A stretch of 64,000 nucleotides of DNA from Streptomyces sp. NBC_01264 (GTDB lineage: Bacteria > Actinomycetota > Actinomycetes > Streptomycetales > Streptomycetaceae): assembly GCF_026340675.1 (NCBI RefSeq), contig NZ_JAPEOX010000001.1, positions 3,038,001-3,102,000 on the forward strand. The letters run 5' to 3'. Shown here piece by piece: positions 1 to 64,000 of this stretch. The notes under the pieces were generated by a model. It saw nothing but the letters and a program-made list of their open reading frames with translations, was not told the origin of the DNA and made no database searches. Positions within the stretch are counted from its first letter, which is position 1. The number at the start of each line of letters is the position of its first letter. Both the position numbers and the translations under genes were made by a program.

Positions 1-109
1 CGGGTGCGCCCGACATGACGACCGCCGCTCCCGCCGCGGCGGCGGTGAGGACGGTGACCTTGGTGTTCCGGTCGAGGGCGCTGGGCCCGGACCGGCGATG
101 GGACGCCAC
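1..109 (-). CDS. Secreted NlpC/P60-family peptidase, N-terminal fragment (runs off window start)
   Basis: Only the first 36 codons are in the window. The GTG start at 109 is preceded by a GGAGGG ribosome site about 10 nt upstream. The product begins VASHRR and continues into a basic then hydrophobic Ala/Val-rich stretch, a typical Sec signal peptide. The start VASHRR(P) is shared with the complete NlpC/P60 protein encoded just upstream at 364-1395, which is the reason for calling this a paralogue. The catalytic part is outside the window, so the family assignment is inferred from the N-terminus and the tandem arrangement. Confidence 0.6.
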   Translation of the reverse strand, partial: MASHRRSGPSALDRNTKVTVLTAAAAGAAVVMSGAP

Positions 110-244
110 GTGAAACCGCTCCCTCCTGCTGAGCGGGACCCGGGTCCGCCCTCCGTGGACGGCCGTGTGCCGGGGTTCCGCGCTGGCAGACAGTAGCCGC
201 GCGGGAGGGCACCGGCCAACGACCTCCGGTGGGCACACACAGTG

Positions 245-280
245 ACGCCCCGTCGGAGACGCAGGTCACCGGCGGGGCGT
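245..280 (-). terminator. Hairpin terminator after the NlpC/P60 gene
   Basis: The 12-nt arms ACGCCCCGTCGG (245-256) and CCGGCGGGGCGT (269-280) pair with one G-U and enclose a 12-nt loop. It lies 84 nt beyond the stop codon at 364 and separates the two paralogous peptidase genes. There is no U-tract, which is usual for Streptomyces. Confidence 0.55.
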
Positions 281-363
281 GTGGTCAGAGCGGGGCCTCG
301 TAATTCGCCCGGATGGGCGGTGTACGGCGCGTCCCGACGGACCCTGTGCGCATGAGCGGGGCG

Positions 364-1395
364 TCAGCCGACGCGCACGCCGAACTGGAACGGCATGTTG
401 TCGATCGATTCGTACTTGACGCCGCTGCGCGGGTTCGAGGCGTGCAGCACCGTGTTGCCGCCCGCGTACAGGCCGACGTGGTGCAGGTCGCCGTAGAAGA
501 ACACCAGGTCGCCGGGCTGGAGCTGGCTCCTGCCGATCCGGGTGCCGTCGTTGATCTGCGTGAACGTGGTGCGCGATATCGACACGTTGGCCTGCTTGTA
601 CGCCCACTGGGTCAGGCCCGAGCAGTCGAACGTGTTGGGGCCTTCGTGCCCGGATATGTACGCGCTGCCGATCTTGGTCTTGGCGGCGGCGAGGGCGGCG
701 CCGGCCCGGCCGGAGGGCTTCACGTTGCCGAGGTCGGGAACGCGCTGGCCGGCACCGCGGCTGGCGCGGGAGTCGTCGTCCTTGATCTGCTGCCGCTCCT
801 GGGCGGTCAGCGTGTTGAGCAGCGCCTGGGCCTCGGCGAGCTTGTCCTGGGACGCCTTCTTCTTGTCGCCGAGCTCCTTGCGGGTGGCGTCGAGGTCGGT
901 GAGCTTGCCCGCGGCCTCCTGGCGCTGCTGCGCGAGGGTGCGCTGCTTGGCCTGGATCTTCTGGACCGCGTCGACTTGCTGACCGCTCAGCTGCTCCAGG
1001 GTGGAGGCCTTGTCGAGGTAGTTGTCCGGGTCGGCCGAGAGGAAGAGCGCGAGGGACTGGTCGATGCCGCCGCTGCGGTACTGGGCGCTGGCCATCGAAC
1101 CGAGCGTGCCGCGCAGGGTGTTGAGCTCGGCCTGGCCGCGGGCGACCTGGTCCTGGAGCTGCCCGATCTCGGTTTCGAGCTTGTCCTGGCGCTCCTGGGC
1201 CCCGTTGAACTTCTCGGTGGCCTGCTCCGCCTCTTCGTAGAGGGCGTCGACCTTGGCCTTGACCTCGTCCTTGGTCGGCTTGGCGGGAGCGGCGTTCGCG
1301 GCCTGCCCCGAGAGGACCACGGCGGCTGCCGCGGTGACGCCGAGCACGGTCGTGCGCATGCGGGTCGGCTGCTTGGGTCGACGGTGGGACGCCAC
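364..1395 (-). CDS. Secreted NlpC/P60 cell-wall peptidase with N-terminal coiled coil
   Basis: 343-residue protein predicted to be exported and to cut peptide stems of peptidoglycan. The start chosen is GTG at 1395 because AAGGAG lies 9 nt upstream; the longer reading frame to 1449 begins inside a short tandem repeat. Layout: Sec signal peptide ending near AANA-A (about residue 33), a Lys/Glu/Gln-rich coiled coil (about 40-220), then the NlpC/P60 domain. The nucleophile is Cys in FDCSG (about residue 258) and the His is in LHHVGLY (about 306). This architecture is that of RipA/CwlO-like hydrolases, where the coiled coil restrains the catalytic domain. It is a tandem paralogue of the gene at the window start. 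Confidence 0.88.
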   Translation of the reverse strand: MASHRRPKQPTRMRTTVLGVTAAAAVVLSGQAANAAPAKPTKDEVKAKVDALYEEAEQATEKFNGAQERQDKLETEIGQLQDQVARGQAELNTLRGTLGSMASAQYRSGGIDQSLALFLSADPDNYLDKASTLEQLSGQQVDAVQKIQAKQRTLAQQRQEAAGKLTDLDATRKELGDKKKASQDKLAEAQALLNTLTAQERQQIKDDDSRASRGAGQRVPDLGNVKPSGRAGAALAAAKTKIGSAYISGHEGPNTFDCSGLTQWAYKQANVSISRTTFTQINDGTRIGRSQLQPGDLVFFYGDLHHVGLYAGGNTVLHASNPRSGVKYESIDNMPFQFGVRVG

Positions 1396-1428
1396 GAAGG
1401 CGAGCTCCTTCTTCCTAGAGCCGCCGAA

Positions 1429-1454
1429 GAACGCAATCCGTGAACGCAATCCGT
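1429..1454. repeat. Perfect 13-bp tandem duplication in the 5' leader
   Basis: GAACGCAATCCGT occurs twice head to tail (1429-1441 and 1442-1454), about 35 bp upstream of the peptidase start codon, inside the presumed untranslated leader. Confidence 0.9.
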
Positions 1455-1521
1455 CCTACAGACTCGGCGACACCTTCGCCATCACCCCGAATGAGTGAAC
1501 TACCGCACGAAGGTTTGACTG

Positions 1522-1551
1522 ACCCTAGTGACCCTTCTGTGATCAGTTCAA
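1522..1551 (-). promoter_or_regulatory. Candidate promoter of the NlpC/P60 gene
   Basis: On the minus strand TTGAAC (1551-1546) and TAGGGT (1527-1522) are separated by 18 bp, resembling a vegetative promoter. It would give a leader of about 120 nt. The surrounding 1396-1672 gap is distinctly AT-richer than the genes. I looked for the ydaO/c-di-AMP riboswitch often found before such peptidases and did not recognise it. Confidence 0.35.
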
Positions 1552-1672
1552 ATCCTGTCGGCAAAAAAATCGCCCTCCGACCAGGTTCTTTACCTACAGT
1601 GCACGCTCCGTGCTGGTGACTTGACGTTCCGTCCCCCCGATCACATGCCAATTCCGGCATATGTGCCAGCAG

Positions 1673-3034
1673 TTACGAAACGCGCGAAAGCCGCTTCAGC
1701 AGCAAGGCGGACGCCACCGGCCGGGCCCCGGCCTTGGCCACACCGTCGGCGACTTCCCGGTCGGTGGAGACCACGACCACCGGGCGGCCCGACGGTTCGG
1801 CGCGCACCAACTGACGGATCAGCTCGTCCGCCGTCACCCCCGCCTTCGAGAACAGCACCCGCACCCCGCGCGGCGGCGCGAGCAGCACGGGGGCCGCCAG
1901 CTCCGCCCCGTCGAAGACACAGGTCATCTCGGCGCCCGTCTGCGCGGCGAGCATCGACAGCCCGCCCAGCAGCCGCAGCCGCTGCTTCTCCAGCGGCATC
2001 GTCGGGTAGCCGGTCTTGGTGACGTTGTAGCCGTCGACCACCAGATGGGCCTGGGGCAGCGCCAGCAGCTGGTCCAGCAGCGCCGGGTCGGTCTCCGACA
2101 GGGCGCGCGCCGCGATGTCCTTCGGCGTCATCCGGCCCGGCTCCACGGCTTCCACCGTGTCGGCGGGGCGCGTGGACACCGGGGGCAGCGCGAGCTCCCG
2201 GCGCAGTCCCGCGGCGGCGTCCAGCACGGTGTCCAGCAGCAGCCGCAGCCGCATGTCCTCGATGCTGCGCCCCTCGCGGGTGGCCCGGCGGGAGGTCTCC
2301 AGCGCCGATTCCACCTCCGCGAGGCGGGACTTGAGCCGACGGGTCTCGCTCTCCGCGGTGGTCACCTGGGCGGCCGCCTCGGCACGGATGCCGTCGACCT
2401 CCGCATTGATCTTCCGCAGGGCGGCGTCGCCCCGCTTGACGTCGCTCAGGGCGCTGCGCAGCTTGCGCTGAAGCGATTCCGCTTCCTTGCGCGCCGCGTC
2501 CAGCTCCGCCCGCACCTGGTCGACACCCGTGCGCTGCAGTTCCCGTACGTGGGCCAGCTCCTCGCGGAGCCGCTCCATCTCGCGGCGGGCCTCCTCGTCG
2601 ACCCGCTCGGCGTCGGCGCGCTGCGCCTCCTCGCCCGCGGCGGCGACCAGCTTGACCCAGCCGGCCGGCCGCAGCACGTACGCGGCGGCCGCCACGTCCA
2701 GCGGATCGGCGGCGGCGGGCGGCGCGCCCGACTCCAGCGCGGAGGCCAGATCGGCCTGCGCCTCGCGGAGCTTCTCGGCGACCCTGCCCCGGAAGACGGG
2801 GTCGCTCTCCACGGCCGTGGCCATGGCGTTGCCCGCGAACTTGGCGCGCCGGCTCGGGGTGAAACGGGCGTACTGGCGCAGCTGCGCCGGGAGGTCCGCG
2901 ACCGTCAGCCCGCCGAAGGCGTCGGAGACGAGCGCGACGACCCGGCGCCGCACGCCTTCCGGCAGCGGGCGGTCGAGCACCTCGGCGGCGTCACCGGCCG
3001 AGTCGGCCGGCTCAGCGCCGCTTGCTGGCTCCAC
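1673..3034 (-). CDS. NYN-domain (YacP-like) predicted ribonuclease with coiled-coil middle
   Basis: 453 residues. The C-terminal part (about 325-450) carries a NYN/PIN-like fold signature: VVDGYNVTK, CVFDGAE and VVVSTDREVADG supply the conserved acidic residues expected to bind metal in the YacP (RaeI) group of RNases. The middle (about 130-290) is a long Arg/Glu/Ala-rich coiled coil. The N-terminal 120 residues are a conserved helical domain I cannot name. The start is GTG at 3034, with GGGG 10-12 nt upstream. The coiled-coil plus NYN layout is common in Streptomyces; the RNA substrate is unknown. Confidence 0.8.
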   Translation of the reverse strand: MEPASGAEPADSAGDAAEVLDRPLPEGVRRRVVALVSDAFGGLTVADLPAQLRQYARFTPSRRAKFAGNAMATAVESDPVFRGRVAEKLREAQADLASALESGAPPAAADPLDVAAAAYVLRPAGWVKLVAAAGEEAQRADAERVDEEARREMERLREELAHVRELQRTGVDQVRAELDAARKEAESLQRKLRSALSDVKRGDAALRKINAEVDGIRAEAAAQVTTAESETRRLKSRLAEVESALETSRRATREGRSIEDMRLRLLLDTVLDAAAGLRRELALPPVSTRPADTVEAVEPGRMTPKDIAARALSETDPALLDQLLALPQAHLVVDGYNVTKTGYPTMPLEKQRLRLLGGLSMLAAQTGAEMTCVFDGAELAAPVLLAPPRGVRVLFSKAGVTADELIRQLVRAEPSGRPVVVVSTDREVADGVAKAGARPVASALLLKRLSRVS

Positions 3035-3077
3035 AATCCGTCACCCCTACCGTCATTCACCTGCGGGCGGGGCTCCT

Positions 3078-3317
3078 TCAGGAGTCCGCGCCCGGCCTGT
3101 CCACGAGCTCGATCTGGTCCACCGCGTTGCACCAGCGGCAGCGCACCGACTCGATGGTCTCATTGACCACCTCGCGCTCCTCGACCTTGGGCTCCCCGGC
3201 GAGGTCCAGGTGGACGTACTCCACGACCTTCGACGAACGGGTGACGTCGAATCGCGTGAGGTTGCCACACAGGGTGCAGCGCCACCGGGTGGTGTCGGTC
3301 GGCAGGGGAACCGTCAT
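3078..3317 (-). CDS. Small zinc-ribbon-like conserved protein
   Basis: 79 residues with two Cys pairs, CTLC (about residue 15) and CRWC (about 60), spaced as in a zinc ribbon, and otherwise acidic. ATG at 3317 has AAGGAGAG 8-10 nt upstream. It precedes the NYN gene on the same strand with a 43-bp gap, so the two may be co-transcribed. I recognise it as a short conserved actinobacterial hypothetical; no function is assigned. Confidence 0.75.
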   Translation of the reverse strand: MTVPLPTDTTRWRCTLCGNLTRFDVTRSSKVVEYVHLDLAGEPKVEEREVVNETIESVRCRWCNAVDQIELVDRPGADS

Positions 3318-3458
3318 CAGGCCGCTCTCTCCTTCTATCCTTCTCTGGCGTACGCGTACGCGCGCGGTACACCCGCCCGTGTCGTCACGGGTACGTGCGT
3401 GCGTGCGTAGCTCGTAACCCTACGGCCTGCCGCACCCGCCGGTGGGCCCGGCTGGGTC

Positions 3459-4193
3459 ATGCTCGGTCGCATGATCGTAAGGTGGCAGGCCGTACGCGAG
3501 GCCGCCCGGGGCCCGGTGATCACCCATGCGCTGATCGCGGGCTGCTGCGTGGTGTTCGTCCTGAGCCCGGCGTCGGGGCTGAACCCGGTCTACGGGACGG
3601 GCGATCAGCTGCTCGCCAACGGGACGGCGTACTTCCGGCGCTGGGGCGTGGTCCCGGACGAGCTGTTCACCGGCTCGGGCCGGGCGGCGCTGACCCCCCT
3701 CACGGCCCTGTTCGTGCACGGGAGCTGGCTGCACCTGCTGGGCAACATGCTGTTCCTCTACGTCTTCGGGGCGATGACGGAGCGCCGCATGGGCCGGGTC
3801 GTGTTCCTCTGCTTCTACGTCTGTACGGGCTACCTGGCCCTGGCGGCGTACGCGGCGGCCTACGCCTCCTCCGACCAGACCCTGGTCGGAGCCTCCGGGG
3901 CGATCTCCGCGGTCCTGGGGGCCTTCCTGTACCTCTTCCCCAAGGCGCGGGTGACGAGCCTGTTCCCGTTCCTGTTCTTCCTGCCGCTGCGCTTCCCCGC
4001 GTGGATCGTGCTGCTGTTCTGGTTCGGCCTGCAGTGGCTGGCGGCGCACCGGGCGGCGAGCGGGCCCGGAGTCGCCTATCTGGCCCACGTGGTGGGCTTC
4101 TCGGTGGGCTTCCTCTACGCGTGGGCCCGCTACCGGCGTGGGACTAGAGTGGGTCGTCCAGTGACAGTAGGCGAGGGAGACAGCCAACCGTGA
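3459..4193 (+). CDS. Rhomboid-family intramembrane serine protease
   Basis: 244-residue polytopic membrane protein. The rhomboid signature is visible: an extended first loop, HGSWLHLLGNMLFLYVFG in the second helix, the serine in GASGAIS and the partner histidine in AHVVGFSVG. These form the Ser-His dyad that cuts transmembrane substrates within the bilayer. A second in-frame ATG at 3471 is an equally possible start. The stop overlaps the next gene by four bases (GTGA), so translation of the AsnC-domain protein is probably coupled. Confidence 0.85.
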   Translation: MLGRMIVRWQAVREAARGPVITHALIAGCCVVFVLSPASGLNPVYGTGDQLLANGTAYFRRWGVVPDELFTGSGRAALTPLTALFVHGSWLHLLGNMLFLYVFGAMTERRMGRVVFLCFYVCTGYLALAAYAAAYASSDQTLVGASGAISAVLGAFLYLFPKARVTSLFPFLFFLPLRFPAWIVLLFWFGLQWLAAHRAASGPGVAYLAHVVGFSVGFLYAWARYRRGTRVGRPVTVGEGDSQP

Positions 4194-4471
4194 TCACCGC
4201 ACTCGTGCTCATCAAGACCAGCGTGGACCGGATCCCCGAGATCGCCGAGGCCATCGCCGCGCTGGACAGCGTCAGCGAGGTCTACTCCGTCACGGGTACG
4301 TACGACCTCATCGCGATGGTCCGGGTGTCCCGGCACGAGGACCTGGCCGACATCATCCCCGGCAGCATCAGCAAGATCCCGGGCGTGGAGGCCACGGACA
4401 CCCACGTGGCGTTCCGCACGTACTCCCAGCACGACCTGGAAGCGGCCTTCGCGATCGGCCTGGACGCGTAG
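4190..4471 (+). CDS. Stand-alone Lrp/AsnC ligand-binding (RAM) domain protein
   Basis: 93 residues consisting only of the RAM effector domain of Lrp/AsnC regulators (start MITALVLIKT, middle VYSVTGTYDLIAMVRV). There is no helix-turn-helix, so it cannot bind DNA alone. Such proteins usually form decameric rings and may sense amino acids or modulate other Lrp proteins. It starts with GTG overlapping the rhomboid stop codon. Confidence 0.85.
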   Translation: MITALVLIKTSVDRIPEIAEAIAALDSVSEVYSVTGTYDLIAMVRVSRHEDLADIIPGSISKIPGVEATDTHVAFRTYSQHDLEAAFAIGLDA

Positions 4472-4490
4472 CCCTTCGCCGCCCCGCGGT

Positions 4491-5066
4491 TCACAGCCCC
4501 GGCAGGGTCTCCCCCGGCCGGGGCGCACGGCCCTCCTGGAGCCGGAACAGGTACCCGCGCAGGTAGTCGGCGAGATCGCGGTCGATGTGGGCCACGTACG
4601 CCCGCGCTCCGGCGTCGTTGCCACCGAGCGCCCACGCGGCCTCCTCGCCCGCACCCCACCCCTGGACCATGGCCCACTCCCGTACCCGGCCGCGCTCGCG
4701 CCACCAGTCGCGGACCAGCTCCGGGGTCCAGTGCAGGTCGCCGTCTCCCCCGTACCCGCCGAACGGTTCGCAGTCGGCGGCGCAGATGAACCGGTGGACC
4801 TCCTCCTGGGTGCGGGGCTGGCGGTAGAGGAACTCGGAGCCGTACTCGTCCTCGTACATCACGAGATCGGGTGCGCACTGCCTCCCCGTGAGACAGGTGT
4901 CCGTGTTCGCCGCGTACAGCGGTCCCGGGACGCTGCGCCAGTCCCGCTGCTCCCAACCGTCGGGGGCCGGAAGGGACCAGTCCCTGTCGACGAGGGCGCC
5001 TCGCCAGAGGGGCAGCGGCTCACCGGGCATGGCGCGAAGCGTCGGTATCGGATCCCAGTAGGTCAT
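4491..5066 (-). CDS. Conserved hypothetical protein, co-transcribed with a class V aminotransferase
   Basis: 191 residues, acidic, Trp-rich, with no signal peptide or membrane segment. I do not recognise a domain. Four cysteines (CLTGRQC around residue 58; ICAADC around 95) could bind metal or form disulfides. It starts 13 bp after the aminotransferase stop codon, so it probably belongs to the same SAM-riboswitch-controlled transcript; this is the only hint to its role. Confidence 0.65.
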   Translation of the reverse strand: MTYWDPIPTLRAMPGEPLPLWRGALVDRDWSLPAPDGWEQRDWRSVPGPLYAANTDTCLTGRQCAPDLVMYEDEYGSEFLYRQPRTQEEVHRFICAADCEPFGGYGGDGDLHWTPELVRDWWRERGRVREWAMVQGWGAGEEAAWALGGNDAGARAYVAHIDRDLADYLRGYLFRLQEGRAPRPGETLPGL

Positions 5067-5079
5067 GCCCCGCAGCCTG

Positions 5080-6468
5080 TCAGACGGCCGGGACGCAGCG
5101 GCCCTCTTCGGTGCGGTACTGCCACTTGGCGCCGTCCGCGACGAGCTCCTTGACCGCGCGGACGAAGCGCTCCACGTGCTCGTCGGGGGTGCCGGCGCCG
5201 AAGCTGACGCGGATCGCGTTCAGGGACCGCTCCCCCGGGGCGGCCTCCGGGGCTCCGCACTCGCCCTGGGCCTGCGGCTCGCTGCCGAGCAGGGTGCGGA
5301 CCAGCGGGTGGGCGCAGAACAGGCCGTCGCGGACGCCGATGCCGTACTCGGCGGAGAGTGCGGCCGCGAAGTGCGAGCTGTTCCAGCCGTCCACCACGAA
5401 GGAGATGACGCCGACGCGCGGGGCGTCGTCGCCGAAGAGGGACAGGACGCGGACCGCCGGGACCTCGGCGAGGCCTTCGCGGACCTTGGTGATGAGGCGC
5501 TGCTCACGGGCGACGAGGTTCTCGAAGCCGGCCTCGTTCAGCGCCTTGCAGGCGGAGGCGATCGAGTAGACGCCGATGACGTTCGGGGAGCCGGCCTCGT
5601 GGCGGGCCGCGGTGGTGTGCCACTCGACGTCCACGCCGCCGTCCTCGCGACGGGCCACCTTGCGGGAGGCCCCACCGCCGGCGAGGTACGGGTCCGCCTC
5701 CTGGAGCCAGTCCGCGCGGCCGGCGAGCACGCCCGAGCCGAAGGGCGCGTAGAGCTTGTGGCCGGAGAAGGCGACCCAGTCCACGTCGAGGTCCTGGACC
5801 GAGACGGGGTGGTGCGGGGCGAGCTGGGCGGCGTCCAGGACGATCCGGGCGCCGTGGGCGTGCGCGGCGGCGGCGAGTTCCTTGACGGGCCACAGCTCGC
5901 CGGTGACGTTGGAGGCTCCGGTCACGCAGACCAGGGCCGGGCCGTACGGGTCGCGGTCGGCCAGGGCCCGCTCCAGGGTGGCGACGGCCTCGTCCGGGGT
6001 GCGGGGGGCGTTGAGGTAGGTGACCTGCGCGTTCGTCCAGGGGAGCAGCGAGGCGTGGTGCTCGGTCTCGAAGACGAAGACCTGGCAGTCGGCCGGGAGG
6101 ACGGCGGCGAGCAGGTTGAGGGAGTCGGTGGTGGACCGGGTGAAGACCACCTGGTCGGAGGGGCGGCAGTCGAGGAACTCGGCGACCGTGAACCGGCTCT
6201 GCTCGAACAGGTCGGTGGAGAGCTGCGAGAGGTACCCGGCCCCGCGGTGGACGCTGCCGTAGTACGGGGCGTACGCGGCCACGTCGTCCCAGACCCGCTG
6301 CAGCGCGGGGGCGCTGGCCGCGTAGTCGAGAGCGGCGTAGGTGACCTCGCCACCGGTGACGAGCGGCACGGTGACCTCGCGGCCGAGGACGGCCAGCGGC
6401 TCGGCACAGGCGGGGTCCACGGCGGCGGAAGCGGTGGCGGTGGCGGTGGCGTTCAGGGTTGCGGACAT
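5080..6468 (-). CDS. Class V aminotransferase (cysteine-desulfurase-like, PLP)
   Basis: 462 residues. The fold-type I PLP lysine is in SGHKLY (about Lys238), preceded by LDAAQLAPH where the Asp contacts the pyridine nitrogen. A Cys in GLFCAHP lies where class V enzymes place a mobile loop, so desulfurase or selenocysteine-lyase-like activity is possible but unproven. ATG at 6468 has GGGAG upstream. The gene sits behind a SAM-IV riboswitch, which ties it to sulfur/methionine metabolism. The Ala/Thr-rich N-terminus is probably disordered. Confidence 0.8.
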   Translation of the reverse strand: MSATLNATATATASAAVDPACAEPLAVLGREVTVPLVTGGEVTYAALDYAASAPALQRVWDDVAAYAPYYGSVHRGAGYLSQLSTDLFEQSRFTVAEFLDCRPSDQVVFTRSTTDSLNLLAAVLPADCQVFVFETEHHASLLPWTNAQVTYLNAPRTPDEAVATLERALADRDPYGPALVCVTGASNVTGELWPVKELAAAAHAHGARIVLDAAQLAPHHPVSVQDLDVDWVAFSGHKLYAPFGSGVLAGRADWLQEADPYLAGGGASRKVARREDGGVDVEWHTTAARHEAGSPNVIGVYSIASACKALNEAGFENLVAREQRLITKVREGLAEVPAVRVLSLFGDDAPRVGVISFVVDGWNSSHFAAALSAEYGIGVRDGLFCAHPLVRTLLGSEPQAQGECGAPEAAPGERSLNAIRVSFGAGTPDEHVERFVRAVKELVADGAKWQYRTEEGRCVPAV

Positions 6469-6639
6469 GGCGGTATCTCCCGGCAGGCAGGTCTGAATGG
6501 CTTCGGTGTGCCCGTACGCGGATATGGCGCTGCGGCCGTTCGGGGTACGGGAGTGCCTCGGGCTCCGGGCCGGCGTACGCGGATGTGCGGGTACGCGGAA
6601 GTGGCCCTGTCCGAGGGGTGAAGAAGGGGCGGACTCGCC

Positions 6640-6660
6640 CTATCGCATTCGCTTGCTCAC
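6640..6660 (-). CDS. Six-codon leader ORF (MSKRMR) between riboswitch and aminotransferase
   Basis: GTG at 6660 reads MSKRMR then TAG. It is preceded by GAGGAGCG, whose AGGAG lies 8 nt from the GTG, as strong a ribosome site as most real genes here. It lies about 75 nt downstream of the SAM-IV aptamer and about 170 nt before the aminotransferase start. It may be a leader peptide that senses translation, or simply chance. Confidence 0.4.
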   Translation of the reverse strand: MSKRMR

Positions 6661-6735
6661 GGAAACGCTCCTCGAGAGACCAGGACCCCTGGTGTTCGAG
6701 GGATCCGCGCTTGCCGTAGACCTCACTGCCTACGA

Positions 6736-6818
6736 CCTGGTCATCACCCGGGGCACCCCGCCACGGAAGGAGGGTTGCCGGACAGCAAGCCGGGGCCTAA
6801 ACGCTGTCACTCGTGACC
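6736..6818 (-). promoter_or_regulatory. SAM-IV riboswitch
   Basis: The minus-strand sequence begins GGTCACGAGTGACAG, continues GGCCCCGGCTTGCTGTCCGG, CAACCCTCC, GGGGTGCCCCGGGTGA and ends TGACCAGG. The closing helix GGTCA/TGACC, the CCGGCTTGCTGTCCGG hairpin and the GGGGTGCCCC pseudoknot element match my memory of the actinobacterial SAM-IV class. It should repress the downstream aminotransferase operon when S-adenosylmethionine is abundant. It occupies part of the 465-bp gap 6469-6933; the rest holds the leader ORF and, beyond 6820, the trpD 3' region. Confidence 0.88.
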
Positions 6819-6933
6819 TGATGAGCATCCTGCCACATGGCCTTCCGAACGCACGACCCCGGTCCACATGGCGGACCGGGGTCGTGGCTTGATCTTGGCC
6901 GGATCCCGTCGGAAGGGCTCGGCTCAGGCTCCC

Positions 6934-7998
6934 CTACGCGTTGCTCGCCGCCACCCAGCGGGCCAGCGCCTCGCGGGCCGCGCCCGAGTCCACCGACTCC
7001 GCCGCCCGTGCGACACCGGCGGCGAGCTGCTCCTCCAGGGTGCCCGCACCCGGGTCCAGGGCCACCAGGGCGGCCGCCGAATTCAGGAGCACGGCATCGC
7101 GGACCGGGCCGGTCTCGCCGGCCAGCAGGCGCCGGGCCACGTCCGCGTTGTACGAGGCGTCCGCGCCTCCCAGCGCGGAGACGTCCACCAGCGGGATGCC
7201 GATGTCGCGCGGGTCGAAGCCCTGCTCGCGGACCTCTCCGTCGCGGACCCACCAGACCCGGGAGGTCGCCGTGGTGGTGAGCTCGTCGAGCCCGTCGTCA
7301 CCGCGGAAGACCAGCGCCGAGGAGCCCCGCTCCGCCAGGACGCCCGCGACGATCGGGGCCACCCGCGCGTCGGCCACACCGGTGGCCTGCGCCCGGACCC
7401 GCGCCGGGTTGGTCAGCGGGCCGAGGAAGTTGAAGGTGGTGCGGATGCCGAGCTCCCGGCGGGCTGCCGCCACATGCCGCAGCGCGGGGTGGAACTTGAC
7501 CGCGAAGCAGAAGGTGATCCCGGCTTCCTCGGCGACCTCCACGACCCGTGCGGGGGTGAGGTCGAGGTTGACGCCCAGCTTCTCCAGGACGTCCGAGGAG
7601 CCGCTCGCGGAGGAGGCGGCCCGGTTGCCGTGCTTGACCACCTTGGCGCCCGTACCGGCCACCACGATCGCCGACATCGTGGAGATGTTCACCGTCTTGG
7701 CCCCGTCGCCGCCGGTGCCGACGATGTCCACCGTCCGGCCCGGCACCTCGATCAGGTTGGCGTGTTCGTACATGGCGCGGACCAGGCCGTTGATCTCGGC
7801 CACGGTCTCCCCCTTGGCCCGCAGCGCGACGGCGAAGCCGGCGATCTGGGCGTCGGTGGCCTCCCCCCGCATGATCCGGTCCATGGCCCAGGCCGTGTCG
7901 TCGGCGCCGAGGTCCCGGCCGGACAGCAGTGCGTCCAGAACGCCCGGCCAACCGCGGGCCGCCACGCTGTCGCCACCTGCCGGGGTCACGAGGGTCAT
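6934..7998 (-). CDS. trpD: Anthranilate phosphoribosyltransferase
   Basis: 354 residues. It transfers phosphoribose from PRPP to anthranilate, the second step of tryptophan synthesis. The glycine-rich PRPP loop GTGGDGAKT, the NISTMSA element and KHGNRAASS are all present and the length is normal. The ATG at 7998 (MTLVTPAGG) is chosen because AGGAG sits 7 nt upstream; the frame stays open to 8121 by chance. The gene stands alone; no other trp genes are near. Confidence 0.95.
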
Positions 7999-8076
7999 GG
8001 TCCGCTCCTGCTGCTCGTCGAGGATTCCACGTCGAAAGGGGAAGGGTCCCAGCCTATCCAGCCCCGGGGACGGCAA

Positions 8077-8107
8077 AGAGCCCCGTCCAGACGCTGGACG
8101 GGGCTCT
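8077..8107 (-). terminator. Terminator of the ctaE-qcrCAB group
   Basis: Perfect 14-bp arms, AGAGCCCCGTCCAG and its complement, with a 3-nt loop, followed on the minus strand by TTTGCC. It lies 57 bp past the qcrB stop codon and before trpD. Confidence 0.85.
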
Positions 8108-8164
8108 CGCCGTGGCGACACCAGGACTGACCGAAATCAGTCCCTCAAGCTGTCAAGCCGGAGA

Positions 8165-9793
8165 TCAGTGGTGGCCGTGGCCGCTCTGGATCTCCTTGTA
8201 CTCCTCGACCGTGGGCTTGGGGATCTGGTTGTTCTCCCCGTAGTAGCCCTTGCTCAGCTTGGCGCGGACCTTCTCCAGCGGCTTCACCTTGCGCTCGACA
8301 CCGTTCTCGTCGACCGTCGGGCCGATCTCGACCGGCTCGTACTGGTCGTACGAGGTGAGCGCGTGCAGCTTGCCCTGCGAGAGCGGCTCGTGGACCTCGA
8401 CGAACTCACCGTGCGGCAGGCGCTTGATGATGCCGGTCTCGCGACCGTGCAGCACCTTGTCCCGGTCCCGGCGCTGGAGGCCGAGGCAGATCCGCTTGGT
8501 GATGATGAACGCGATGACCGGACCGACGAAGAACCCGATGCGGGCGAACCAGGTGATCGAGTTGATCGACAGGTGGAAGTACTGCGCGAACATGTCGTTT
8601 CCACCGGCGATCAGCAGGATGACGTACCACGTCAGCCATGCCACACCGAAGCCCGTGCGCGTCGGGGCGTTGCGCGGGCGGTCCAGGATGTGGTGCTCGC
8701 GCTTGTCCCCGGTGACCCAGGACTCGATGAACGGGTAGACCGCGATGGTGGCCAGGACCAGCGGGAAGATCGTGAACGGAATGAACACGCCCAGGGCCAG
8801 GGTGTGGCCCCAGAGGTTGATCTCCCAGCCGGGCATCGCACGGATCAGGCCCTCGGAGAAGCCCATGTACCAGTCGGGCTGCGCACCGGTGGACACGTGG
8901 TCCGGGCGGTACGGGCCGAGCGCCCAGATCGGGTTGATCGAGGCGATGCCCGCGATCAGCGCGATGACGCCGAAGACCAGGAAGAAGAAGCCTCCGGCCT
9001 TGGCCATGTAGACCGGGAGCAGCGGCATGCCGACGACGTTCTTCTCCGTCTTGCCGGGGCCCGCGAACTGGGTGTGCTTGTGGTAGAAGACCAGGATCAG
9101 GTGGGCCACCAGCAGGCCCATCATGATGCCGGGCAGCAGCAGGATGTGCACCGAGTAGAGCCGGCCCACGAAGTCGCCGCCGGGGAACTCCCCGCCGAAG
9201 AAGAAGAACGACAGGTACGTGCCCACGATCGGCACGGACAGCATCGCGCCTTCCATGAAGCGGACACCGGTGCCCGAGAGCAGGTCGTCCGGCAGGGAGT
9301 AACCGGTGAAACCGGTGAACATGCCGAGGACCAGCAGCAGGAAGCCGAAGACCCAGTTGACCTCACGCGGCTTGCGGAACGCGCCGGTGAAGAACACGCG
9401 CATCATGTGCACGAGCATCGCCGAGATGAAGATCAGCGCCGACCAGTGGTGGATCTGCCGGATGAGCAGACCGCCGCGGACGTCGAAGCTGATTTCCAGG
9501 GTGGACTTGAAGGCCTCCGACATCGCGACACCCTGCATGGGGATGTACGAACCGTCGTAGTGCACTTCGTTCATGCTCGGGTGGAAGAACAGCGTCAGGT
9601 ACACACCCGTGAGGATGAGGATGATGAAGCTGTAGAGGCAGATCTCGCCCAGCATGAAGGACCAGTGGTCCGGGAAGATCTTGCGCATGTTGGCCTTGGC
9701 GAGGCTGTAGATGCCCAGCCGGCCGTCGGCCCAGTCGGCTACGCGCTCGCCGGCCGGAGCCTTGCGCTCTTTGGTTTGAGTGGCAGTGCTCAT
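8165..9793 (-). CDS. qcrB: Cytochrome bc1 complex cytochrome b subunit
   Basis: 542-residue polytopic membrane protein that oxidises menaquinol and passes electrons through two b haems. Haem-ligand histidine regions are visible (RQIHHWSALIF near residue 118; HILLLPGIMMG near 220) and the quinol-site PDW motif occurs as QPDWYMGF. It is longer than proteobacterial cytochrome b, with an actinobacterial C-terminal cytoplasmic extension ending in His-rich GHGHH. Its ATG overlaps the qcrA stop codon (ATGA). In actinobacteria this complex forms a supercomplex with the aa3 oxidase encoded nearby. Confidence 0.96.
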   Translation of the reverse strand: MSTATQTKERKAPAGERVADWADGRLGIYSLAKANMRKIFPDHWSFMLGEICLYSFIILILTGVYLTLFFHPSMNEVHYDGSYIPMQGVAMSEAFKSTLEISFDVRGGLLIRQIHHWSALIFISAMLVHMMRVFFTGAFRKPREVNWVFGFLLLVLGMFTGFTGYSLPDDLLSGTGVRFMEGAMLSVPIVGTYLSFFFFGGEFPGGDFVGRLYSVHILLLPGIMMGLLVAHLILVFYHKHTQFAGPGKTEKNVVGMPLLPVYMAKAGGFFFLVFGVIALIAGIASINPIWALGPYRPDHVSTGAQPDWYMGFSEGLIRAMPGWEINLWGHTLALGVFIPFTIFPLVLATIAVYPFIESWVTGDKREHHILDRPRNAPTRTGFGVAWLTWYVILLIAGGNDMFAQYFHLSINSITWFARIGFFVGPVIAFIITKRICLGLQRRDRDKVLHGRETGIIKRLPHGEFVEVHEPLSQGKLHALTSYDQYEPVEIGPTVDENGVERKVKPLEKVRAKLSKGYYGENNQIPKPTVEEYKEIQSGHGHH

Positions 9794-10851
9794 CCGCGCT
9801 CCCAGAAAGAGGGACCGACGGGCTCTTCGAAGTCGCCGAGCGCCTCGAGGAAGCCTTCGTCATTGACGCCGATCCGCAGCTGCGGGAGCGCGTGACCAGC
9901 CGGGCCGAAGATGACTCGGGCGCCGTCGGAGAGGTCGAAGGTGGACTGGTGGCACGGGCAGAGCACGTGGTGCGACTGCTGCTCGTACAGGCTGATCGGG
10001 CAGCCGACGTGGGTGCAGATCTTGGAGTAGGCGACGATCCCGTCGTGGGACCACTCCAGCTCCTTCTTGTCCTTGATGTTCTCCGGCTGGATGCGGACGA
10101 TCATCAGGGCGGCCTTGGCGATCTGCGTCTGGAAGTCGTGCGCGTCCTCCTCCAGGCCTTCCGGCATGGCGAAGGTCAGCGAACCGACCACGATGTCCTC
10201 GGGACGAAGCGGCTCCATCGTGTTCTGGTTGATGAGCATCTTGCCCTTCGCCCAGATGGTCTTGCGCAGCTTGTCCTCGGGCAGCGGGCCCAGGTCGCGC
10301 AGGATCACGACGGCGGAGAGCGGCAGCAGGGCCAGCGCACCGAACATCGTGTTGCGGATGAGCGGGCGGCGGCCGATGGCCGACTCGCGCGCGCCGTCCG
10401 CGAAGTCCTGCAGGACCTGCGCCTTGACCTCCGGCGGGGCCGCGATCTCGTGGCGCTCGGCGGCGACCTCCACGTCGGACATCAGGGTGCGGGCCCAGTG
10501 GACCGCACCCGCGCCGATGGAGAAGAGGGCCACGCCGAGGCTCACGCCGAGGGCGAAGTTGAGAGCGCTCACCTTCCCGATGGGGAAGATGTAGACGATC
10601 TTATCGACCGGCAGGATCACGTACGAGGCGATGAAGGCGATCGTCGCCAGCATCGACAGCGTGAACAGCATGGCCACCGTGCGCTCGGAGCGCTTCGCGG
10701 CCCGCTCGTCGATGTCCTGGATCCGCGGCCGGTGGACCGGCAGGCCGGGGTCGGCGAACGGGTCGCTGTCCGGCACTGACACGTCACCGTGGTGCGCGTC
10801 GCCCTGCTCGCTCGGCAGGTGCTTCTCTTCGGGAATGTCTTGGCTACTCAT
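9790..10851 (-). CDS. qcrA: Cytochrome bc1 complex Rieske iron-sulfur subunit
   Basis: 353 residues. The Rieske motif reads CTHVGCPI followed by CPCHQSTFDL (about residues 283-312), giving the two Cys and two His that hold the 2Fe-2S cluster. The N-terminal half has three predicted membrane helices (about 58-80, 92-115, 165-190), the actinobacterial arrangement rather than the single-anchor form. It overlaps qcrC and qcrB by four bases on either side, so the subunits are translationally coupled. Confidence 0.96.
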   Translation of the reverse strand: MSSQDIPEEKHLPSEQGDAHHGDVSVPDSDPFADPGLPVHRPRIQDIDERAAKRSERTVAMLFTLSMLATIAFIASYVILPVDKIVYIFPIGKVSALNFALGVSLGVALFSIGAGAVHWARTLMSDVEVAAERHEIAAPPEVKAQVLQDFADGARESAIGRRPLIRNTMFGALALLPLSAVVILRDLGPLPEDKLRKTIWAKGKMLINQNTMEPLRPEDIVVGSLTFAMPEGLEEDAHDFQTQIAKAALMIVRIQPENIKDKKELEWSHDGIVAYSKICTHVGCPISLYEQQSHHVLCPCHQSTFDLSDGARVIFGPAGHALPQLRIGVNDEGFLEALGDFEEPVGPSFWERG

Positions 10852-11657
10852 GACTTCTTGGCCTTAGCGGTGTGGGCCGCGACCCAGACGGCGACAGCGA
10901 TCAGCGCACCCAGTCCGAAGATCCAGCCGAAGAGACCCTCGGAGACGGGGCCGAGGCCACCGAGCTTGAGGCCACCGGGGTTGGTCGACTTCTCGCCGTT
11001 GACGTGCTGGAGGTACGCGATGATGTCCTTCTTCTGCTTCTCCGGCATGGTGCTGTCGGGGAAGGAGGGCATGTTCTGCGGGCCGGTGAGCATGGCCTCG
11101 TAGATGTACTTCGGATCGACGCCCTCGAGGTTCGGGGCGTACTTGCCGTTCGTCAGTGCGCCGCCCTCGCCCGTGAAGTTGTGGCACTGCGCGCAGTTGT
11201 TGCGGAACAGTTCGCCACCCTTCGCGATGTCGGCACCCGCCGGGTCGTACTGCTTCTCGGTCGGCCTGATCGGGCCGGCTCCGAGGGAAGCGATGTACGC
11301 GGCGAGCTGGTCGGTCTGCGCCTGGGTGTAGATGACCGGCTTCTTCGGCACCTGGGCGCCGGGCTGCTGGGCGGGCATACGGCCCGTCATGACCTGGAAG
11401 TCGACGGCAGCGGAGCCGACGCCAACCAGGCTGGGGCCGTCAGAGGAACCCTGACCGCCGGTCCCGTGGCAGCTTGCGCAGCCGACGGCGTAGAGCTTCT
11501 GGCCCTCCTCGATGGCGAGGGACTGGACGGTTTCGTCGGCCTTCGCATTGCCCGCGGGCGCGAAGGCGCTGTACAGCCCCCCGGTAACCGCCAGCGCGAA
11601 GAGTAGAACGACGACCGCCGCCAGCGGATGGCGTCGTCGTGCGGAGAGCTTTTTCAC
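10848..11657 (-). CDS. qcrC: Dihaem cytochrome c subunit of the bc1 complex
   Basis: 269 residues with two CxxCH haem sites, CASCH (about residue 58) and CAQCH (about 157), so each polypeptide carries two c haems. There is an N-terminal membrane anchor and a C-terminal helix (about 240-262). In actinobacteria this fused cytochrome passes electrons directly to cytochrome aa3, replacing soluble cytochrome c. The start is GTG at 11657. It follows ctaE with a 76-bp gap. Confidence 0.96.
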   Translation of the reverse strand: MKKLSARRRHPLAAVVVLLFALAVTGGLYSAFAPAGNAKADETVQSLAIEEGQKLYAVGCASCHGTGGQGSSDGPSLVGVGSAAVDFQVMTGRMPAQQPGAQVPKKPVIYTQAQTDQLAAYIASLGAGPIRPTEKQYDPAGADIAKGGELFRNNCAQCHNFTGEGGALTNGKYAPNLEGVDPKYIYEAMLTGPQNMPSFPDSTMPEKQKKDIIAYLQHVNGEKSTNPGGLKLGGLGPVSEGLFGWIFGLGALIAVAVWVAAHTAKAKKS

Positions 11658-11733
11658 GGATTACCCCGGTGTCAGGATCTTCTGCGTCGGTGTGTCTGGA
11701 TGGAGTGCCGGGTCGGGCCCGGCGACGTGTTCG

Positions 11734-12354
11734 CTACTTGATCAGGTAGATCGTTGCGAAGAGGCCGATCCAGACGACATCGACGAAGTGCCAGTAGTAG
11801 GACACGACGATGGCCGACGTGGCCTGTTCGTGGGTGAACCTCTTGGCCGCGTACGTCCGGCCGAGGACCAGCAGGAAGGCGATGAGACCGCCCGTCACGT
11901 GCAGACCGTGGAAGCCGGTGGTCAGGTAGAAGACCGAGCCGTACGGACCGGACGAGAGGCTCATGCCCTCGTGCTTGACCAGCTCGGTGTACTCGAACAC
12001 CTGGCCGCCAATGAAGATCGCACCCATGACGAACGTGATGATGAACCACGTCCTGAGCTTCTTCACGTCACCGCGCTCGGCGGCGAATACGCCGAGCTGG
12101 CAGGTGAGCGAGGAAAGCACCAGGATCGTCGTGTTCGTCGCCGAGAAGGGCAGATTCAAGGCCGAAGCCTGTTCTGTCCAGTACTCGGCGCCTGTCACGG
12201 ATCGCAGGGTGAAGTACATCGCGAAGAGGGCCGCGAAGAACATCAGCTCGGAACTCAACCAGATGATGGTTCCCACGCTGACGAGGTTCGGCCTGTTGAC
12301 CGTCGGGTGCGCGTGCCCGGTATCTACTGTCGTTGCTGTCGCCACGACCGACAT
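11734..12354 (-). CDS. ctaE: Cytochrome c oxidase subunit III
   Basis: 206 residues with five predicted membrane helices and the family motifs [19 protein letters not shown] and [10 protein letters not shown]. It is part of the aa3-type terminal oxidase. It is the first gene of the ctaE-qcrCAB group while the other oxidase subunits lie 2.2 kb upstream, the usual actinobacterial split. An AAGGGA ribosome site lies about 8 nt from the ATG, and a perfect palindrome straddles the start codon. Confidence 0.95.
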
Positions 12355-12364
12355 TATGTCGGTC
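12346..12364. promoter_or_regulatory. Palindrome over the ctaE start codon
   Basis: GACCGACAT, a single central T, then ATGTCGGTC: perfect 9-bp arms overlapping the ctaE ATG and abutting its ribosome site. It could be a repressor operator. As RNA, a one-base loop would be strained. Confidence 0.4.
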
Positions 12365-12494
12365 CCTTATCCCGCCCTCACCCCGGGGGGTGCCGTTCGG
12401 AGTGTCAGGGGCGTGTGCAAGGCCCGAACGGCCCATCAGATCGCCCTGCCGACGCCCGTGGGCCGTCCCTCGGGCAAGGCTGTACGAACCGATG

Positions 12495-12521
12495 TTGACA
12501 CCGGGTCGGACGGAGTAGCAT
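12495..12521 (+). promoter_or_regulatory. Candidate promoter of the receiver-like gene
   Basis: TTGACA (12495-12500) and TAGCAT (12516-12521) with 15-bp spacing, slightly short for a vegetative promoter, 46 bp before the ATG at 12567. Confidence 0.45.
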
Positions 12522-12566
12522 CCCGCGCAACATCAACGTGATTCACGGGACACGTGGAGGAACGAA

Positions 12567-12968
12567 ATGCGGGCGACTGCGCGGGTTCTGGTCTACAGCG
12601 ACGACGCGGGCACCCGGGAGCAGGTGCGGCTGGCGGCCGGTCGCAGGCCGGCCGCAGACCTGCCGCCGGTGGAGTTCCTGGAGTGCGCCACGCTGCCGGC
12701 CGTCCTGAAGGAGCTGGACGCGGGCGGCATCGACGTGTGCGTGCTGGACGGCGAGGCGGTTCCGGCCGGGGGGATGGGGGTGTGCCGGCAGATCAAGGAC
12801 GAGATCTTCCAGTGCCCGCCCGTCCTGCTCCTGATGGGCCGTCCGCAGGACGCCTGGCTGGCCACCTGGAGCCGCGCGGACGCCGCGGTCACCCTTCCGG
12901 TTGATCCGGTGGACTTCGCGCAGGCCCTGGCGGGTCTGCTGCGCGCACGGCTCTCTCCGGCGGCCTGA
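12567..12968 (+). CDS. Degenerate response-regulator receiver-domain protein
   Basis: 133 residues matching a stand-alone receiver fold: VLVYSDDAG gives the acidic pair, CVLDGEA the phospho-acceptor Asp (about residue 57) and VLLLMG strand 4. The conserved Thr/Ser after strand 4 is replaced and the Lys of the KP motif is missing (VTLPVD), so normal phosphorylation switching is doubtful. There is no output domain. ATG follows GGAGG by 6 nt. It diverges from ctaE, so a role in controlling respiratory genes is possible, by location only. Confidence 0.7.
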   Translation: MRATARVLVYSDDAGTREQVRLAAGRRPAADLPPVEFLECATLPAVLKELDAGGIDVCVLDGEAVPAGGMGVCRQIKDEIFQCPPVLLLMGRPQDAWLATWSRADAAVTLPVDPVDFAQALAGLLRARLSPAA

Positions 12969-12971
12969 CGC

Positions 12972-13007
12972 GGCCTGCGGGGCCTGCGGGGCCTGCGGGG
13001 CCTGCGG
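12972..13007. repeat. 9-bp tandem repeat, four copies
   Basis: GGCCTGCGG is repeated four times without error, plus a partial fifth, just after the stop codon of the receiver-like gene. It is likely to vary by slippage. Confidence 0.85.
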
Positions 13008-13054
13008 GGCCTGTGCGCCCCGCAGGGGCCCGCACAGGCCTGTACCGGCGCATA

Positions 13055-13101
13055 CCGGGGCACGGGCACCCGTACGGTCCGTACGGGTGCCCGTGCCCCG
13101 G
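13055..13101. terminator. Strong bidirectional terminator
   Basis: Perfect 22-bp arms (13055-13076 and 13080-13101, beginning CCGGGGCACGGGCACC) with a 3-nt loop, between two convergent genes ending at 12968 and 13135. Confidence 0.88.
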
Positions 13102-13134
13102 CTGCGGCCTCTCCCGGCGCTCCTGGCCCGGTGG

Positions 13135-14382
13135 TTACACCTGCGGGCGCAGGCGGGCCTGGTCGACGGGGCTGCGGCCCTCCTGGGTGCCCTTGAGGAG
13201 GGCGCTGCCCTCGCGCCAGTCCTTCCAGTCCATGTTCCAGTCGCCGTAGCCGTTGCCGAAGGTGTCCATGTCGTCGCCGATGCTGTTGATGACGCGGACG
13301 ATGTCGCCTTCGGTGATGTTCTCGTAGAACCAGGCGGCGTTGCCCGTGCTCATGCCGGTGCAGCCGTGGCTGACGTTCTCGTAGCCCTGGGAGCCGACGG
13401 ACCACGGCGCGGCGTGGACGTATTCACCGCTCCAGGTGACGCGCGTCGCGTAGTAGACGGGCAGGTTGTAGTACTCGCTGCCGCCGATGCCCACGGTGTC
13501 CCCGCGCATCTGGACGTAGTACTGCTTGCCGAGGACCACCTTGACGCCGTTGCGGGTGGAGAAGCCCGGCTTTCCGGTGGTCACCGGGATGGAATTGATC
13601 ACTTCTCCGTTGCGCTTGAAGGTGAGCCAGTGCGAGGAGGCGTCCGTGGTGACCTCGACGCGGTCGCCGATCTCCAGCTTCAGCGGCTTGGAGGCGGCGC
13701 CGTGCAGGTCGTCGGAGATCTTGATGCCCTCCAGGTTGCTCCGTACGGAGACCGTGGTGTTGGCGGGCCAGTACTCCTTGGGCCGGTAGTGGAGCTTCTT
13801 GTCGTCCACCCAGTGCCAGGCGCCCACGGCCTCCGGCGGGGCGTCGACGATCAGGCCCCGCTCGATGACGGCGCGGGCGGCCTTGTCCTTCACGGGCTCG
13901 TTGAGTTCGGCCGTGAGGGGCTGTCCGACGCCGTACTTGCCCTCGTCCGGGCCGAATTCGACCTTGAGGACCTTCTTGGCCGGGGTGGTGTCGAAGGTGA
14001 GCGTGCGCTGCCCGGGGGCGCCCCGCTCGTCCTCGGTGCTCACGAGGACGGTGTAGCGGACACCTGCGGCCATCGGGACGGTGCTGTGCCAGCGGTCGCC
14101 GGAGGCGGACAACTCGCCCGCCAGGCGGCGTCCGTGGGTGTCCACGGCGCTCACGTCGGTGATCCGGCCGTCCCCGCTCTTGGCGGTGACTTCCAGGGGC
14201 CGGTCCGGGTCGACCGGGCGACTGCCGGTGGACTGGTTGAGGGCGACTTGGTCGCCCGCGTCGTAGGGGCGGGCGGACAGCGGGTTGTCGTCGCCCGACC
14301 CGCATGCGGTGGCGCCGGCCCCGAGGGACGCGACCAGCAGGGAGCAGCCGATAACGGTCCAAAGACGCGGTGACTGGTTCAT
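13135..14382 (-). CDS. L,D-transpeptidase lipoprotein with Ig-like domains
   Basis: 415 residues. It builds 3-3 peptidoglycan cross-links or attaches proteins, outside the membrane. The lipobox-type signal peptide ends ATAC-GSGDD, giving a lipidated Cys (about residue 27). Two Ig-like domains (about 50-250) precede the YkuD catalytic domain with HVHAAPW-like and SHGCTGMS motifs; the nucleophile is Cys about 341. This matches mycobacterial LdtMt2-type enzymes. ATG at 14382 was preferred to a TTG at 14409, though its ribosome site is weak. Confidence 0.9.
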   Translation of the reverse strand: MNQSPRLWTVIGCSLLVASLGAGATACGSGDDNPLSARPYDAGDQVALNQSTGSRPVDPDRPLEVTAKSGDGRITDVSAVDTHGRRLAGELSASGDRWHSTVPMAAGVRYTVLVSTEDERGAPGQRTLTFDTTPAKKVLKVEFGPDEGKYGVGQPLTAELNEPVKDKAARAVIERGLIVDAPPEAVGAWHWVDDKKLHYRPKEYWPANTTVSVRSNLEGIKISDDLHGAASKPLKLEIGDRVEVTTDASSHWLTFKRNGEVINSIPVTTGKPGFSTRNGVKVVLGKQYYVQMRGDTVGIGGSEYYNLPVYYATRVTWSGEYVHAAPWSVGSQGYENVSHGCTGMSTGNAAWFYENITEGDIVRVINSIGDDMDTFGNGYGDWNMDWKDWREGSALLKGTQEGRSPVDQARLRPQV

Positions 14383-14520
14383 GGAGCCAACGCTATGAAG
14401 ATATGACAATTACGGCGCGCGGGGTGACTGCAAACGAGGGGCCCGGACTCCTCCATTGGAGGTGTCCGGGCCCCTGGTCTCACGTTGCGACCGCTCCGGG
14501 GAGCGGCTGCGGGGGTGCGG

Positions 14521-14919
14521 CTACTGGTTCTGGTTCTCGCCGCGGTAGTACTCGTACACCCAGCCCCACAGACCCACGAGGATCAGCGGCGCGGAGAAGT
14601 ACATCAGCCACCAGCCGAAGATGACGCCCATGAAGGCGAAGGCGCCACCGATGGCCAGCGAGAGCGGCTGCCAGCTGTGCGGGGAGAAGAACCCCAGCTC
14701 GCCCGCCTCGTCGGCGACGTCGGCCTCCAGGTTGTCCTGGGCCATCTCGTCCACACGCGCGGCCGTGAAGGCCAGGTAGTAGCCGATCATGGCGCTCAGG
14801 CCGAAGGCCAGTGCGAGCGCGGTGGTGCCGACCGGCTCCTTCGACCACACGCCGTACACGACGGTCATGATCAGGATGAAGGCGGCGAGCCACAGGAACA
14901 TCCTGCCCTGGATCTTCAC
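14521..14919 (-). CDS. ctaF: Cytochrome c oxidase subunit IV (actinobacterial type)
   Basis: 132 residues with four hydrophobic helices, the small accessory subunit peculiar to actinobacterial aa3 oxidases ([13 protein letters not shown] start and [26 protein letters not shown] end). GTG at 14919 overlaps the ctaD stop codon (GTGA), so it is translated with subunit I. Confidence 0.92.
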
Positions 14920-16646
14920 TTGCCGGCCTCCTTGCCACCAGCGACGGCCTTGGCGGCCACGGAGTGGTCCTCAAGGTGGTCGAGGGCCGCGATCTCGGGG
15001 TGGTGCAGATCGAATGCCGGGGATTCGGACCGGATCCTCGGCAGGGTGAGGAAGTTGTGCCGCGGCGGCGGGCAAGACGTCGCCCATTCGAGCGAACGGC
15101 CGTAGCCCCACGGGTCGTCGACCTCGACCTTCTTGCCGTACTTCGCCGTCTTCCAGACGTTGTACATGAAGGGGAGCATCGACAGGCCCAGCAGGAACGA
15201 ACTGATCGTCGAGATCGTGTTCAGCAGCGTGAAGCCGTCCGCCGCGAGGTAGTCCGCGTAACGACGCGGCATGCCCTCGGCGCCCAGCCAGTGCTGCACC
15301 AGGAAGGTGCCGTGGAAGCCCACGAACAGCGTCCAGAAGGTGATCTTGCCGAGGCGCTCGTCCAGCATCTTGCCCGTGAACTTCGGCCACCAGAAGTGGA
15401 ACCCGGAGAACATCGCGAAGACCACGGTGCCGAAGATGACGTAGTGGAAGTGCGCGACGACGAAGTACGAGTCGGAGACGTGGAAGTCCATCGGGGGCGA
15501 AGCCAGGATGACGCCGGTCAGGCCACCGAAGGTGAAGGTGACCAGGAAGCCGACGGCCCAGAGCATCGGGGTCTCGAAGGAAAGCGAGCCCTTCCACATC
15601 GTGCCGATCCAGTTGAAGAACTTCACACCGGTCGGAACCGCGATGAGGAACGTCATGAAGGAGAAGAACGGCAGCAGCACACCGCCGGTGACGTACATGT
15701 GGTGGGCCCACACGGTCACCGAAAGGCCGGCGATGGAAATCGTCGCGGCGATCAGACCGATGTAACCGAACATCGGCTTGCGCGAGAAGACCGGGATGAC
15801 TTCGGAAATGATTCCGAAGAACGGCAGCGCGATGATGTACACCTCTGGGTGTCCGAAGAACCAGAAGAGGTGTTGCCACAGTAGGGCGCCGCCGTTTGCC
15901 GCGTCGAAGACGTGCGCACCGAACTTCCGGTCGGCCTCCAGCGCGAAGAGCGCGGCGGCCAGCACCGGGAAGGCGAGCAGGACCAGGACACCGGTCAGCA
16001 GCACGTTCCAGGTGAAGATCGGCATGCGGAACATCGTCATGCCGGGAGCGCGCATGCAGATGATCGTGGTGATGAAGTTGACCGAACCGAGGATCGTGCC
16101 GAAGCCCGAGAAGGCCAGACCCATGATCCACATGTCGGCGCCGATGCCCGGCGAGCGGACGGCGTCCGACAGCGGGGAGTAGGCGAACCAGCCGAAGTCG
16201 GCGGCACCCGAGGGGGTGACGAAGCCGGCCACCGCGATGGTCGAGCCGAAGAGGTACAGCCAGTACGCGAACATGTTCAGCCGCGGGAACGCCACGTCGG
16301 GCGCGCCGATCTGCAGCGGCATGATCCAGTTCGCGAAGCCCGCGAACAGCGGGGTGGCGAACATCAGCAGCATGATCGTGCCATGCATGGTGAACGCCTG
16401 GTTGAACTGCTCGTTCGACATGATCTGCGTGCCCGGACGGGCCAGCTCGGCGCGCATGAAGAGCGCCATGATCCCGCCGATGATGAAGAACACGAACGAC
16501 GTGAGCAGGTACATCGTGCCGATGGTCTTGTGGTCGGTGGTGGTAAGCCACTTCACGACCACGCTGCCCGGCTGCTTGGTCCGGACCGGCGTCTCGTTCT
16601 CGTACGAGTCCGCCTCGGCACCCTGAGGCTGGTTGAGGATGCTCAC
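14916..16646 (-). CDS. ctaD: Cytochrome c oxidase subunit I
   Basis: 576-residue, 12-helix catalytic subunit carrying haem a, haem a3 and CuB. Visible signatures: low-spin haem His in [11 protein letters not shown], the CuB region [15 protein letters not shown] (the His-Tyr cross-link pair) and [10 protein letters not shown]. The HPEVY Tyr and the helix VI Glu (GHPE) indicate a normal A-type proton-pumping oxidase. The GTG start overlaps the ctaC stop codon. Confidence 0.97.
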
Positions 16647-17617
16647 AGTTTGTTCACCTCAGCATTGCGGGCCGGGTCGGTCTGCTGGATGCCGGCCGGG
16701 AGGAAGCCGGTCTGCCCCTTCTCCGCGAGCTCCTTCAGGTGCGCCTTGTACGCCTCCGGGGAGACGACCTTGACGTTGAAGAGCATTCGGGAGTGGTCGA
16801 CACCGCAGAGCTCGGCACACTTGCCCATGAAGACGCCCTCTTCGGTCGGGGTGACCTCGAAGACGTTGGTGTGGCCCGGAATGACGTCCTGCTTGAACAG
16901 GAAGGGGACCACCCAGAAGGAGTGGATGACGTCGTTCGACGACAGGATGAAGCGGACCTTCTCACCCTTCGGCAGCCAGAGCGTCGGGCCGGGGTTGCCG
17001 GTCTCCGCGTTCCGGTCGCTCGGGACGCCCTTGGTGTAGACGCCTTCGGCGCCTGCCGGGAAGTCCTTGGTGTAGCGGTCCGGGATGGCGGAGAGTTCCT
17101 TGGGAACCTCGTCCGCCTTCGGGGTCGCCGCGTCGCCGTCGACGTCCTCGACGTAGTTGAAGCCCCAGCTCCACTGGTAGCCGATCACGTTGATCGTGTG
17201 CGCCGGCTTGGCGGAGAGGGAGAGCAGCTTCGACTCGTCGCGCGCGGTGAAGTAGAAGAGCACCGAGACGATGATGAGCGGGACCACGGTGTACAGGGCC
17301 TCGATGGGCATGTTGTACCGGGTCTGCGGGGGAACCTCGACCTTGGTCCGGCTGCGCCGGTGGAAGATGACGCTCCACATGATCAGGCCCCACACGAGGA
17401 TGCCGGTGATCAGAGCGGCCGCCCAGGACCCCTGCCACAGGGAGAGGATGCGAGGCGCCTCTTCAGTGACCGGGGTGGGCAATCCGAGGCGGGGGAAGTC
17501 TTTCCATGTATACGAGCAACCAGTGGCGGTCGCCAGGACCACGCCCGCAGTCAGCGCCTGCAGCAGCTTCCGCCGCATCGGGCGCCGCGGCGAGCGGTCG
17601 GAGCCGTAGGGACTCAC
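16643..17617 (-). CDS. ctaC: Cytochrome c oxidase subunit II, lipoprotein
   Basis: 324 residues. The CuA site is [12 protein letters not shown] near residue 270, with the upstream His in [12 protein letters not shown] lipobox (LATATGC, Cys about 33) and two membrane helices (about 65-85, 108-128) anchor it. The start is taken as GTG at 17617 because GGAAGG lies 6 nt upstream; the frame remains open to 17722. It receives electrons from QcrC and is the first gene of the ctaC-ctaD-ctaF group. Confidence 0.95.
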
Positions 17618-17899
17618 GTAGCGCCTTCCCGAGAGTCTCGGCCCGCGCGGCCGGCCGCGGCCGCATTCGGGTCGGTCGCCGGCCCTGACGCAGGCAGGGG
17701 TTTGGATGTTTATGCGGACCAAACCCTACTGGACGCTATTTGGGGTCGCGCGGGGAGGGTGCCCAACGCGCCGTTACTGACCCCGAAGGGATGGATCCGC
17801 CGTACGGGGGACGGCCCAATCGACCCCGAATGGCAGCATCCTGCCCCCTTCTGACGACCCCTGACCTCGTCCGATCGCCACGCCGGCGCGGCGGCCGGT

Positions 17900-17905
17900 T
17901 AGCGT
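17900..17905 (+). promoter_or_regulatory. -10 box of a probable leaderless promoter (desulfurase-TusA gene)
   Basis: TAGCGT ends 6 nt before the ATG at 17912, with no ribosome site in between. The 294-bp gap 17618-17911 otherwise holds only the divergent ctaC promoter region. Confidence 0.55.
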
Positions 17906-17911
17906 GACCGG

Positions 17912-19294
17912 ATGCCGTACTTCGACACCGCGTCCGCCGCCCCGCTGCACCCCGTGGCCCGGCAGGCGCTCCAGGCCTCCCTTGACGAAGGCTGGGCCGA
18001 TCCGGCCCGGCTGTACCGCGAAGGGCGCCGGGCCCGGCTGCTGCTGGACGCGGCGCGGGAGGCGGCGGCGGAGGCGGTGGGCTGCCGCCCCGACGAGCTC
18101 GTATTCACTCCTTCGGGGACGCATGCGGTCCACTCGGGCATGGCCGGGGTCCTGGCGGGGCGTCGGCGCGTCGGCGGGCATCTGGTCGTATCAGCGGTGG
18201 AACACAGCTCCGTACTGCACGCGGCGGAACTCCACGCGGCGGGCGGCGGGCGGGTCGAGGAGGTCCCGGTGGACCGGTTCGGCCGGGTCTCGGCCTCCTC
18301 GTACGGGGAACTCGTGGGCCCCGCCACCGCGCTGGCCTGCCTCCAGTCGGCCAACCACGAGGTCGGCACCGTCCAGCCGGTGGCGGAGGTCGCCGAGGCG
18401 TGCGCCGCCGCCGGGGTCCCGTTGCTGGTGGACGCCGCGCAGTCGCTGGGCTGGGGTCCGGTCCCCGGCGGCTGGTCCGTGCTGTGCGCGAGCGCCCACA
18501 AATGGGGCGGGCCGGCCGGGGTCGGCCTGCTGGCGGTCCGTAAGGGCGTGCGCTTCGCACCCCAAGGCCCCGCCGACGAAAGGGAGTCGGGGCGCTCCCC
18601 CGGTTTCGTCAACCTCCCCGCGGTCGTCGCCGCGGCGGCCTCCCTGCGGGCGGTGCGCGCCGAGGCGGACGCGGAGGCGGCCCGGCTGCGGATCCTGGTG
18701 GACCGGCTGCGGCGGCGGGTGGCCCGGCTGGTGCCGGACGTGGAGGTGGTGGGCCATCCGGACCTGCGGCTCCCGCACCTGGTCACCTTCTCCTGCCTGT
18801 ACGTGGACGGCGAGACCCTGCTCCACGGGCTGGACCGGGCGGGCTACTCCGTGTCCTCCGGCTCCTCGTGCACCAGCTCGACGCTGACGCCGTCCCATGT
18901 CCTGCGGGCCATGGGGGTGCTGTCGGAGGGGAACGTACGGGTCTCCCTGCCGGCCGGTACGACGGCGGCGGAGGTCAACAGCTTCCTGGAGGTCCTGCCG
19001 GGGCTGGTGGCGGGGGTCCGCGAGCAACTCGGCGTGGTGGAACCGGTGATGGCCGCCGATCCGGAGGCGGAGTCCCTGGAGCTGGACACCCTCGGGCTGC
19101 GGTGTCCGCAGCCGGTGATCGAGCTGGGGCGGGCGATCGGGCGGGTGCCGGTGGGGGGGACGGTGACCGTCCTGTCGGACGACGAGGTGGCGCGGTTGGA
19201 CATTCCGGCGTGGTGCGCGATGCGGGGGCAGACCTACGTGGGCGAGGCCCCGCGTCCCCTTGGTACTGCGTACACGGTCCGCCGGGCGGTCTGA
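17912..19294 (+). CDS. Cysteine desulfurase fused to a TusA sulfur-carrier domain
   Basis: 460 residues in two parts. Residues 1-375 are a class V PLP desulfurase with the PLP lysine in SAHKWGG (Lys197), PLP-contact Asp in LLVDAAQSLG and a mobile-loop Cys in SSGSSCTSS (Cys320) that takes sulfur from cysteine. Residues about 385-458 are a TusA domain with its CPxP motif, LRCPQP (Cys398). The enzyme could therefore hand persulfide sulfur to its own carrier. Neighbours include an Fe-S carrier and the Fe-S enzyme NadA, suggesting a role in sulfur supply for clusters, thiolated tRNA or molybdopterin; the acceptor is unknown. Confidence 0.88.
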   Translation: MPYFDTASAAPLHPVARQALQASLDEGWADPARLYREGRRARLLLDAAREAAAEAVGCRPDELVFTPSGTHAVHSGMAGVLAGRRRVGGHLVVSAVEHSSVLHAAELHAAGGGRVEEVPVDRFGRVSASSYGELVGPATALACLQSANHEVGTVQPVAEVAEACAAAGVPLLVDAAQSLGWGPVPGGWSVLCASAHKWGGPAGVGLLAVRKGVRFAPQGPADERESGRSPGFVNLPAVVAAAASLRAVRAEADAEAARLRILVDRLRRRVARLVPDVEVVGHPDLRLPHLVTFSCLYVDGETLLHGLDRAGYSVSSGSSCTSSTLTPSHVLRAMGVLSEGNVRVSLPAGTTAAEVNSFLEVLPGLVAGVREQLGVVEPVMAADPEAESLELDTLGLRCPQPVIELGRAIGRVPVGGTVTVLSDDEVARLDIPAWCAMRGQTYVGEAPRPLGTAYTVRRAV

Positions 19295-19323
19295 CCCGGG
19301 TCGCGGCGGCCTGCGGGTGGGGC

Positions 19324-19464
19324 GGCCCTGCGGGGGCTGTCCCCTACCCGCCCTTCCACCGTTCCCCGGGGCTGCGCCCCGGACCCCCTGGGGCTCCGCC
19401 CCAGACCCCGGTCAGCGCCCGGGGAACGGGCGAAGGGCGGGTAGGGGACAGCCCCCGCAGGGCC
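19324..19464. repeat. Large intergenic palindromic element (cruciform)
   Basis: Perfect 32-bp outer arms (19324-19355 and 19433-19464, GGCCCTGCGGGGGCTGTCCC...) enclose a second inverted pair (CGTTCCCCGGG / CCCGGGGAACG) and two small inner hairpins (CCGGGG-type and CTGGGG-type). It occupies most of the gap between convergent genes. It looks like the multi-arm intergenic palindromes scattered through Streptomyces chromosomes and would act as a bidirectional terminator. Confidence 0.9.
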
Positions 19465-19502
19465 GAGTCCCCCCGCACTCGCCCACCGGGCCCCGCGAGG
19501 GG

Positions 19503-20480
19503 CTACGCCGGGAGGTGGGACTGGACTTGCGTCGCCGCCTCGTCACCGTAGGCCTTCGTGAAGCGCTCCATGAAGTGGGCCCGGCCCAGGGTGTACTCCT
19601 GGGTGCCGAGGGTCTCGATGACGAGCGTGGCCAGCATGCAGCCGACCTGCGCGGCCCGCTCCAAGCCGACGCCCCAGCCGAGCCCCGTCAGGAAGCCCGC
19701 GCGGAACGCGTCGCCGACGCCCGTCGGGTCGACCTTCGCGGTCTCCTCCGGGCAGCCGACCACGATCGGGTCGTGGCCGACCCGGTCGATGCGGACGCCG
19801 TTCGAGCCGAGCGTGGTGACCCGGGTGCCGACCTTCGCCAGGATCTCCGCGTCGCTCCAGCCGGACTTCGCCTCGATGAGGCCCTTCTCGTACTCGTTCG
19901 AGAAGAGGTACGTCGCGCCCTCCATCAGGGTGCGGATGTTGTCGCCGTCCATCCGGGCGATCTGCTGCGAGAAGTCCGCCGCGAAGGGGATCCCCCGCGT
20001 CCGGCACTCCTCCGTGTGGCGCAGCATCGCCTCGGGGTCGTCCGCGCCGATCAGGACGAGGTCCAGGCCGCCGACCCGGTCCGCGACCGACTTCAGTTCG
20101 ATCAGGCGGGCCTCGCTCATCGCGCCCGTGTAGAAGGAGCCGATCTGGTTGTGGTCGGCGTCCGTCGTGCAGACGAAGCGCGCGGTGTGCAGGACCTCGG
20201 AGATCCGTACGGACTGGGTGTCGACGCCGTGCCGGTCGAGCCAGGCGCGGTACTCGTCGAAGTCGGAGCCGGCCGCGCCGACGAGGATCGGCCGGGCGCC
20301 GAGCTGCCCCATGCCGAAGCAGATGTTCGGGCCGACGCCGCCGCGCCGCACGTCGAGGTTGTCGACGAGGAAGGAGAGAGAGACCGTGTGCAGCTGGTCC
20401 GCGACCAACTGGTCGGCGAAGCGGCCGGGGAAGGTCATGAGGTGGTCGGTGGCGATGGAGCCGGTGACTGCGATACGCAC
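19503..20480 (-). CDS. adoK: PfkB-family sugar/nucleoside kinase, probable adenosine kinase
   Basis: 325 residues with ribokinase-family signatures: GGVGPNICFGMGQLG in the substrate region and the anion-hole/catalytic DPTGVGDAFRAGF near the C-terminus (catalytic Asp in GVGD). The closest match I know is mycobacterial AdoK (Rv2202c), which also lies beside ctaC and the A-type Fe-S carrier gene, so synteny supports adenosine kinase over other sugar kinases. GTG at 20480 has AGGAG 10 nt upstream. Adenosine salvage also fits removal of a product of the methylation cycle. Confidence 0.75.
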   Translation of the reverse strand: MRIAVTGSIATDHLMTFPGRFADQLVADQLHTVSLSFLVDNLDVRRGGVGPNICFGMGQLGARPILVGAAGSDFDEYRAWLDRHGVDTQSVRISEVLHTARFVCTTDADHNQIGSFYTGAMSEARLIELKSVADRVGGLDLVLIGADDPEAMLRHTEECRTRGIPFAADFSQQIARMDGDNIRTLMEGATYLFSNEYEKGLIEAKSGWSDAEILAKVGTRVTTLGSNGVRIDRVGHDPIVVGCPEETAKVDPTGVGDAFRAGFLTGLGWGVGLERAAQVGCMLATLVIETLGTQEYTLGRAHFMERFTKAYGDEAATQVQSHLPA

Positions 20481-20600
20481 GGCGTGGACGCTCCTGCGAG
20501 GGAAGGCAAGGGGACATTCAAAACTACCCGCTCGGCGGGCCGAGGCCGACCTGCCGAAACTACCCCGTAGTAGCTCTTTCTTCACCCGCGGTCGCGTGCC

Positions 20601-20606
20601 TACCGT
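20601..20606 (+). promoter_or_regulatory. -10 box of a probable leaderless promoter (72-aa gene)
   Basis: TACCGT ends 5 nt before the ATG at 20612; there is no ribosome site. Confidence 0.5.
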
Positions 20607-20611
20607 GCCCC

Positions 20612-20830
20612 ATGACCTACACCGATGGCTTCGGGCACGTCCGGCTCTCCGAGAACGCGGCGGGCACCGCCTTCGAACAGCTGCTGGGCGACTGCGCCCG
20701 GATGGCCCCCCACTGGCAGGTTCCCGCCGATCCGCGGCCGGACCGGGTGGCGCCCTCCCAGATCAGCGGGATCCGCGTCCCGGCGGCCTCGGCCCGCCTG
20801 ATCGCCGCCACGGCGGTCTACGGCTACTAG
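20612..20830 (+). CDS. Small conserved hypothetical protein
   Basis: 72 residues, no signal peptide, no known domain; ends in AVYGY. There is no ribosome site, but a TACCGT -10 box 5 nt upstream suggests a leaderless transcript. It diverges from the adoK-like gene and is followed 73 bp later by a secreted-type protein. Confidence 0.55.
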   Translation: MTYTDGFGHVRLSENAAGTAFEQLLGDCARMAPHWQVPADPRPDRVAPSQISGIRVPAASARLIAATAVYGY

Positions 20831-20903
20831 CCGGGGAACCGGATCCGCGTCTGTTCCGTCACACCCGCATCACCCCATGCGGGACTGGCAAAGGAGCGAT
20901 GCG

Positions 20904-22409
20904 GTGACCAGCGAACACCCCGATGGACTGGAAGCACCCGACGGAGCCGGGACACCCGAGGTGCCCGCCACCCCCGGTGCGTCACGTGTCACACGACGGC
21001 GGCCGGTCTGGGTCGTAGGTTCGATCGCGGCCGCCGTCCTGCTCACCGGCGGCGGCACCGCGTACCTGGCGTCGACCGCTCACGGCGAGGGGCGTACGGG
21101 CGACAGCGCGGCCTCCGCACCCCGCGCGGCGGCGGCCACTCCGCCCGGGCCCGGCATCGCCCCCGGCGAGCCCGACCCCTCCGGCGGCGGGGTCACGTAC
21201 ACCGCCGACGTCCCCCTCCCGGACGGCCCCGCCACCGCGCCGGCCTTCGCGGCGAGCGGTGAGGTGACCTCCGCGGAGGTGGCACGGCTCGCCACGGCGC
21301 TCGGGATCTCCGGCGCGCCCCGGCTGGTCGGGGAGACCTGGCAGGCCGGGGAGGCGGCGGACGGCTCCGGGCCCCGGCTCACGGTGAACCTCAAGGCGCC
21401 CGGGACCTGGAACTTCTCCCGCTTCCAGGTCGGCGGCACCGGGGACGACTGCGTGCGCGGCAAGGACACCTGCGGCCCGGCCACGCTCCCCCAGGACCTG
21501 GGTCAGGAGCACGGCGGCACCGGCGGGACGCCCGTCTCGGAGGAGGCCGCCAAGGCCGCCTCGGCGCCCGTGCTGGCGGCCGTGGGGCAGGGCGCGGCCG
21601 CGCTCGACGCCCGGATCGCCCAGGGCTCCGTACGCCTGGTGACGGCCGACCCGGTGATCGATGGCCTGCGCACGCAGGGCTGGTCCACCCGGGTCGGTGT
21701 CGGTGCGGACTCCCAGGTGGTGTCGGGCAGCGGCGAGCTGAAGGCGCCCGCGCGGGCCGCCGAGCAGCCGGTGATCGGCGCCGTCGACGCGCTGGCCCGC
21801 CTCAACGACAAGTCCCGGGGCTCCGGCGCCAAGGATCCCGGTCCGAGCGGCTGCGCCACGAGCGTGCCGCTGACTCCGGACACCCCGGACGGTGCCACGG
21901 ACACGCTGCCGTGCAACCCGGAGCCCCGCCCGATGAAGCCGACGCGGACGGAGTCGGTGAAGGGTGCCGAGCTCGGGCTGGTCCCGGGCACGGTCGACGG
22001 GGCCCGCGGCCTGGTGCCGGCCTGGCTGTTCGAGGTGGCCGGCAAGGGCGGCGCCCCGGGCCACACGGTGGCCCAGCCGGCGGCCCTGACCGGGGAGACT
22101 CCCCCGGTGGACCTGCCCACCCCGGTCGACCCGCCCGCGAAGGGGCAGGCCGTGCCCGGGTTCTCGTACGCCTCGGCCGACCGGACGCTGACCGTGAACT
22201 TCTGGGGCGGGGTGTGCAGCACCTACGCCCTGGAGGTCCGGGAGCAGCCGGAGTCGGTGATGGTGAAGATCACGGACACCCCGAACAAGCCGGGGCAGGT
22301 CTGCATCCTGATCGCGAAGGAGATGACCGTGACGGGCACGCTCCAGCAGCCGCTGGGCGACCGCAAGGTGATCGACGCGACCAACGGCAAGGCCGTCCCC
22401 CGCCAGTAG
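20904..22409 (+). CDS. Single-pass membrane protein of unknown function, large extracellular part
   Basis: 501 residues. A cytoplasmic tail (1-40) precedes one transmembrane helix (WVVGSIAAAVLLTGGGTAYLA, about 42-62). The rest is extracellular, Pro/Gly/Asp-rich, with several cysteines (about residues 184-192, 328, 350, 440, 466) that could form disulfides. The GTG at 20904 is chosen for GGAG 7 nt upstream over an ATG at 20877. It resembles conserved Streptomyces membrane proteins often found by sigma-factor genes, but no sigma gene is here. No function assigned. Confidence 0.75.
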   Translation: MTSEHPDGLEAPDGAGTPEVPATPGASRVTRRRPVWVVGSIAAAVLLTGGGTAYLASTAHGEGRTGDSAASAPRAAAATPPGPGIAPGEPDPSGGGVTYTADVPLPDGPATAPAFAASGEVTSAEVARLATALGISGAPRLVGETWQAGEAADGSGPRLTVNLKAPGTWNFSRFQVGGTGDDCVRGKDTCGPATLPQDLGQEHGGTGGTPVSEEAAKAASAPVLAAVGQGAAALDARIAQGSVRLVTADPVIDGLRTQGWSTRVGVGADSQVVSGSGELKAPARAAEQPVIGAVDALARLNDKSRGSGAKDPGPSGCATSVPLTPDTPDGATDTLPCNPEPRPMKPTRTESVKGAELGLVPGTVDGARGLVPAWLFEVAGKGGAPGHTVAQPAALTGETPPVDLPTPVDPPAKGQAVPGFSYASADRTLTVNFWGGVCSTYALEVREQPESVMVKITDTPNKPGQVCILIAKEMTVTGTLQQPLGDRKVIDATNGKAVPRQ

Positions 22410-22422
22410 GCGCCAGGACGCG

Positions 22423-22466
22423 CGAGAGGGGCCCGCCCGCGGATGTCCGCGGGCGGGCCCCTCTCG
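22423..22466. terminator. Bidirectional terminator
   Basis: Perfect 21-bp arms (22423-22443 and 22446-22466, CGAGAGGGGCCCGCCCGC...) with a 2-nt loop between convergent genes. Confidence 0.88.
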
Positions 22467-22508
22467 TCTGCTCTGCGAGCTCAGCCGGGCCGTGAGGCCC
22501 CGCGGGGC

Positions 22509-22865
22509 CTAGTTGAACGAGTCGCCGCAGGCGCAGGAGCCCGTGGCGTTCGGGTTGTCGATCGTGAAGCCCTGCTTCTCGATGGTGTCGACGAAGTCGA
22601 TCGACGCACCGTGCAGGTACGGGGAGCTCATCCGGTCGGTGACGACCTTCACACCGTCGAAGTCCTTCACGACGTCGCCGTCGAGGGAGCGCTCGTCGAA
22701 GAAGAGCTGGTAGCGCAGGCCCGAGCAGCCACCGGGCTGGACGGCGACGCGCAGCGCCAGGTCGTCACGGCCTTCCTGCTCCAGCAGGGTCCTGACCTTC
22801 TCGGCGGCGGCGTCGGACAGGAGGATGCCGTCGCTCACGGTGGTCTTTTCGTCCTGTACGGACAT
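22509..22865 (-). CDS. erpA: A-type iron-sulfur carrier protein
   Basis: 118 residues of the HesB/IscA/ErpA family. The three cluster-binding cysteines are in GGCSGLRY and the C-terminal SCACGDSF. It carries nascent Fe-S clusters to target enzymes; the divergent neighbour NadA needs a 4Fe-4S cluster. ATG at 22865 (MSVQDE) is preferred over one two codons upstream because GGGAG is 9 nt away. The symbol follows the mycobacterial/Streptomyces usage; IscA-like naming would be equally valid. Confidence 0.88.
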   Translation of the reverse strand: MSVQDEKTTVSDGILLSDAAAEKVRTLLEQEGRDDLALRVAVQPGGCSGLRYQLFFDERSLDGDVVKDFDGVKVVTDRMSSPYLHGASIDFVDTIEKQGFTIDNPNATGSCACGDSFN

Positions 22866-23098
22866 CTGCATTCACTCCCGAAGTGGGCGGCTCCCCGCCG
22901 GGAGCGGGGAAACGTCGGACTCTTGCCGTCGGTGGCAACGAGCGGGACCGCGGATTCATTCCGGGACCCGACGCGTGTTTCAGAAATTCCATGCTCGCAC
23001 ACCACCGCGCGGTGGTGGGTCCCGGCGAGGCACCCGCGACGGGCGGGCGAATGCGTCACATCGACACTATCGGCATCGTCAAAGTGACGTGAAGCAGT

Positions 23099-23104
23099 TA
23101 TGAT
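23099..23104 (+). promoter_or_regulatory. Candidate -10 box for nadA
   Basis: TATGAT, a near-consensus -10, about 90 bp before the nadA start, in an AT-rich patch of the 327-bp erpA-nadA gap. No convincing -35 was seen; GTGACG-like repeats lie just upstream. Confidence 0.4.
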
Positions 23105-23192
23105 AGATAGCGTCAAATAGACGAGAAGTCGAAGCGATGGCTTCAGAGTGGCTTCAGAAGTCCCTTGTCGCAGAACAGAAAGGGTGCGTGTC

Positions 23193-24386
23193 GTGACCAC
23201 CGCCCAGCCTTTGGACAACCAGCCTTTGGACGTCCAGCCGACGCCCCTTGCCTTGCTGCTGCTCGGCCGCGAAGCCGACCCCAAGAGCGAGCGCGGGGTG
23301 GAGTGCCCCGGCGACCTGCCCTCGCCGTCGGACCCGGACCTCGTGGCGCGCGCCCGTGCCGCCAAGGAGAAGCTCGGGGACAAGGTCTTCATCCTCGGCC
23401 ACCACTACCAGCGTGACGAGGTCATCGAGTTCGCCGACGTCACCGGTGACTCCTTCAAGCTCGCCAAGGACGCGGCCGCCAAGCCGGAGGCCGAGTACAT
23501 CGTCTTCTGCGGCGTCCACTTCATGGCCGAGTCCGCGGACATCCTCACCTCGGACGACCAGAAGGTCGTCCTGCCGGACCTGGCCGCGGGCTGCTCGATG
23601 GCCGACATGGCCACCGCCGAGCAGGTCGCGGAGTGCTGGGACGTGCTGACCGACGCCGGCATCGCCGGTGAGACGGTCCCCGTCTCGTACATGAACTCCT
23701 CCGCCGACATCAAGGCCTTCACCGGCAAGCACGGCGGCACGATCTGCACCTCGTCCAACGCCAAGAAGGCCCTGGAGTGGGCGTTCGAGCAGGGCGAGAA
23801 GATCCTCTTCCTCCCGGACCAGCACCTGGGCCGCAACACCGCCGTCCGCGACATGGGCATGTCCCTGGACGACTGCGTGCTCTACAACCCGCACAAGCCG
23901 AACGGCGGCCTGACCGTCGAGCAGCTGCGGAACGCCAAGATGATCCTGTGGCGCGGGCACTGCTCGGTGCACGGCCGGTTCTCGGTCGACTCGGTCAACG
24001 ACGTGCGCGCCCGCATCCCCGGCGTGAACGTCCTGGTCCACCCGGAGTGCAAGCACGAGGTCGTGGCGGCCGCGGACTACGTCGGCTCCACCGAGTACAT
24101 CATCAAGGCGCTGGAGGCGGCCCCGGCCGGCTCCAAGTGGGCCATCGGCACCGAGCTGAACCTCGTCCAGCGTCTGGCGAACCGATTCGCCCCGGAGGGC
24201 AAGGAGGTCGTCTTCCTCGACAAGACGGTCTGCTTCTGCTCGACCATGAACCGCATCGACCTCCCCCACCTGGTGTGGACCCTGGAGTCCCTGGCCGAGG
24301 GCAACCTCGTCAACCAGATCCAGGTCGACAAGGAGACCGCGGACTTCGCCAAGCTCGCCCTGGAGCGGATGCTCGCGCTTCCGTAG
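23193..24386 (+). CDS. nadA: Quinolinate synthase
   Basis: 397 residues. It condenses iminoaspartate with dihydroxyacetone phosphate to quinolinate in de novo NAD synthesis, using a 4Fe-4S cluster. The cluster cysteines are in VFCGVHFMAES, GTICTSSNAK and CFCSTMNRIDL; LGHHYQRDE and HPECKHEV complete the active site. GTG at 23193 follows AAAGGG. No nadB or nadC gene is adjacent here, unlike many bacteria. Confidence 0.95.
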   Translation: MTTAQPLDNQPLDVQPTPLALLLLGREADPKSERGVECPGDLPSPSDPDLVARARAAKEKLGDKVFILGHHYQRDEVIEFADVTGDSFKLAKDAAAKPEAEYIVFCGVHFMAESADILTSDDQKVVLPDLAAGCSMADMATAEQVAECWDVLTDAGIAGETVPVSYMNSSADIKAFTGKHGGTICTSSNAKKALEWAFEQGEKILFLPDQHLGRNTAVRDMGMSLDDCVLYNPHKPNGGLTVEQLRNAKMILWRGHCSVHGRFSVDSVNDVRARIPGVNVLVHPECKHEVVAAADYVGSTEYIIKALEAAPAGSKWAIGTELNLVQRLANRFAPEGKEVVFLDKTVCFCSTMNRIDLPHLVWTLESLAEGNLVNQIQVDKETADFAKLALERMLALP

Positions 24387-24415
24387 CCGGTCCGGGAACC
24401 CCGGTGACGACGACC

Positions 24416-24449
24416 GAAGGGCCGCCCCTCCTGCGAGGGGCGGCCCTTC
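24416..24449. terminator. Bidirectional terminator between nadA and the RND gene
   Basis: Perfect 15-bp arms GAAGGGCCGCCCCTC and complement with a CTGC loop. Confidence 0.88.
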
Positions 24450-24474
24450 AGCGTGTACGGGTCTCCCGCGTCCG

Positions 24475-27400
24475 TCAGACCTTGACGGGGCTCTCGTCCT
24501 CCGCGGAGGCGGCCGGGGCCGGGACCACGGTCAGGCGGGCCCTCTTCTTCGCGCTGCGGCGCTCCTTGCGGAGCTCCAGCATCGTGTAGAGGGTCGGCAC
24601 CAGGAGCAGGGTCAGCAGGGTGGAGCTGATCAGGCCGCCGATGACGACCACCGCGAGCGGCTGCGAGATGAAGCCGCCCTCTCCGGTGACGCCCAGCGCC
24701 ATCGGGAGCAGCGCGAAGATCGTCGCCAGTGCCGTCATCAGGATCGGGCGCAGTCGGTGCCGGCCGCCCTCGACGACCGCCTCGACGATGCCGTAGCCCT
24801 GGGCCCGGTACTGGTTGACCAGGTCGATCAGGACGATCGCGTTGGTCACGACGATGCCGATGAGCATCAGCATGCCGATCAGCGCCGGGACGCCGAGCGG
24901 GGTGCCCGTGATCAGCAGCAGGCCGAGCGCGCCGGTCGCCGCGAAGGGGATCGAGACCAGCAGGATCAGCGGCTGGACCAGCGAGCGGAACGTCGCGACC
25001 AGCAGCATGAACACGATCGCGATGGCCGCGAGCATGGCCAGGCCCAGCTGGCCGAAGGCCTCGCTCTGGTCCTGTCCGACGCCGCCGATGGTGGCCGTGG
25101 CGCCCTCGGGCAGGTCCAGGGCTTTGATCTTCGTCTGCAGGGTGGAGCTGACGGCGCCGGTGTTGTCACCGACCGGCTTCGCGCTGATGGTCGCGGCGCG
25201 GGCGCCGTCGATCCGGGTCATCGCGACGGGGCCGGGGACCTCCTTGACCTCGGCGATGTCGCCGAGCTTCACGGGGCCGACGGGCAGCGCCCGCAGCTGG
25301 GCCAGGGTGGTGGCCGGCTGCGCGGACTTGATGACGATGTCCCGCTCGGTGTCGTCCAGTACGGCCTTGCCCGCCGGGTTGCCGCGTACGGCCTGGCCGA
25401 CGATGGCGCCGAGCGCCGCCTGGTTCAGGCCGAACTCCGCAGCCTTGGGGGTGGCGGTGACCGAGATCCGGGGCACGGACTGGGACAGGTCGCTCTGGAC
25501 GTCGGTGACGTCCTCGATCTTCGCCACCTCGGCGCGGACCTGCTCGGCGGCCTGGGCCAGGACGGCCCCGTCGCCGGCCTTGACGACCACGCTGAGGTTC
25601 TGGCTGCCGAAGCCGTCACCGGCCGCGATGGTGGTCTCGCCGATGCCGTCGAGCCCCTTCAGGGCGGTCTCGATGTGCTTCTTGGCGGCCTCGGTCTTGC
25701 CGGAGTCCTCCAGCGTGACCTGGTACGAGGCCTGGTTGGAGCCCGTACCGCCGCCGAAGGCGGCCATGAAGCCGGAGGAGCCGACGGTGACCTGGTAGTC
25801 CTTGACCCCGTCGGTCCCGTCCAGGACCTTCTCGACCTTGCGGCTCGCCTCGTCCGCGGCGGCCAGCGAGGTGCCGGGCGGCAACTGCTGCTTGATGCTG
25901 AGGACTTCCTGCTCGCCCTGGTCGAAGAAGTTCGTCTTGAGCAGCGGGGTCATGCCCAGCGTCGCGACGAGCACCACGACGGCGACGATCAGGGTGGCGA
26001 CCCGGCGGCGGGTGACCAGGCCCAGCGCCCGTACGTAGAACTGCTGGAGCTTGCTGCGGGACTCCTTCTCCTCGGCCTCGCGGCGGGCCTTCTCGATGCT
26101 CGCGGCGTCCCCTTCGCTGACGCCCTTCGGCGCGCGCAGGAACCAGTACGAGAGCACCGGCACGACCGTCAGGGAGACGAGCAGCGAGGCCAGCAGGGCC
26201 GCGGTGACGGTGATGGAGAACGGGCCGAAGAACTGGCCGACCATGCCGCCGACGAAGGCGATCGGCAGGAAGACGGCGACGGTGGTGAGCGTGGAGGAGG
26301 TGACCGCGCCGGCCACCTCCTTGACCGCGGTGATGATCGCGTGCTGCCGCTCCTCGCCGTAGCCGAGGTGGCGCTTGATGTTCTCCAGGACCACGATCGA
26401 GTCGTCGACGACCCGGCCGATGGCGATGGTGAGCGCGCCCAGCGTCAGCATGTTGAGGGAGAGGTCCCGGGTCCACAGCACGATCAGCGCGAGCACGACC
26501 GACAGCGGGATGGAGACCGCGGTGACCAGCGTCGAGCGCAGCGAGCCGAGGAAGACCAGGATCACGACGACCGCGAAGACCAGGCCGAGCAGGCCCTCGG
26601 TGGTCAGGCCCGAGATGGACTTGGCGACGGCCGGGCCCTGGTCGCTGACCACGGCCAGGTCGGCGCCGGAGCCGAGGGTGGTGCGGAGCTCGGGCAGCTT
26701 GTCCTTGACCGCGTCCGAGATGGCGACGGCGCTGCCGTCCTTGTCCATGGTGAGGACCAGGGCCAGGCTGGGCTTGCCGTTGGTGCGGGTGAGGGAGTCC
26801 GCCTTGGCCGGCTCCTGCTTCACGCTCGCCACGTCGCCGAGGCGCACGGCGGGCTTGCCCGGTCCGGCGGTGAGGCGCAGGTCCTCCAGCTGGGCGAGCG
26901 AGGTGTAGCCCGAACCGACGCGCACGGTGCGGTTCTTGCCCGCCTCGTCGAAGGAGCCGGCGGGGACGGTGGCGCCGCCCGCCTGGAGGCCCTGGGCCAG
27001 GGCCGCGCCGTCGAGTCCGGCGGCGGCGAGCTTGGCGTCGTCGGGGGTGACGGTGACCTGGAGGTCCCGGACCCCGTCGACGGTGACCTGGCCGACGCCC
27101 GCGATGTCCTCCAGCGCGGGGACCACGGACGTGGTCAGCTGGTCGGCCAGCGCCTGCTGGTCCTTGTCGGAGGTGACGGCGAGGACCACGGTCGGGATGT
27201 CGTCGGTGGAACCGGCGATCACCTGCGGGTCGACCTCGGCGGGCAGCCGTACGCGGGCCCGGTTGACTGCCTGCTGGACGTCGGCGACGAGCTGCTTGGT
27301 GCCCTCGTCGCCGTAGTCGAAGGTCGCCATGATGAGGGCGTTGCCCTCGCTGGCGGTGGAGGTGATGCCGGTGATGCCGTCGACGCCCTTGAGCAGGGCC

Positions 27401-27606
27401 TCGATCGGTTCGACGACCTGCTTCTCCACCACGTCGGGCGAGGCGCCCTGGTACGGCGCGAGCACGGTCACCATCGGCAGGTCGATGGAGGGCAGCAGCT
27501 GCTGCTTGAGCTGCGGGATGGCAATGGCGCCGAAGAGCAGCGCGACGAGCGACACGAGGCCGATCAGCGCCCTCTGGGCGAGGCTGAAGCGGGACAGCCG
27601 GAACAT
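24475..27606 (-). CDS. RND-family efflux transporter (AcrB/HAE1-like)
   Basis: 1043 residues with the full RND layout: helix 1 (about 12-32), a large extracellular loop (33-330), six helices (about 335-510) with the proton-relay acids in IGRVVDDSIVVLENIKR, then a second helix and loop (about 540-850) and five helices to residue 1020. It probably exports drugs, lipids or siderophore-type compounds by proton antiport. No periplasmic adaptor gene is adjacent, as expected in a monoderm. A NarL-type response regulator gene lies directly upstream on the same strand and may control it. Confidence 0.9.
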   Translation of the reverse strand: MFRLSRFSLAQRALIGLVSLVALLFGAIAIPQLKQQLLPSIDLPMVTVLAPYQGASPDVVEKQVVEPIEALLKGVDGITGITSTASEGNALIMATFDYGDEGTKQLVADVQQAVNRARVRLPAEVDPQVIAGSTDDIPTVVLAVTSDKDQQALADQLTTSVVPALEDIAGVGQVTVDGVRDLQVTVTPDDAKLAAAGLDGAALAQGLQAGGATVPAGSFDEAGKNRTVRVGSGYTSLAQLEDLRLTAGPGKPAVRLGDVASVKQEPAKADSLTRTNGKPSLALVLTMDKDGSAVAISDAVKDKLPELRTTLGSGADLAVVSDQGPAVAKSISGLTTEGLLGLVFAVVVILVFLGSLRSTLVTAVSIPLSVVLALIVLWTRDLSLNMLTLGALTIAIGRVVDDSIVVLENIKRHLGYGEERQHAIITAVKEVAGAVTSSTLTTVAVFLPIAFVGGMVGQFFGPFSITVTAALLASLLVSLTVVPVLSYWFLRAPKGVSEGDAASIEKARREAEEKESRSKLQQFYVRALGLVTRRRVATLIVAVVVLVATLGMTPLLKTNFFDQGEQEVLSIKQQLPPGTSLAAADEASRKVEKVLDGTDGVKDYQVTVGSSGFMAAFGGGTGSNQASYQVTLEDSGKTEAAKKHIETALKGLDGIGETTIAAGDGFGSQNLSVVVKAGDGAVLAQAAEQVRAEVAKIEDVTDVQSDLSQSVPRISVTATPKAAEFGLNQAALGAIVGQAVRGNPAGKAVLDDTERDIVIKSAQPATTLAQLRALPVGPVKLGDIAEVKEVPGPVAMTRIDGARAATISAKPVGDNTGAVSSTLQTKIKALDLPEGATATIGGVGQDQSEAFGQLGLAMLAAIAIVFMLLVATFRSLVQPLILLVSIPFAATGALGLLLITGTPLGVPALIGMLMLIGIVVTNAIVLIDLVNQYRAQGYGIVEAVVEGGRHRLRPILMTALATIFALLPMALGVTGEGGFISQPLAVVVIGGLISSTLLTLLLVPTLYTMLELRKERRSAKKRARLTVVPAPAASAEDESPVKV

Positions 27607-27816
27607 GGCTATGGGGATCTCTCTGCAGGGACGCGGTGACGTCTACGAGGCATGACGGACGGCCGTGCCTTCGGGCACGCGCGGGGCCCCTCAGCCTCTC
27701 CCGCGCACGGGCACGCCGACGTCGCTCCCAGGTCCCGTCCTTATCCAGGGCATACCGCGTCCGCAGTAGGCGCGGACTACTCCGGACTGCTCAGAACCGC
27801 TCCGAACCACCGCGAA

Positions 27817-28533
27817 CTAGTCGGCCCTGGGCCGCACAAGTCCCGATTCGTACGCGATGACCACCAATTGCGCCCGATCGCGGGCGCCGAGCTTGGACAT
27901 GGCCCGGTTCACGTGGGTCTTGACGGTGAGCGGGCTGACTTCCAGCCGGCGGGCGATCTCGTCGTTGGACAGGCCCGCCGCCACGAGGACGAGGACCTCG
28001 CGCTCGCGTCCGGTCAGTGCCGCCAGGCGCTGCAGGTGGGCGGCGCCCGCGGCGGGGGTGTCCCCCTCGCCGCCGCCCTGCGCGAGGAAGGTGGCGATGA
28101 GCCCCTTCGTGGCGGCCGGGGAGAGCAGCGCGTCGCCGGCGGCCGCGACGCGGATGGCGTTGAGCAGCTCCTCGGGCTCGGCTCCCTTGCCGAGGAACCC
28201 GGAGGCGCCCGCCCGCAGGGAGGCCGCCACGTACTCGTCCACCTCGAAGGTCGTCAGCATCACCACGCGGACCCCGGCCAGTTCGGGGTCGGCGCTGATC
28301 AGCCGGGTGGCGGCGAGGCCGTCGGTGCCGGGCATCCGGATGTCCATGAGCACGACGTCGGGCCGCTCCGTGCGCGCCAGCTCGAAGGCCTGCGCCCCGT
28401 CGGAGGCCTCCCCGACGACACACATGTCGGCCTCGGAGTCGACGAGCACCTTGAACGCGCTGCGCAGCAGGGCCTGGTCGTCGGCGAGGAGCACCCGGAT
28501 GGGCGTCGGGGCCTGGTTCGGGGTCTTTTCCAC
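27817..28533 (-). CDS. NarL/LuxR-family response regulator
   Basis: 238 residues: receiver domain (13-130) with acidic pair DD (18-19), phospho-acceptor Asp64 in VLMDIRMPG and Lys in GFLGKG; then a LuxR-type HTH (about 165-230) with LTGREREVL and TVKTHVNRAMSKL. It needs a HisKA_3 sensor kinase, but none is adjacent; the only one in the window is at 38633-39856. GTG start. It lies upstream of the RND transporter with a 210-bp gap in which I see no clear terminator. Confidence 0.92.
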   Translation of the reverse strand: MEKTPNQAPTPIRVLLADDQALLRSAFKVLVDSEADMCVVGEASDGAQAFELARTERPDVVLMDIRMPGTDGLAATRLISADPELAGVRVVMLTTFEVDEYVAASLRAGASGFLGKGAEPEELLNAIRVAAAGDALLSPAATKGLIATFLAQGGGEGDTPAAGAAHLQRLAALTGREREVLVLVAAGLSNDEIARRLEVSPLTVKTHVNRAMSKLGARDRAQLVVIAYESGLVRPRAD

Positions 28534-28618
28534 GCCCCGACCCTACGTCGTCCCGCGCGGCGGGGGCCCGGCGGGCGGGCGGGACCTGGCGGGTGGCCGG
28601 TGCCGGCCAAGACACCCC

Positions 28619-29440
28619 CTAGCCCAGGGCCAGTACGACCAGGGCCGCGGTCGCCGAGACCTCGGCCAGGGCTCCGAACACGTCACCGGTGACCCCGTCG
28701 AAGCGGCCTACGCAGCGGCGGAGCAGGGCTTCCGCGGCCAGCAGGGCGGCCAGGACCGCCGCCGCGTGCTGCGCGGCGGCCGGCAGGCCCAGCGGCAGCG
28801 CGGCGGCGGCGGACAGCACCAGCACGAGTCCGGCGACCGCGGCGGCGGCCTCGCGCGGGACGACTCCGGCGACCGCCGCGCCCAGCCCCTCGGGGCGGGC
28901 CGCGGGGACCCCGTCGCGGGAGGCCAGGGTCATGGCGAGCCGGGCGGTGACGGAGGCGACCACGGCGGCCAGGGCGCCCCGGATCCAGCTGTCGGCGTAC
29001 ACGTCGGCCAGGGCGGCGACCTGGACCAGCAGCGTGAACACCAGCACCACCACCCCGAAGGGCCCGATGTCGGACTGCTTCATGATGCGCAGCGCGGCGT
29101 CGGCCGGCTTGGCGCTGCCCAGCCCGTCCGCCGTGTCGGCGAGGCCGTCCAGGTGCAGGGCGCGGGTCAGGGCCGCCGGTACGGCGACGGTGACGGCGGC
29201 GGCGAGCAGCGGACCCCCGCCGCACAGCAGCAGGACCACGCCGGGCGCGGCCGCGAGGAGCCCCACGACGAGCCCGGCGAGCGGGGCGCAGGCCATGCCG
29301 GTGCGGGCGGCGGGGCGGTCCCAGCGGGTGATGCGGGTGGGCAGCACGGTGAGCGTGCCGAAGGCGAAGCGCACCCCGTCGAGCAGCGAGGCGCGCTCCG
29401 GGGGCGGGGTCGGGGACGGGCCGTCGTACGAATCTGTCAT
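28619..29440 (-). CDS. cobS: Adenosylcobinamide-GDP ribazoletransferase
   Basis: 273 residues, polytopic membrane enzyme joining AdoCbi-GDP and alpha-ribazole in the last steps of cobalamin synthesis. The motif HLDGLADTADGL with its acidic residues and MKQSDIGPFGVV identify the family. A TAGCGT -10 box (29454-29449) ends 8 nt before the ATG, so the message may be leaderless. The partner genes cobU and cobT are 4-6 kb away on the other strand. Confidence 0.93.
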   Translation of the reverse strand: MTDSYDGPSPTPPPERASLLDGVRFAFGTLTVLPTRITRWDRPAARTGMACAPLAGLVVGLLAAAPGVVLLLCGGGPLLAAAVTVAVPAALTRALHLDGLADTADGLGSAKPADAALRIMKQSDIGPFGVVVLVFTLLVQVAALADVYADSWIRGALAAVVASVTARLAMTLASRDGVPAARPEGLGAAVAGVVPREAAAAVAGLVLVLSAAAALPLGLPAAAQHAAAVLAALLAAEALLRRCVGRFDGVTGDVFGALAEVSATAALVVLALG

Positions 29441-29510
29441 CGGCGCGAACGCTACCCGCTCGACGAGGCAGGTAGGTTACCCAATACACCCCAAATCGGG
29501 AGGTGGTGGC

Positions 29511-30278
29511 ATGGGTCACTGGTGGTATCGCAACATCGTGGAGCCGGGGAAGCTCCCGCTGCTCCTCGCGCTGGTCTCCTTCGTCGTGTCCTTCCTGGTC
29601 ACCCGCGTGATCACCCGCATGATCCGGGTCGGCCGGGGGCCCTTCAAGAACGTCACGCCGGGCGGGATGCACATCCACCACGTGGTCCCGGGCGTGATCC
29701 TCGTGATCATCGGCGGCTTCGGTGCGATCGGCAGCGCCCGGCACAGCTTCGGGGCGGGCCTGTCGGCCGTGATCTTCGGGCTGGGAGCGGGGCTGGTGCT
29801 GGACGAGTTCGCGCTGATCCTGCACCTGGACGACGTCTACTGGAGCGAGCAGGGACGCAAGAGCGTGGAGATCGTGGTCCTGACGGCGGCGATCGTGGCG
29901 CTGGTGCTGGGCGGCTTCCTGCCGTTCGGGGTCAACGACCTCACCGAGGACGAGCGGCACAACCGCGGGCTGGTCGCCATGAACACGGCGACCAACTTCT
30001 TCCTCGCCCTGATCGCCCTGTGGAAGGGCAAGGCGCGCACCGCCTTCTTCGGCACGGTCATCCCCTTCGTCGCGCTGATCGGCGCGATCCGGCTGGCCCG
30101 GCCCGATTCCCCGTACGCGAAGAAGTTCTACGCCAACCGCCCGAAGGCCCGCGCCAAGGCCGGGCTGCGCGCCTTCCACCACGACCGCCGGTGGGCCTCG
30201 CCGCGGCGCAAGTTCGAGAACTTCATCGGCGGGACGCCCGACCCGGAGCGGCGGGCCTCGAAGAAGGAGCCGCACTGA
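29511..30278 (+). CDS. Conserved polytopic membrane protein
   Basis: 255 residues with about six predicted membrane helices and a basic C-terminal tail (KKFYANRPKARAK...). The motif GGMHIHHVVPG near residue 52 is conserved-looking and its histidines could bind metal. ATG at 29511 has GGGAGG 7 nt upstream. I know it only as a conserved actinobacterial integral membrane protein. Confidence 0.75.
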   Translation: MGHWWYRNIVEPGKLPLLLALVSFVVSFLVTRVITRMIRVGRGPFKNVTPGGMHIHHVVPGVILVIIGGFGAIGSARHSFGAGLSAVIFGLGAGLVLDEFALILHLDDVYWSEQGRKSVEIVVLTAAIVALVLGGFLPFGVNDLTEDERHNRGLVAMNTATNFFLALIALWKGKARTAFFGTVIPFVALIGAIRLARPDSPYAKKFYANRPKARAKAGLRAFHHDRRWASPRRKFENFIGGTPDPERRASKKEPH

Positions 30279-30283
30279 CGTAG

Positions 30284-30322
30284 GAGAGGAGGGCCCGCCC
30301 CCGTGGGGCGTGCCCTCCTCTC
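30284..30322. terminator. Bidirectional terminator
   Basis: GAGAGGAGGGC and CGCCCC pair with their complements across one mismatch; 3-nt loop. It lies between convergent genes. Confidence 0.8.
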
Positions 30323-30346
30323 TCTTCTACGTCCGTCCGTCCCCGG

Positions 30347-30625
30347 TCAGCCCGGGATCAGCCCGTCGTCCTTGAGCATCTCCCGTACCTCGTCCAGCGA
30401 GGCGTCGGGGCCGGGCAGGATCAGCTCGGACGGCTCCAGCGCCTCGTCGGGCAGTGGTGTGCCGAGCCGCCGTACGGCTTCGAGGAGCTGGCCCAGCGTG
30501 CGCCGGAAGCCCTCCTCGTCGCCGCTCTCCATCTCCGCGAGCAGTTCGTCGTCCAGCTTGTTGAGCTCGGTGAAGTGGCTGTCCGCCAGCTCCACCTGAC
30601 CTTCCCCCATGACGCGGACAATCAT
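30347..30625 (-). CDS. pspAA: PspA-associated protein PspAA
   Basis: 92-residue acidic protein encoded 13 bp after pspA. The start MIVRVMGEGQV and the ILPGPDASLDEVREML region fit the PspAA family that accompanies PspA in many phyla. It probably helps PspA respond to membrane or envelope stress. Confidence 0.8.
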   Translation of the reverse strand: MIVRVMGEGQVELADSHFTELNKLDDELLAEMESGDEEGFRRTLGQLLEAVRRLGTPLPDEALEPSELILPGPDASLDEVREMLKDDGLIPG

Positions 30626-30638
30626 GACGGGCCCCGTC

Positions 30639-31433
30639 CTACTGCTTGTCGAACCGGTGCTGGGTCTGCGACTGCTGGCCGGCGCCCGGGGCGCCGCCCT
30701 CGATGGACTGCTGCTGGGCGGAGGGGCCGCCCGCCAGCTCGGCCTTCATGCGCTGGAGCTCCAGCTCCACGTCGGTCCCGCCGGAGAGCCGGTCGAGCTC
30801 GGCCTGGATGTCGTCCTTGGAGCCGAGGCCGCTCTGGTCGTCGAGCGCGCCGGAGGCGAGCAGCTCGTCGATCGCGCCGGCGCGGGCCTGGAGCTGCGCC
30901 GTCTTGTCCTCGGCCCGCTGGATGGCGAGGCCGACGTCGCTCATCTCCTCGGAGATGCCGGAGAAGGACTCGGCGATCCGCGTCTGCGCCTGGGCGGCCG
31001 TGTACGTGGCCTTGATGGTCTCCTTCTTGGTGCGGAAGGCGTCCACCTTGGCCTGCAGCCGCTGCGCGGCCAGCGTCAGCTTCTCCTCCTCGCCCTGGAG
31101 GGTCTGGTGCTGCACCTCCAGGTCGCTGACCTGCTGCTGCAGCGAGGCGCGGCGGGACAGGGCCTCGCGGGCCAGGTCCTCGCGGCCCAGGGCCAGCGCC
31201 TTGCGGCCCTGGTCCTCCAGCTTGCTGGACTGGCCCTGGAGCTGGTTGAGCTGCAGCTCCAGCCGCTTGCGGGAGGTCGCCACGTCGGCGACGCCGCGGC
31301 GCACCTTCTGAAGCAGTTCGAGCTGCTTCTGGTACGAGTAGTCGAGGGTCTCGCGCGGGTCCTCGGCCCGGTCCAGGGCCTTGTTCGCCTTCGCGCGGAA
31401 GATCATCCCCATACGCTTCATGACACCGCTCAT
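30639..31433 (-). CDS. pspA: PspA/IM30 phage-shock protein A
   Basis: 264 residues, almost entirely alpha-helical coiled coil. The N-terminus MKRMGMIFRAKANKALDRAEDP is the membrane-binding amphipathic helix, and DYSYQKQLELLQKVR the first core helix of this ESCRT-III-like family. It oligomerises on stressed membranes to preserve proton motive force. The ATG at 31433 (MSGVMKR) is used; the ATG four codons later is an alternative. The C-terminal 45 residues are Gln/Gly-rich and likely disordered. Confidence 0.93.
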   Translation of the reverse strand: MSGVMKRMGMIFRAKANKALDRAEDPRETLDYSYQKQLELLQKVRRGVADVATSRKRLELQLNQLQGQSSKLEDQGRKALALGREDLAREALSRRASLQQQVSDLEVQHQTLQGEEEKLTLAAQRLQAKVDAFRTKKETIKATYTAAQAQTRIAESFSGISEEMSDVGLAIQRAEDKTAQLQARAGAIDELLASGALDDQSGLGSKDDIQAELDRLSGGTDVELELQRMKAELAGGPSAQQQSIEGGAPGAGQQSQTQHRFDKQ

Positions 31434-31660
31434 GGGCTTCGCGCGCCCCCTTCTAGACGGACTGTGCTCCAGGTCACCAACAAGACCCACAGTACGGGCC
31501 CTGTCTCTATTACCGCACTGTTCGAGCGGGGATGCGCTCCTCCTCCAGGACGACTGCTCGTCGGCCGTGTCAGGCGTAAGGAGTAGGTGCTCCCCCAGGT
31601 AGGACGCCCGCCGTTGCCGGATCGTTCCCCGCCGGGACGGGGCGCGTGCCCACAACCACG

Positions 31661-31666
31661 TACCCT
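31661..31666 (+). promoter_or_regulatory. -10 box of a probable leaderless promoter (DUF3043 gene)
   Basis: TACCCT ends 7 nt before GTG 31674; there is no ribosome site. The 240-bp pspA gap otherwise shows nothing. Confidence 0.5.
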
Positions 31667-31673
31667 TGGGTTT

Positions 31674-32273
31674 GTGTTTGGTAGCCGATCCTCCAAGGAA
31701 GAGAAGGACGCCGCCACCGACAAGGTGAGCGCCGACCTCTCGCAGTCCCGTGACCCTCAGGCCCCGAAGGGCCGCCCGACGCCGAAGCGTGCTGTGGCCC
31801 AGTCGCAGCGCAAGGCCGTGGTGGCTTCGACCGGCAACCGCAAGGAGGATGCCAAGCGGGCTCGTGAGCGCCGCCGGGTCGAGATGACCAAGCAGCGCGA
31901 AGCCCTCGCCAATGGCGACGAGCGTTATCTGCCCAACCGGGACAAGGGTCCCGTGCGCCGGTACGTGCGCGACTTCGTGGACTCCCGCTTCTCCGTCGCC
32001 GAGATGTTCCTGCCGCTGGCCGTGATCATCCTGGTGCTGAGCATGGTGCGGGTGTCGTCCATCCAGAACATCGCGCTGCTGCTGTGGCTCGGCGTGATCG
32101 CGCTGATCATCGTCGACTCCATCGGCATGTTCATCCGCCTGCGCAAGGCCCTGAACGAGCGCTTCCCGAACGAGCCCAAGCGCGGCGCCGTCGCGTACGG
32201 CCTGATGCGCACCCTCCAGATGCGCCGGCTGCGTCTGCCGAAGCCGCAGGTCAAGCGCGGGGAACGGCCCTGA
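31674..32273 (+). CDS. DUF3043 membrane protein
   Basis: 199 residues: a highly charged N-terminal half (Lys/Arg/Glu, 1-100), then two close membrane helices (about 122-142 and 148-166) and a basic tail. This is the DUF3043 pattern, conserved across actinobacteria with unknown function. GTG at 31674 is the start consistent with the family and with a leaderless promoter. Its stop codon overlaps the next gene. Confidence 0.85.
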   Translation: MFGSRSSKEEKDAATDKVSADLSQSRDPQAPKGRPTPKRAVAQSQRKAVVASTGNRKEDAKRARERRRVEMTKQREALANGDERYLPNRDKGPVRRYVRDFVDSRFSVAEMFLPLAVIILVLSMVRVSSIQNIALLLWLGVIALIIVDSIGMFIRLRKALNERFPNEPKRGAVAYGLMRTLQMRRLRLPKPQVKRGERP

Positions 32274-33085
32274 GCCGAGGAACGCCCGGAGCGTTCGGCG
32301 GGGGTGGCTTCGCGGACGGGGCCCGGCTGTGGCTGGAAGGCCTCGGCGGGCTCCGCAACGCGGTGCGCCAGGAGCTCGTCGGCCGGCAGGTCGACGAGCA
32401 GATCGCGCACCGCTTCCCCGTGGGGCAGCGGCTGCGCGTCCTCGACGTCGGCATGGGCCAGGGCACGCAGGCACTGCGCCTGGCCCGCGCCGGGCACATG
32501 GTGACCGGGCTGGAGCAGGATCCGGCGATGCTGACCGTCGCCCGTGAGGTGCTGGCTGCCGAGCCCCCCGGGATCCAGGACCGCGTCCGCCTCATGGAGG
32601 GCGACGGCCGGGAGACCGGCGCGCACTTCCTGCCGGGCAGCTTCGACGTCGTGCTCTGCCACGGCGTCCTCATGTACGTCGCCGAGCCGGACGCCATGCT
32701 GGCCGGGCTCGCCCGGATGCTGGCCCCCGGCGGGCTGCTGTCCCTGCTGGTGCGCAACGGCGACGCCCTCGCCATGCGGCCCGGCCTGCACGGTGACTGG
32801 ACGGCGGCGCTGTCCGCCTTCGAAGGCGTCGACTACACGAACCGGCTGGGCCTGGACGTGCGCGCCGACCGGCTGGCCACGCTGACCGCGACCCTGTCCG
32901 GGATCGGCGCCCCGCTGCAGACCTGGTACGGCGTACGCGTCTTCACCGACGGCACCGAGGCCGGAGACGAGCTCCCGGCCGACGCGGAGCTGGAGCGGCT
33001 GCTCGCCGCCGAGGACCGCGCCGGGCGGACCGACCCCTACCGCGGGGTCGCCGCGCTGCTGCACCTGTGCGGCGTACGGGGCTGA
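32270..33085 (+). CDS. Class I SAM-dependent methyltransferase, probable CTG start
   Basis: 271 residues. The SAM-binding motif I is LRVLDVGMGQGTQALRLA, followed by an acidic strand-2 end (GLEQDP) and SFDVVLCHGVLMYV. It resembles the SmtA/CmoM group of tRNA or small-molecule methyltransferases. The conserved protein begins SRGTPGAFGGGGFADG, yet no ATG, GTG or TTG precedes that in frame. CTG at 32270 overlaps the preceding stop codon as CTGA, with GGGGAA 7 nt upstream, and is the best start. An internal GTG (about codon 34) would remove conserved sequence. Confidence 0.8.
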   Translation: MSRGTPGAFGGGGFADGARLWLEGLGGLRNAVRQELVGRQVDEQIAHRFPVGQRLRVLDVGMGQGTQALRLARAGHMVTGLEQDPAMLTVAREVLAAEPPGIQDRVRLMEGDGRETGAHFLPGSFDVVLCHGVLMYVAEPDAMLAGLARMLAPGGLLSLLVRNGDALAMRPGLHGDWTAALSAFEGVDYTNRLGLDVRADRLATLTATLSGIGAPLQTWYGVRVFTDGTEAGDELPADAELERLLAAEDRAGRTDPYRGVAALLHLCGVRG

Positions 33086-33110
33086 GCCCCGAGGTGTTCT
33101 TCACGTGGCA

Positions 33111-33139
33111 GAGCCCGGACCCCTGAGGGGTCCGGGCTC
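33111..33139. terminator. Bidirectional terminator
   Basis: GAGCCCGGACCCCT and its complement face each other with almost no loop, between convergent genes. Confidence 0.82.
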
Positions 33140-33171
33140 TCGCGTACCCGGGCAGCGCCGGGCAGCGCCGG

Positions 33172-33384
33172 TTAGAGTTCCGCGGCCTCGCGCAGGCTCA
33201 TCGTGTAGAGCTGGACCCCTTTGTCGTCGGACAGCTTCACCTGTTCGGTGCCGCCCTCCAGCAGGTCCTTCCAGTACTCGCCGATCCAGGATTCGGCGTC
33301 CCCCTGCGTGGTGAACTCCTCCGGCACCACCGACGGGCTCGCCTCATCGCCGTCGGCCGCCTCGAACCGCCACGTCCACGCCAT
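33172..33384 (-). CDS. Small conserved hypothetical protein
   Basis: 70 residues, acidic, beginning MAWTWRFEAADG, with a conserved FTTQGDAESWIGEYWKDLLEGG middle. ATG at 33384 has GGAGG 6 nt upstream. I recognise it as a widespread short streptomycete protein without known function; no signal peptide. Confidence 0.8.
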   Translation of the reverse strand: MAWTWRFEAADGDEASPSVVPEEFTTQGDAESWIGEYWKDLLEGGTEQVKLSDDKGVQLYTMSLREAAEL

Positions 33385-33488
33385 GTCCGCCTCCGTTGCT
33401 CGTCCGCTTCTCACACGCTTCTCGCCTTGAGTGTGCCCGCAGACTAACCGGGCGCGCAGCAGTCCCGGCGACGCGGGAGGATCGTCCT

Positions 33489-34694
33489 GTGGAACTCACT
33501 CTGCTCGGCACCGGCACACCCGAAGGACTGCCCCGCCCCGGCTGTCCCTGCGCCGCGTGCGCACTCTCCGTGGGGCCCCGGGCGCGCGCCGCCACCTCCG
33601 TGCTCGTGGACGGGGCGCTGCTGCTGGACCTGACCCCCGGGGCGGTGCTCGCCGGCGCCCGGGCGGGGCATTCGCTGGCCGCCGTACGGCAGGTCCTGCT
33701 GACCCACCCGCACGACGGCCCGCCCGTGGAGCTGCCGCCGGGGCTGCCGGCGGCCGGGCGGGTCCCGGACGGGCGGGAGCTCGCGGTGATCTCCGGGCAC
33801 CGGGTGCGGGCCGTGCCGATGGACGCGCCGGGCACCGGGTACGAGGTGACCGGGCCGGACGGTGCCCGGATGCTGTACCTGCCGCCGGGCGGCGCCCCGG
33901 CCGGGACGTCCGGCACCAGCGGGCGGCGCCCGTACGACGTGGTCCTCGCGGACGTGCTCAGCCGGCCGGAGGCACTGGCGCGGCTGCGGGCCAGCGGGGC
34001 GGTGGGCCCGGCGACGGACGTGATCGCGGTCCACCTGGACCACGACACCCCGCCGGGCGCGGAACTGGAGCGCCGCTGCGCCGCAGCGGGCGCGCGGACG
34101 GTGACGGACGGGACCACCGTGGCGGCCGGGGAGTACCGGCCGGCGCCCGAGGTGCCGCGGCGGACCCTGGTCCTGGGCGGGGCCCGCTCGGGCAAGTCGT
34201 ACGAGGCCGAGCGCCGGCTGGCCGGCTACCCGGAGGTCGTCTACGTGGCCACGGGCGGTACCCGCGAGGGCGACCCGGAGTGGGCCGCGCGGGTCGGGCT
34301 CCACCGCGAGCGCAGGGCGGCGTCCTGGCGGACGGTGGAGACCTGCGACCTGGTGCCGCTGCTGGAGCAGGAGGGGCCGGCGCTGCTCGTCGACTGCCTG
34401 GCGCTGTGGCTCACGGACGCGATGGACCGGGCCGGTGCCTGGGACGACTCCGTCTGGGCGGGCGGGGGGAGCAAGGAGCTGGCCGCGCGCATCGGTGAAC
34501 TGGTGGCGGCGGTCCGGGCCACCCGTCGCCAGGTGGTGCTGGTCAGCAACGAGGTCGGCTCCGGGGTCGTTCCCGCGACGGCGTCGGGGCGGCGGTTCCG
34601 CGACGAGCTGGGGCGGCTGAACGCCGGGGTCGCCGGGGAGTGCGAGCACGTGCTCCTGGTGGTGGCGGGGCAGGCGCTGGTCCTGAAGCAGTAG
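33489..34694 (+). CDS. cobU: Metallo-beta-lactamase-like domain fused to CobU (adenosylcobinamide kinase/guanylyltransferase)
   Basis: 401 residues. The C-terminal half (about 220-401) is CobU: P-loop GGARSGKS, the catalytic-His region ARVGLHRERR and LLVDCLALWLTD. It phosphorylates adenosylcobinamide and then adds GMP. The N-terminal 210 residues resemble the metallo-beta-lactamase/PhnP fold (ELTLLGTGTPEGLPRPGC, LLTHPHDG, HLDHDTP), with the zinc motif only partly kept (HPHDG instead of HxHxDH). GTG at 33489 has GGGAGG 8 nt upstream. It is followed by cobT. Confidence 0.88.
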   Translation: MELTLLGTGTPEGLPRPGCPCAACALSVGPRARAATSVLVDGALLLDLTPGAVLAGARAGHSLAAVRQVLLTHPHDGPPVELPPGLPAAGRVPDGRELAVISGHRVRAVPMDAPGTGYEVTGPDGARMLYLPPGGAPAGTSGTSGRRPYDVVLADVLSRPEALARLRASGAVGPATDVIAVHLDHDTPPGAELERRCAAAGARTVTDGTTVAAGEYRPAPEVPRRTLVLGGARSGKSYEAERRLAGYPEVVYVATGGTREGDPEWAARVGLHRERRAASWRTVETCDLVPLLEQEGPALLVDCLALWLTDAMDRAGAWDDSVWAGGGSKELAARIGELVAAVRATRRQVVLVSNEVGSGVVPATASGRRFRDELGRLNAGVAGECEHVLLVVAGQALVLKQ

Positions 34695-34755
34695 CCGCGG
34701 GGACCGGTGGTGAAAGGTGGTGCACGGACCGTTCGGGCAGCCCGGGAGGCCGCTG

Positions 34756-34761
34756 TACCCT
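34756..34761 (+). promoter_or_regulatory. -10 box of a probable leaderless promoter (cobT)
   Basis: TACCCT ends 7 nt before the cobT ATG; there is no ribosome site at a normal distance. Confidence 0.5.
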
Positions 34762-34768
34762 CTGGCAA

Positions 34769-35830
34769 ATGACCACGCTGAATCTCGACGACTTCTCCGA
34801 TCTGATCGAGCGCCCCGACGGGGGCGTCCGGCGTGACGCCGAGGAACGCCGTGAACGGCTGGCCGTGCCGGTCGGGGCGCTGGGGCGGCTCGACGAACTC
34901 GCCGAGTGGCTCGCCGCCGCGCAGGGCCGGGTGCCGGTCAAGCCGATCGAGCGGCCGCGCGTCGTGCTGTTCGCCGCCGACCACGGGGTGGCCTCCGAGG
35001 GGGTCTCCGTACGTGCCGCCGGCACCGCGCACGAGCTGGTGCGGGCCGTCCTGGACGGCCGGAGCCCGGTGGCGGTGCTGGCCGCGCGGCTCGGGGCCTC
35101 CGTACGGATCGTGGACGCCGGCCTGGACTGCCACCTCGACCTGCTGCCCCCGGAGATCACCAAGCACCGCGTCCGGCGCGGCAGCGGGCGGATCGACGTC
35201 GAGGACGCGCTGACGACCGAGGAGGCCGAGGCCGCGCTGCTCCTCGGGATGCGGATCGCCGACGAGGAAGCCGACTCCGGGACCGACCTGGTCGTGCTCG
35301 GCGACCTGAGCGTCGGCGGAACCACCGTCGCCGCGACCCTGGTCGCCGCCCTGTGCGGGACGGACGCCTCCGTGGTCACCGGCCGCGGCGGCATGCCGAT
35401 CGACGACCTGACCTGGATGCGCAAGTGCGCGGCCATCCGCGACGCGCTGCGACGCGCCCGGCCCGTCCTCGGGGATCAGGTGGCGCTGCTCGCCACCGTG
35501 GGCGGCGCCGACGTCGCGGCGATCACCGGCTTCCTGCTCCAGTGCGCGGTGCGCCGCACCCCCGTGATCCTCGACGGGGTCGTCTCGGCGGCCTGCGGGC
35601 TGGTGGCCCAGCGGGCCGCTTTCCGGGCCCCGGACTGGTGGCTGGCCGGACAGGCCAGCGGGGAGCCGGGCCAGGCGAAGGCACTGGACCGGATGGCACT
35701 CAACCCCGTGCTCGACCACGGCGTCACTGTGGGAGAAGGAACCGGGGCGCTGCTGGCTCTCCCCCTCGTCCAGGCGGCCGCCGCACTCGCGGCGGAACTC
35801 CCCGAGCGAGCGGCCGAGCCGACCGAATGA
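34769..35830 (+). CDS. cobT: Nicotinate-nucleotide-dimethylbenzimidazole phosphoribosyltransferase
   Basis: 353 residues of normal length. It makes alpha-ribazole phosphate for the lower cobalamin ligand. Motifs: LFAADHGVASEGVS, LGDLSVGGTT, GRGGMPIDD and the conserved MALNPVLDHG-VTVGEGTGA region with the catalytic Glu near the C-terminus. It follows cobU by 74 bp but appears to have its own leaderless promoter. Confidence 0.94.
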   Translation: MTTLNLDDFSDLIERPDGGVRRDAEERRERLAVPVGALGRLDELAEWLAAAQGRVPVKPIERPRVVLFAADHGVASEGVSVRAAGTAHELVRAVLDGRSPVAVLAARLGASVRIVDAGLDCHLDLLPPEITKHRVRRGSGRIDVEDALTTEEAEAALLLGMRIADEEADSGTDLVVLGDLSVGGTTVAATLVAALCGTDASVVTGRGGMPIDDLTWMRKCAAIRDALRRARPVLGDQVALLATVGGADVAAITGFLLQCAVRRTPVILDGVVSAACGLVAQRAAFRAPDWWLAGQASGEPGQAKALDRMALNPVLDHGVTVGEGTGALLALPLVQAAAALAAELPERAAEPTE

Positions 35831-35913
35831 GTCACCGGGGCCCGCGGTCCTGACCAGGCCGCGGCCCTCAGGGACCCCAGCACGGACCGCGATGCCCCAT
35901 ATCATCGCTTTTT

Positions 35914-37851
35914 ATGGGAGAGGTCCGTTTGACCAGCGCAGAGACCGATCGGAAGACCGACCGAGGAACCGGTGGGGATCCGAACGGCAGAAACAATCCG
36001 GGGGGCGCGCGGGGGAACACCCAGGCCAACGCCCAGGGGAACCCACAGGGAGCCACGTCTCCCGGCCGGGAGAACGGCCGCGGAAGTGTCCGCTCGCGGC
36101 GCAGCGCCACGTTCGCGGTGTGGTACCTGCGCGCCGTCACCTTCGTCAACCTGCTCAGCGCGGTGTGGTTCTCGCTCGGCCAGGACCTGCGCCGGCACAG
36201 CACCGCCGATTTCTACACCCCGTACCTGCTCACGGCGGGCTTCGCCTCGGCGGCCTTCTCGCTGCTGCTGACCGTCACCATGGGCCGCCGCAAACGCGCG
36301 GCCTGGATCCTGAACCTGGTGCTCAGCGGGCTGCTGCTGGCGGCCTTCGTGATGGCCGCCGCCGCCTCCTTCACCCCGTGCTCGGGGGGCGGGTACGAGT
36401 TCTGCTACCCGGAGTTCCGCGTCCACCCGCAGAACTGGGTGGCCTTCGGGCTGACCGCGCTCTTCGTCGGCGCCCTGCTGCTGGGCCGCCGGGAGTTCTA
36501 CGCCAAGGGCGACCGCTCCAACCCGCTCCTGGCCAGCCTGGTCGCCTCCGTCGGCCTGCTGGTGACCTCGCTGGTCGCCGCCCTGGTCGTCGGCGCGACC
36601 AACACCGACCCGGACGCCGCGGACGCCACGTTCCTGGCCCGCTGGCGGTACGGCGTGATGCGGCTGGTCACCCTGGCTCCGGACGACAAGGCCTACAACA
36701 CGATCACCACCCCGGGCTGGGTGGACGTGGCCATCAACGTCATGTCCACGCTGCTGCTCCTCGCCGTCCTGTTCGCCGCCTTCCGCTCGCGCCGCGCCGT
36801 GGACCCGCTCGGCGAGGAGGACGAGGAGAAGCTGCGCCTGCTGCTCGCCCGGCACGGCGACCGCGACTCGCTGGGCTACTTCGCGCTGCGCCGCGAGAAG
36901 TCCGTCATCTGGTCCCCCACCGGCAAGGCCGCGGTCACCTACCGCGTCGTCGGCGGGGTCTCCCTGGCCTCCGGCGACCCGATCGGCGACCCCGAGGCCT
37001 GGCCCGGCGCCATCGACCCGTGGCTGGCCGAGGCCCGCGAGCACGGCTGGGTGCCCGCCGTGATGGGCGCGAGCGAGGAGGCCGGGCAGATCTACGCCCG
37101 GCACGGACTGGACGCACTGGAGCTGGGCGACGAGGCCATCGTCGAGACCGACGAGTTCACCCTGGAGGGCCGCGCCATGCGCACCGTCCGCCAGGCGTAC
37201 AACCGCGTCAAGCGGGCCGGGTACACCGTCCGCATCCGCCGCCACGCCGACATCCCGGCCGAGGAGATGGACGTACTCCTGCTGCGCGCCGACGACTGGC
37301 GCGACGGCGCGACCGAGCGCGGCTTCTCCATGGCACTGGGCCGGCTGGGCGATCCCGACGACGGCCAGTGCGTGATGCTGGAGTGCTTCGACGGCGAGGG
37401 CGAGCTGCGCGCCGTGCTGTCCTTCGTGCCCTGGGGACCCAAGGGGCTGTCGCTGGACCTGATGCGCCGTGACCGGGATTCCGAGAACGGTCTGATGGAG
37501 TTCATGGTCATCGAACTCCTGGAGCGGTCAAAGGAGATCGGGGTCACACAGGTCTCGCTGAACTTCGCGATGTTCCGTTCCGTCTTCGAGCGCGGGTCGA
37601 AGCTCGGCGCCGGTCCGGTGCTGCGCATGTGGCGCTCGCTGCTGAGCTTCTTCTCGCGCTGGTGGCAGATCGAGTCCCTCTACCGGGCCAACGCCAAATA
37701 CCGGCCGATCTGGGAACCGCGGTTCATGCTCTTCGAGAAGAGTTCGGACCTTCTGCGGATCGGGATCGCGGCGGGCCGGGCCGAGGGCTTCCTGGAAGCA
37801 CCCGGGCTGCCGAAGTGGATGCACCGCAGACATCTGGAGAGCAAGCGTTGA
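35914..37851 (+). CDS. MprF-like membrane protein with DUF2156 phosphatidylglycerol lysyltransferase domain
   Basis: 645 residues. After a disordered Gly/Asn-rich tail (1-60) there are six to seven membrane helices (about 66-285). A cytoplasmic DUF2156 domain (about 300-630) has GNAT-like features (YFALRREKSVIWSP, SLASGDPIGDPE, LSLDLMRR and LNFAMFRS). MprF proteins transfer an amino acid from tRNA to phosphatidylglycerol and flip the product, lowering surface charge. ATG 35914 has a TATCAT box 8 nt before it, but a TTG at 35929 has a better ribosome site (GGGAGAGG), so the true start is unsettled. It overlaps the next gene by 4 nt. Confidence 0.85.
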   Translation: MGEVRLTSAETDRKTDRGTGGDPNGRNNPGGARGNTQANAQGNPQGATSPGRENGRGSVRSRRSATFAVWYLRAVTFVNLLSAVWFSLGQDLRRHSTADFYTPYLLTAGFASAAFSLLLTVTMGRRKRAAWILNLVLSGLLLAAFVMAAAASFTPCSGGGYEFCYPEFRVHPQNWVAFGLTALFVGALLLGRREFYAKGDRSNPLLASLVASVGLLVTSLVAALVVGATNTDPDAADATFLARWRYGVMRLVTLAPDDKAYNTITTPGWVDVAINVMSTLLLLAVLFAAFRSRRAVDPLGEEDEEKLRLLLARHGDRDSLGYFALRREKSVIWSPTGKAAVTYRVVGGVSLASGDPIGDPEAWPGAIDPWLAEAREHGWVPAVMGASEEAGQIYARHGLDALELGDEAIVETDEFTLEGRAMRTVRQAYNRVKRAGYTVRIRRHADIPAEEMDVLLLRADDWRDGATERGFSMALGRLGDPDDGQCVMLECFDGEGELRAVLSFVPWGPKGLSLDLMRRDRDSENGLMEFMVIELLERSKEIGVTQVSLNFAMFRSVFERGSKLGAGPVLRMWRSLLSFFSRWWQIESLYRANAKYRPIWEPRFMLFEKSSDLLRIGIAAGRAEGFLEAPGLPKWMHRRHLESKR

Positions 37852-38603
37852 CCACTGCCTCACTGCGGCGGTTCGCCGACCGCGAGTGGGGGCCCCTGTA
37901 CCGGACGGTCCGGGACGCGCTCGTCCGCGACACGTGGCGGGCGATCCCGATGACCCTCGGCGCGGTCTGCCTGACCCTGGTGTTCCAGATCGTCCAGCAG
38001 ACGTCATGGGGCTTCCAGCCGGTGCAGGACCTCGGGTCGGTCAAAGCCGTGGACCCGCTGTGGCTGGCCCTGCTGCGGACCCCGCTGTCGCTGTTCGTCC
38101 CCGCGCTGGACCTGCCGGTGTGGGGGGCGCTCGCACAGATCCTGCTCGTCTTCGGGATCTCGGAGATCTGCATCGGCTGGTGGCGCACGCTGGTCATCGG
38201 CTACGTGGCCACCCTGGCCGGGACCACGTACGCGCGGATCGGGCTCTCACTGGGCCCGCACCACCCCTTCGGGCTGCCCGACTCGGACCGGATCGTCAAC
38301 GACACCGGGCCCTCGGCGGCGGTGGTCGGGCTCGCCGTGTACGTCTGCTGGCGCTACCGGGCGTACCTGACCGGCTCCTTGGTGATCCTGGTGATGATCG
38401 GCGAGCTGCTCTTCAAGGACAACCTGGCGGGCAAGGAGCACCTGGCCGCCATCGCCTCGGTGATGCTGATCTGCCTGGTCCGCGCCAAGTGGGGCCCGGA
38501 GCGCTCCCGCACCCCGCTGGGGCGGCCCCCGGCCGGGGCGCCGCCCCCGGTCCCTCCCCCCGCCCCGCCCGGGACGCCGCCCGTCCCGCCGCCGCGGGTC
38601 TGA
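37848..38603 (+). CDS. Polytopic membrane protein, partner of the MprF-like protein
   Basis: 251 residues with about six hydrophobic helices and a proline-rich cytoplasmic tail (PPPVPPPAPPG). TTG at 37848 overlaps the preceding stop codon (TTGA), with GGAG 9 nt upstream, so translation is coupled to the MprF-like gene and a joint role in the envelope is likely. The NDTGPSAAVVGLAVYVC and KEHLAAIAS regions recall rhomboid helices, but the GxSG serine is not evident, so I do not call it a protease. Confidence 0.75.
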   Translation: MTTASLRRFADREWGPLYRTVRDALVRDTWRAIPMTLGAVCLTLVFQIVQQTSWGFQPVQDLGSVKAVDPLWLALLRTPLSLFVPALDLPVWGALAQILLVFGISEICIGWWRTLVIGYVATLAGTTYARIGLSLGPHHPFGLPDSDRIVNDTGPSAAVVGLAVYVCWRYRAYLTGSLVILVMIGELLFKDNLAGKEHLAAIASVMLICLVRAKWGPERSRTPLGRPPAGAPPPVPPPAPPGTPPVPPPRV

Positions 38604-38620
38604 TCCGGCGTGCGGGGCCG

Positions 38621-38626
38621 TACCGT
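38621..38626 (+). promoter_or_regulatory. -10 box of a probable leaderless promoter (histidine kinase)
   Basis: TACCGT ends 6 nt before GTG 38633; there is no ribosome site. Confidence 0.5.
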
Positions 38627-38632
38627 ATCGGG

Positions 38633-39856
38633 GTGACGACACACCTCGGGCCGCTCGCTCCCACGCGGCAGTGGATGCGGGACCATCCGCTGGCCACCGA
38701 CGCCGTACTGGCGCTCGGGGCGCTCGTCGCCATGGTCGTGGCGTCCTTCGCCGACCCGCACGGGGAGTACGGGCCGACCTTCGGGACCCGTACCCCCGAG
38801 CCGTTCTCGCTCGTCCTCATGGTGCTCGGCGCGGGCACCCTGGTGTTGCGGCGCCGACGGCCGCGCGCGGTGCTGGCCGTGACCGTCGGGCTCTCGCTGC
38901 TGGAACTCACGACCGGGGAGCCGCGGGCGCCCGTCGCCATGTGCACGGTGATCGCCCTCTACACCGTGGCCTCGCGCACCGACCGGCCCACCACCTGGCG
39001 GCTCGGCCTGCTCACCATGGCCGGGCTGACGGGAGTGGCCATGCTGGCCGGGCCGCTGCCCTGGTACTCCCAGGAGAACCTCGGCATCTTCGCCTGGACC
39101 GGCATGGCCGCCGCCGCCGGGGACGCGGTGCGCAGCCGGCGGGCCTTCATCGACGCCATCCAGGAGCGGGCCGAGCGCGCCGAGCGGACCCGCGAGGAGG
39201 AGGCCCGGCGCCGGGTCGCCGAGGAGCGGCTGCGGATCGCCCGGGACCTGCACGACGTGGTGGCCCACCACATCGCCCTGGTCAACGTGCAGGCGGGAGT
39301 GGCCGCGCACGTCATGGACAAGCGCCCGGACCAGGCCAAGGAGGCCCTCGCCCACGTACGGGACGCCAGCCGCTCGGCGCTGAACGAACTGCGGGCGACC
39401 GTCGGGCTGCTGCGCCAGTCCGGCGACCCGGAGGCGCCGACCGAGCCGGCGCCCGGTCTGGCCGTCCTGGACGACCTGGTGGGCACCTTCCGGCACGCCG
39501 GGCTCCCGGTGAAGGTGATGGTCCAGCTGGGCCCGGCCGCCGCGGTTCCGCTGCCCGCCGCCGTGGACCTGGCGGCGTACCGGGTGATCCAGGAGGCGCT
39601 GACCAACGTCCGCAAGCACGCGGGGCCGGGGGCCGGCGCCGAGGTCAGCGTGGTGCGGGTGGGCGGCTCGGTGGAGGTGACCGTGCTGGACGACGGCGGC
39701 TCCGCGGCGGACCCCTCGCCGGAGCCCCGCGACCCGGGCGGCGGGCACGGTCTGCTCGGCATGCGCGAGCGGGCGGTGGCCCTGGGCGGTTCCTGCTTCG
39801 CCGGGCCCCGCTTCGGGGGCGGCTACCGGGTGCACGCGATCCTTCCGGTGGGCTGA
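38633..39856 (+). CDS. Sensor histidine kinase (HisKA_3 type), orphan
   Basis: 407 residues. Four to five membrane helices (about 22-155) with short outside loops form the sensor. A coiled coil (170-200), the dimerisation domain with phospho-acceptor His207 in RDLHDVVAHH, and a HATPase domain (VIQEALTNVRKHA, DDGG, GLLGMRERA) follow. Such kinases phosphorylate NarL-type regulators; none is adjacent. The one at 27817-28533 is a possible partner. A 20-bp duplication covers the stop codon. Confidence 0.9.
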   Translation: MTTHLGPLAPTRQWMRDHPLATDAVLALGALVAMVVASFADPHGEYGPTFGTRTPEPFSLVLMVLGAGTLVLRRRRPRAVLAVTVGLSLLELTTGEPRAPVAMCTVIALYTVASRTDRPTTWRLGLLTMAGLTGVAMLAGPLPWYSQENLGIFAWTGMAAAAGDAVRSRRAFIDAIQERAERAERTREEEARRRVAEERLRIARDLHDVVAHHIALVNVQAGVAAHVMDKRPDQAKEALAHVRDASRSALNELRATVGLLRQSGDPEAPTEPAPGLAVLDDLVGTFRHAGLPVKVMVQLGPAAAVPLPAAVDLAAYRVIQEALTNVRKHAGPGAGAEVSVVRVGGSVEVTVLDDGGSAADPSPEPRDPGGGHGLLGMRERAVALGGSCFAGPRFGGGYRVHAILPVG

Positions 39857-39880
39857 GGGGCCTCCCGGTGGGCTGAGCGG
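39841..39880. repeat. 20-bp imperfect tandem duplication across a stop codon
   Basis: The unit CCTTCCGGTGGGCTGAGGGG (39841-39860) is followed by a copy with two differences (39861-39880). The first copy contains the kinase stop codon. Confidence 0.85.
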
Positions 39881-39925
39881 ACCGGCCGAAAGAGGCCCTC
39901 CCCGGCCGGGATTCGGCTTGTCCCG

Positions 39926-39966
39926 ATGCCTGACAAATCATCAACTCCCCTACAGACTTCAGGCAT
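39926..39966. promoter_or_regulatory. Inverted repeat in the promoter region of gene 40001
   Basis: ATGCCTGA (39926-39933) and TCAGGCAT (39959-39966) flank a 25-bp AT-rich spacer containing CTGACA and TACAGA promoter-like hexamers. Possibly an operator or a transcript-start hairpin. Confidence 0.3.
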
Positions 39967-40000
39967 TGATTCGGTGTGAGTCGAGGTCCGGGGGGACGTC

Positions 40001-41023
40001 ATGGCAATGGATCTGGCGGCGGCGACGGTGGACGCGGTGGCTCGGGCGGCCACCGCGGCGGTGACCTCGGCCGGCGGCGCGGCCGGCGGAATGGTCGTCG
40101 ACCTGGTGCGCGGCAGGCTGAACGGCGTGGACCAGGGGGCCGAGGCCGTCGCCGCGGTGGAGCGGACACCGGAGGATCCCGACGCCCGCTCGCAGCTGCG
40201 CGAGAAGCTCGCGGCGGTGCTGTCTGAGGACCCCGCGTTCGCCGCGTACCTGGCGAGCGTGCTGGCCCCGCCCCCGCCGGCCTCGCCGCCCAGCCTCGTC
40301 GGCAGCATCAACATCGACCGCAACGGCCGGGCCCGGGGCACCTTCGTCCTCGGCGACCAGGCGGTCACCAAGATCCGCCAGGGCAGCCCGGGCGCGCTCG
40401 TGGGCCTCCTGCTGATCGCCGCGCTGCTGGTCACGGCCATCTACGGGCTCGGCCGGCTGGTCACGGACGACGACGGGCAGTCGCCCGGCGGAAGCCGCGG
40501 AGGCGGGCGCCAGGTCAAGGTGCTCGATGACCCGGCGGTGGTCTCGTCCGTCGCGCCCGACCTCCACAGCATGCCGACCGGCTGGACCACCCGCTCCACG
40601 GACTCCCTCGAATCCGGCGCCGACGCCTGCCCGGACGGCACGGACTGCAAGGGGGTGCTGCACACGGCCCAGGCATCGTTCCGCAACCCCTTCGACCAGT
40701 CGGCGTCCTTCGCGGTGGTCGCCTGCGCCTCCGCCGCCGACGCGCAACGCGTCTACGAGGACATCGCCGGGACGAGCCTGCGGAGCGGCCGCCCGCTGGC
40801 CATGCCGGCGCTCGGCGACCAGTCGTCCGCCGCCGAGATGTCCAAGGGGCAGGGCCTGGCACTCGCCCGCGTCGGCACCGTGGTCGTCTACGTGTCCGAG
40901 AAGGGCAGCAACGACGACTACGAGGTCGAAACGCTGCAGGCGCTCGCGCAGATGGTGGCGCAGCGCGCCCAGGAGGCCCAGAACGGCCAAACCCCCTCCT
41001 CCCGGGCGAACCTGCGGAGCTGA
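40001..41023 (+). CDS. Single-pass membrane protein of unknown function
   Basis: 340 residues. A helical cytoplasmic domain (1-115, Ala-rich) is followed by one transmembrane helix (about 128-150, GALVGLLLIAALLVTAIYGL). The extracellular domain (about 170-325) has a cysteine pair in ACPDGTDC. No known domain recognised. ATG follows GGGGGG by 5 nt. It converges on the polysaccharide cluster but its promoter faces away, so membership is not implied. Confidence 0.7.
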   Translation: MAMDLAAATVDAVARAATAAVTSAGGAAGGMVVDLVRGRLNGVDQGAEAVAAVERTPEDPDARSQLREKLAAVLSEDPAFAAYLASVLAPPPPASPPSLVGSINIDRNGRARGTFVLGDQAVTKIRQGSPGALVGLLLIAALLVTAIYGLGRLVTDDDGQSPGGSRGGGRQVKVLDDPAVVSSVAPDLHSMPTGWTTRSTDSLESGADACPDGTDCKGVLHTAQASFRNPFDQSASFAVVACASAADAQRVYEDIAGTSLRSGRPLAMPALGDQSSAAEMSKGQGLALARVGTVVVYVSEKGSNDDYEVETLQALAQMVAQRAQEAQNGQTPSSRANLRS

Positions 41024-41054
41024 GCCGCCCCGGCCCGTGCCCGGACCGGCCGGA

Positions 41055-41912
41055 TCACCGCGCCCGGCCGCAGGTCCTGCGCCAGGCGCCCAGGTCGTAC
41101 TTCTTCTCCAGGGAGCTGAGCTTCAGCGTGGTGGTGCCGGCGCAGAACCGGCCCGCCGGGAGTTCGTACTCCACGTGGAAGACCGCCTTGCCCGCCGCGA
41201 TGAACGGGGTCAGCCGGGCGCACTCGTCGTACTGGGCGCACTGCTCGTTGACCGCGAAGTCGAAGTCCCCCACCAGCTCCGGGATCTGGTCCAGATCGTT
41301 CTTCAGCCCGACCGACAGCCCCCGGTCGTGCGCGAGCCGCGCGATCAGCCGGTTGTACTTCAGCTGGTCGCCGGCGGTGAGAGGGAAGCCGGACGTGTTG
41401 CGGTAGGCGTCCATGTTGTCCGGCTCCACCGCGTCGAAGCCCTTGTCCCGGCACATGTCGAACCGCTTGGCGATCAGCGGTTCCAGTTCCGTGAGCCGCC
41501 GGATGTCGAGCCAGCGCTCGCCCTCCCAGCCGTTGCCCGTCCCGCGCATCGACGGCGGGAAGGCCTCGGCGTCCGGGCGGAAGTCCTCCCACGCCCCGGT
41601 GGAGAGGTAGCAGATGGTCCGCCGGCCGGCCGCGTTCAGCTCGGCGACCTGCTCCTTGGTGGTGGTGAACCCGTCGATGTCGTAGACCGCGGCCTTCACG
41701 GAGGTGTCGAGCTTCCCGGTGAGCTGCCACTGCCAGCTGACCCCGGGCGCCGGCCGCCAGCGCTCGCCCGGCGCCGGGGCCGGCGAGAGGTCGTCGGGCC
41801 GGTCCTCGTCCCCGTCCGGGCCGGAGGTGCAGGCCGCGAGCAGGAGGACGGGGACGAGGGCGAGGAGCAGCAGGGCGCGGCGGCCGGCCCGGCGGGTGGG
41901 CGGGCGTCTCAT
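41055..41912 (-). CDS. GH114-like endo-alpha-1,4-galactosaminidase lipoprotein (Ega3-like)
   Basis: 285 residues. The signal peptide ends in a lipobox LLAAC (Cys28), so the enzyme should be anchored outside the membrane. The GH114/TM1410 barrel begins WQWQLTGKLD and contains YDIDGF, CYLSTGAWEDFR, the acid in AVEPDNMDAY (Asp165) and the second in VNEQC (Glu223). These match the Asp/Glu pair known for fungal Ega3, which cuts galactosamine-rich polysaccharide. Its ATG overlaps the upstream GH135-like stop codon. It is the last gene of the five-gene exopolysaccharide cluster and probably trims or releases the polymer. Confidence 0.88.
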   Translation of the reverse strand: MRRPPTRRAGRRALLLLALVPVLLLAACTSGPDGDEDRPDDLSPAPAPGERWRPAPGVSWQWQLTGKLDTSVKAAVYDIDGFTTTKEQVAELNAAGRRTICYLSTGAWEDFRPDAEAFPPSMRGTGNGWEGERWLDIRRLTELEPLIAKRFDMCRDKGFDAVEPDNMDAYRNTSGFPLTAGDQLKYNRLIARLAHDRGLSVGLKNDLDQIPELVGDFDFAVNEQCAQYDECARLTPFIAAGKAVFHVEYELPAGRFCAGTTTLKLSSLEKKYDLGAWRRTCGRAR

Positions 41913-42568
41913 CCGGCGGCCTCCAGTGCGTACGGCAGGGTCCCCCACGGGTGCGCGCCGGTCCCCGGGACCGCGCAGTGCACCCCCGCCCCGCGCTGGG
42001 CCGCGAGCCGTTCGGCGAGTTCGGCGGCCGGGGCGCCCGGCGGGACGGCGTAGACGAGGTGGCAGAACCGCTGGGCGGGATGGTCGGCGGTCCACGGGGG
42101 AACGGCCGCGTCCCGGTAGGCGTCCCAGGGGCCCTCGAAGGTGACGAGCAGGTCGGCGAGTTCGGCGTAGCCCGGGTGCGGGTGCACTCCGTGGTTCAGG
42201 ACCACGGTACGGGCCCCGGCGGCCCGCGCCGCGACGGCGAGCCGCCGGTAGTGCGGCAGGAACTCCGGGCCCGCCGCGGCCTGGTCCAGGAAGGTCCCGT
42301 CGGCGGCGTACCAGTCGCGGTGGCGCAGCAGGTCCTGGACCACGGCGGCGTGCGGGCGGCGCCCGTAGTCGGTGTCGACGTACCCCAGGACGGGCACCCC
42401 GGCCCCGCGCAGCCGCTCCGCCACGGCGGCGAACCGCTCGTCGGGGGCCTCGCCCGGCCCGCTGGCGGGGTTGAGCACCACGGAGTGCAGCCGGCCCGCG
42501 GAGCGGATGAGCCGCTCCCAGTACTCGGGGCGGTCGGCGGGGTGCTCGTAGAGGGGCACCAGGAGCAT
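41909..42568 (-). CDS. Spherulin-4/GH135-like glycosidase (Sph3-like)
   Basis: 219 residues forming a small TIM barrel of the spherulation-specific family 4. Shared motifs: start LLVPLYEHP, LGYVDTDYG, DGTFLDQ and VTFEGPWDAY. Fungal Sph3 (GH135) hydrolyses GalNAc-containing galactosaminogalactan using an Asp-Glu pair and a later Glu; here Asp95 and Glu145 are kept but the Glu after Asp95 is Gln96. No signal peptide is visible, unlike fungal Sph3; a GTG at 42595 would add nine residues but no export signal. ATG 42568 has AAGGA upstream. It overlaps the GH114 gene (ATGA). Confidence 0.82.
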   Translation of the reverse strand: MLLVPLYEHPADRPEYWERLIRSAGRLHSVVLNPASGPGEAPDERFAAVAERLRGAGVPVLGYVDTDYGRRPHAAVVQDLLRHRDWYAADGTFLDQAAAGPEFLPHYRRLAVAARAAGARTVVLNHGVHPHPGYAELADLLVTFEGPWDAYRDAAVPPWTADHPAQRFCHLVYAVPPGAPAAELAERLAAQRGAGVHCAVPGTGAHPWGTLPYALEAAG

Positions 42569-42630
42569 GAGGTCCTTCTTCTCGTACGGGTTCACGTGCG
42601 GCGGGGACGGGAGGGGGAAGGGGCGGGGCC

Positions 42631-44265
42631 TCAGCGGTGGGCCGTGGCGCGGCCGAGCAGCAGGCACACCAGCGTGCCCAGCGCGAGCGCCGCGGCTCCG
42701 GCGACGGCCAGTTGCACGGCGCGCGGCTGTCCGAGGCCCAGGAGCAGGGCCAGGCTCTGCGCGACGGCGGCCGAGGCGCAGACCACCGCGGCGGGCCGGA
42801 CCGCCCCGAAGGACTGCAGGAGCAGCCCGGTCCACATCACGGCGCCGAGCAGCAGCAGGGTGGCGACCCGGACCCCGGTCAGGCCGGGTGCGCCGGGCCA
42901 GAGCAGGGTTCCGGTGAGGCCGAGGGCCAGCAGCACCACCAGGTAGGTGGCGAGGCACCGGGCGAGGGTGCTGAGCATCCGCAGCCGGAACTGCCGGGGC
43001 GAACGGGCCGCGCGCAGCCCGGCGAGGCTGCCGCTGCGGAACCGGTGGAGCAGCCATTCGGCGGGGCCCATGCTGAGGGTGAGCGCCACCGCCGAGGGGG
43101 CGGCGACCGCCTCGGCGGGGCCGCCGGCGAGCACCTCCCCCAGGGCCGCGTACAGCACGAGCAGACCGGTGCCCAGGCCGAACACCCCGTACGGGACGGA
43201 GTCCCCGAGCCGGGGTCCGCGCGGTGCGTACTCCTCCTCGGCGCCGCGCAGCATCTGCCAGCGCACCGGGCCCCCGCGGCCCGGCCGGTGTTCCGTCCAG
43301 GCGCGGACGCGGAGCACGAGGGTCCGTACGCCGTCGGCCAGCGGGAGTTCCCGTACGGCCAGGGCGCAGGCGGCCAGGAGGGAGGCCGTCAGGAGGAACA
43401 CCCTGACCGGAACGGGCAGTTCCACGAGGAGCGTGAGCAGCGCCCCGGCGGCCATCGGGGCGAGCGCGGCCAGCAGCAGCCGCTCCCGCCCGAGGACGAG
43501 CAGGACGGTGGCGGCCCCGACGTACAGGGCCTGACCGGCCGCGAAGGCGTAGGAGAAGGGGGGCCCGCCGGGTACCGCCAGCGCGGCGGCGGTCCCCAGG
43601 AGGGCCCCCGCCGGGGCTCCGGCGAGCAGGGTCCGCCCGGCGGCGGCCCGGTCGCCGAGGCCGAGCCAGGAGTACGCCCGGTGGGACAGGGTCTGGTCCC
43701 AGACCCAGCCGATGAGCGCCCCGGCGAGCAGGGTGAGCGTCCCGGCGGGCAGCCCCAGCCGGTCCTTGGGCCCGTCCAGCAGGGGCGCGCCCAGCAGGTA
43801 GGCGAGCCCGGGCAGGGCGAAGATCACCCCGCGCAGGAGGCAGGCGGTGAGGGGCACCTTCCAGGGGTCGGGGACCCGGTCGGGCTCCGGGAAGGAGCGC
43901 GGCACCCGGGCGTAGAGCTCCTCGGCGAGGCCGAAGGAGTCCTGGCGTCCGTAGGCGAGGCGGATGTGCTCGTCGGTCATGCCGTCGGATTCCAGGACGG
44001 CGGCGATCTCGTCGGGGTGGACGGCGGCGGCGATGAAAGCGTCGAGGCGCTCGGCGAGTTCGTCCATCGGGTCGGCGGCCGGTCCGTCGCGTCCGTCGCG
44101 TCCTTCGCGTCCTTCGCGTCCTTCGCGGCGCGGCCGGGGGATGCCGGGCAGGGCGTCGGCCGCGTCGGCGGCGGGCGCCGTACCGCGCCCGGCGGCCGCG
44201 GCGTGCGCGACGGAAACCCAGCTCCCGTCCGGGCCGGGGGGCTTGAGCCAGAGCGATCCGCTCAC
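42631..44265 (-). CDS. Polytopic membrane protein of the exopolysaccharide cluster (PelG/Gtb3-membrane-part role)
   Basis: 544 residues. A cytoplasmic N-terminal region (1-120) has a low-complexity Arg-Glu-Gly/Arg-Asp-Gly linker and a helical motif (DEIAAVLESDGMTDEHIR...YGRQDSFGLAEELY). About 12 membrane helices follow (about 130-540). In Pel and fungal galactosaminogalactan systems a PelF-type transferase works with a multi-helix membrane partner that exports the chain, and this protein is in that position. Sequence similarity to PelG itself is not obvious to me. GTG at 44265 overlaps the transferase stop codon, with GGAG 6 nt upstream. Confidence 0.7.
   Translation of the reverse strand: MSGSLWLKPPGPDGSWVSVAHAAAAGRGTAPAADAADALPGIPRPRREGREGREGRDGRDGPAADPMDELAERLDAFIAAAVHPDEIAAVLESDGMTDEHIRLAYGRQDSFGLAEELYARVPRSFPEPDRVPDPWKVPLTACLLRGVIFALPGLAYLLGAPLLDGPKDRLGLPAGTLTLLAGALIGWVWDQTLSHRAYSWLGLGDRAAAGRTLLAGAPAGALLGTAAALAVPGGPPFSYAFAAGQALYVGAATVLLVLGRERLLLAALAPMAAGALLTLLVELPVPVRVFLLTASLLAACALAVRELPLADGVRTLVLRVRAWTEHRPGRGGPVRWQMLRGAEEEYAPRGPRLGDSVPYGVFGLGTGLLVLYAALGEVLAGGPAEAVAAPSAVALTLSMGPAEWLLHRFRSGSLAGLRAARSPRQFRLRMLSTLARCLATYLVVLLALGLTGTLLWPGAPGLTGVRVATLLLLGAVMWTGLLLQSFGAVRPAAVVCASAAVAQSLALLLGLGQPRAVQLAVAGAAALALGTLVCLLLGRATAHR
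44082..44126 (-). repeat. In-frame 9-bp tandem repeats in the membrane-protein gene
   Basis: Five copies: two of GTCCGTCGC then three of GTCCTTCGC, encoding REG/RDG triplets in the N-terminal linker. Copy changes would keep the frame. Confidence 0.85.
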
Positions 44266-45785
44266 CACAGGCTCCCGTCGGCGGCGAGTTCCTTGTACCA
44301 GGGGTCGGCGAGGCGCTGCGTCCACTCGTCGCCCACGTGGACGGGCAGGACGGGCTGGCCGGCGAGCTCGCGGTAGATGTGGCGGAAGCCGTCCACGGAC
44401 TGGTGGAGCGTGAACTTCTCGACCACCCGCTTGCGGGACATCCGGCCCAGCTCCGCACGGCGTTCGTCGTCGCGGAGCAGGGCCAGGGTGGCGCGGGCCA
44501 TGGTCTCGGGCTCGCGCGGCGGGACGACGAGGCCGGTGTCGCCGACGGCCTCGCGGACCCCGCCCACGTCGGTGGAGACGGTGGTGCGGCCGCAGGACAT
44601 GGCCTCGATGATGGAGAAGGGGAAGCCCTCGCTGATGGAGGAGAGCATCACGATGGAGCCGGCCCCGTAGGCGCGGGCCACGTCGTCGATGCGGCCCTCG
44701 TAGGTGATCCCGTCGCTCACGCCGAGTTCGGCGGCGAGCTTCTCCAGCTTGAGCTTGTAGTCCTCGCAGCCCGCCGGGACCGGGCCGAAGAGGCGCAGCC
44801 GCAGGGCGGGGAGTTCCTCGCGCATGAACGCGTAGGCCCGGACGAGGGTTTCGAGGTCCTTGATGGGGTCGATGCGGCCGCACCAGCTCAGGGTGGGGAC
44901 CTCCGGTTCGGGGCCCGCCTGGGGGAAGGCGTGCGGGTCGACGCCGTTGTAGACGGTGCGGATCCGCTCGGAGTCGGCGCCCCCGCGCTCCTCCCAGCGG
45001 CGGTTGTACTGGTTGCACGGGGTGATCAGGTCGGCCTGGCGGTAGCCCTCGGTGTTGAGCTCGCGGTAGAAGCCGAGCATGAGTGCCTTGACGGGCCAGC
45101 GCTGTTCGGCGCTGCGGTAGCCGAGGTAGCGCTCGCGCAGGTAGATGCCGTGCTCGGTGAGCAGGAACGGGACCTCGTCGAGGTACTTCGCGGCGAGCGC
45201 GGGGAGGGTGGCCAGTCCGCTGCTGACGGCGTGGGCGACGCTGTCGGGCGGGATCCGCACGGACAGCGGGCGCAGCGCGTGTTCCAGCAGGTCGGTGGCG
45301 GTGAGCGCGTCGTGGATGGTGGGCTCGGCGGCGGTGGTGACCAGACCGGGGCGGGTCCAGACGGTCATCAGCAGGCGCAGCACCGATTCGGACCGCAGGG
45401 CCGCGGCGAGCCGCCCGGCGCGGGCGAGCCGGGCCAGTTCGCGCAGGGATTCGGAGAACCCGCGTGCCGCGTCGGGAGCCGGGTCGAGCAGGGAGAGCAG
45501 GAAGGTCTCGTAGGTCTCGGCGAACGCGCGTCGGGCCTTGCCGCGCAGTCCGGAGCGCAGTCTGCGGGCCGGCGGAGCGCCCCAGAGGGGAACGCTGGTG
45601 TGGCGGTAGACGTTGCGCGGCAACTCCCAGGTGACCGGCTCGCGTCCCGAGCCGGTCAGGGCTATGACGTTGAAGTCGACCTCCGGCATGCCGCGGACCA
45701 GTTGGTCGCACCACGTGCTGACGCCCCCGTGGACGTGCGGGTAGGTGCCTTCGGTGAGCATGGTGACATGACGCCCATGGCTCAT
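44262..45785 (-). CDS. PelF-like family 4 glycosyltransferase
   Basis: 507 residues. The N-terminal DUF3492 domain begins MLTEGTYPHVHGGVSTWCDQ, the PelF signature. The C-terminal GT4 half has LSWCGRIDPIKDLETLVRAYAFM and the EX7E donor-binding motif in SEGFPFSIIEAMSCG. PelF uses UDP-sugars to make GalNAc/GlcNAc polymers in the cytoplasm; fungal Gtb3 has a similar domain. ATG at 45785 has GGGGGG about 9 nt upstream. It is coupled to the membrane protein by a GTGA overlap. Confidence 0.9.
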   Translation of the reverse strand: MSHGRHVTMLTEGTYPHVHGGVSTWCDQLVRGMPEVDFNVIALTGSGREPVTWELPRNVYRHTSVPLWGAPPARRLRSGLRGKARRAFAETYETFLLSLLDPAPDAARGFSESLRELARLARAGRLAAALRSESVLRLLMTVWTRPGLVTTAAEPTIHDALTATDLLEHALRPLSVRIPPDSVAHAVSSGLATLPALAAKYLDEVPFLLTEHGIYLRERYLGYRSAEQRWPVKALMLGFYRELNTEGYRQADLITPCNQYNRRWEERGGADSERIRTVYNGVDPHAFPQAGPEPEVPTLSWCGRIDPIKDLETLVRAYAFMREELPALRLRLFGPVPAGCEDYKLKLEKLAAELGVSDGITYEGRIDDVARAYGAGSIVMLSSISEGFPFSIIEAMSCGRTTVSTDVGGVREAVGDTGLVVPPREPETMARATLALLRDDERRAELGRMSRKRVVEKFTLHQSVDGFRHIYRELAGQPVLPVHVGDEWTQRLADPWYKELAADGSLW

Positions 45786-45903
45786 GCGGTGTGTCCCCCC
45801 AAGGACGGAAAAGGGGCCGGCGCCCGTGGTTGGCGGAGCGCCGGCGCTAGGTGGTACGCGTGGCTGTCTTGTACGTGCCCGGCTGGTCAGGGCAGGCGGA
45901 GCG

Positions 45904-47928
45904 TCACGGCATGTGCAGCGTGACGGCGCTCTGGAGCAGCTCGGGGGCCGTCCAGGTGGAGCGGGTGCCGGCGTAGGCGGTGCCGAAGTCCGCGGTGCCC
46001 AGCAGGAGCTGCTTCTTCGTGCCGGTGGGCGCGGTGACCGGGGCCACGACTCCGGAGGGCGCCTTGACGGTGACGTCCTTGCCGATGCGGTAGGCGGTGA
46101 CCTGGTTGGCGGCGATCGCTGCGTTCCAGGCCGCGCGGCGCTGGAGCTCGACGCCGGTGTCCTTCATGCTCTGGTTCACGAGCGGCGCGCTGGGCGCGTA
46201 GAGGGTGCGGTAGCCGTCGAGGACCTGGTTGAGCACCGGGTAGAGGGTGCGGTCCTCGGCGAGGTTGGACTGGTGGACGTAGTGCGGGCGCGGGTCGTTG
46301 TTCAGGACGTGCCGCATGGCGGTCCTGGCCTCGGCCGGGACGATGTAGTTCAGGTAGCCGGTGGCGGCGTCGAGCGGGGCCGGCAGGCAGGTGGAGGTGC
46401 CGGGGTTGTCCTCGCAGATGCCGCTGCCGCCGTCGGCCCGGCTGGTGTAGATCCAGTTGTACTCGTCGGCCATCTCGGCGTTGGTGCCCGTGTTGTAGTA
46501 CACGTTCATCGGGTACCGGGGGACGGTCAGCGCGGCGCCCACGGGCCGCTGCACGGGTTCGCGGGAGTTGTCGCTGCCCGCCCACTTCACGCCGTTGTCG
46601 GCGAGCGCGCCGGCCAGGTTGGGGTTGTCCTGGGGCTGCTGCGGAAGGGTCTTGAGGCCGGAGTGCTCACCGGTGACCAGTTCGGTGCGGTCGGTGGTGA
46701 TGCCCTTGGAGGCGGCCCAGTTGTTGTTGTCCCGGATCTGCGCGGAGATCTCGGAGCGGCTCATGTAGTTGATCGCGCCGGCGCTGTTCTTCGTACAGGT
46801 CCAGGGCACGGTGGTGGTGTTCTGGACGCAGCCGAGGAACGGGTGGGTGTAGGTGTGGTTCATCCACCGGTACTTCGCCCGGTCGGCGATCAGCTGGGCG
46901 GTGAGGGCGTCGGTGTTGCCGTTCTCGGCCTTCCACTCCTCGCCCGCGCCCGCGTTGAAGAGCAGGTCGAGCTTGAAGTTCTTGGACGTCTGCCACTGCG
47001 CCAGGTACTGGGCGTCGGCGGCCGTCATCCGGATCGTGGACTCCTTGCCCTCGCCGCCGGCGCAGGCGTAGTCGCCCGGGGTGCAGTTCAGGTCCTTGTT
47101 CCAGCGGGCGTCGGGGGCGAAGACGTCGTCGACGTGGACCGCGAAGTAGTTGCGCTCCTGGCCGAGGTGGACTCCCTGGGTGACCCACTCGACGATGCCC
47201 CGGGCTAGCAGCCGGAACTGCTGCTGGTGCTGGTTGTAGCCGAAGGTGACGACCAGCTCGCTGCGCCCGTCGTGGGTGTACTCGCCGACCAGCGAGGCCC
47301 GTCCGGAACCGACCGGGGCGTCCAGGTAACTGGTGTAGCCGGTCCGCGGCTTGGCCATGAACCCGTAGCTCTCGGGGATCAGCGGCGAGTTGTCCTCGAA
47401 GGCCACCTGCCCCCCGAGGTAGGCGAAGGGGCCGGCCTTGCCGGCGGTGGTGACGGCGGCCTGCGTGCCGTCCAGGGTGCCGCTGAAGCCTCCGTTGTCG
47501 GTGTACTCCAGGCCGACGCCCGGGTGCGCCCAGGTGTAGGCGTCGACCTGACGGATCCCGTACGCCGTCTCGTACGCGGTGAGCGCGGCCATCTCCGCCG
47601 AGCCCTCCCCGAACGGGTTCTCGTTCGGCAGCACCACGCCCTGGAACTTGGCGCGCGGCCGCCCGTCGACCGTGTCGGCGAGGAAGGCCGCGTTGACGAC
47701 CGGCCGGCTGCCGCTGCCCAGGTCGACGCGGGTGTACGGAACCCCCGTGTCACGGAGTTCCGCCGTGATCGCCTCGACCGAGCTCCCGCCGTCGTCGACG
47801 ACGAGGACCCGCAGGTCGATCCGCGGAGTCACCGCGGCCTGCGCGGCCGCTCCGGGTACCGCGACGGATGCTATGGCCGCAGCGAGGCAGACGGCGGCGA
47901 GCCTGTTCATCCGGTTCTTGTGGACCAT
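45904..47928 (-). CDS. Agd3-like secreted polysaccharide deacetylase (CE18-like)
   Basis: 674 residues. A Sec signal peptide (cleavage after about residue 31, AAAQA-A) shows export. N-terminal domain about 35-255; the deacetylase barrel follows, with YFAVHVDDVF (Asp267/Asp268) and MNHTYTHPF (His358, His362) forming the Asp-His-His metal site; beta-rich C-terminus to 674. The long N-terminal domain and these motifs match fungal Agd3, which deacetylates galactosaminogalactan and makes it cationic and adhesive, rather than ordinary CE4 enzymes. ATG at 47928 has AAAGG upstream. It is the first gene of the cluster, 118 bp before the transferase. Confidence 0.85.
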   Translation of the reverse strand: MVHKNRMNRLAAVCLAAAIASVAVPGAAAQAAVTPRIDLRVLVVDDGGSSVEAITAELRDTGVPYTRVDLGSGSRPVVNAAFLADTVDGRPRAKFQGVVLPNENPFGEGSAEMAALTAYETAYGIRQVDAYTWAHPGVGLEYTDNGGFSGTLDGTQAAVTTAGKAGPFAYLGGQVAFEDNSPLIPESYGFMAKPRTGYTSYLDAPVGSGRASLVGEYTHDGRSELVVTFGYNQHQQQFRLLARGIVEWVTQGVHLGQERNYFAVHVDDVFAPDARWNKDLNCTPGDYACAGGEGKESTIRMTAADAQYLAQWQTSKNFKLDLLFNAGAGEEWKAENGNTDALTAQLIADRAKYRWMNHTYTHPFLGCVQNTTTVPWTCTKNSAGAINYMSRSEISAQIRDNNNWAASKGITTDRTELVTGEHSGLKTLPQQPQDNPNLAGALADNGVKWAGSDNSREPVQRPVGAALTVPRYPMNVYYNTGTNAEMADEYNWIYTSRADGGSGICEDNPGTSTCLPAPLDAATGYLNYIVPAEARTAMRHVLNNDPRPHYVHQSNLAEDRTLYPVLNQVLDGYRTLYAPSAPLVNQSMKDTGVELQRRAAWNAAIAANQVTAYRIGKDVTVKAPSGVVAPVTAPTGTKKQLLLGTADFGTAYAGTRSTWTAPELLQSAVTLHMP

Positions 47929-48037
47929 TTCGGCCTTTCCCCCCGCAGATCCTCGACTTCGGTCCGTGGCGCTGGGCCGGACCGGGGAGGCTTCTGTGGA
48001 AATGATGCAAAGGAACCCCGCGTCCCCTTGCGAGAGT

Positions 48038-48069
48038 GGTCCGAGTGTTTCGGACCTCATGAGGTCCGA
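48038..48069. promoter_or_regulatory. Triple alternating 7-mer dyad upstream of the exopolysaccharide cluster
   Basis: GGTCCGA (48038-48044), TCGGACC (48050-48056) and GGTCCGA (48063-48069). The last two form the perfect 20-bp palindrome TCGGACCTCATGAGGTCCGA (48050-48069). It lies 110-140 bp before the deacetylase start in the 345-bp divergent gap to pepA, where I see no ORF. Likely a regulator-binding site. Confidence 0.6.
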
Positions 48070-48273
48070 GGGGCAAACGTGCAACAGAGGCCACAGATGG
48101 GTGAACCCGACGGCCACATGATCGAACAACTTGCCAAATCTTCGAGTGGCGTGCGGACGAGCGCGTGCGCGTAGGCTCGTTTCCGGCGGCCGACGGGCCC
48201 GAATACGATCGCTACGGATGGCCGTCCACCCACTCGGCCCACACCATCAAAACGGAAGCGAGAATTCACCACC

Positions 48274-49809
48274 GTGACTGCTCTGACTCTCAGCACTGCC
48301 GGACCGGCGACGCTGCGCGCCGACGCCCTCGTCGTCGGCGTGGCGAAGGGCCCCAAGGGCCCCGTCGTCGCCGCGGGCGCCGAGGCCGTGGACAAGGCGT
48401 ACGACGGCAAGCTCGCCGCCGTGCTCGACGCGCTCGGTGCCTCGGGCGCCGAAGGCGAGACCACCAAGCTGCCGGCGCCGGACGGCCTCAAGGTCCCGGT
48501 CGTGCTGGCGGTCGGACTGGGCGCCCTTCCCGACACGGACGAGTCCTACGACGAGGAGGTGCTGCGCCGCGCCGCCGGCGCCGCCGCCCGTGCCCTGCAC
48601 GGCACCAAGAAGGCCGCCTTCGCGCTCCCCCTCGACGACGCCTCCGCCGTCACGGCCGTGGCCGAGGGCGCGCTGCTGGGCGCGTACGCCTTCACCGCCT
48701 ACCAGGGCGGCGAGAAGAAGGCCGCCGGCGCCAAGAACGGCGGCCCGAAGCAGCCGCTCGCCGAGATCGCCCTGCTCGGCGCCAAGCCGCGCGACAAGGA
48801 CCACAAGGCCGCGGTCGAGCGCGCCACGATCCTGGCGACCGAGATCAACATCGCCCGTGACCTCGTCAACACCCCGCCGAACGACCTCACCCCCGAGGCC
48901 TTCGCCGCGGTCGCCTCCGCGGCCGCGAAGGAGAACGGCATCAAGGTCCAGGTCCTGGACGAGAAGGCCCTGGTCAAGGGCGGCTACGGCGGCATCATGG
49001 GCGTCGGCAAGGGCTCCGAGAACCCGCCGCGCCTGGTGAAGCTCACCTACACCCACCCCAAGGCGGAGAAGTCCCTCGCCTACGTCGGCAAGGGCATCAC
49101 CTACGACTCGGGCGGCATCTCCCTGAAGCCGGCCGGCCACAACGAGACGATGAAGTGCGACATGGCCGGCGCCGCCGCCGTCTTCGCCTCCGTCGTCGCG
49201 GCGGCCAAGCTCGGCCTCCAGGTCAACGTCACCGGCTGGCTCGCGCTCGCCGAGAACATGCCCTCCGGCTCGGCCACCAAGCCCGGTGACGTGCTGCGCA
49301 TGTACAGCGGCAAGACCGTCGAGGTCCTCAACACGGACGCCGAGGGCCGGCTGGTCCTGGGCGACGCGCTGACCAGGGCCTCCGAGGAGAACCCGGACGC
49401 GATCGTCGACGTGGCGACCCTGACCGGCGCCATGGTGATGGCCCTGGGTGACCGCACCTTCGGCATCATGGCCAACGACGACGCCTTCCGTACCTCCATC
49501 CACGAGATCGCCGAGGAGGTCGGCGAGGCCTCCTGGCCGATGCCGCTCCCCGAGGACCTGCGCAAGACCATGGACTCCCCCACCGCCGACATCGCCAACA
49601 TGGGTGTCCGCATGGGCGGCGGCCTGATCGCCGGCCTCTTCCTCCAGGAGTTCGTCGGCGAGGGCATCACCTGGGCCCACCTCGACATCGCGGGCCCCGC
49701 CTTCCACGAGGGCGCCCCGTACGGCTACACCCCCAAGGGCGGCACCGGCTCCGCCGTCCGCACCCTGGTCCGGCTGGCCGAGCGCACGGCCACGGGCGAC
49801 CTGGGCTGA
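48274..49809 (+). CDS. pepA: Leucyl aminopeptidase (M17)
   Basis: 511 residues, cytoplasmic. Metal and active-site motifs: KGITYDSGGISLKP, MKCDMAGAA and the family signature NTDAEGRLVLGDA. It removes N-terminal residues from peptides; M17 enzymes use two divalent metals. Start GTG at 48274 with GGAAGCGAG upstream. It diverges from the polysaccharide cluster and is followed by a strong terminator. Confidence 0.95.
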   Translation: MTALTLSTAGPATLRADALVVGVAKGPKGPVVAAGAEAVDKAYDGKLAAVLDALGASGAEGETTKLPAPDGLKVPVVLAVGLGALPDTDESYDEEVLRRAAGAAARALHGTKKAAFALPLDDASAVTAVAEGALLGAYAFTAYQGGEKKAAGAKNGGPKQPLAEIALLGAKPRDKDHKAAVERATILATEINIARDLVNTPPNDLTPEAFAAVASAAAKENGIKVQVLDEKALVKGGYGGIMGVGKGSENPPRLVKLTYTHPKAEKSLAYVGKGITYDSGGISLKPAGHNETMKCDMAGAAAVFASVVAAAKLGLQVNVTGWLALAENMPSGSATKPGDVLRMYSGKTVEVLNTDAEGRLVLGDALTRASEENPDAIVDVATLTGAMVMALGDRTFGIMANDDAFRTSIHEIAEEVGEASWPMPLPEDLRKTMDSPTADIANMGVRMGGGLIAGLFLQEFVGEGITWAHLDIAGPAFHEGAPYGYTPKGGTGSAVRTLVRLAERTATGDLG

Positions 49810-49831
49810 CACCCGGGAACCCGGCTCCACC

Positions 49832-49876
49832 CAGGCCCCGGCCGTGATCAGATTTTCTGATCACGGCCGGGGCCTG
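49832..49876. terminator. Terminator after pepA
   Basis: Perfect 21-bp arms starting CAGGCCCCGGCCGTGATCAG with a TTT loop, 23 bp after the pepA stop. The rest of the 49810-50105 gap is the lpdA leader. Confidence 0.9.
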
Positions 49877-50105
49877 TTCGCTGCCAACGAAATCCGTAGG
49901 TTTCTACGCTGCGGTAACCCCCGGTTCGGGCAGAAGGACCTGACGCAGGGCAGGCCCGGCGTCCCGCGTTCCGCCGACAAATGCGAAGATGGGTTCTCGG
50001 CAGGACAGGGCCCCCACCACAGGGCCGAAGAAAAAGCGGCCGTATACCAGCCGCCGCCCGGTCACAGAGGACCGGTGCTCGGCGCACATGCATGGAGGAC
50101 GTGAC

Positions 50106-51494
50106 GTGGCGAACGACGCCAGCACCGTTTTCGACCTAGTGATCCTCGGCGGCGGCAGTGGCGGTTACGCCGCGGCGCTGCGCGCATCCCAGCTGGGTCT
50201 GGACGTTGCCCTGATCGAGAAGAACAAGCTCGGCGGCACCTGCCTGCACAACGGCTGCATCCCCACGAAGGCTCTGCTGCACGCGGGCGAGATCGCGGAC
50301 CAGGCTCGCGAGGCCGCCCAGTTCGGTGTCAAGGCCACCTTCGAGGGCATCGACATCGCGGGTGTGCACAAGTACAAGGACGACATCATCGCGGGCCTGT
50401 ACAAGGGCCTGCAGGGCCTTGTCGCCTCCCGCAAGCTGACCTACATCGAGGGTGAGGGCCGCCTCTCCTCGCCGACGTCCGTCGACGTGAACGGCCAGCG
50501 CATCCAGGGCCGCCACGTGCTCCTGGCGACCGGCTCCGTGCCGCGCTCGCTGCCGGGCCTGAACATCGACGGCAACCGCATCATCTCCTCGGACCACGCG
50601 CTGGTCCTGGACCGCGTGCCGGAGTCCGCCATCGTCCTGGGCGGCGGCGTCATCGGCGTCGAGTTCGCCTCGGCCTGGAAGTCCTTCGGCACCGACGTCA
50701 CCATCGTCGAGGGCCTCAAGCACCTCGTGCCGGTCGAGGACGAGAACAGCTCCAAGCTGCTGGAGCGCGCGTTCCGCAAGCGGGGCATCAAGTTCAACCT
50801 CGGCACCTTCTTCGACAAGGCCGAGTACACCGAGAACGGCGTTCGCGTCACCCTCGCCGACGGCAAGACCTTCGAGGCGGAGGTGCTGCTGGTCGCGATC
50901 GGCCGCGGCCCCGTCTCCCAGGGCCTGGGCTACGAGGAGCAGGGCGTCGCGATGGACCGCGGCTACGTCGTGGTCGACGAGTACATGCAGACCAACGTGC
51001 CGACCATCTCGGCCGTCGGTGACCTCGCCCCGACCCTCCAGCTCGCGCACGTCGGCTTCGCCGAGGGCATCCTGGTCGCGGAGCGTCTGGCCGGCCTCAA
51101 GGCCGTCCCGATCGACTACGACGGTGTGCCGCGCGTCACGTACTGCCACCCCGAGGTCGCCTCCGTCGGCATCACCGAGGCCAAGGCCAAGGAGATCTAC
51201 GGCGCGGACAAGGTCGTGGCCCTCAAGTACAACCTGGCGGGCAACGGCAAGAGCAAGATCCTGAAGACCGCGGGCGAGATCAAGCTCGTCCAGGTCAAGG
51301 ACGGTGCCGTGGTCGGCGTCCACATGGTCGGTGACCGGATGGGCGAGCAGGTCGGCGAGGCCCAGCTGATCTACAACTGGGAAGCCCTGCCGGCCGAGGT
51401 CGCGCAGCTCATCCACGCGCACCCGACGCAGAACGAGGCGATGGGCGAGGCCCACCTGGCACTCGCCGGCAAGCCGCTGCACGCACACGACTAA
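50106..51494 (+). CDS. lpdA: Dihydrolipoyl dehydrogenase (E3)
   Basis: 462 residues. It reoxidises lipoyl groups of 2-oxoacid dehydrogenases with NAD+. FAD site LVILGGGSGGYAAAL, redox disulfide GGTCLHNGCIPTK, NAD site VLGGGVIGVEFA and C-terminal HAHPTQNEAMGEA are all intact. GTG at 50106 has GGAGG 7 nt upstream, so the longer open frame to 49989 is not used. The E2 gene follows by 54 bp in the same operon. Confidence 0.96.
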   Translation: MANDASTVFDLVILGGGSGGYAAALRASQLGLDVALIEKNKLGGTCLHNGCIPTKALLHAGEIADQAREAAQFGVKATFEGIDIAGVHKYKDDIIAGLYKGLQGLVASRKLTYIEGEGRLSSPTSVDVNGQRIQGRHVLLATGSVPRSLPGLNIDGNRIISSDHALVLDRVPESAIVLGGGVIGVEFASAWKSFGTDVTIVEGLKHLVPVEDENSSKLLERAFRKRGIKFNLGTFFDKAEYTENGVRVTLADGKTFEAEVLLVAIGRGPVSQGLGYEEQGVAMDRGYVVVDEYMQTNVPTISAVGDLAPTLQLAHVGFAEGILVAERLAGLKAVPIDYDGVPRVTYCHPEVASVGITEAKAKEIYGADKVVALKYNLAGNGKSKILKTAGEIKLVQVKDGAVVGVHMVGDRMGEQVGEAQLIYNWEALPAEVAQLIHAHPTQNEAMGEAHLALAGKPLHAHD

Positions 51495-51548
51495 TCGTCA
51501 CTGGGCGCGACGACCACTTCCGCACTTTCGTTAGGAGCAACTGAAACC

Positions 51549-53279
51549 ATGTCGGTTTCCGTAACCCTTCCGGCGCTCGGTGAGAGCGTCACCGAGGGCA
51601 CCGTCACCCGTTGGCTCAAGGCCGAGGGCGAGCGCGTCGAGGCCGACGAGCCGCTGCTCGAGGTCTCGACCGACAAGGTCGACACCGAGATCCCGTCCCC
51701 CGTGTCGGGCATCCTGGCCTCCATCAAGGTCGCCGAGGACGAGACCGTCGAGGTCGGCGCCGAGCTGGCCGTCATCGACGACGGTTCGGGCGCGCCGGCC
51801 GCTGCCGCGGCTCCGGCCGCCGAGGCCCCCGCGGCCCCGGCCGCCGAGGCTCCGGCCGCTCCGGCCCCCGTCGCCGAGGCCCCCGCGGCCCCGGCCGCCG
51901 CTGCCGCACCGGCTGCCGCCGGTACCGATGTCGTGCTCCCCGCCCTGGGCGAGTCCGTCACCGAGGGCACCGTCACCCGCTGGCTGAAGCAGGTCGGCGA
52001 GTCGGTCGAGGCCGACGAGCCGCTACTGGAGGTCTCGACCGACAAGGTCGACACCGAGATCCCCGCCCCGGTCGCCGGCGTCCTGCTGGAGATCCTGGTC
52101 GCCGAGGACGAGAACGCCGAGGTCGGCGCGCGTCTGGCCGTCATCGGCGCGGCGGGCGCGGCTCCCGCGGCCGCTCCGGCCGCCGCCGCTCCGGCTCCGG
52201 TCGCCGCCCCGGCTCCGGTCGTGGCCGCTCCCCCGGTCGCCGCTCCGGCTCCGGTCGCCCCCGCGGCCCCCGTGGCCGCTCCGGCTCCGGTCGCCGCTCC
52301 GGCTCCGGTCGCTCCGGCCGCCCCCGCCGCCGCCCCGGTTTCCACCGGTGACGAGGGTGCCTACGTGACCCCGCTGGTGCGCAAGCTCGCCACGGAGTCC
52401 GGCGTCGACCTGTCCGCGGTCTCGGGCACCGGTGTCGGTGGCCGCATCCGCAAGCAGGACGTCCTGGCCGCCGCCGAGGCCGCCAAGGCCGCCGCTGCCG
52501 CCCCGGCTCCGGCTGCTGCCGCTCCGGCCGCCAAGGCTCCGGCCGCCGCGGTCTCCGAGCTGCGCGGCCAGACCGTCAAGATGACCCGCATGCGCAAGGT
52601 CATCGGCGACAACATGATGAAGGCCCTGCACTCGCAGGCGCAGCTCAGCTCCGTGGTCGAGGTGGACATCACCAAGATCATGAAGCTGCGCGAGAAGGCC
52701 AAGGCCGGCTTCCTCGCCCGCGAGGGCGTCAAGCTGTCCCCGATGCCGTTCTTCGTCAAGGCCGCGGCCCAGGCACTGAAGGCCCACGCGGTCGTCAACG
52801 CCCGGATCAACGAGGACGAGGGCACCATCACCTACTTCGACTCGGAGAACATCGGCATCGCCGTGGACTCCGAGAAGGGCCTGATGACCCCGGTCATCAA
52901 GGGTGCCGGTGGCCTCAACCTGGCGGGCATCTCCAAGGCGACCGCCGACCTGGCCTCCAAGGTCCGCGGCAACAAGATCACGCCGGACGAGCTGTCGGGC
53001 GCGACCTTCACCATCAGCAACACCGGCTCGCGCGGTGCGCTGTTCGACACGGTCATCGTGCCCCCGAACCAGGTCGCCATCCTGGGCATCGGCGCGACGG
53101 TCAAGCGCCCGGTGGTCATCGAGACCGCCGAGGGCACGAACATCGGCATCCGCGACATGACGTACCTGACCCTGTCCTACGACCACCGCCTGGTGGACGG
53201 CGCGGACGCGGCCCGGTACCTCTCGGCCGTCAAGGCGATCCTCGAGGCCGGCGAGTTCGAGGTCGAGCTCGGCCTGTAA
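51549..53279 (+). CDS. sucB: Dihydrolipoamide acyltransferase (E2) with two lipoyl domains
   Basis: 576 residues: lipoyl domain 1 (1-78, lipoyl Lys in STDKVDTE), Ala/Pro linker, lipoyl domain 2 (about 127-203, same motif), long Ala-Pro-Val linker (about 205-262), E3/E1-binding domain (about 272-310, [16 protein letters not shown]) and catalytic domain (about 345-576, [15 protein letters not shown]). Annotated SucB in Streptomyces, but linkage to lpdA and aceE and the mycobacterial DlaT precedent suggest it serves pyruvate dehydrogenase and perhaps also 2-oxoglutarate dehydrogenase. The Ala/Pro linkers are very repetitive at DNA level. Confidence 0.92.
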
Positions 53280-53315
53280 GGCTCTCCGCAACGGCGTTTC
53301 GACGCCCGTCGCACA

Positions 53316-53357
53316 CGGCGCCCCCGCCCGGGATGAAAGTCCCGGGCGGGGGCGCCG
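53316..53357 (+). terminator. Terminator after the E2 gene
   Basis: Perfect 18-bp arms (CGGCGCCCCCGCCCGGGA and complement) with a 6-nt loop, 37 bp past the stop. Confidence 0.88.
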
Positions 53358-53519
53358 TCGTCGTACCCTGGGCCCCTCCGGCCGACGGCTGTAACCAGCC
53401 TCACCCTGCGCCTCTGACCAGGAACGCATCGCGACGAGCGGCGCCGCCGTATTGTCTACGCATCAAGGCCCCGCATGCTCGCGCGTGCCCCTGCACACCC
53501 CCCAGGAGATGAAGCCCCG

Positions 53520-54146
53520 ATGATCACCCCACCCGTCGTGCACTCGCTGCGCGAGCAGATCCGCGAGCACATCGTGGAGGGGATCGTCAGCGGGCGCTGG
53601 AAGCCCGGTGAGCGGATCGTGGAGCGCCGGATCGCCGTGGAGCTGGAGGTCAGCCAGACCCCCGTGCGCGAGGCCCTGCGCGAGCTGGAGACGCTGCGGC
53701 TGATCGAATCGGCGCCGAACAAGGGCGTGCGCGTACGGAACCTGTCGGCGGCGGACCTGGAGGAGATCTATCCGGTCCGCGCGGGCCTGGAGCAGATCGC
53801 GGCCGAGCTGGCCGCACCCCGGCTGGCGGCCGACTGCGCGGCCCTGGAGCCGCACGTGGCGGCCCTGTGGGAGGCCGACCGCAGCGCGGACGGCACGGCC
53901 CAGGTGCGGCACACCGTCGGCTTCCACCGGGAGATGGTGCGGGCCGCCGGGAACAGCGTGCTGCTGCACACCTGGGAGTCCCTGGGCATCGAGGTCTTCA
54001 CGGCCCTGTCCATCCGGTGGCTGGGAACCGTCCAGAAGTCCTACGCCGAGGAGCACGAAGCCCTTGTGGACGCCTTCCGCAACCAGGACCCGGACATCGG
54101 CCTGCTCGTGAAGCGGCATGTTCTGGGGTGCGCGCCGAGGGCTTGA
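53520..54146 (+). CDS. GntR-family (FadR/FCD subgroup) transcriptional regulator
   Basis: 208 residues. The winged helix (about 5-70) has REQIREHIVEGIVSGRWKPGE and LEVSQTPVREALRELETLRLIE. The FCD effector domain (about 80-200) has DLEEIYPVRAGLEQ and the metal-site His in FHREMVRAAGN. FCD regulators often sense carboxylates. It lies between the E2 and E1 genes, like PdhR in enterobacteria, so control of aceE by pyruvate or a related acid is a reasonable inference. ATG 53520 follows AGGAG. Confidence 0.88.
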   Translation: MITPPVVHSLREQIREHIVEGIVSGRWKPGERIVERRIAVELEVSQTPVREALRELETLRLIESAPNKGVRVRNLSAADLEEIYPVRAGLEQIAAELAAPRLAADCAALEPHVAALWEADRSADGTAQVRHTVGFHREMVRAAGNSVLLHTWESLGIEVFTALSIRWLGTVQKSYAEEHEALVDAFRNQDPDIGLLVKRHVLGCAPRA

Positions 54147-54268
54147 CCTCACGCCTCGAGACCCGCCCGACCAGCCGCTTTAGCCCGTTTTGCCCGGCAC
54201 TGGGTGCCCATTTTCATGGCACCCGGTGCCGACTTTTGTCAGATTGACGTTTCTTCGTCACTTTCATT

Positions 54269-54285
54269 TGATCGATCATCGATCA
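54269..54285. promoter_or_regulatory. Perfect 17-bp operator-like palindrome upstream of aceE
   Basis: TGATCGAT-C-ATCGATCA, perfect 8-bp arms about one base, in an AT-rich stretch 105 bp before the aceE start and 122 bp after the GntR gene. Good candidate for the GntR-family regulator's site. Confidence 0.5.
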
Positions 54286-54390
54286 GCGCCTTACAGTCAT
54301 CCGCGGACCCCACCCGGGTCCAACGACCCTGTCCTGCCCGTCAGGGATTTCTTCACCACCTCTCCTTTGTCCGGAAGGCGGCGCACACCG

Positions 54391-57075
54391 ATGTCCGACC
54401 CCGTAGGAAAGCTTCCGAGCGAGCTCGACCAGCTCCCGGACCGCGACACCGAGGAGACCGCCGAATGGGCGGCCTCACTCGACGCCGTCGCCAAGGCCGC
54501 CGGTACGCGCCGCGCCGAATACCTGCTCCGTCGCACCCTTCAGCACGCCGAGGCCGCCGGCCTCGCGCTGCCGAAGCTCCTTGAGACGGACTACGTCAAC
54601 ACCATCCCCACCGCCGCGGAGCCGGAGTTCCCCGGCGACGAGGCGATGGAAGCCCGCATCACCGCGTGGAACCGCTGGAACGCGGCCGCCATGGTGACCC
54701 GCGGCTCCAAGTACGGCGTCGGCGGCCACATCGCCACCTTCGCCTCCGCCGCGTGGCTGTACGAGACCGGCTTCCAGCACTTCTTCCGCGGGAAGGAGGC
54801 CGACGGATCGGGCGACCAGCTCTACATCCAGGGCCACGCCTCCCCCGGCATCTACGCCCGCGCCTTCCTCGACGGCCGGATCTCCGAGCAGCAGCTCGAC
54901 AAGTTCCGCCAGGAGTCCGGCGGCAACGGCCTGCCGTCCTACCCGCACCCGCGGCGCCTGCCGTGGCTGTGGGAGTTCCCGACGGTCTCCATGGGCCTCG
55001 GCCCGCTCTCCGCGATCTACCAGGCGCGCTTCAACCGCTACCTGCAGAACCGGAGCATCAAGGACACCGCCAACTCGCACGTCTGGGCCTTCCTGGGCGA
55101 CGGCGAGATGGACGAGCCCGAGTCGACCGCCGCCCTGGCCCTGGCCTCGCGCGAGCAGCTCGACAACCTGACCTTCGTCATCAACTGCAACCTGCAGCGC
55201 CTCGACGGTCCGGTCCGCGCGAACTTCCGCGTGGTGCAGGAGCTGGAAGCCCAGTTCCGCGGCGCCGGCTGGAACGTCATCAAGTCGCTGTGGGGCTCCG
55301 CCTGGGACGAGCTGTTCCAACTCGACACCACGGGTGCCCTGGTACGCCGCCTGCGCGAGGTACCCGACGCGCAGTTCCAGACGTACGCGACCCGCGACGT
55401 GGCCTACATCCGCCAGCACTTCTTCGGCGCCAACGCCGAGCTCGTGCAGCTGGCCGGTGTGCTCTCCGACGCGAAGATCGCCGAGTGCTTCCACACCTCC
55501 CGCGGCGGCCACGAGCCCCGCAAGGTGTACGCCGCGTACAAGGCCGCCCTGGAGCACAAGGGTGCTCCGACGGTCATCCTCGCGCAGACCGTCAAGGGCT
55601 ACACGCTGGGCGCCGGGTTCGAGTCGAAGAACGCGAACCACCAGATGAAGAAGCTGACGATCGACGAGTTCAAGGACATGCGTGACCTCCTTGGCCTCCC
55701 GATCCCGGACAGCGCCTTCGCCGACGGCCAGGTCCCGTACGGCCACCCGGGCGCGAACAGCCCCGAGGTGCAGTACCTGAACGAGCGCCGCGCGGCGCTC
55801 GGCGGCCCGGCCCCGGCCCGCAAGGTCAAGCACGTGGCCCTGCCGGCTCCGGCGGACCGTTCCTTCGCCCCGCTGCTCAAGGGCTCCGGCAAGCAGGAGA
55901 TGGCCACCACCATGGCCTTCGTCCGGCTCGTCAAGGACCTGATGCGGGACAAGGAGACCGGCAAGCGCTGGGTTCCGATCGTCCCGGACGAGGCCCGCAC
56001 CTTCGGTATGGAGTCCCTCTTCCCGTCGGCCGGCATCTACTCGCCGCTGGGCCAGACGTACGAGCCGGTCGACCGCGACCAGCTCATGTACTACAAGGAA
56101 GCCAAGGACGGCCAGATCCTCAACGAGGGGATCACCGAGGCCGGCGCCATGGCCGACTTCATCGCCGCCTGCACGTCGTACGCGACGCACGGCGAGCCGA
56201 TGATCCCGTTCTACATCTTCTACTCGATGTTCGGCTGGCAGCGCACCGCCGACCAGATGTGGCAGCTCGCCGACCAGCTCGGCAAGGGCTTCATCGTCGG
56301 CGCCACCGCCGGCCGCACCACCCTGACGGGTGAGGGCCTGCAGCACGCGGACGGCCACTCGCACCTGATCGCGTCCACGAACCCGGCGTCGCTCAACTAC
56401 GACCCGGCCTTCGCGTACGAGATCGCGGTGATCGTCAAGGACGGTCTGCGCCGGATGTACGGCGAGAAGCCGGAAGACGTCTTCTACTACCTGACGGTCT
56501 ACAACGAGCCGAAGCCGCAGCCGGCCATGCCCGAGGGCGTGGAAGAGGGCATCCTCAAGGGTCTGTACCGCTTCAACACGGCGGCGGACCTGGCGGAGGC
56601 CGCTCCGGCCGCCGACGCCCCGAAGATCCAGCTGATGGCCTCCGGTACGGCCATCCACTGGGCCCTGGACGCGCAGAAGCTGCTCGCCGCCGACTGGAAC
56701 GTGGCCGCCGACGTCTGGTCCGCCACCTCCTGGGGCGAGCTGCGCCGCGACGCGCTGGAGTGCGACGAGGCCCTCCTGCGAGGAGAGCTGCGCACCCCGT
56801 TCGTCACCAGCGCCCTGGAGGGCGTCACCAGCCCGGTGCTCGCCGTCTCCGACTGGATGCGTCAGGTCCCGGACCAGATCAGCCAGTGGGTCGAGCAGGA
56901 CTACACCTCGCTGGGCACGGACGGCTTCGGCCTCTCCGACACCCGTGAGGGTGCCCGCCGCCACTTCGGTGTCGACGCCCAGTCGATCGTGGTGGCCGCG
57001 CTGGCCCAGCTCGCCCGCCGCGGCGAGGTCCCGGCGTCCTCCATCAAGGAGGCCCGGGAGCGCTACGGCCTATAG
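54391..57075 (+). CDS. aceE: Pyruvate dehydrogenase E1 component (homodimeric)
   Basis: 894 residues, the expected size of the homodimeric E1. The TPP-binding motif is WAFLGDGEMDEPES with the later INCN; GHASPGIYARAF and GLQHADGHSHL are also characteristic. It decarboxylates pyruvate and transfers the acetyl group to E2. The start MSDPVGKLPSE (ATG 54391) is chosen; GGAAGG is somewhat distant (12 nt). It stands downstream of lpdA, E2 and the GntR gene, with its own promoter region. Confidence 0.96.
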   Translation: MSDPVGKLPSELDQLPDRDTEETAEWAASLDAVAKAAGTRRAEYLLRRTLQHAEAAGLALPKLLETDYVNTIPTAAEPEFPGDEAMEARITAWNRWNAAAMVTRGSKYGVGGHIATFASAAWLYETGFQHFFRGKEADGSGDQLYIQGHASPGIYARAFLDGRISEQQLDKFRQESGGNGLPSYPHPRRLPWLWEFPTVSMGLGPLSAIYQARFNRYLQNRSIKDTANSHVWAFLGDGEMDEPESTAALALASREQLDNLTFVINCNLQRLDGPVRANFRVVQELEAQFRGAGWNVIKSLWGSAWDELFQLDTTGALVRRLREVPDAQFQTYATRDVAYIRQHFFGANAELVQLAGVLSDAKIAECFHTSRGGHEPRKVYAAYKAALEHKGAPTVILAQTVKGYTLGAGFESKNANHQMKKLTIDEFKDMRDLLGLPIPDSAFADGQVPYGHPGANSPEVQYLNERRAALGGPAPARKVKHVALPAPADRSFAPLLKGSGKQEMATTMAFVRLVKDLMRDKETGKRWVPIVPDEARTFGMESLFPSAGIYSPLGQTYEPVDRDQLMYYKEAKDGQILNEGITEAGAMADFIAACTSYATHGEPMIPFYIFYSMFGWQRTADQMWQLADQLGKGFIVGATAGRTTLTGEGLQHADGHSHLIASTNPASLNYDPAFAYEIAVIVKDGLRRMYGEKPEDVFYYLTVYNEPKPQPAMPEGVEEGILKGLYRFNTAADLAEAAPAADAPKIQLMASGTAIHWALDAQKLLAADWNVAADVWSATSWGELRRDALECDEALLRGELRTPFVTSALEGVTSPVLAVSDWMRQVPDQISQWVEQDYTSLGTDGFGLSDTREGARRHFGVDAQSIVVAALAQLARRGEVPASSIKEARERYGL

Positions 57076-57096
57076 GCCCCCGCGTTCTTCAGCGAC

Positions 57097-57136
57097 CGTG
57101 AGGCGGTCCGTCCCTTCGGGGGCGGACCGCCTCACG
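57097..57136. terminator. Bidirectional terminator with UUCG loop
   Basis: 18-bp arms (CGTGAGGCGGTCCGTCCC and complement, one G-U) closed by TTCG. It overlaps the last codon of the convergent kinase gene. Confidence 0.85.
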
Positions 57137-58628
57137 GCGTTGCCGGGGACTGCCCCGGCGGGTGCGCCGCGACCTCGCGCTCGGCTCGCCGGCGGATGAG
57201 GTCGGCCTTGGCCCTTGCGTCGGCGACGATCTCCTCGGCCTGGCTCCAGGTCCTGTCGAGGATCTCCTGGGCACGGCGCTCGGCGTCCCCCGTCATCCGC
57301 TGGGCCCGCTGGGCCAGCTGCTCCGCCTGCTCCGCGATCTCCGCGAGGCGGACCCGCGCCTCGGCGTGCCGGGCGAGCTCGGCGGATTCCGCCTGCCTGC
57401 GGCGCTCGGCGAGGCGGGTCTCGAACTCCGCGGCCGCCCGGGCCGTGGCGGCCCGGACCTCCTCCAGTTCCGCGGCCGCCTGTTCCCGCGCCTCGGTGCG
57501 CTCCCGCAGGGCGGCCGCGCGCAGACCCGCCACGTCCCGCTCGAACTGCGTCCGCAGGGCCCGTACGTCCTCCTCCGCCACCCGGCGCATCTGCGCGACC
57601 TCCCGTTCGGCGAGCTCGCGCATCCGGGCGACGTCGGCCGGATGCGCGGCGCCGGGTCCGGCCGCCGCCGGGACCTCCGGCGGGCCGGCTGCCCGATGGG
57701 TGGCGTCCCCGTGGGCGGTGTCCCGGCGGGCCGCGTCCCGGTGGGCGGCCAGCTCGCGCCGGAGCTCCGCCACCACCGTGTCCGCGTCCGGGGGCCGCCG
57801 CGTGCGGTCCTTGGCGAGGAGCCGGGTCACCAGTGCGGCGACGCCCGGCGGGACCCCGGGCGCGTTCTCGGCGGTGAGCGGGCGCGGGTCCTCGTACAAC
57901 TGCTGGTGGAGCATGACGTGCGGCGCGGTGGCCGTGAAGGGCGGACGTCCGGTGAGCCCCTCGTAGAGCAGGCAGCCGAGGCTGTAGAGGTCGGTGCGGT
58001 GGTCGATGTCGGTCTCCCCGCGGCACTGCTCGGGAGACATGTACGGGAGGGTGCCCAGTGCGGTGCCGGTGTCGGTGAGGGCGCCGACCCGCAGGCTCTC
58101 GCGGAGGATCTTGGCCAGCCCGAAGTCCAGGACCTTGATCACGCCGTCGCCGGTCAGCATGACGTTCTGCGGCTTGATGTCCCGGTGCAGGATGCCGAGC
58201 CGGTGGGCGGCGGAGAGCGCGGAGGCGACCTGCGCGGCCCAGTCCAGGACGTCGTACCAGGGCACGCGCGGGCCGCCGGGCGCCCCGGTCCGCGCCCCCG
58301 CCCGCGAGCGGGGGTGGAACACGTCGGAGAGGTCGCGGCCGTCGAGGCGCTCCATGACGAGGTAGAGCGTCCGGCGGCCCGCCACGACGGCTTCGCCGCA
58401 GTCGTGGACGGTCACGGTGTGCCGGTGCGGAAGGTTGGCCGCGGAGCGCACCTCGTGGGTGAAGCGCCGCTCCAGCTGCTGCGCGTACCTGCCCGGTGCG
58501 ACGTCGACGAGTTTGGCGGCGACGGGCCGGCGCATCCGTACGTCCTCGGCGGCCCAGACCTCGCCCATGCCGCCCGCGCCCAGGCGCTCCTCCAGCCGGT
58601 ACCGGCCTTCGAGCAGTTCTCCCCGCAT
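57132..58628 (-). CDS. Ser/Thr protein kinase with cytoplasmic coiled-coil C-terminus
   Basis: 498 residues. PknB-type kinase domain (about 9-270): glycine loop GAGGMGEVW, Lys39, HRDIKPQN (Asp150), DFG (Asp168) and activation segment GTLPYMSPEQ. There is no transmembrane helix or PASTA domain. Instead residues about 315-485 form a long Arg/Glu/Ala coiled coil (MRELAEREVAQMRRVAEE...), resembling DivIVA/FilP-like polypeptides. ATG 58628 follows GGGAGGGG. It may be a scaffolded cytosolic kinase; targets unknown. Confidence 0.9.
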   Translation of the reverse strand: MRGELLEGRYRLEERLGAGGMGEVWAAEDVRMRRPVAAKLVDVAPGRYAQQLERRFTHEVRSAANLPHRHTVTVHDCGEAVVAGRRTLYLVMERLDGRDLSDVFHPRSRAGARTGAPGGPRVPWYDVLDWAAQVASALSAAHRLGILHRDIKPQNVMLTGDGVIKVLDFGLAKILRESLRVGALTDTGTALGTLPYMSPEQCRGETDIDHRTDLYSLGCLLYEGLTGRPPFTATAPHVMLHQQLYEDPRPLTAENAPGVPPGVAALVTRLLAKDRTRRPPDADTVVAELRRELAAHRDAARRDTAHGDATHRAAGPPEVPAAAGPGAAHPADVARMRELAEREVAQMRRVAEEDVRALRTQFERDVAGLRAAALRERTEAREQAAAELEEVRAATARAAAEFETRLAERRRQAESAELARHAEARVRLAEIAEQAEQLAQRAQRMTGDAERRAQEILDRTWSQAEEIVADARAKADLIRRRAEREVAAHPPGQSPATP

Positions 58629-58762
58629 ACCCGTGCCCCTCCCCCGACGGCCGCGTGATCCGTTTCCCGGTCCGAGTATGCGGCCGTGCGGGGGGCGTGC
58701 ACCGGCCTTTCGCGGCACGCGCGGTGGCGGCGAGGGGGTGGACCCGTGATGCTGGAGCGGTG

Positions 58763-59281
58763 ATGGACGAGACGGAGTTCTGGGAGATGGTCGACCGTAC
58801 CCGCGAGGCCGCCGAGGGCGACCCCGAGGAACACGCCGAGCTGCTCGTGGAGCGGTTGGCGCAGCTCGACCCGGACTCCGTCCTGGACTTCGCGCGGCAC
58901 TTCGAGTCGCGGTACAACCGGGCGTACACCTGGGACCTGTGGGGCGCGGCGTGGGTGCTGCTCGACGGGGCGAGCGACGACGCGTTCGACTACTTCAGGT
59001 GCTGGCTGATCGGCCAGGGCCGGGAGGTCTTCGAGGGCGGGGTGCACGATCCGGACCAGCTCGCGGAGCTCCTCGACGAGTTCGACGAGGAGATCGACGG
59101 GGACGGCGAGGAGCTGGGGTACGCGGCGGACGAGGCGTACGAGCAGCTGACCGGGTCGGTGGCGCCGGATCTGGGGATCCCGCTGCAGCCGGCCGAGCCG
59201 GAGGGCGCCGCGCTGGACTTCGAGAACGAAGCCGTGCTCGCGGAGCGCTTCCCCCGGCTGTGGGACCGCTTCAGGGGCTGA
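58763..59281 (+). CDS. DUF4240 domain protein
   Basis: 172 residues, strongly acidic. The start MDETEFWEMVDRTREA and the ARHFESRYNRAYTWDLWGAAWVL and DDAFDYFRCWLIGQGREVFEGGVHDP segments are those of DUF4240, found in actinobacteria with unknown function. ATG has GGAG 5 nt upstream. Divergent from the kinase gene. Confidence 0.85.
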   Translation: MDETEFWEMVDRTREAAEGDPEEHAELLVERLAQLDPDSVLDFARHFESRYNRAYTWDLWGAAWVLLDGASDDAFDYFRCWLIGQGREVFEGGVHDPDQLAELLDEFDEEIDGDGEELGYAADEAYEQLTGSVAPDLGIPLQPAEPEGAALDFENEAVLAERFPRLWDRFRG

Positions 59282-59296
59282 CGCCCCCGCCTCGCA

Positions 59297-60067
59297 TCAG
59301 TAGTGCGTGCCGCCGTCGATGCGGATCTCCGTACCGGTGATGAAGGCGCCGTCCTCGGAGCCCAGCATGGCGACGACGCCGGCGACCGTCTGCGGGCCGG
59401 CGAACCCCTGGCCGAGGGCCGGGGCGAGCTTGGCGAACAGGCTCCAGTCGGTGTCCTCGGGCAGACCGGGGCCGGTGCCGGTGGTCATGCCGCTCTCGAT
59501 GGAGCCGGGCGCGACCGCGACGAACCGCAGCCCCTGCTTGCTGTACTCGGCGGCGAGCGCGTGGGTCATCGACTGGATGCCGCCCTTGCTGGCCGCGTAG
59601 GCGGACATGTAGGGGTGGGCGAAGGACGCCGAGGTGGAGCTGAAGTTGACGACGACCGGCTGGTCGCCCGCCAGCAGCGCGGGGAGCGACTCCCGGATGA
59701 CCAGGAACGTACCGGTCAGGTTCACCGCGATGATCTTGTTCCAGAATTCCAGCGTGGTCTGGTGGGTGTGCGCGGAGCGCAGGATGCCCGCGGCGTTGAC
59801 CAGCACGTCGATCCCCGTCAGGGCGTCGACCGCGGTGGCCACGCCCGCCTTGACGGCGGCCTCGTCGGATATGTCGAGGACCGCGGTGGTGAGGCGGCCC
59901 GCGTGCCCGTCGGCGGCCGCCCGGTCGGCGGTGGCCTTGAGGCCGGCCTCGTTGACGTCCACGGTGTGGACCCGGCCGCCTTCGGAAAGGATGCGGTGGA
60001 CGGTGGCCTGGCCGATGCCGGAGCCGCCGCCGGTGATGAGGACGCGACGTCCTTCGTAACGGTTCAT
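59297..60067 (-). CDS. Short-chain dehydrogenase/reductase
   Basis: 256 residues. NAD(P) site GGGSGIG, NAAG, and the catalytic Ser and Tyr-x3-Lys in SSTSASF and YAASK, ending IRIDGGTHY. Asp in TVDVN after strand 2 suggests NAD preference. Substrate unknown. A TACGCT -10 box (60080-60075) 7 nt before the ATG points to a leaderless message. Divergent from a TetR gene with which it shares an operator-like palindrome. Confidence 0.9.
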   Translation of the reverse strand: MNRYEGRRVLITGGGSGIGQATVHRILSEGGRVHTVDVNEAGLKATADRAAADGHAGRLTTAVLDISDEAAVKAGVATAVDALTGIDVLVNAAGILRSAHTHQTTLEFWNKIIAVNLTGTFLVIRESLPALLAGDQPVVVNFSSTSASFAHPYMSAYAASKGGIQSMTHALAAEYSKQGLRFVAVAPGSIESGMTTGTGPGLPEDTDWSLFAKLAPALGQGFAGPQTVAGVVAMLGSEDGAFITGTEIRIDGGTHY

Positions 60068-60092
60068 GGGGAGGAGCGTACTCCCGCGATGA

Positions 60093-60119
60093 CACGTTTT
60101 GCCAGCCTGTCAAAACGTG
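60093..60119. promoter_or_regulatory. Operator-like palindrome between SDR and TetR genes
   Basis: CACGTTTTG (60093-60101) and CAAAACGTG (60111-60119), perfect 9-bp arms separated by 9 bp. Its ends reach the expected -35 positions of both divergent leaderless promoters, an ideal TetR repressor position. Confidence 0.65.
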
Positions 60120-60141
60120 CATTTGCCGCTCGGGGCCGAGG

Positions 60142-60147
60142 TATCCT
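60142..60147 (+). promoter_or_regulatory. -10 box of a probable leaderless promoter (TetR gene)
   Basis: TATCCT ends 6 nt before GTG 60154; there is no ribosome site. Confidence 0.5.
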
Positions 60148-60153
60148 TCCCCG

Positions 60154-60807
60154 GTGAGATCCCCTCGTCCGTACTCTCCCCAGGCCGGCCCCGGAGCCCA
60201 GTCGCTGAACGAGCGCCGCAAGGCGGCCACCCAGCTCGACATCGCCCGCGCGGCCTGCGAACTCTTCGCCGAGCACGGCCCCGACGGCACCACCGCCGAG
60301 GACATCGCCCACCGCGCGGGCGTGGCGCTGCGCACGTTCTACCGCTACTTCCGCAACAAGCAGGAGGCCGTCGCGCCCCTGCTCGCGGGCGGCGGCGACG
60401 CCTGGCGCGCACTGCTCGCCGAGGAGGACCCCGGCACCCCGCTCACCGAGGCCCTGGAGCGCGCCGTCACCCGCTCCCTCACGGGCCCCCAGGCGCTCGA
60501 GGAGGGCCTGGAGGTCACCCGCGGCCTGCTGCGCGCCGCCACGACCGACGAGGCCCTGCGGGCCGTCTGGTACCGGGTCAACCAGGACTCCGAGGAGCGC
60601 CTGGTCCCGGTCCTCGCCCGGCTCGCCGGCCCGGACGCCGAACCCCTCGCCGTCCGCCTCCTCGCGGCGGCGGCCACGGACGCGATCCGCATCGCCCTGG
60701 AACTCTGGTCCACCACGGACACCCCGCCCGCGGGCCCCGGCTCCCCCTCGGAACTCGCCCTCCGCTGCCTGCGCGACCTCACGGGCGCGATGCCGCTGAC
60801 GCGCTGA
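60154..60807 (+). CDS. TetR-family transcriptional regulator
   Basis: 217 residues. The N-terminal HTH (about 22-75) reads AACELFAEHGPDGTTAEDIAHRAGVALRTFYRYFRNK, a canonical TetR domain. The C-terminal ligand domain resembles those of the MftR/acyl-CoA-dehydrogenase-linked group. It likely represses itself and the divergent SDR through the shared palindrome. Confidence 0.92.
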   Translation: MRSPRPYSPQAGPGAQSLNERRKAATQLDIARAACELFAEHGPDGTTAEDIAHRAGVALRTFYRYFRNKQEAVAPLLAGGGDAWRALLAEEDPGTPLTEALERAVTRSLTGPQALEEGLEVTRGLLRAATTDEALRAVWYRVNQDSEERLVPVLARLAGPDAEPLAVRLLAAAATDAIRIALELWSTTDTPPAGPGSPSELALRCLRDLTGAMPLTR

Positions 60808-60853
60808 GCCGGGGCGCCCGGTCCGGGGCCCGGCCGGTCAGAGGCCCGGCCCG

Positions 60854-61171
60854 TCAGAGGAACCGGGCGGACTTCTCCTTCAGGTGCTCCGCGAAGAAGG
60901 CGGGGGCGTCGGGCCGCATCCGGGCCAGCGCCACCATCGCCGTGACGATGACGTCGGCGACCTCCGCCTCCACATCGCCCCAGGTGTGCGAGTTCCCCTT
61001 CCGCTGATTCGTGCCCTTGGCCCCGATCACGGCCTGCGCGGCCTCCCCGAACTCCTCCCCGATCTTCAGGATCTGCAGCGTCGCGCTCTCCTCGCGCCCC
61101 ACCCCGCGCTCCCGGTCGTAGGCGTCGAACCGCGCCGCGAGGGCCCCGATGGTCTTCCAGGATTCGTCCAT
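60854..61171 (-). CDS. MazG-like nucleotide pyrophosphohydrolase family protein
   Basis: 105 residues. The MazG metal motif appears as KIGEEFGEAAQAVIG with the later EAEVADVIVTAMVAL, giving the ExxE...ExxD acids. It probably hydrolyses non-canonical NTPs. A TAACTT box (61183-61178) 6 nt before the ATG suggests a leaderless transcript; there is no ribosome site. Confidence 0.85.
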   Translation of the reverse strand: MDESWKTIGALAARFDAYDRERGVGREESATLQILKIGEEFGEAAQAVIGAKGTNQRKGNSHTWGDVEAEVADVIVTAMVALARMRPDAPAFFAEHLKEKSARFL

Positions 61172-61204
61172 CCCCCGAAGTTAGCGCCGCGCCGCCGCAA
61201 CGCA

Positions 61205-61245
61205 GAAGCCCCGCCCCCCCCTCTCGGAGAGGGGGGCGGGGCTTC
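61205..61245. terminator. glnA terminator
   Basis: GAAGCCCCGCCCCCC... pairs with GGGGGGCGGGGCTTC over about 19 bp with a two-base bulge in the C-run; it follows the glnA stop by 36 bp. Confidence 0.82.
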
Positions 61246-61280
61246 GTTCGATCAGTGCGTCAGCACGACCGCGGCACGGC

Positions 61281-62690
61281 TTAGAGGTCGAAGTAGAGCT
61301 CGAACTCGTGCGGGTGCGGGCGCTGCGCGATCGGGGCGATCTCGTGGGTGCGCTTGTAGTCGATCCAGGTCTCGATCAGGTCGGGGGTGAAGACACCGCC
61401 GGCCAGGAGGTACTCGTGGTCCTCCTCGAGGGCCTTGAGGACGTCCTCGAGGCTGGTCGGGACCTGCGGGACGCTCGCGTGCTCGTCCGGGGAGAGCTCG
61501 TAGAGGTCCTTGTCGATCGGCTCCATCGGCTCGATCTTGTTCTTCACACCGTCGAGGCCCGCGAGGAGCAGCGCCGCGAACGCCAGGTACGGGTTCGAGG
61601 ACGGGTCCGGGGCGCGGAACTCGACGCGCTTGGCCTTCGGGTTCGAGCCCGTGATCGGGATGCGCATCGCGGCGGAGCGGTTGCGCTGCGAGTACACCAT
61701 GTTGACCGGCGCCTCGAAGCCCGGGACCAGGCGGTGGTAGGAGTTCACCGTCGGGTTGGTGAAGGCCAGCAGCGACGGGGCGTGCTTGAGGATGCCGCCG
61801 ATGTAGTAGCGGGCGGTGTCCGACAGGCCCGCGTAGCCGGCCTCGTCGTAGAACAGCGGGTCGCCGTTCGCCCACAGCGACTGGTGCACGTGCATGCCCG
61901 AGCCGTTGTCACCGAAGATCGGCTTCGGCATGAAAGTCGCGGTCTTGCCGTTCTTCCACGCGACGTTCTTCACGATGTACTTGAAGAGCATCAGGTCGTC
62001 GGCCGCGGCGAGCAGCGTGTTGAACTTGTAGTTGATCTCGGCCTGGCCACCGGTGCCGACCTCGTGGTGCTGACGCTCGACCTGGAGGCCCTGGGCGTCC
62101 AGCTCGAGGGAGATCTCGGCGCGCAGGTCGGCGAAGTGGTCGACCGGGGCTACGGGGAAGTAACCACCCTTGTAGCGGACCTTGTAACCACGGTTGTTCT
62201 CCTCGGAGCCCGTGTTCCAGGCACCGGCCTCGGAGTCGATGTGGTAGAAGCTCTCGTTCGCGGTGGTCGCGAAGCGCACGCTGTCGAACACGTAGAACTC
62301 GGCCTCGGGGCCGAAGTACGCGGTGTCGGCGATGCCGGTCGAGGCCAGGTACGCCTCGGCCTTCTTCGCGACGTTGCGCGGGTCACGGCTGTAGGCCTCG
62401 CCCGTGATCGGGTCGTGGATGAAGAAGTTGATGTTGAGCGTCTTGTCCTTGCGGAACGGGTCCAGGCGCGCGGTGGTGATGTCGGCGCGCAGCGCCATGT
62501 CGGACTCGTGGATCGCCTGGAAGCCGCGGATCGAGGAGCCGTCGAAGGCCAGCTCCTCGTTCGGGTCGAACGCGCGCCCCGGGATGGTGAAGTGCTGCAT
62601 CACACCAGGCAGGTCGCAGAAGCGGACGTCAACGAACTTGACGTCGTTGTCCTGGATGTACTGCGTCACTTCGTCGGCGTTCTTGAACAT
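61281..62690 (-). CDS. glnA: Glutamine synthetase type I
   Basis: 469 residues, the normal dodecameric GSI length. It makes glutamine from glutamate and ammonia. Motifs: [10 protein letters not shown], the ammonia/metal site [11 protein letters not shown], the ATP-site [16 protein letters not shown], and the adenylylation tyrosine in KDLYELSP, implying control by GlnE. ATG 62690 follows GAGGAG. A GlnR box lies about 100-140 bp upstream, indicating activation under nitrogen limitation. Confidence 0.97.
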
Positions 62691-62790
62691 CCAACTCCTC
62701 CTACTCCCGACCCCGGGGCAGGGGCGGGCTTTTATAGCTAGTGGTGCGTCAGTGCGGTGCCGCACGCTGACCCGACCATAAGCAGACGGG

Positions 62791-62828
62791 GTTTCTCAAG
62801 CATGACCCATTTGTTTCGCACAAGTTAA
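62791..62828 (-). promoter_or_regulatory. GlnR binding site of glnA
   Basis: On the minus strand: TTAAC-n6-GAAAC-n6-GTCAT-n6-GAAAC, matching the paired a/b-site pattern gTnAC-n6-GAAAC established for Streptomyces GlnR. It also lies 49 bp before the divergent RDD gene start. Confidence 0.8.
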
Positions 62829-62864
62829 CCAGGGTCCCGCCGGAAGGGCGTCCCACGGCACGGG

Positions 62865-62870
62865 TACCGT
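62865..62870 (+). promoter_or_regulatory. -10 box of a probable leaderless promoter (RDD gene)
   Basis: TACCGT ends 6 nt before GTG 62877; there is no ribosome site. Confidence 0.5.
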
Positions 62871-62876
62871 GTTCGC

Positions 62877-63344
62877 GTGGACAAGAGGCAAGCAATCGGA
62901 TCCTGGCTCTCCGGCCCCCGCGAGGCCGCCGAGGAGATGGGTGCCGACTTCGGGTACCCCGGCAAGCAGCTCGGCCTGCCGCAGCACGGGAGCGGCTCGG
63001 TGGCCCGTTTCGGCCGCCGGCTCGGCGCCGTGGCCATCGACTGGCTGGGCTGCCAGCTGATCGCGTACGGCCTGCTCACCGGCCGTGACTGGAACGGTTC
63101 GGGGAACTGGACCCTGGCCGTCTTCATCGCCCTGGTGATCCTGACGGTCGGCACCGTGGGCTTTACCCCCGGGAAGCGGATCCTGGGCCTCCGGGTCGTC
63201 TCGCAGGACGGCGGCCGGCTCGGATTCGGCCGCGTGGTGCTCCGTACCGCCCTCCTCGCCCTGCTGATCCCGGCCCTCGTCTGGGACCGCGACGGCCGCG
63301 GACTGCACGACCGTCTCAGCCGCGCCGTGCAGGTCAGGATCTGA
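62877..63344 (+). CDS. RDD-family membrane protein
   Basis: 155 residues. A hydrophilic N-terminus (1-42) is followed by an RDD domain of three helices, with RRLGAVAIDWL, the GFTPGKRILGLRVV loop and WDRDGRGLHDRLS at the end. Function of RDD proteins is mostly unproven (some act in Na+/H+ exchange). Divergent from glnA. Confidence 0.88.
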   Translation: MDKRQAIGSWLSGPREAAEEMGADFGYPGKQLGLPQHGSGSVARFGRRLGAVAIDWLGCQLIAYGLLTGRDWNGSGNWTLAVFIALVILTVGTVGFTPGKRILGLRVVSQDGGRLGFGRVVLRTALLALLIPALVWDRDGRGLHDRLSRAVQVRI

Positions 63345-63370
63345 GACGCGGGAACGAGAACGGACGAAAA

Positions 63371-63411
63371 CAGAGGGGCGCCCCGGGCCATCGGCCCGGG
63401 GCGCCCCTCTG
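63371..63411. terminator. Bidirectional terminator
   Basis: Perfect 19-bp arms (CAGAGGGGCGCCCCGGGCC and complement) with an ATC loop between convergent genes. Confidence 0.9.
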
Positions 63412-63431
63412 TGTCGTATACGAAAAGCGGA

Positions 63432-64000
63432 TCAGCGCATCTTTCCGCCGCGCGGCATGCGCATCCCCTTGGGCATCGGGCCCTTCGGGATCGGCATGTT
63501 GCTCAGCAAGTCGCCCATGGCCCGCAGTTTGTCGTTGACCTGGGTGATCTGGGGCCCGGAGAGCACGCGGGGCAGCTTCATCAGGGTCGTACGGACCTTC
63601 TTGAGCGGCACCTCGCCCTCGCCCGTGCCCACGATGAAGGTGTGGACCGGGATGTCGGGCATGATCCGGGCCAGCTTCTTCTTCTCGTTCGCGAGCATCG
63701 GCTTCACCCGGTTCGGGTTGCCCTCGGCGATCAGGACCACGCCGGCCTTGCCCACGGCACGGTGGACGATGTCCTGCTGCTTGCTCATCGCGACGGCAGG
63801 GGTGGTGGTCCAGCCCCTGCCCACGTTGTCCAGTACGGCCGCGGCCGCGCCCGGCTGTCCCTCCATCTGCCCGAAGGCGGCCGTCTCGGCACGCCGTCCG
63901 AAGATGATCGCCATCGCCAGGAACGCCACCAGGAAGCCCAGGATGCCCAGGTAGACCGGGTGGCCGATCAGGAAGCCGATCGCAAGGAACACACCAAAGG
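63432..64000 (-). CDS. DUF4191 membrane protein, C-terminal part (runs off window end)
   Basis: The visible 189 codons include the second membrane helix (LAIGFLIGHPVYLGILGFLVAFLAM) and the cytoplasmic DUF4191 part with RGWTTTPAVAMSKQQDIVHRAVGKAGVVLI and GGKMR at the end. The frame continues past 64000 with hydrophobic residues, so a GTG at 63992 is not the start. DUF4191 proteins usually adjoin the lipoate genes lipA/lipB in Streptomyces, which may lie just outside. Confidence 0.85.
   Translation of the reverse strand, partial: FGVFLAIGFLIGHPVYLGILGFLVAFLAMAIIFGRRAETAAFGQMEGQPGAAAAVLDNVGRGWTTTPAVAMSKQQDIVHRAVGKAGVVLIAEGNPNRVKPMLANEKKKLARIMPDIPVHTFIVGTGEGEVPLKKVRTTLMKLPRVLSGPQITQVNDKLRAMGDLLSNMPIPKGPMPKGMRMPRGGKMR

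Follow-up and report, generated by a model that had tools for sequence, protein, structure and literature searches.

A conserved Streptomyces gene cluster predicted to synthesise, export and trim a galactosaminogalactan-like polymer

The window analysed here, a 64,000-nucleotide stretch of Streptomyces sp. NBC_01264, holds five minus-strand genes whose models encode, in order, a deacetylase, a GT4 glycosyltransferase, a membrane protein, a GH135-like protein and a GH114-like protein (Table 1). These models confirmed the single strand and the gene order described in the initial annotation, together with its 4-nt overlaps and short gaps: the GT4 and membrane-protein genes overlap by 4 nt, as do the GH135 and GH114 genes, while the membrane-protein gene ends 35 nt before the GH135 gene and 118 nt separate the deacetylase from the GT4 gene. 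The upper end of the cluster, previously set at 48069, probably lies too far out, since the likeliest deacetylase start is the ATG at 47928, preceded by GGGGGGAAAGG, most of which is conserved across a set of 26 close sequences that contains the window's own. Of twenty other genes scanned in the window, most belong to basic metabolism or other housekeeping functions, such as cytochrome bc and oxidase, nadA, aceE and cobalamin genes, and the cluster therefore appears to sit in a core region. Positions 40001-41023 encode a 340-aa protein with a GAF match under the cut-off; this gene was ruled out as a member of the system, having no counterpart in 80 related loci.

Table 1. Features of the cluster, with positions counted from the first nucleotide of the window.
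Feature	Position	Strand	Length or remark
CE18/Agd3-like polysaccharide deacetylase, Sec-type leader	45904..47928	-	674 aa
PelF-type GT4 glycosyltransferase (DUF3492), cytosolic	44262..45785	-	507 aa
MOP-superfamily-like 12-TM exporter, N-terminal helical domain at about residues 62-122	42631..44265	-	544 aa
GH135/Sph3-like putative endo-alpha-1,4-N-acetylgalactosaminidase, leaderless, predicted cytosolic	41909..42595	-	228 aa
GH114/Ega3-like putative endo-alpha-1,4-galactosaminidase, lipoprotein	41055..41912	-	285 aa
Divergent intergenic region with pepA; presumed operon promoter	47929..48273	-	blocks conserved among 26 close sequences

Six regulator or promoter patterns were tried, and none occurred in the window's intergenic region (47929..48273). 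A BldD-like pattern was present in 10 of 81 intergenic regions, where shuffles averaged 2.55, and a CRP-like one in 19, where they averaged 8.85; both are absent from the window's region, and the shuffles ignore kinship. A SigE-like pattern occurred in 2/81, and MtrA-, BldN- and TTGAC-type patterns in 0/81. We assign no regulator to the operon.

The deacetylase gene was found in about half of the sampled genomes of the genus (53/101) and in 9 of 296 genomes of the phylum, four of these nine belonging to the window's genus and including the window's genome. For the neighbourhood we used the best 80 of 485 relatives from a scan of named genomes, all close to the query and all titled Streptomyces bar one titled Actinobacteria bacterium. 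In this set pepA adjoins the deacetylase in 80/80 loci, and lpd is kept in 79/80. Seventy of the best 80 loci were judgeable, extending at least 7,600 nt beyond the deacetylase start; all five genes stood in the same order in 59 of these 70, GH114 alone was missing in 7, and the remaining 4 lacked another gene or more than one. The neighbourhood is conserved, and the position beside pepA in all 80 loci and the presence of all five genes in 59 of the 70 judgeable ones argue that the grouping is not due to chance. Two loci that reach about 12 kb from the deacetylase start are reduced, L081 having the deacetylase with GH135 only and L083 the deacetylase without any of the other four genes.

As a single sequence, the deacetylase scored 24.3 bits against Pfam Agd3_CE, under the cut-off of 27.6, and had no match in the PDB. 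Profile A1, built from nine actinobacterial deacetylases (9 rows), matched Agd3 (6nwz) at E 1.6e-49 in two stretches, Agd3 26-312 and 378-679, which make up most of both proteins; the next PDB matches were heparan sulfate N-deacetylase entries at 1.2e-8. Homology extends over the CBM87, CE and C-terminal regions, and the catalytic motifs are conserved among 80 family members, with HVDD in 78/80, NHTYTH in 74/80, TGEHSG in 80/80 and HQSN in 78/80; their assignment to CM1-CM4 is our own mapping from the Agd3 alignment and PMC12022489. A hydrophobic leader precedes the deacetylase in 69/80 loci. By these matches the window's protein is a CE18/Agd3-like enzyme, predicted to be secreted and to de-N-acetylate a GalNAc polymer.

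The GT4 protein matched Pfam DUF3492 (PF11997) at E 8.6e-59 and the NCBIfam PelF equivalog (NF038011) with 171.6 bits, over the cut-off of 100. Its neighbour, the membrane protein, had no family match in Pfam or NCBIfam; its structural model contains 12 long helices in the MATE/MurJ/Wzx arrangement of the MOP superfamily, although the Foldseek E-values were weak, none being 0.001 or lower. The protein thus models as an exporter of PelG's superfamily with no detectable sequence similarity to PelG. Identification as PelG itself was rejected, as there was no Pfam match and hhalign against three PelG sequences gave a probability of 0.1; the PelG family PF16933 likewise had no match in the window's own genome. 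Predicted proteins of other bacteria bear on how the two gene products work together. A search with the GT4 part at the combined length of GT4 and exporter matched 607 proteins, mostly nameless and known at the protein level rather than from contigs. Among the 120 matches listed, 29 were longer than 850 residues; membrane segments were predicted after the GT4 part in 28 of these 29, and the exporter-family profile matched 18/29 at E 3.2e-5 or better. Such fusions support a single synthase-exporter unit, and with the MOP-like fold they bear out the earlier placing of the membrane protein in the exporter slot. Separate and GT4-fused exporters have in common an N-terminal helical domain with the pattern DEIAAxLESDGxTD...YGxxDxFxLAExLYxR, a candidate domain by which the GT4 may dock. 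None of the 120 listed matches carried a fungal name that would mark a Gtb3-like protein, most being nameless.

Two putative hydrolases complete the cluster. The GH114 protein matched Glyco_hydro_114 (PF03537) at E 3.6e-81 and Ega3 (6oj1) at E 8.7e-55, which places it in the family, and its relatives have a lipobox-like motif in 58/60 cases and a hydrophobic leader in 59/60. The GH135 protein matched Pfam Spherulin4 at E 1.9e-32 and Sph3 in the PDB at E 4.1e-9, combining the family profile with the TIM-barrel fold of Sph3. Its presumed catalytic residues D104 and E154 are invariant (71/71) and align with FDE and FEA in Sph3; all 71 sequences also have Gln directly beside D104, where fungal Sph3 has Glu. 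A hydrophobic leader was found before GH135 in 0/70 loci, compared with 69/80 for the deacetylase and 59/60 for GH114, and we therefore predict that GH135 is cytosolic. The absence bears on where the enzyme works and not on its family membership: the Sph3-like assignment stands on the profile and the Sph3 match, but the membrane-bound, extracellular location of the fungal type does not. One of the trimming enzymes thus appears to act inside the cell instead of outside. Taken together, profile searches, structure matches and neighbourhood bore out the CE18, PelF/DUF3492, GH135 and GH114 assignments of the initial annotation.

We consider it fairly probable, judging from these homologies, that the cluster serves the synthesis, export and trimming of a partly de-N-acetylated, cationic polymer, probably an alpha-1,4-GalNAc/GalN homopolymer or one resembling galactosaminogalactan (GAG). 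While gene content, conservation, family and fold matches, leaders and fusions were computed, the biochemical steps are all inferred from homology, as are the sugar and the docking. UDP-GalNAc supplied by a genomic GalE-type epimerase would be polymerised by the cytosolic PelF-type GT4, and the membrane protein with the MOP fold would let the chain out, possibly while holding the GT4 in place by means of its N-terminal helical domain. Outside the cell, the CE18 enzyme would strip part of the N-acetyl groups, and the GH114 lipoprotein would cut deacetylated stretches at the cell surface, setting chain length or release. Because its leader is absent, we propose a quality-control role for GH135: it could break down fully acetylated chains if these stall or build up on the cytosolic side. 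A role of the polymer in hyphal adhesion, pellets or biofilm is what we infer for the organism. The product could instead be a glycan attached to the wall (teichoic-acid-like or capsular) or a polymer of the sporulation coat rather than a free biofilm matrix, given that the MOP fold is also that of the lipid-linked sugar flippases WzxE and MurJ, that GH114 is a lipoprotein, and that galactosamine in Streptomyces walls is cited by Bamford et al. (2020, PMC7229062). We regard this as rather improbable, as no lipid-carrier transferase, polymerase or ligase is encoded among the five genes and the GT4-exporter fusions favour a synthase-type system.

The pepA site was also inspected in six genomes of the genus that lack the deacetylase, of which G193 was picked for a known GH114 match and the other five for having one or few contigs. 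A strong GH114 match stood there alone in two (G313 and G193), and the other four had no cluster gene of comparable strength; weak GH114 profile matches (E 9e-6 to 7e-12) occurred on further frames in all six. The lone GH114 genes lie at L167 and L172, and the G193 match contains one TGA. A GH114 gene beside pepA in 2/6 such genomes (one of the six being picked for its GH114 match), and the reported disruption of microbial biofilms by Ega3, would suit hydrolases and a deacetylase aimed mainly at the GAG or Pel of competing fungi or bacteria, with the GT4-exporter pair incidental. Such a role seems very unlikely to us: the five genes occur together in 59/70 judgeable loci, and a leaderless GH135 should not reach a foreign polymer.

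Less certain than the type of machinery is the sugar that it polymerises. As the initial annotation had stated, an epimerase would have to be encoded elsewhere: a Pfam scan found none among the five genes, no sugar-nucleotide gene lies in the operon, and two putative GalE-type genes, with matches over the family cut-off, were present elsewhere in the genome. Related operons are equipped differently. A class-2 Streptomyces operon (L108, L109, L118), paralogous to the window's class-1 operon, combines deacetylase, GT4 and exporter with a GH135 gene farther along, whose product is leaderless, and has no GH114; a fourth locus, L115, retains a deacetylase fragment only. Between exporter and GH135, family scans found in L118 an SDR and a LegB-like 4,6-dehydratase, the latter at E 1.3e-134 and 447.9 bits where the cut-off is 475; in L109 they found a sugar nucleotidyltransferase. 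By eye, L108 has the LegB-like dehydratase, SDR and nucleotidyltransferase. The dehydratase and nucleotidyltransferase suggest a 6-deoxy-HexNAc polymer for class 2. SDR genes and a nucleotide-sugar dehydrogenase over the cut-off accompany deacetylase, GT4 and exporter in L110 (G204, another family of the class) and in a distant operon of the same genus, L116 (G296), which also carries a distant GH114. L117 has the deacetylase without the other four genes. In L114 (G294), an Agd3-type gene broken by stop codons, possibly a decaying copy or a sequencing error, lies beside two GT4 genes, an exporter and GH114.

Since the class-2 operon, L110 and L116 carry sugar-nucleotide genes, the module can probably polymerise other sugars, which makes GalNAc likely, not certain, for the class-1 polymer. 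The earlier proposal of a partly deacetylated GalNAc/GalN-type polymer accordingly keeps the backing of profiles, structures and neighbourhood, but with less certainty about GalNAc. The same machinery could build its chain from a different alpha-linked HexNAc, perhaps with GlcNAc in it or made of a 6-deoxy-HexNAc, and CE18 would still deacetylate this product and the hydrolases trim it. This reading gains weight from the dehydratase, nucleotidyltransferase and SDR of class 2, from the dehydrogenases of L110 and L116 and from the lack of an epimerase gene in the window's operon. We think it unlikely for the window's class, which has no such sugar genes and a GH114 close to Ega3 (8.7e-55); GalN/GalNAc polymers are substrates of characterised members of both GH114 and GH135 (PMC12054363).

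Further arrangements were seen. G011 and G041, both actinobacterial genomes, each have an Agd3-type gene directly after PelF- and PelG-type genes, rows that link CE18 to Pel machinery. L112 and L113, in actinobacterial genomes other than the window's, are Pel/GAG hybrid operons; at about 6300-13150 they carry consecutive PelF, PelG and Agd3-type genes, and on the opposite strand a Spherulin4 gene whose product bears a leader. A second DUF3492 (PelF-type) locus of the window's genome (L157:10715-15327; G000:C1:6296715-6301327) comprises a GT4, an SDR, an exporter-like frame and a Spherulin4 gene. The exporter-like frame is shortened and matches part of the exporter profile (E 2.6e-7). The Spherulin4 protein has no leader, carries other residues in place of both the Asp and the Glu of the alignment, and may be a relative without catalytic activity. 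We take the adjoining gene, from its sequence, to be moeZ/moeB-like.

A broader and more speculative reading, which we hold tentatively and think more apt to fail than to stand, is that Actinobacteria possess a third type of GalNAc-family synthase. In it, the conserved N-terminal helical domain would couple a PelF-type GT4 to an exporter that has the MOP fold but no sequence relationship to PelG, and a cytosolic GH135 would police the chain before export. The module would be sugar-swappable: class 1 (pepA-linked, with GH114) would make a GalNAc/GalN polymer and class 2 (own sugar-nucleotide genes, no GH114) a 6-deoxy-HexNAc polymer, while a third, moeZ-like-linked relative would have a shortened exporter and a GH135-like protein without the presumed catalytic residues. 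The cluster offers a genetically easy system for studying the synthesis and export of GAG- and Pel-type chains, and its leaderless GH135 opens to experiment the question of why a gene set for making a polymer should include an enzyme that breaks this polymer down.

Agd3 operons of this kind are not new. Bamford et al. (2020, Nat Commun, PMC7229062) described bacterial operons with a glycosyltransferase, a multi-span membrane protein and GH114, with spherulin-4 in some Actinobacteria, so the operon is not the first of its kind; they also cite, besides the galactosamine-containing polysaccharide of Streptomyces walls, an S. griseus endo-galactosaminidase. Both descriptions share the Agd3 homologue, cytoplasmic glycosyltransferase, multi-span membrane protein and GH114. 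The operon section of that paper does not give the spherulin-4 location, the membrane-protein fold, GT4 fusions or a pepA-linked Streptomyces class, some of which its figure or supplements may show. Added here, some of it new structural and topological detail, are the exporter modelled with a MOP fold, the GT4 fusions, the leaderless GH135, the sugar genes in related operons and the GH114 tree. Among the papers listed by our literature search, most subscription papers being outside its scope, there was none on a Streptomyces GAG or Pel product, on a leaderless GH135 or on DUF3492 in Streptomyces.

The same paper backs earlier suggestions of transfer from bacteria to fungi. Our GH114 tree, midpoint-rooted and with several long branches, comprised 65 rows from actinobacteria and fungi only: the window's GH114 with 12 of 60 operon proteins, 27 of 29 other loci (L140 and L148 failed the length or score filter) and 25 of 120 further matches listed. 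All 25 fungal rows, of which 6 lack a source name, fell into one group (100/100), and the row closest to this group was a single further actinobacterial sequence, L135 (100/99). The 13 Streptomyces rows, among which L120 also fell, lay apart. In this tree the fungal enzymes are not specifically sister to the window's GH114, and we rejected recent transfer between the Streptomyces cluster and fungi, as the sampled rows set the two apart.

With the Aspergillus GAG cluster (uge3, gtb3, agd3, ega3, sph3; PMC4817252, PMC12054363) the operon shares the Agd3, Ega3 and Sph3 families as well as a glycosyltransferase and membrane export; characterised GH135 acts on acetylated and GH114 on more deacetylated GAG (PMC12054363). 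It differs in having no Uge3-type epimerase, in its leaderless GH135, where fungal Sph3 is described as membrane-bound, and in dividing glycosyltransferase and membrane protein between two genes where Gtb3 is a single chain. As Gtb3 is a putative transmembrane glycosyltransferase (PMC4817252), the split GT4 and exporter genes parallel it. Pel systems, both Pseudomonas pelA-G and Gram-positive pelDEADAFG (PMC7112168, PMC13254593, PMC12022489), likewise have a PelF-type GT4, a 12-helix exporter of the MOP superfamily and an extracellular deacetylase. However, the five Streptomyces genes include no PelD, PelE or PelG family member, a Pfam scan of these genes and two neighbours found no PelD/PelE c-di-GMP module, and the deacetylase resembles CE18, while PelA of P. 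aeruginosa is the founding member of CE21. Within Streptomyces, the likeness to MatAB (PMC5972031) is that of an exopolysaccharide, the MatAB product being needed for hyphal aggregation; its PNAG is beta-1,6-GlcNAc, a different polymer. If our reading is correct, this industrially important genus would have, in addition to MatAB PNAG, a cationic galactosamine polymer as its second polymer for adhesion and pellets.
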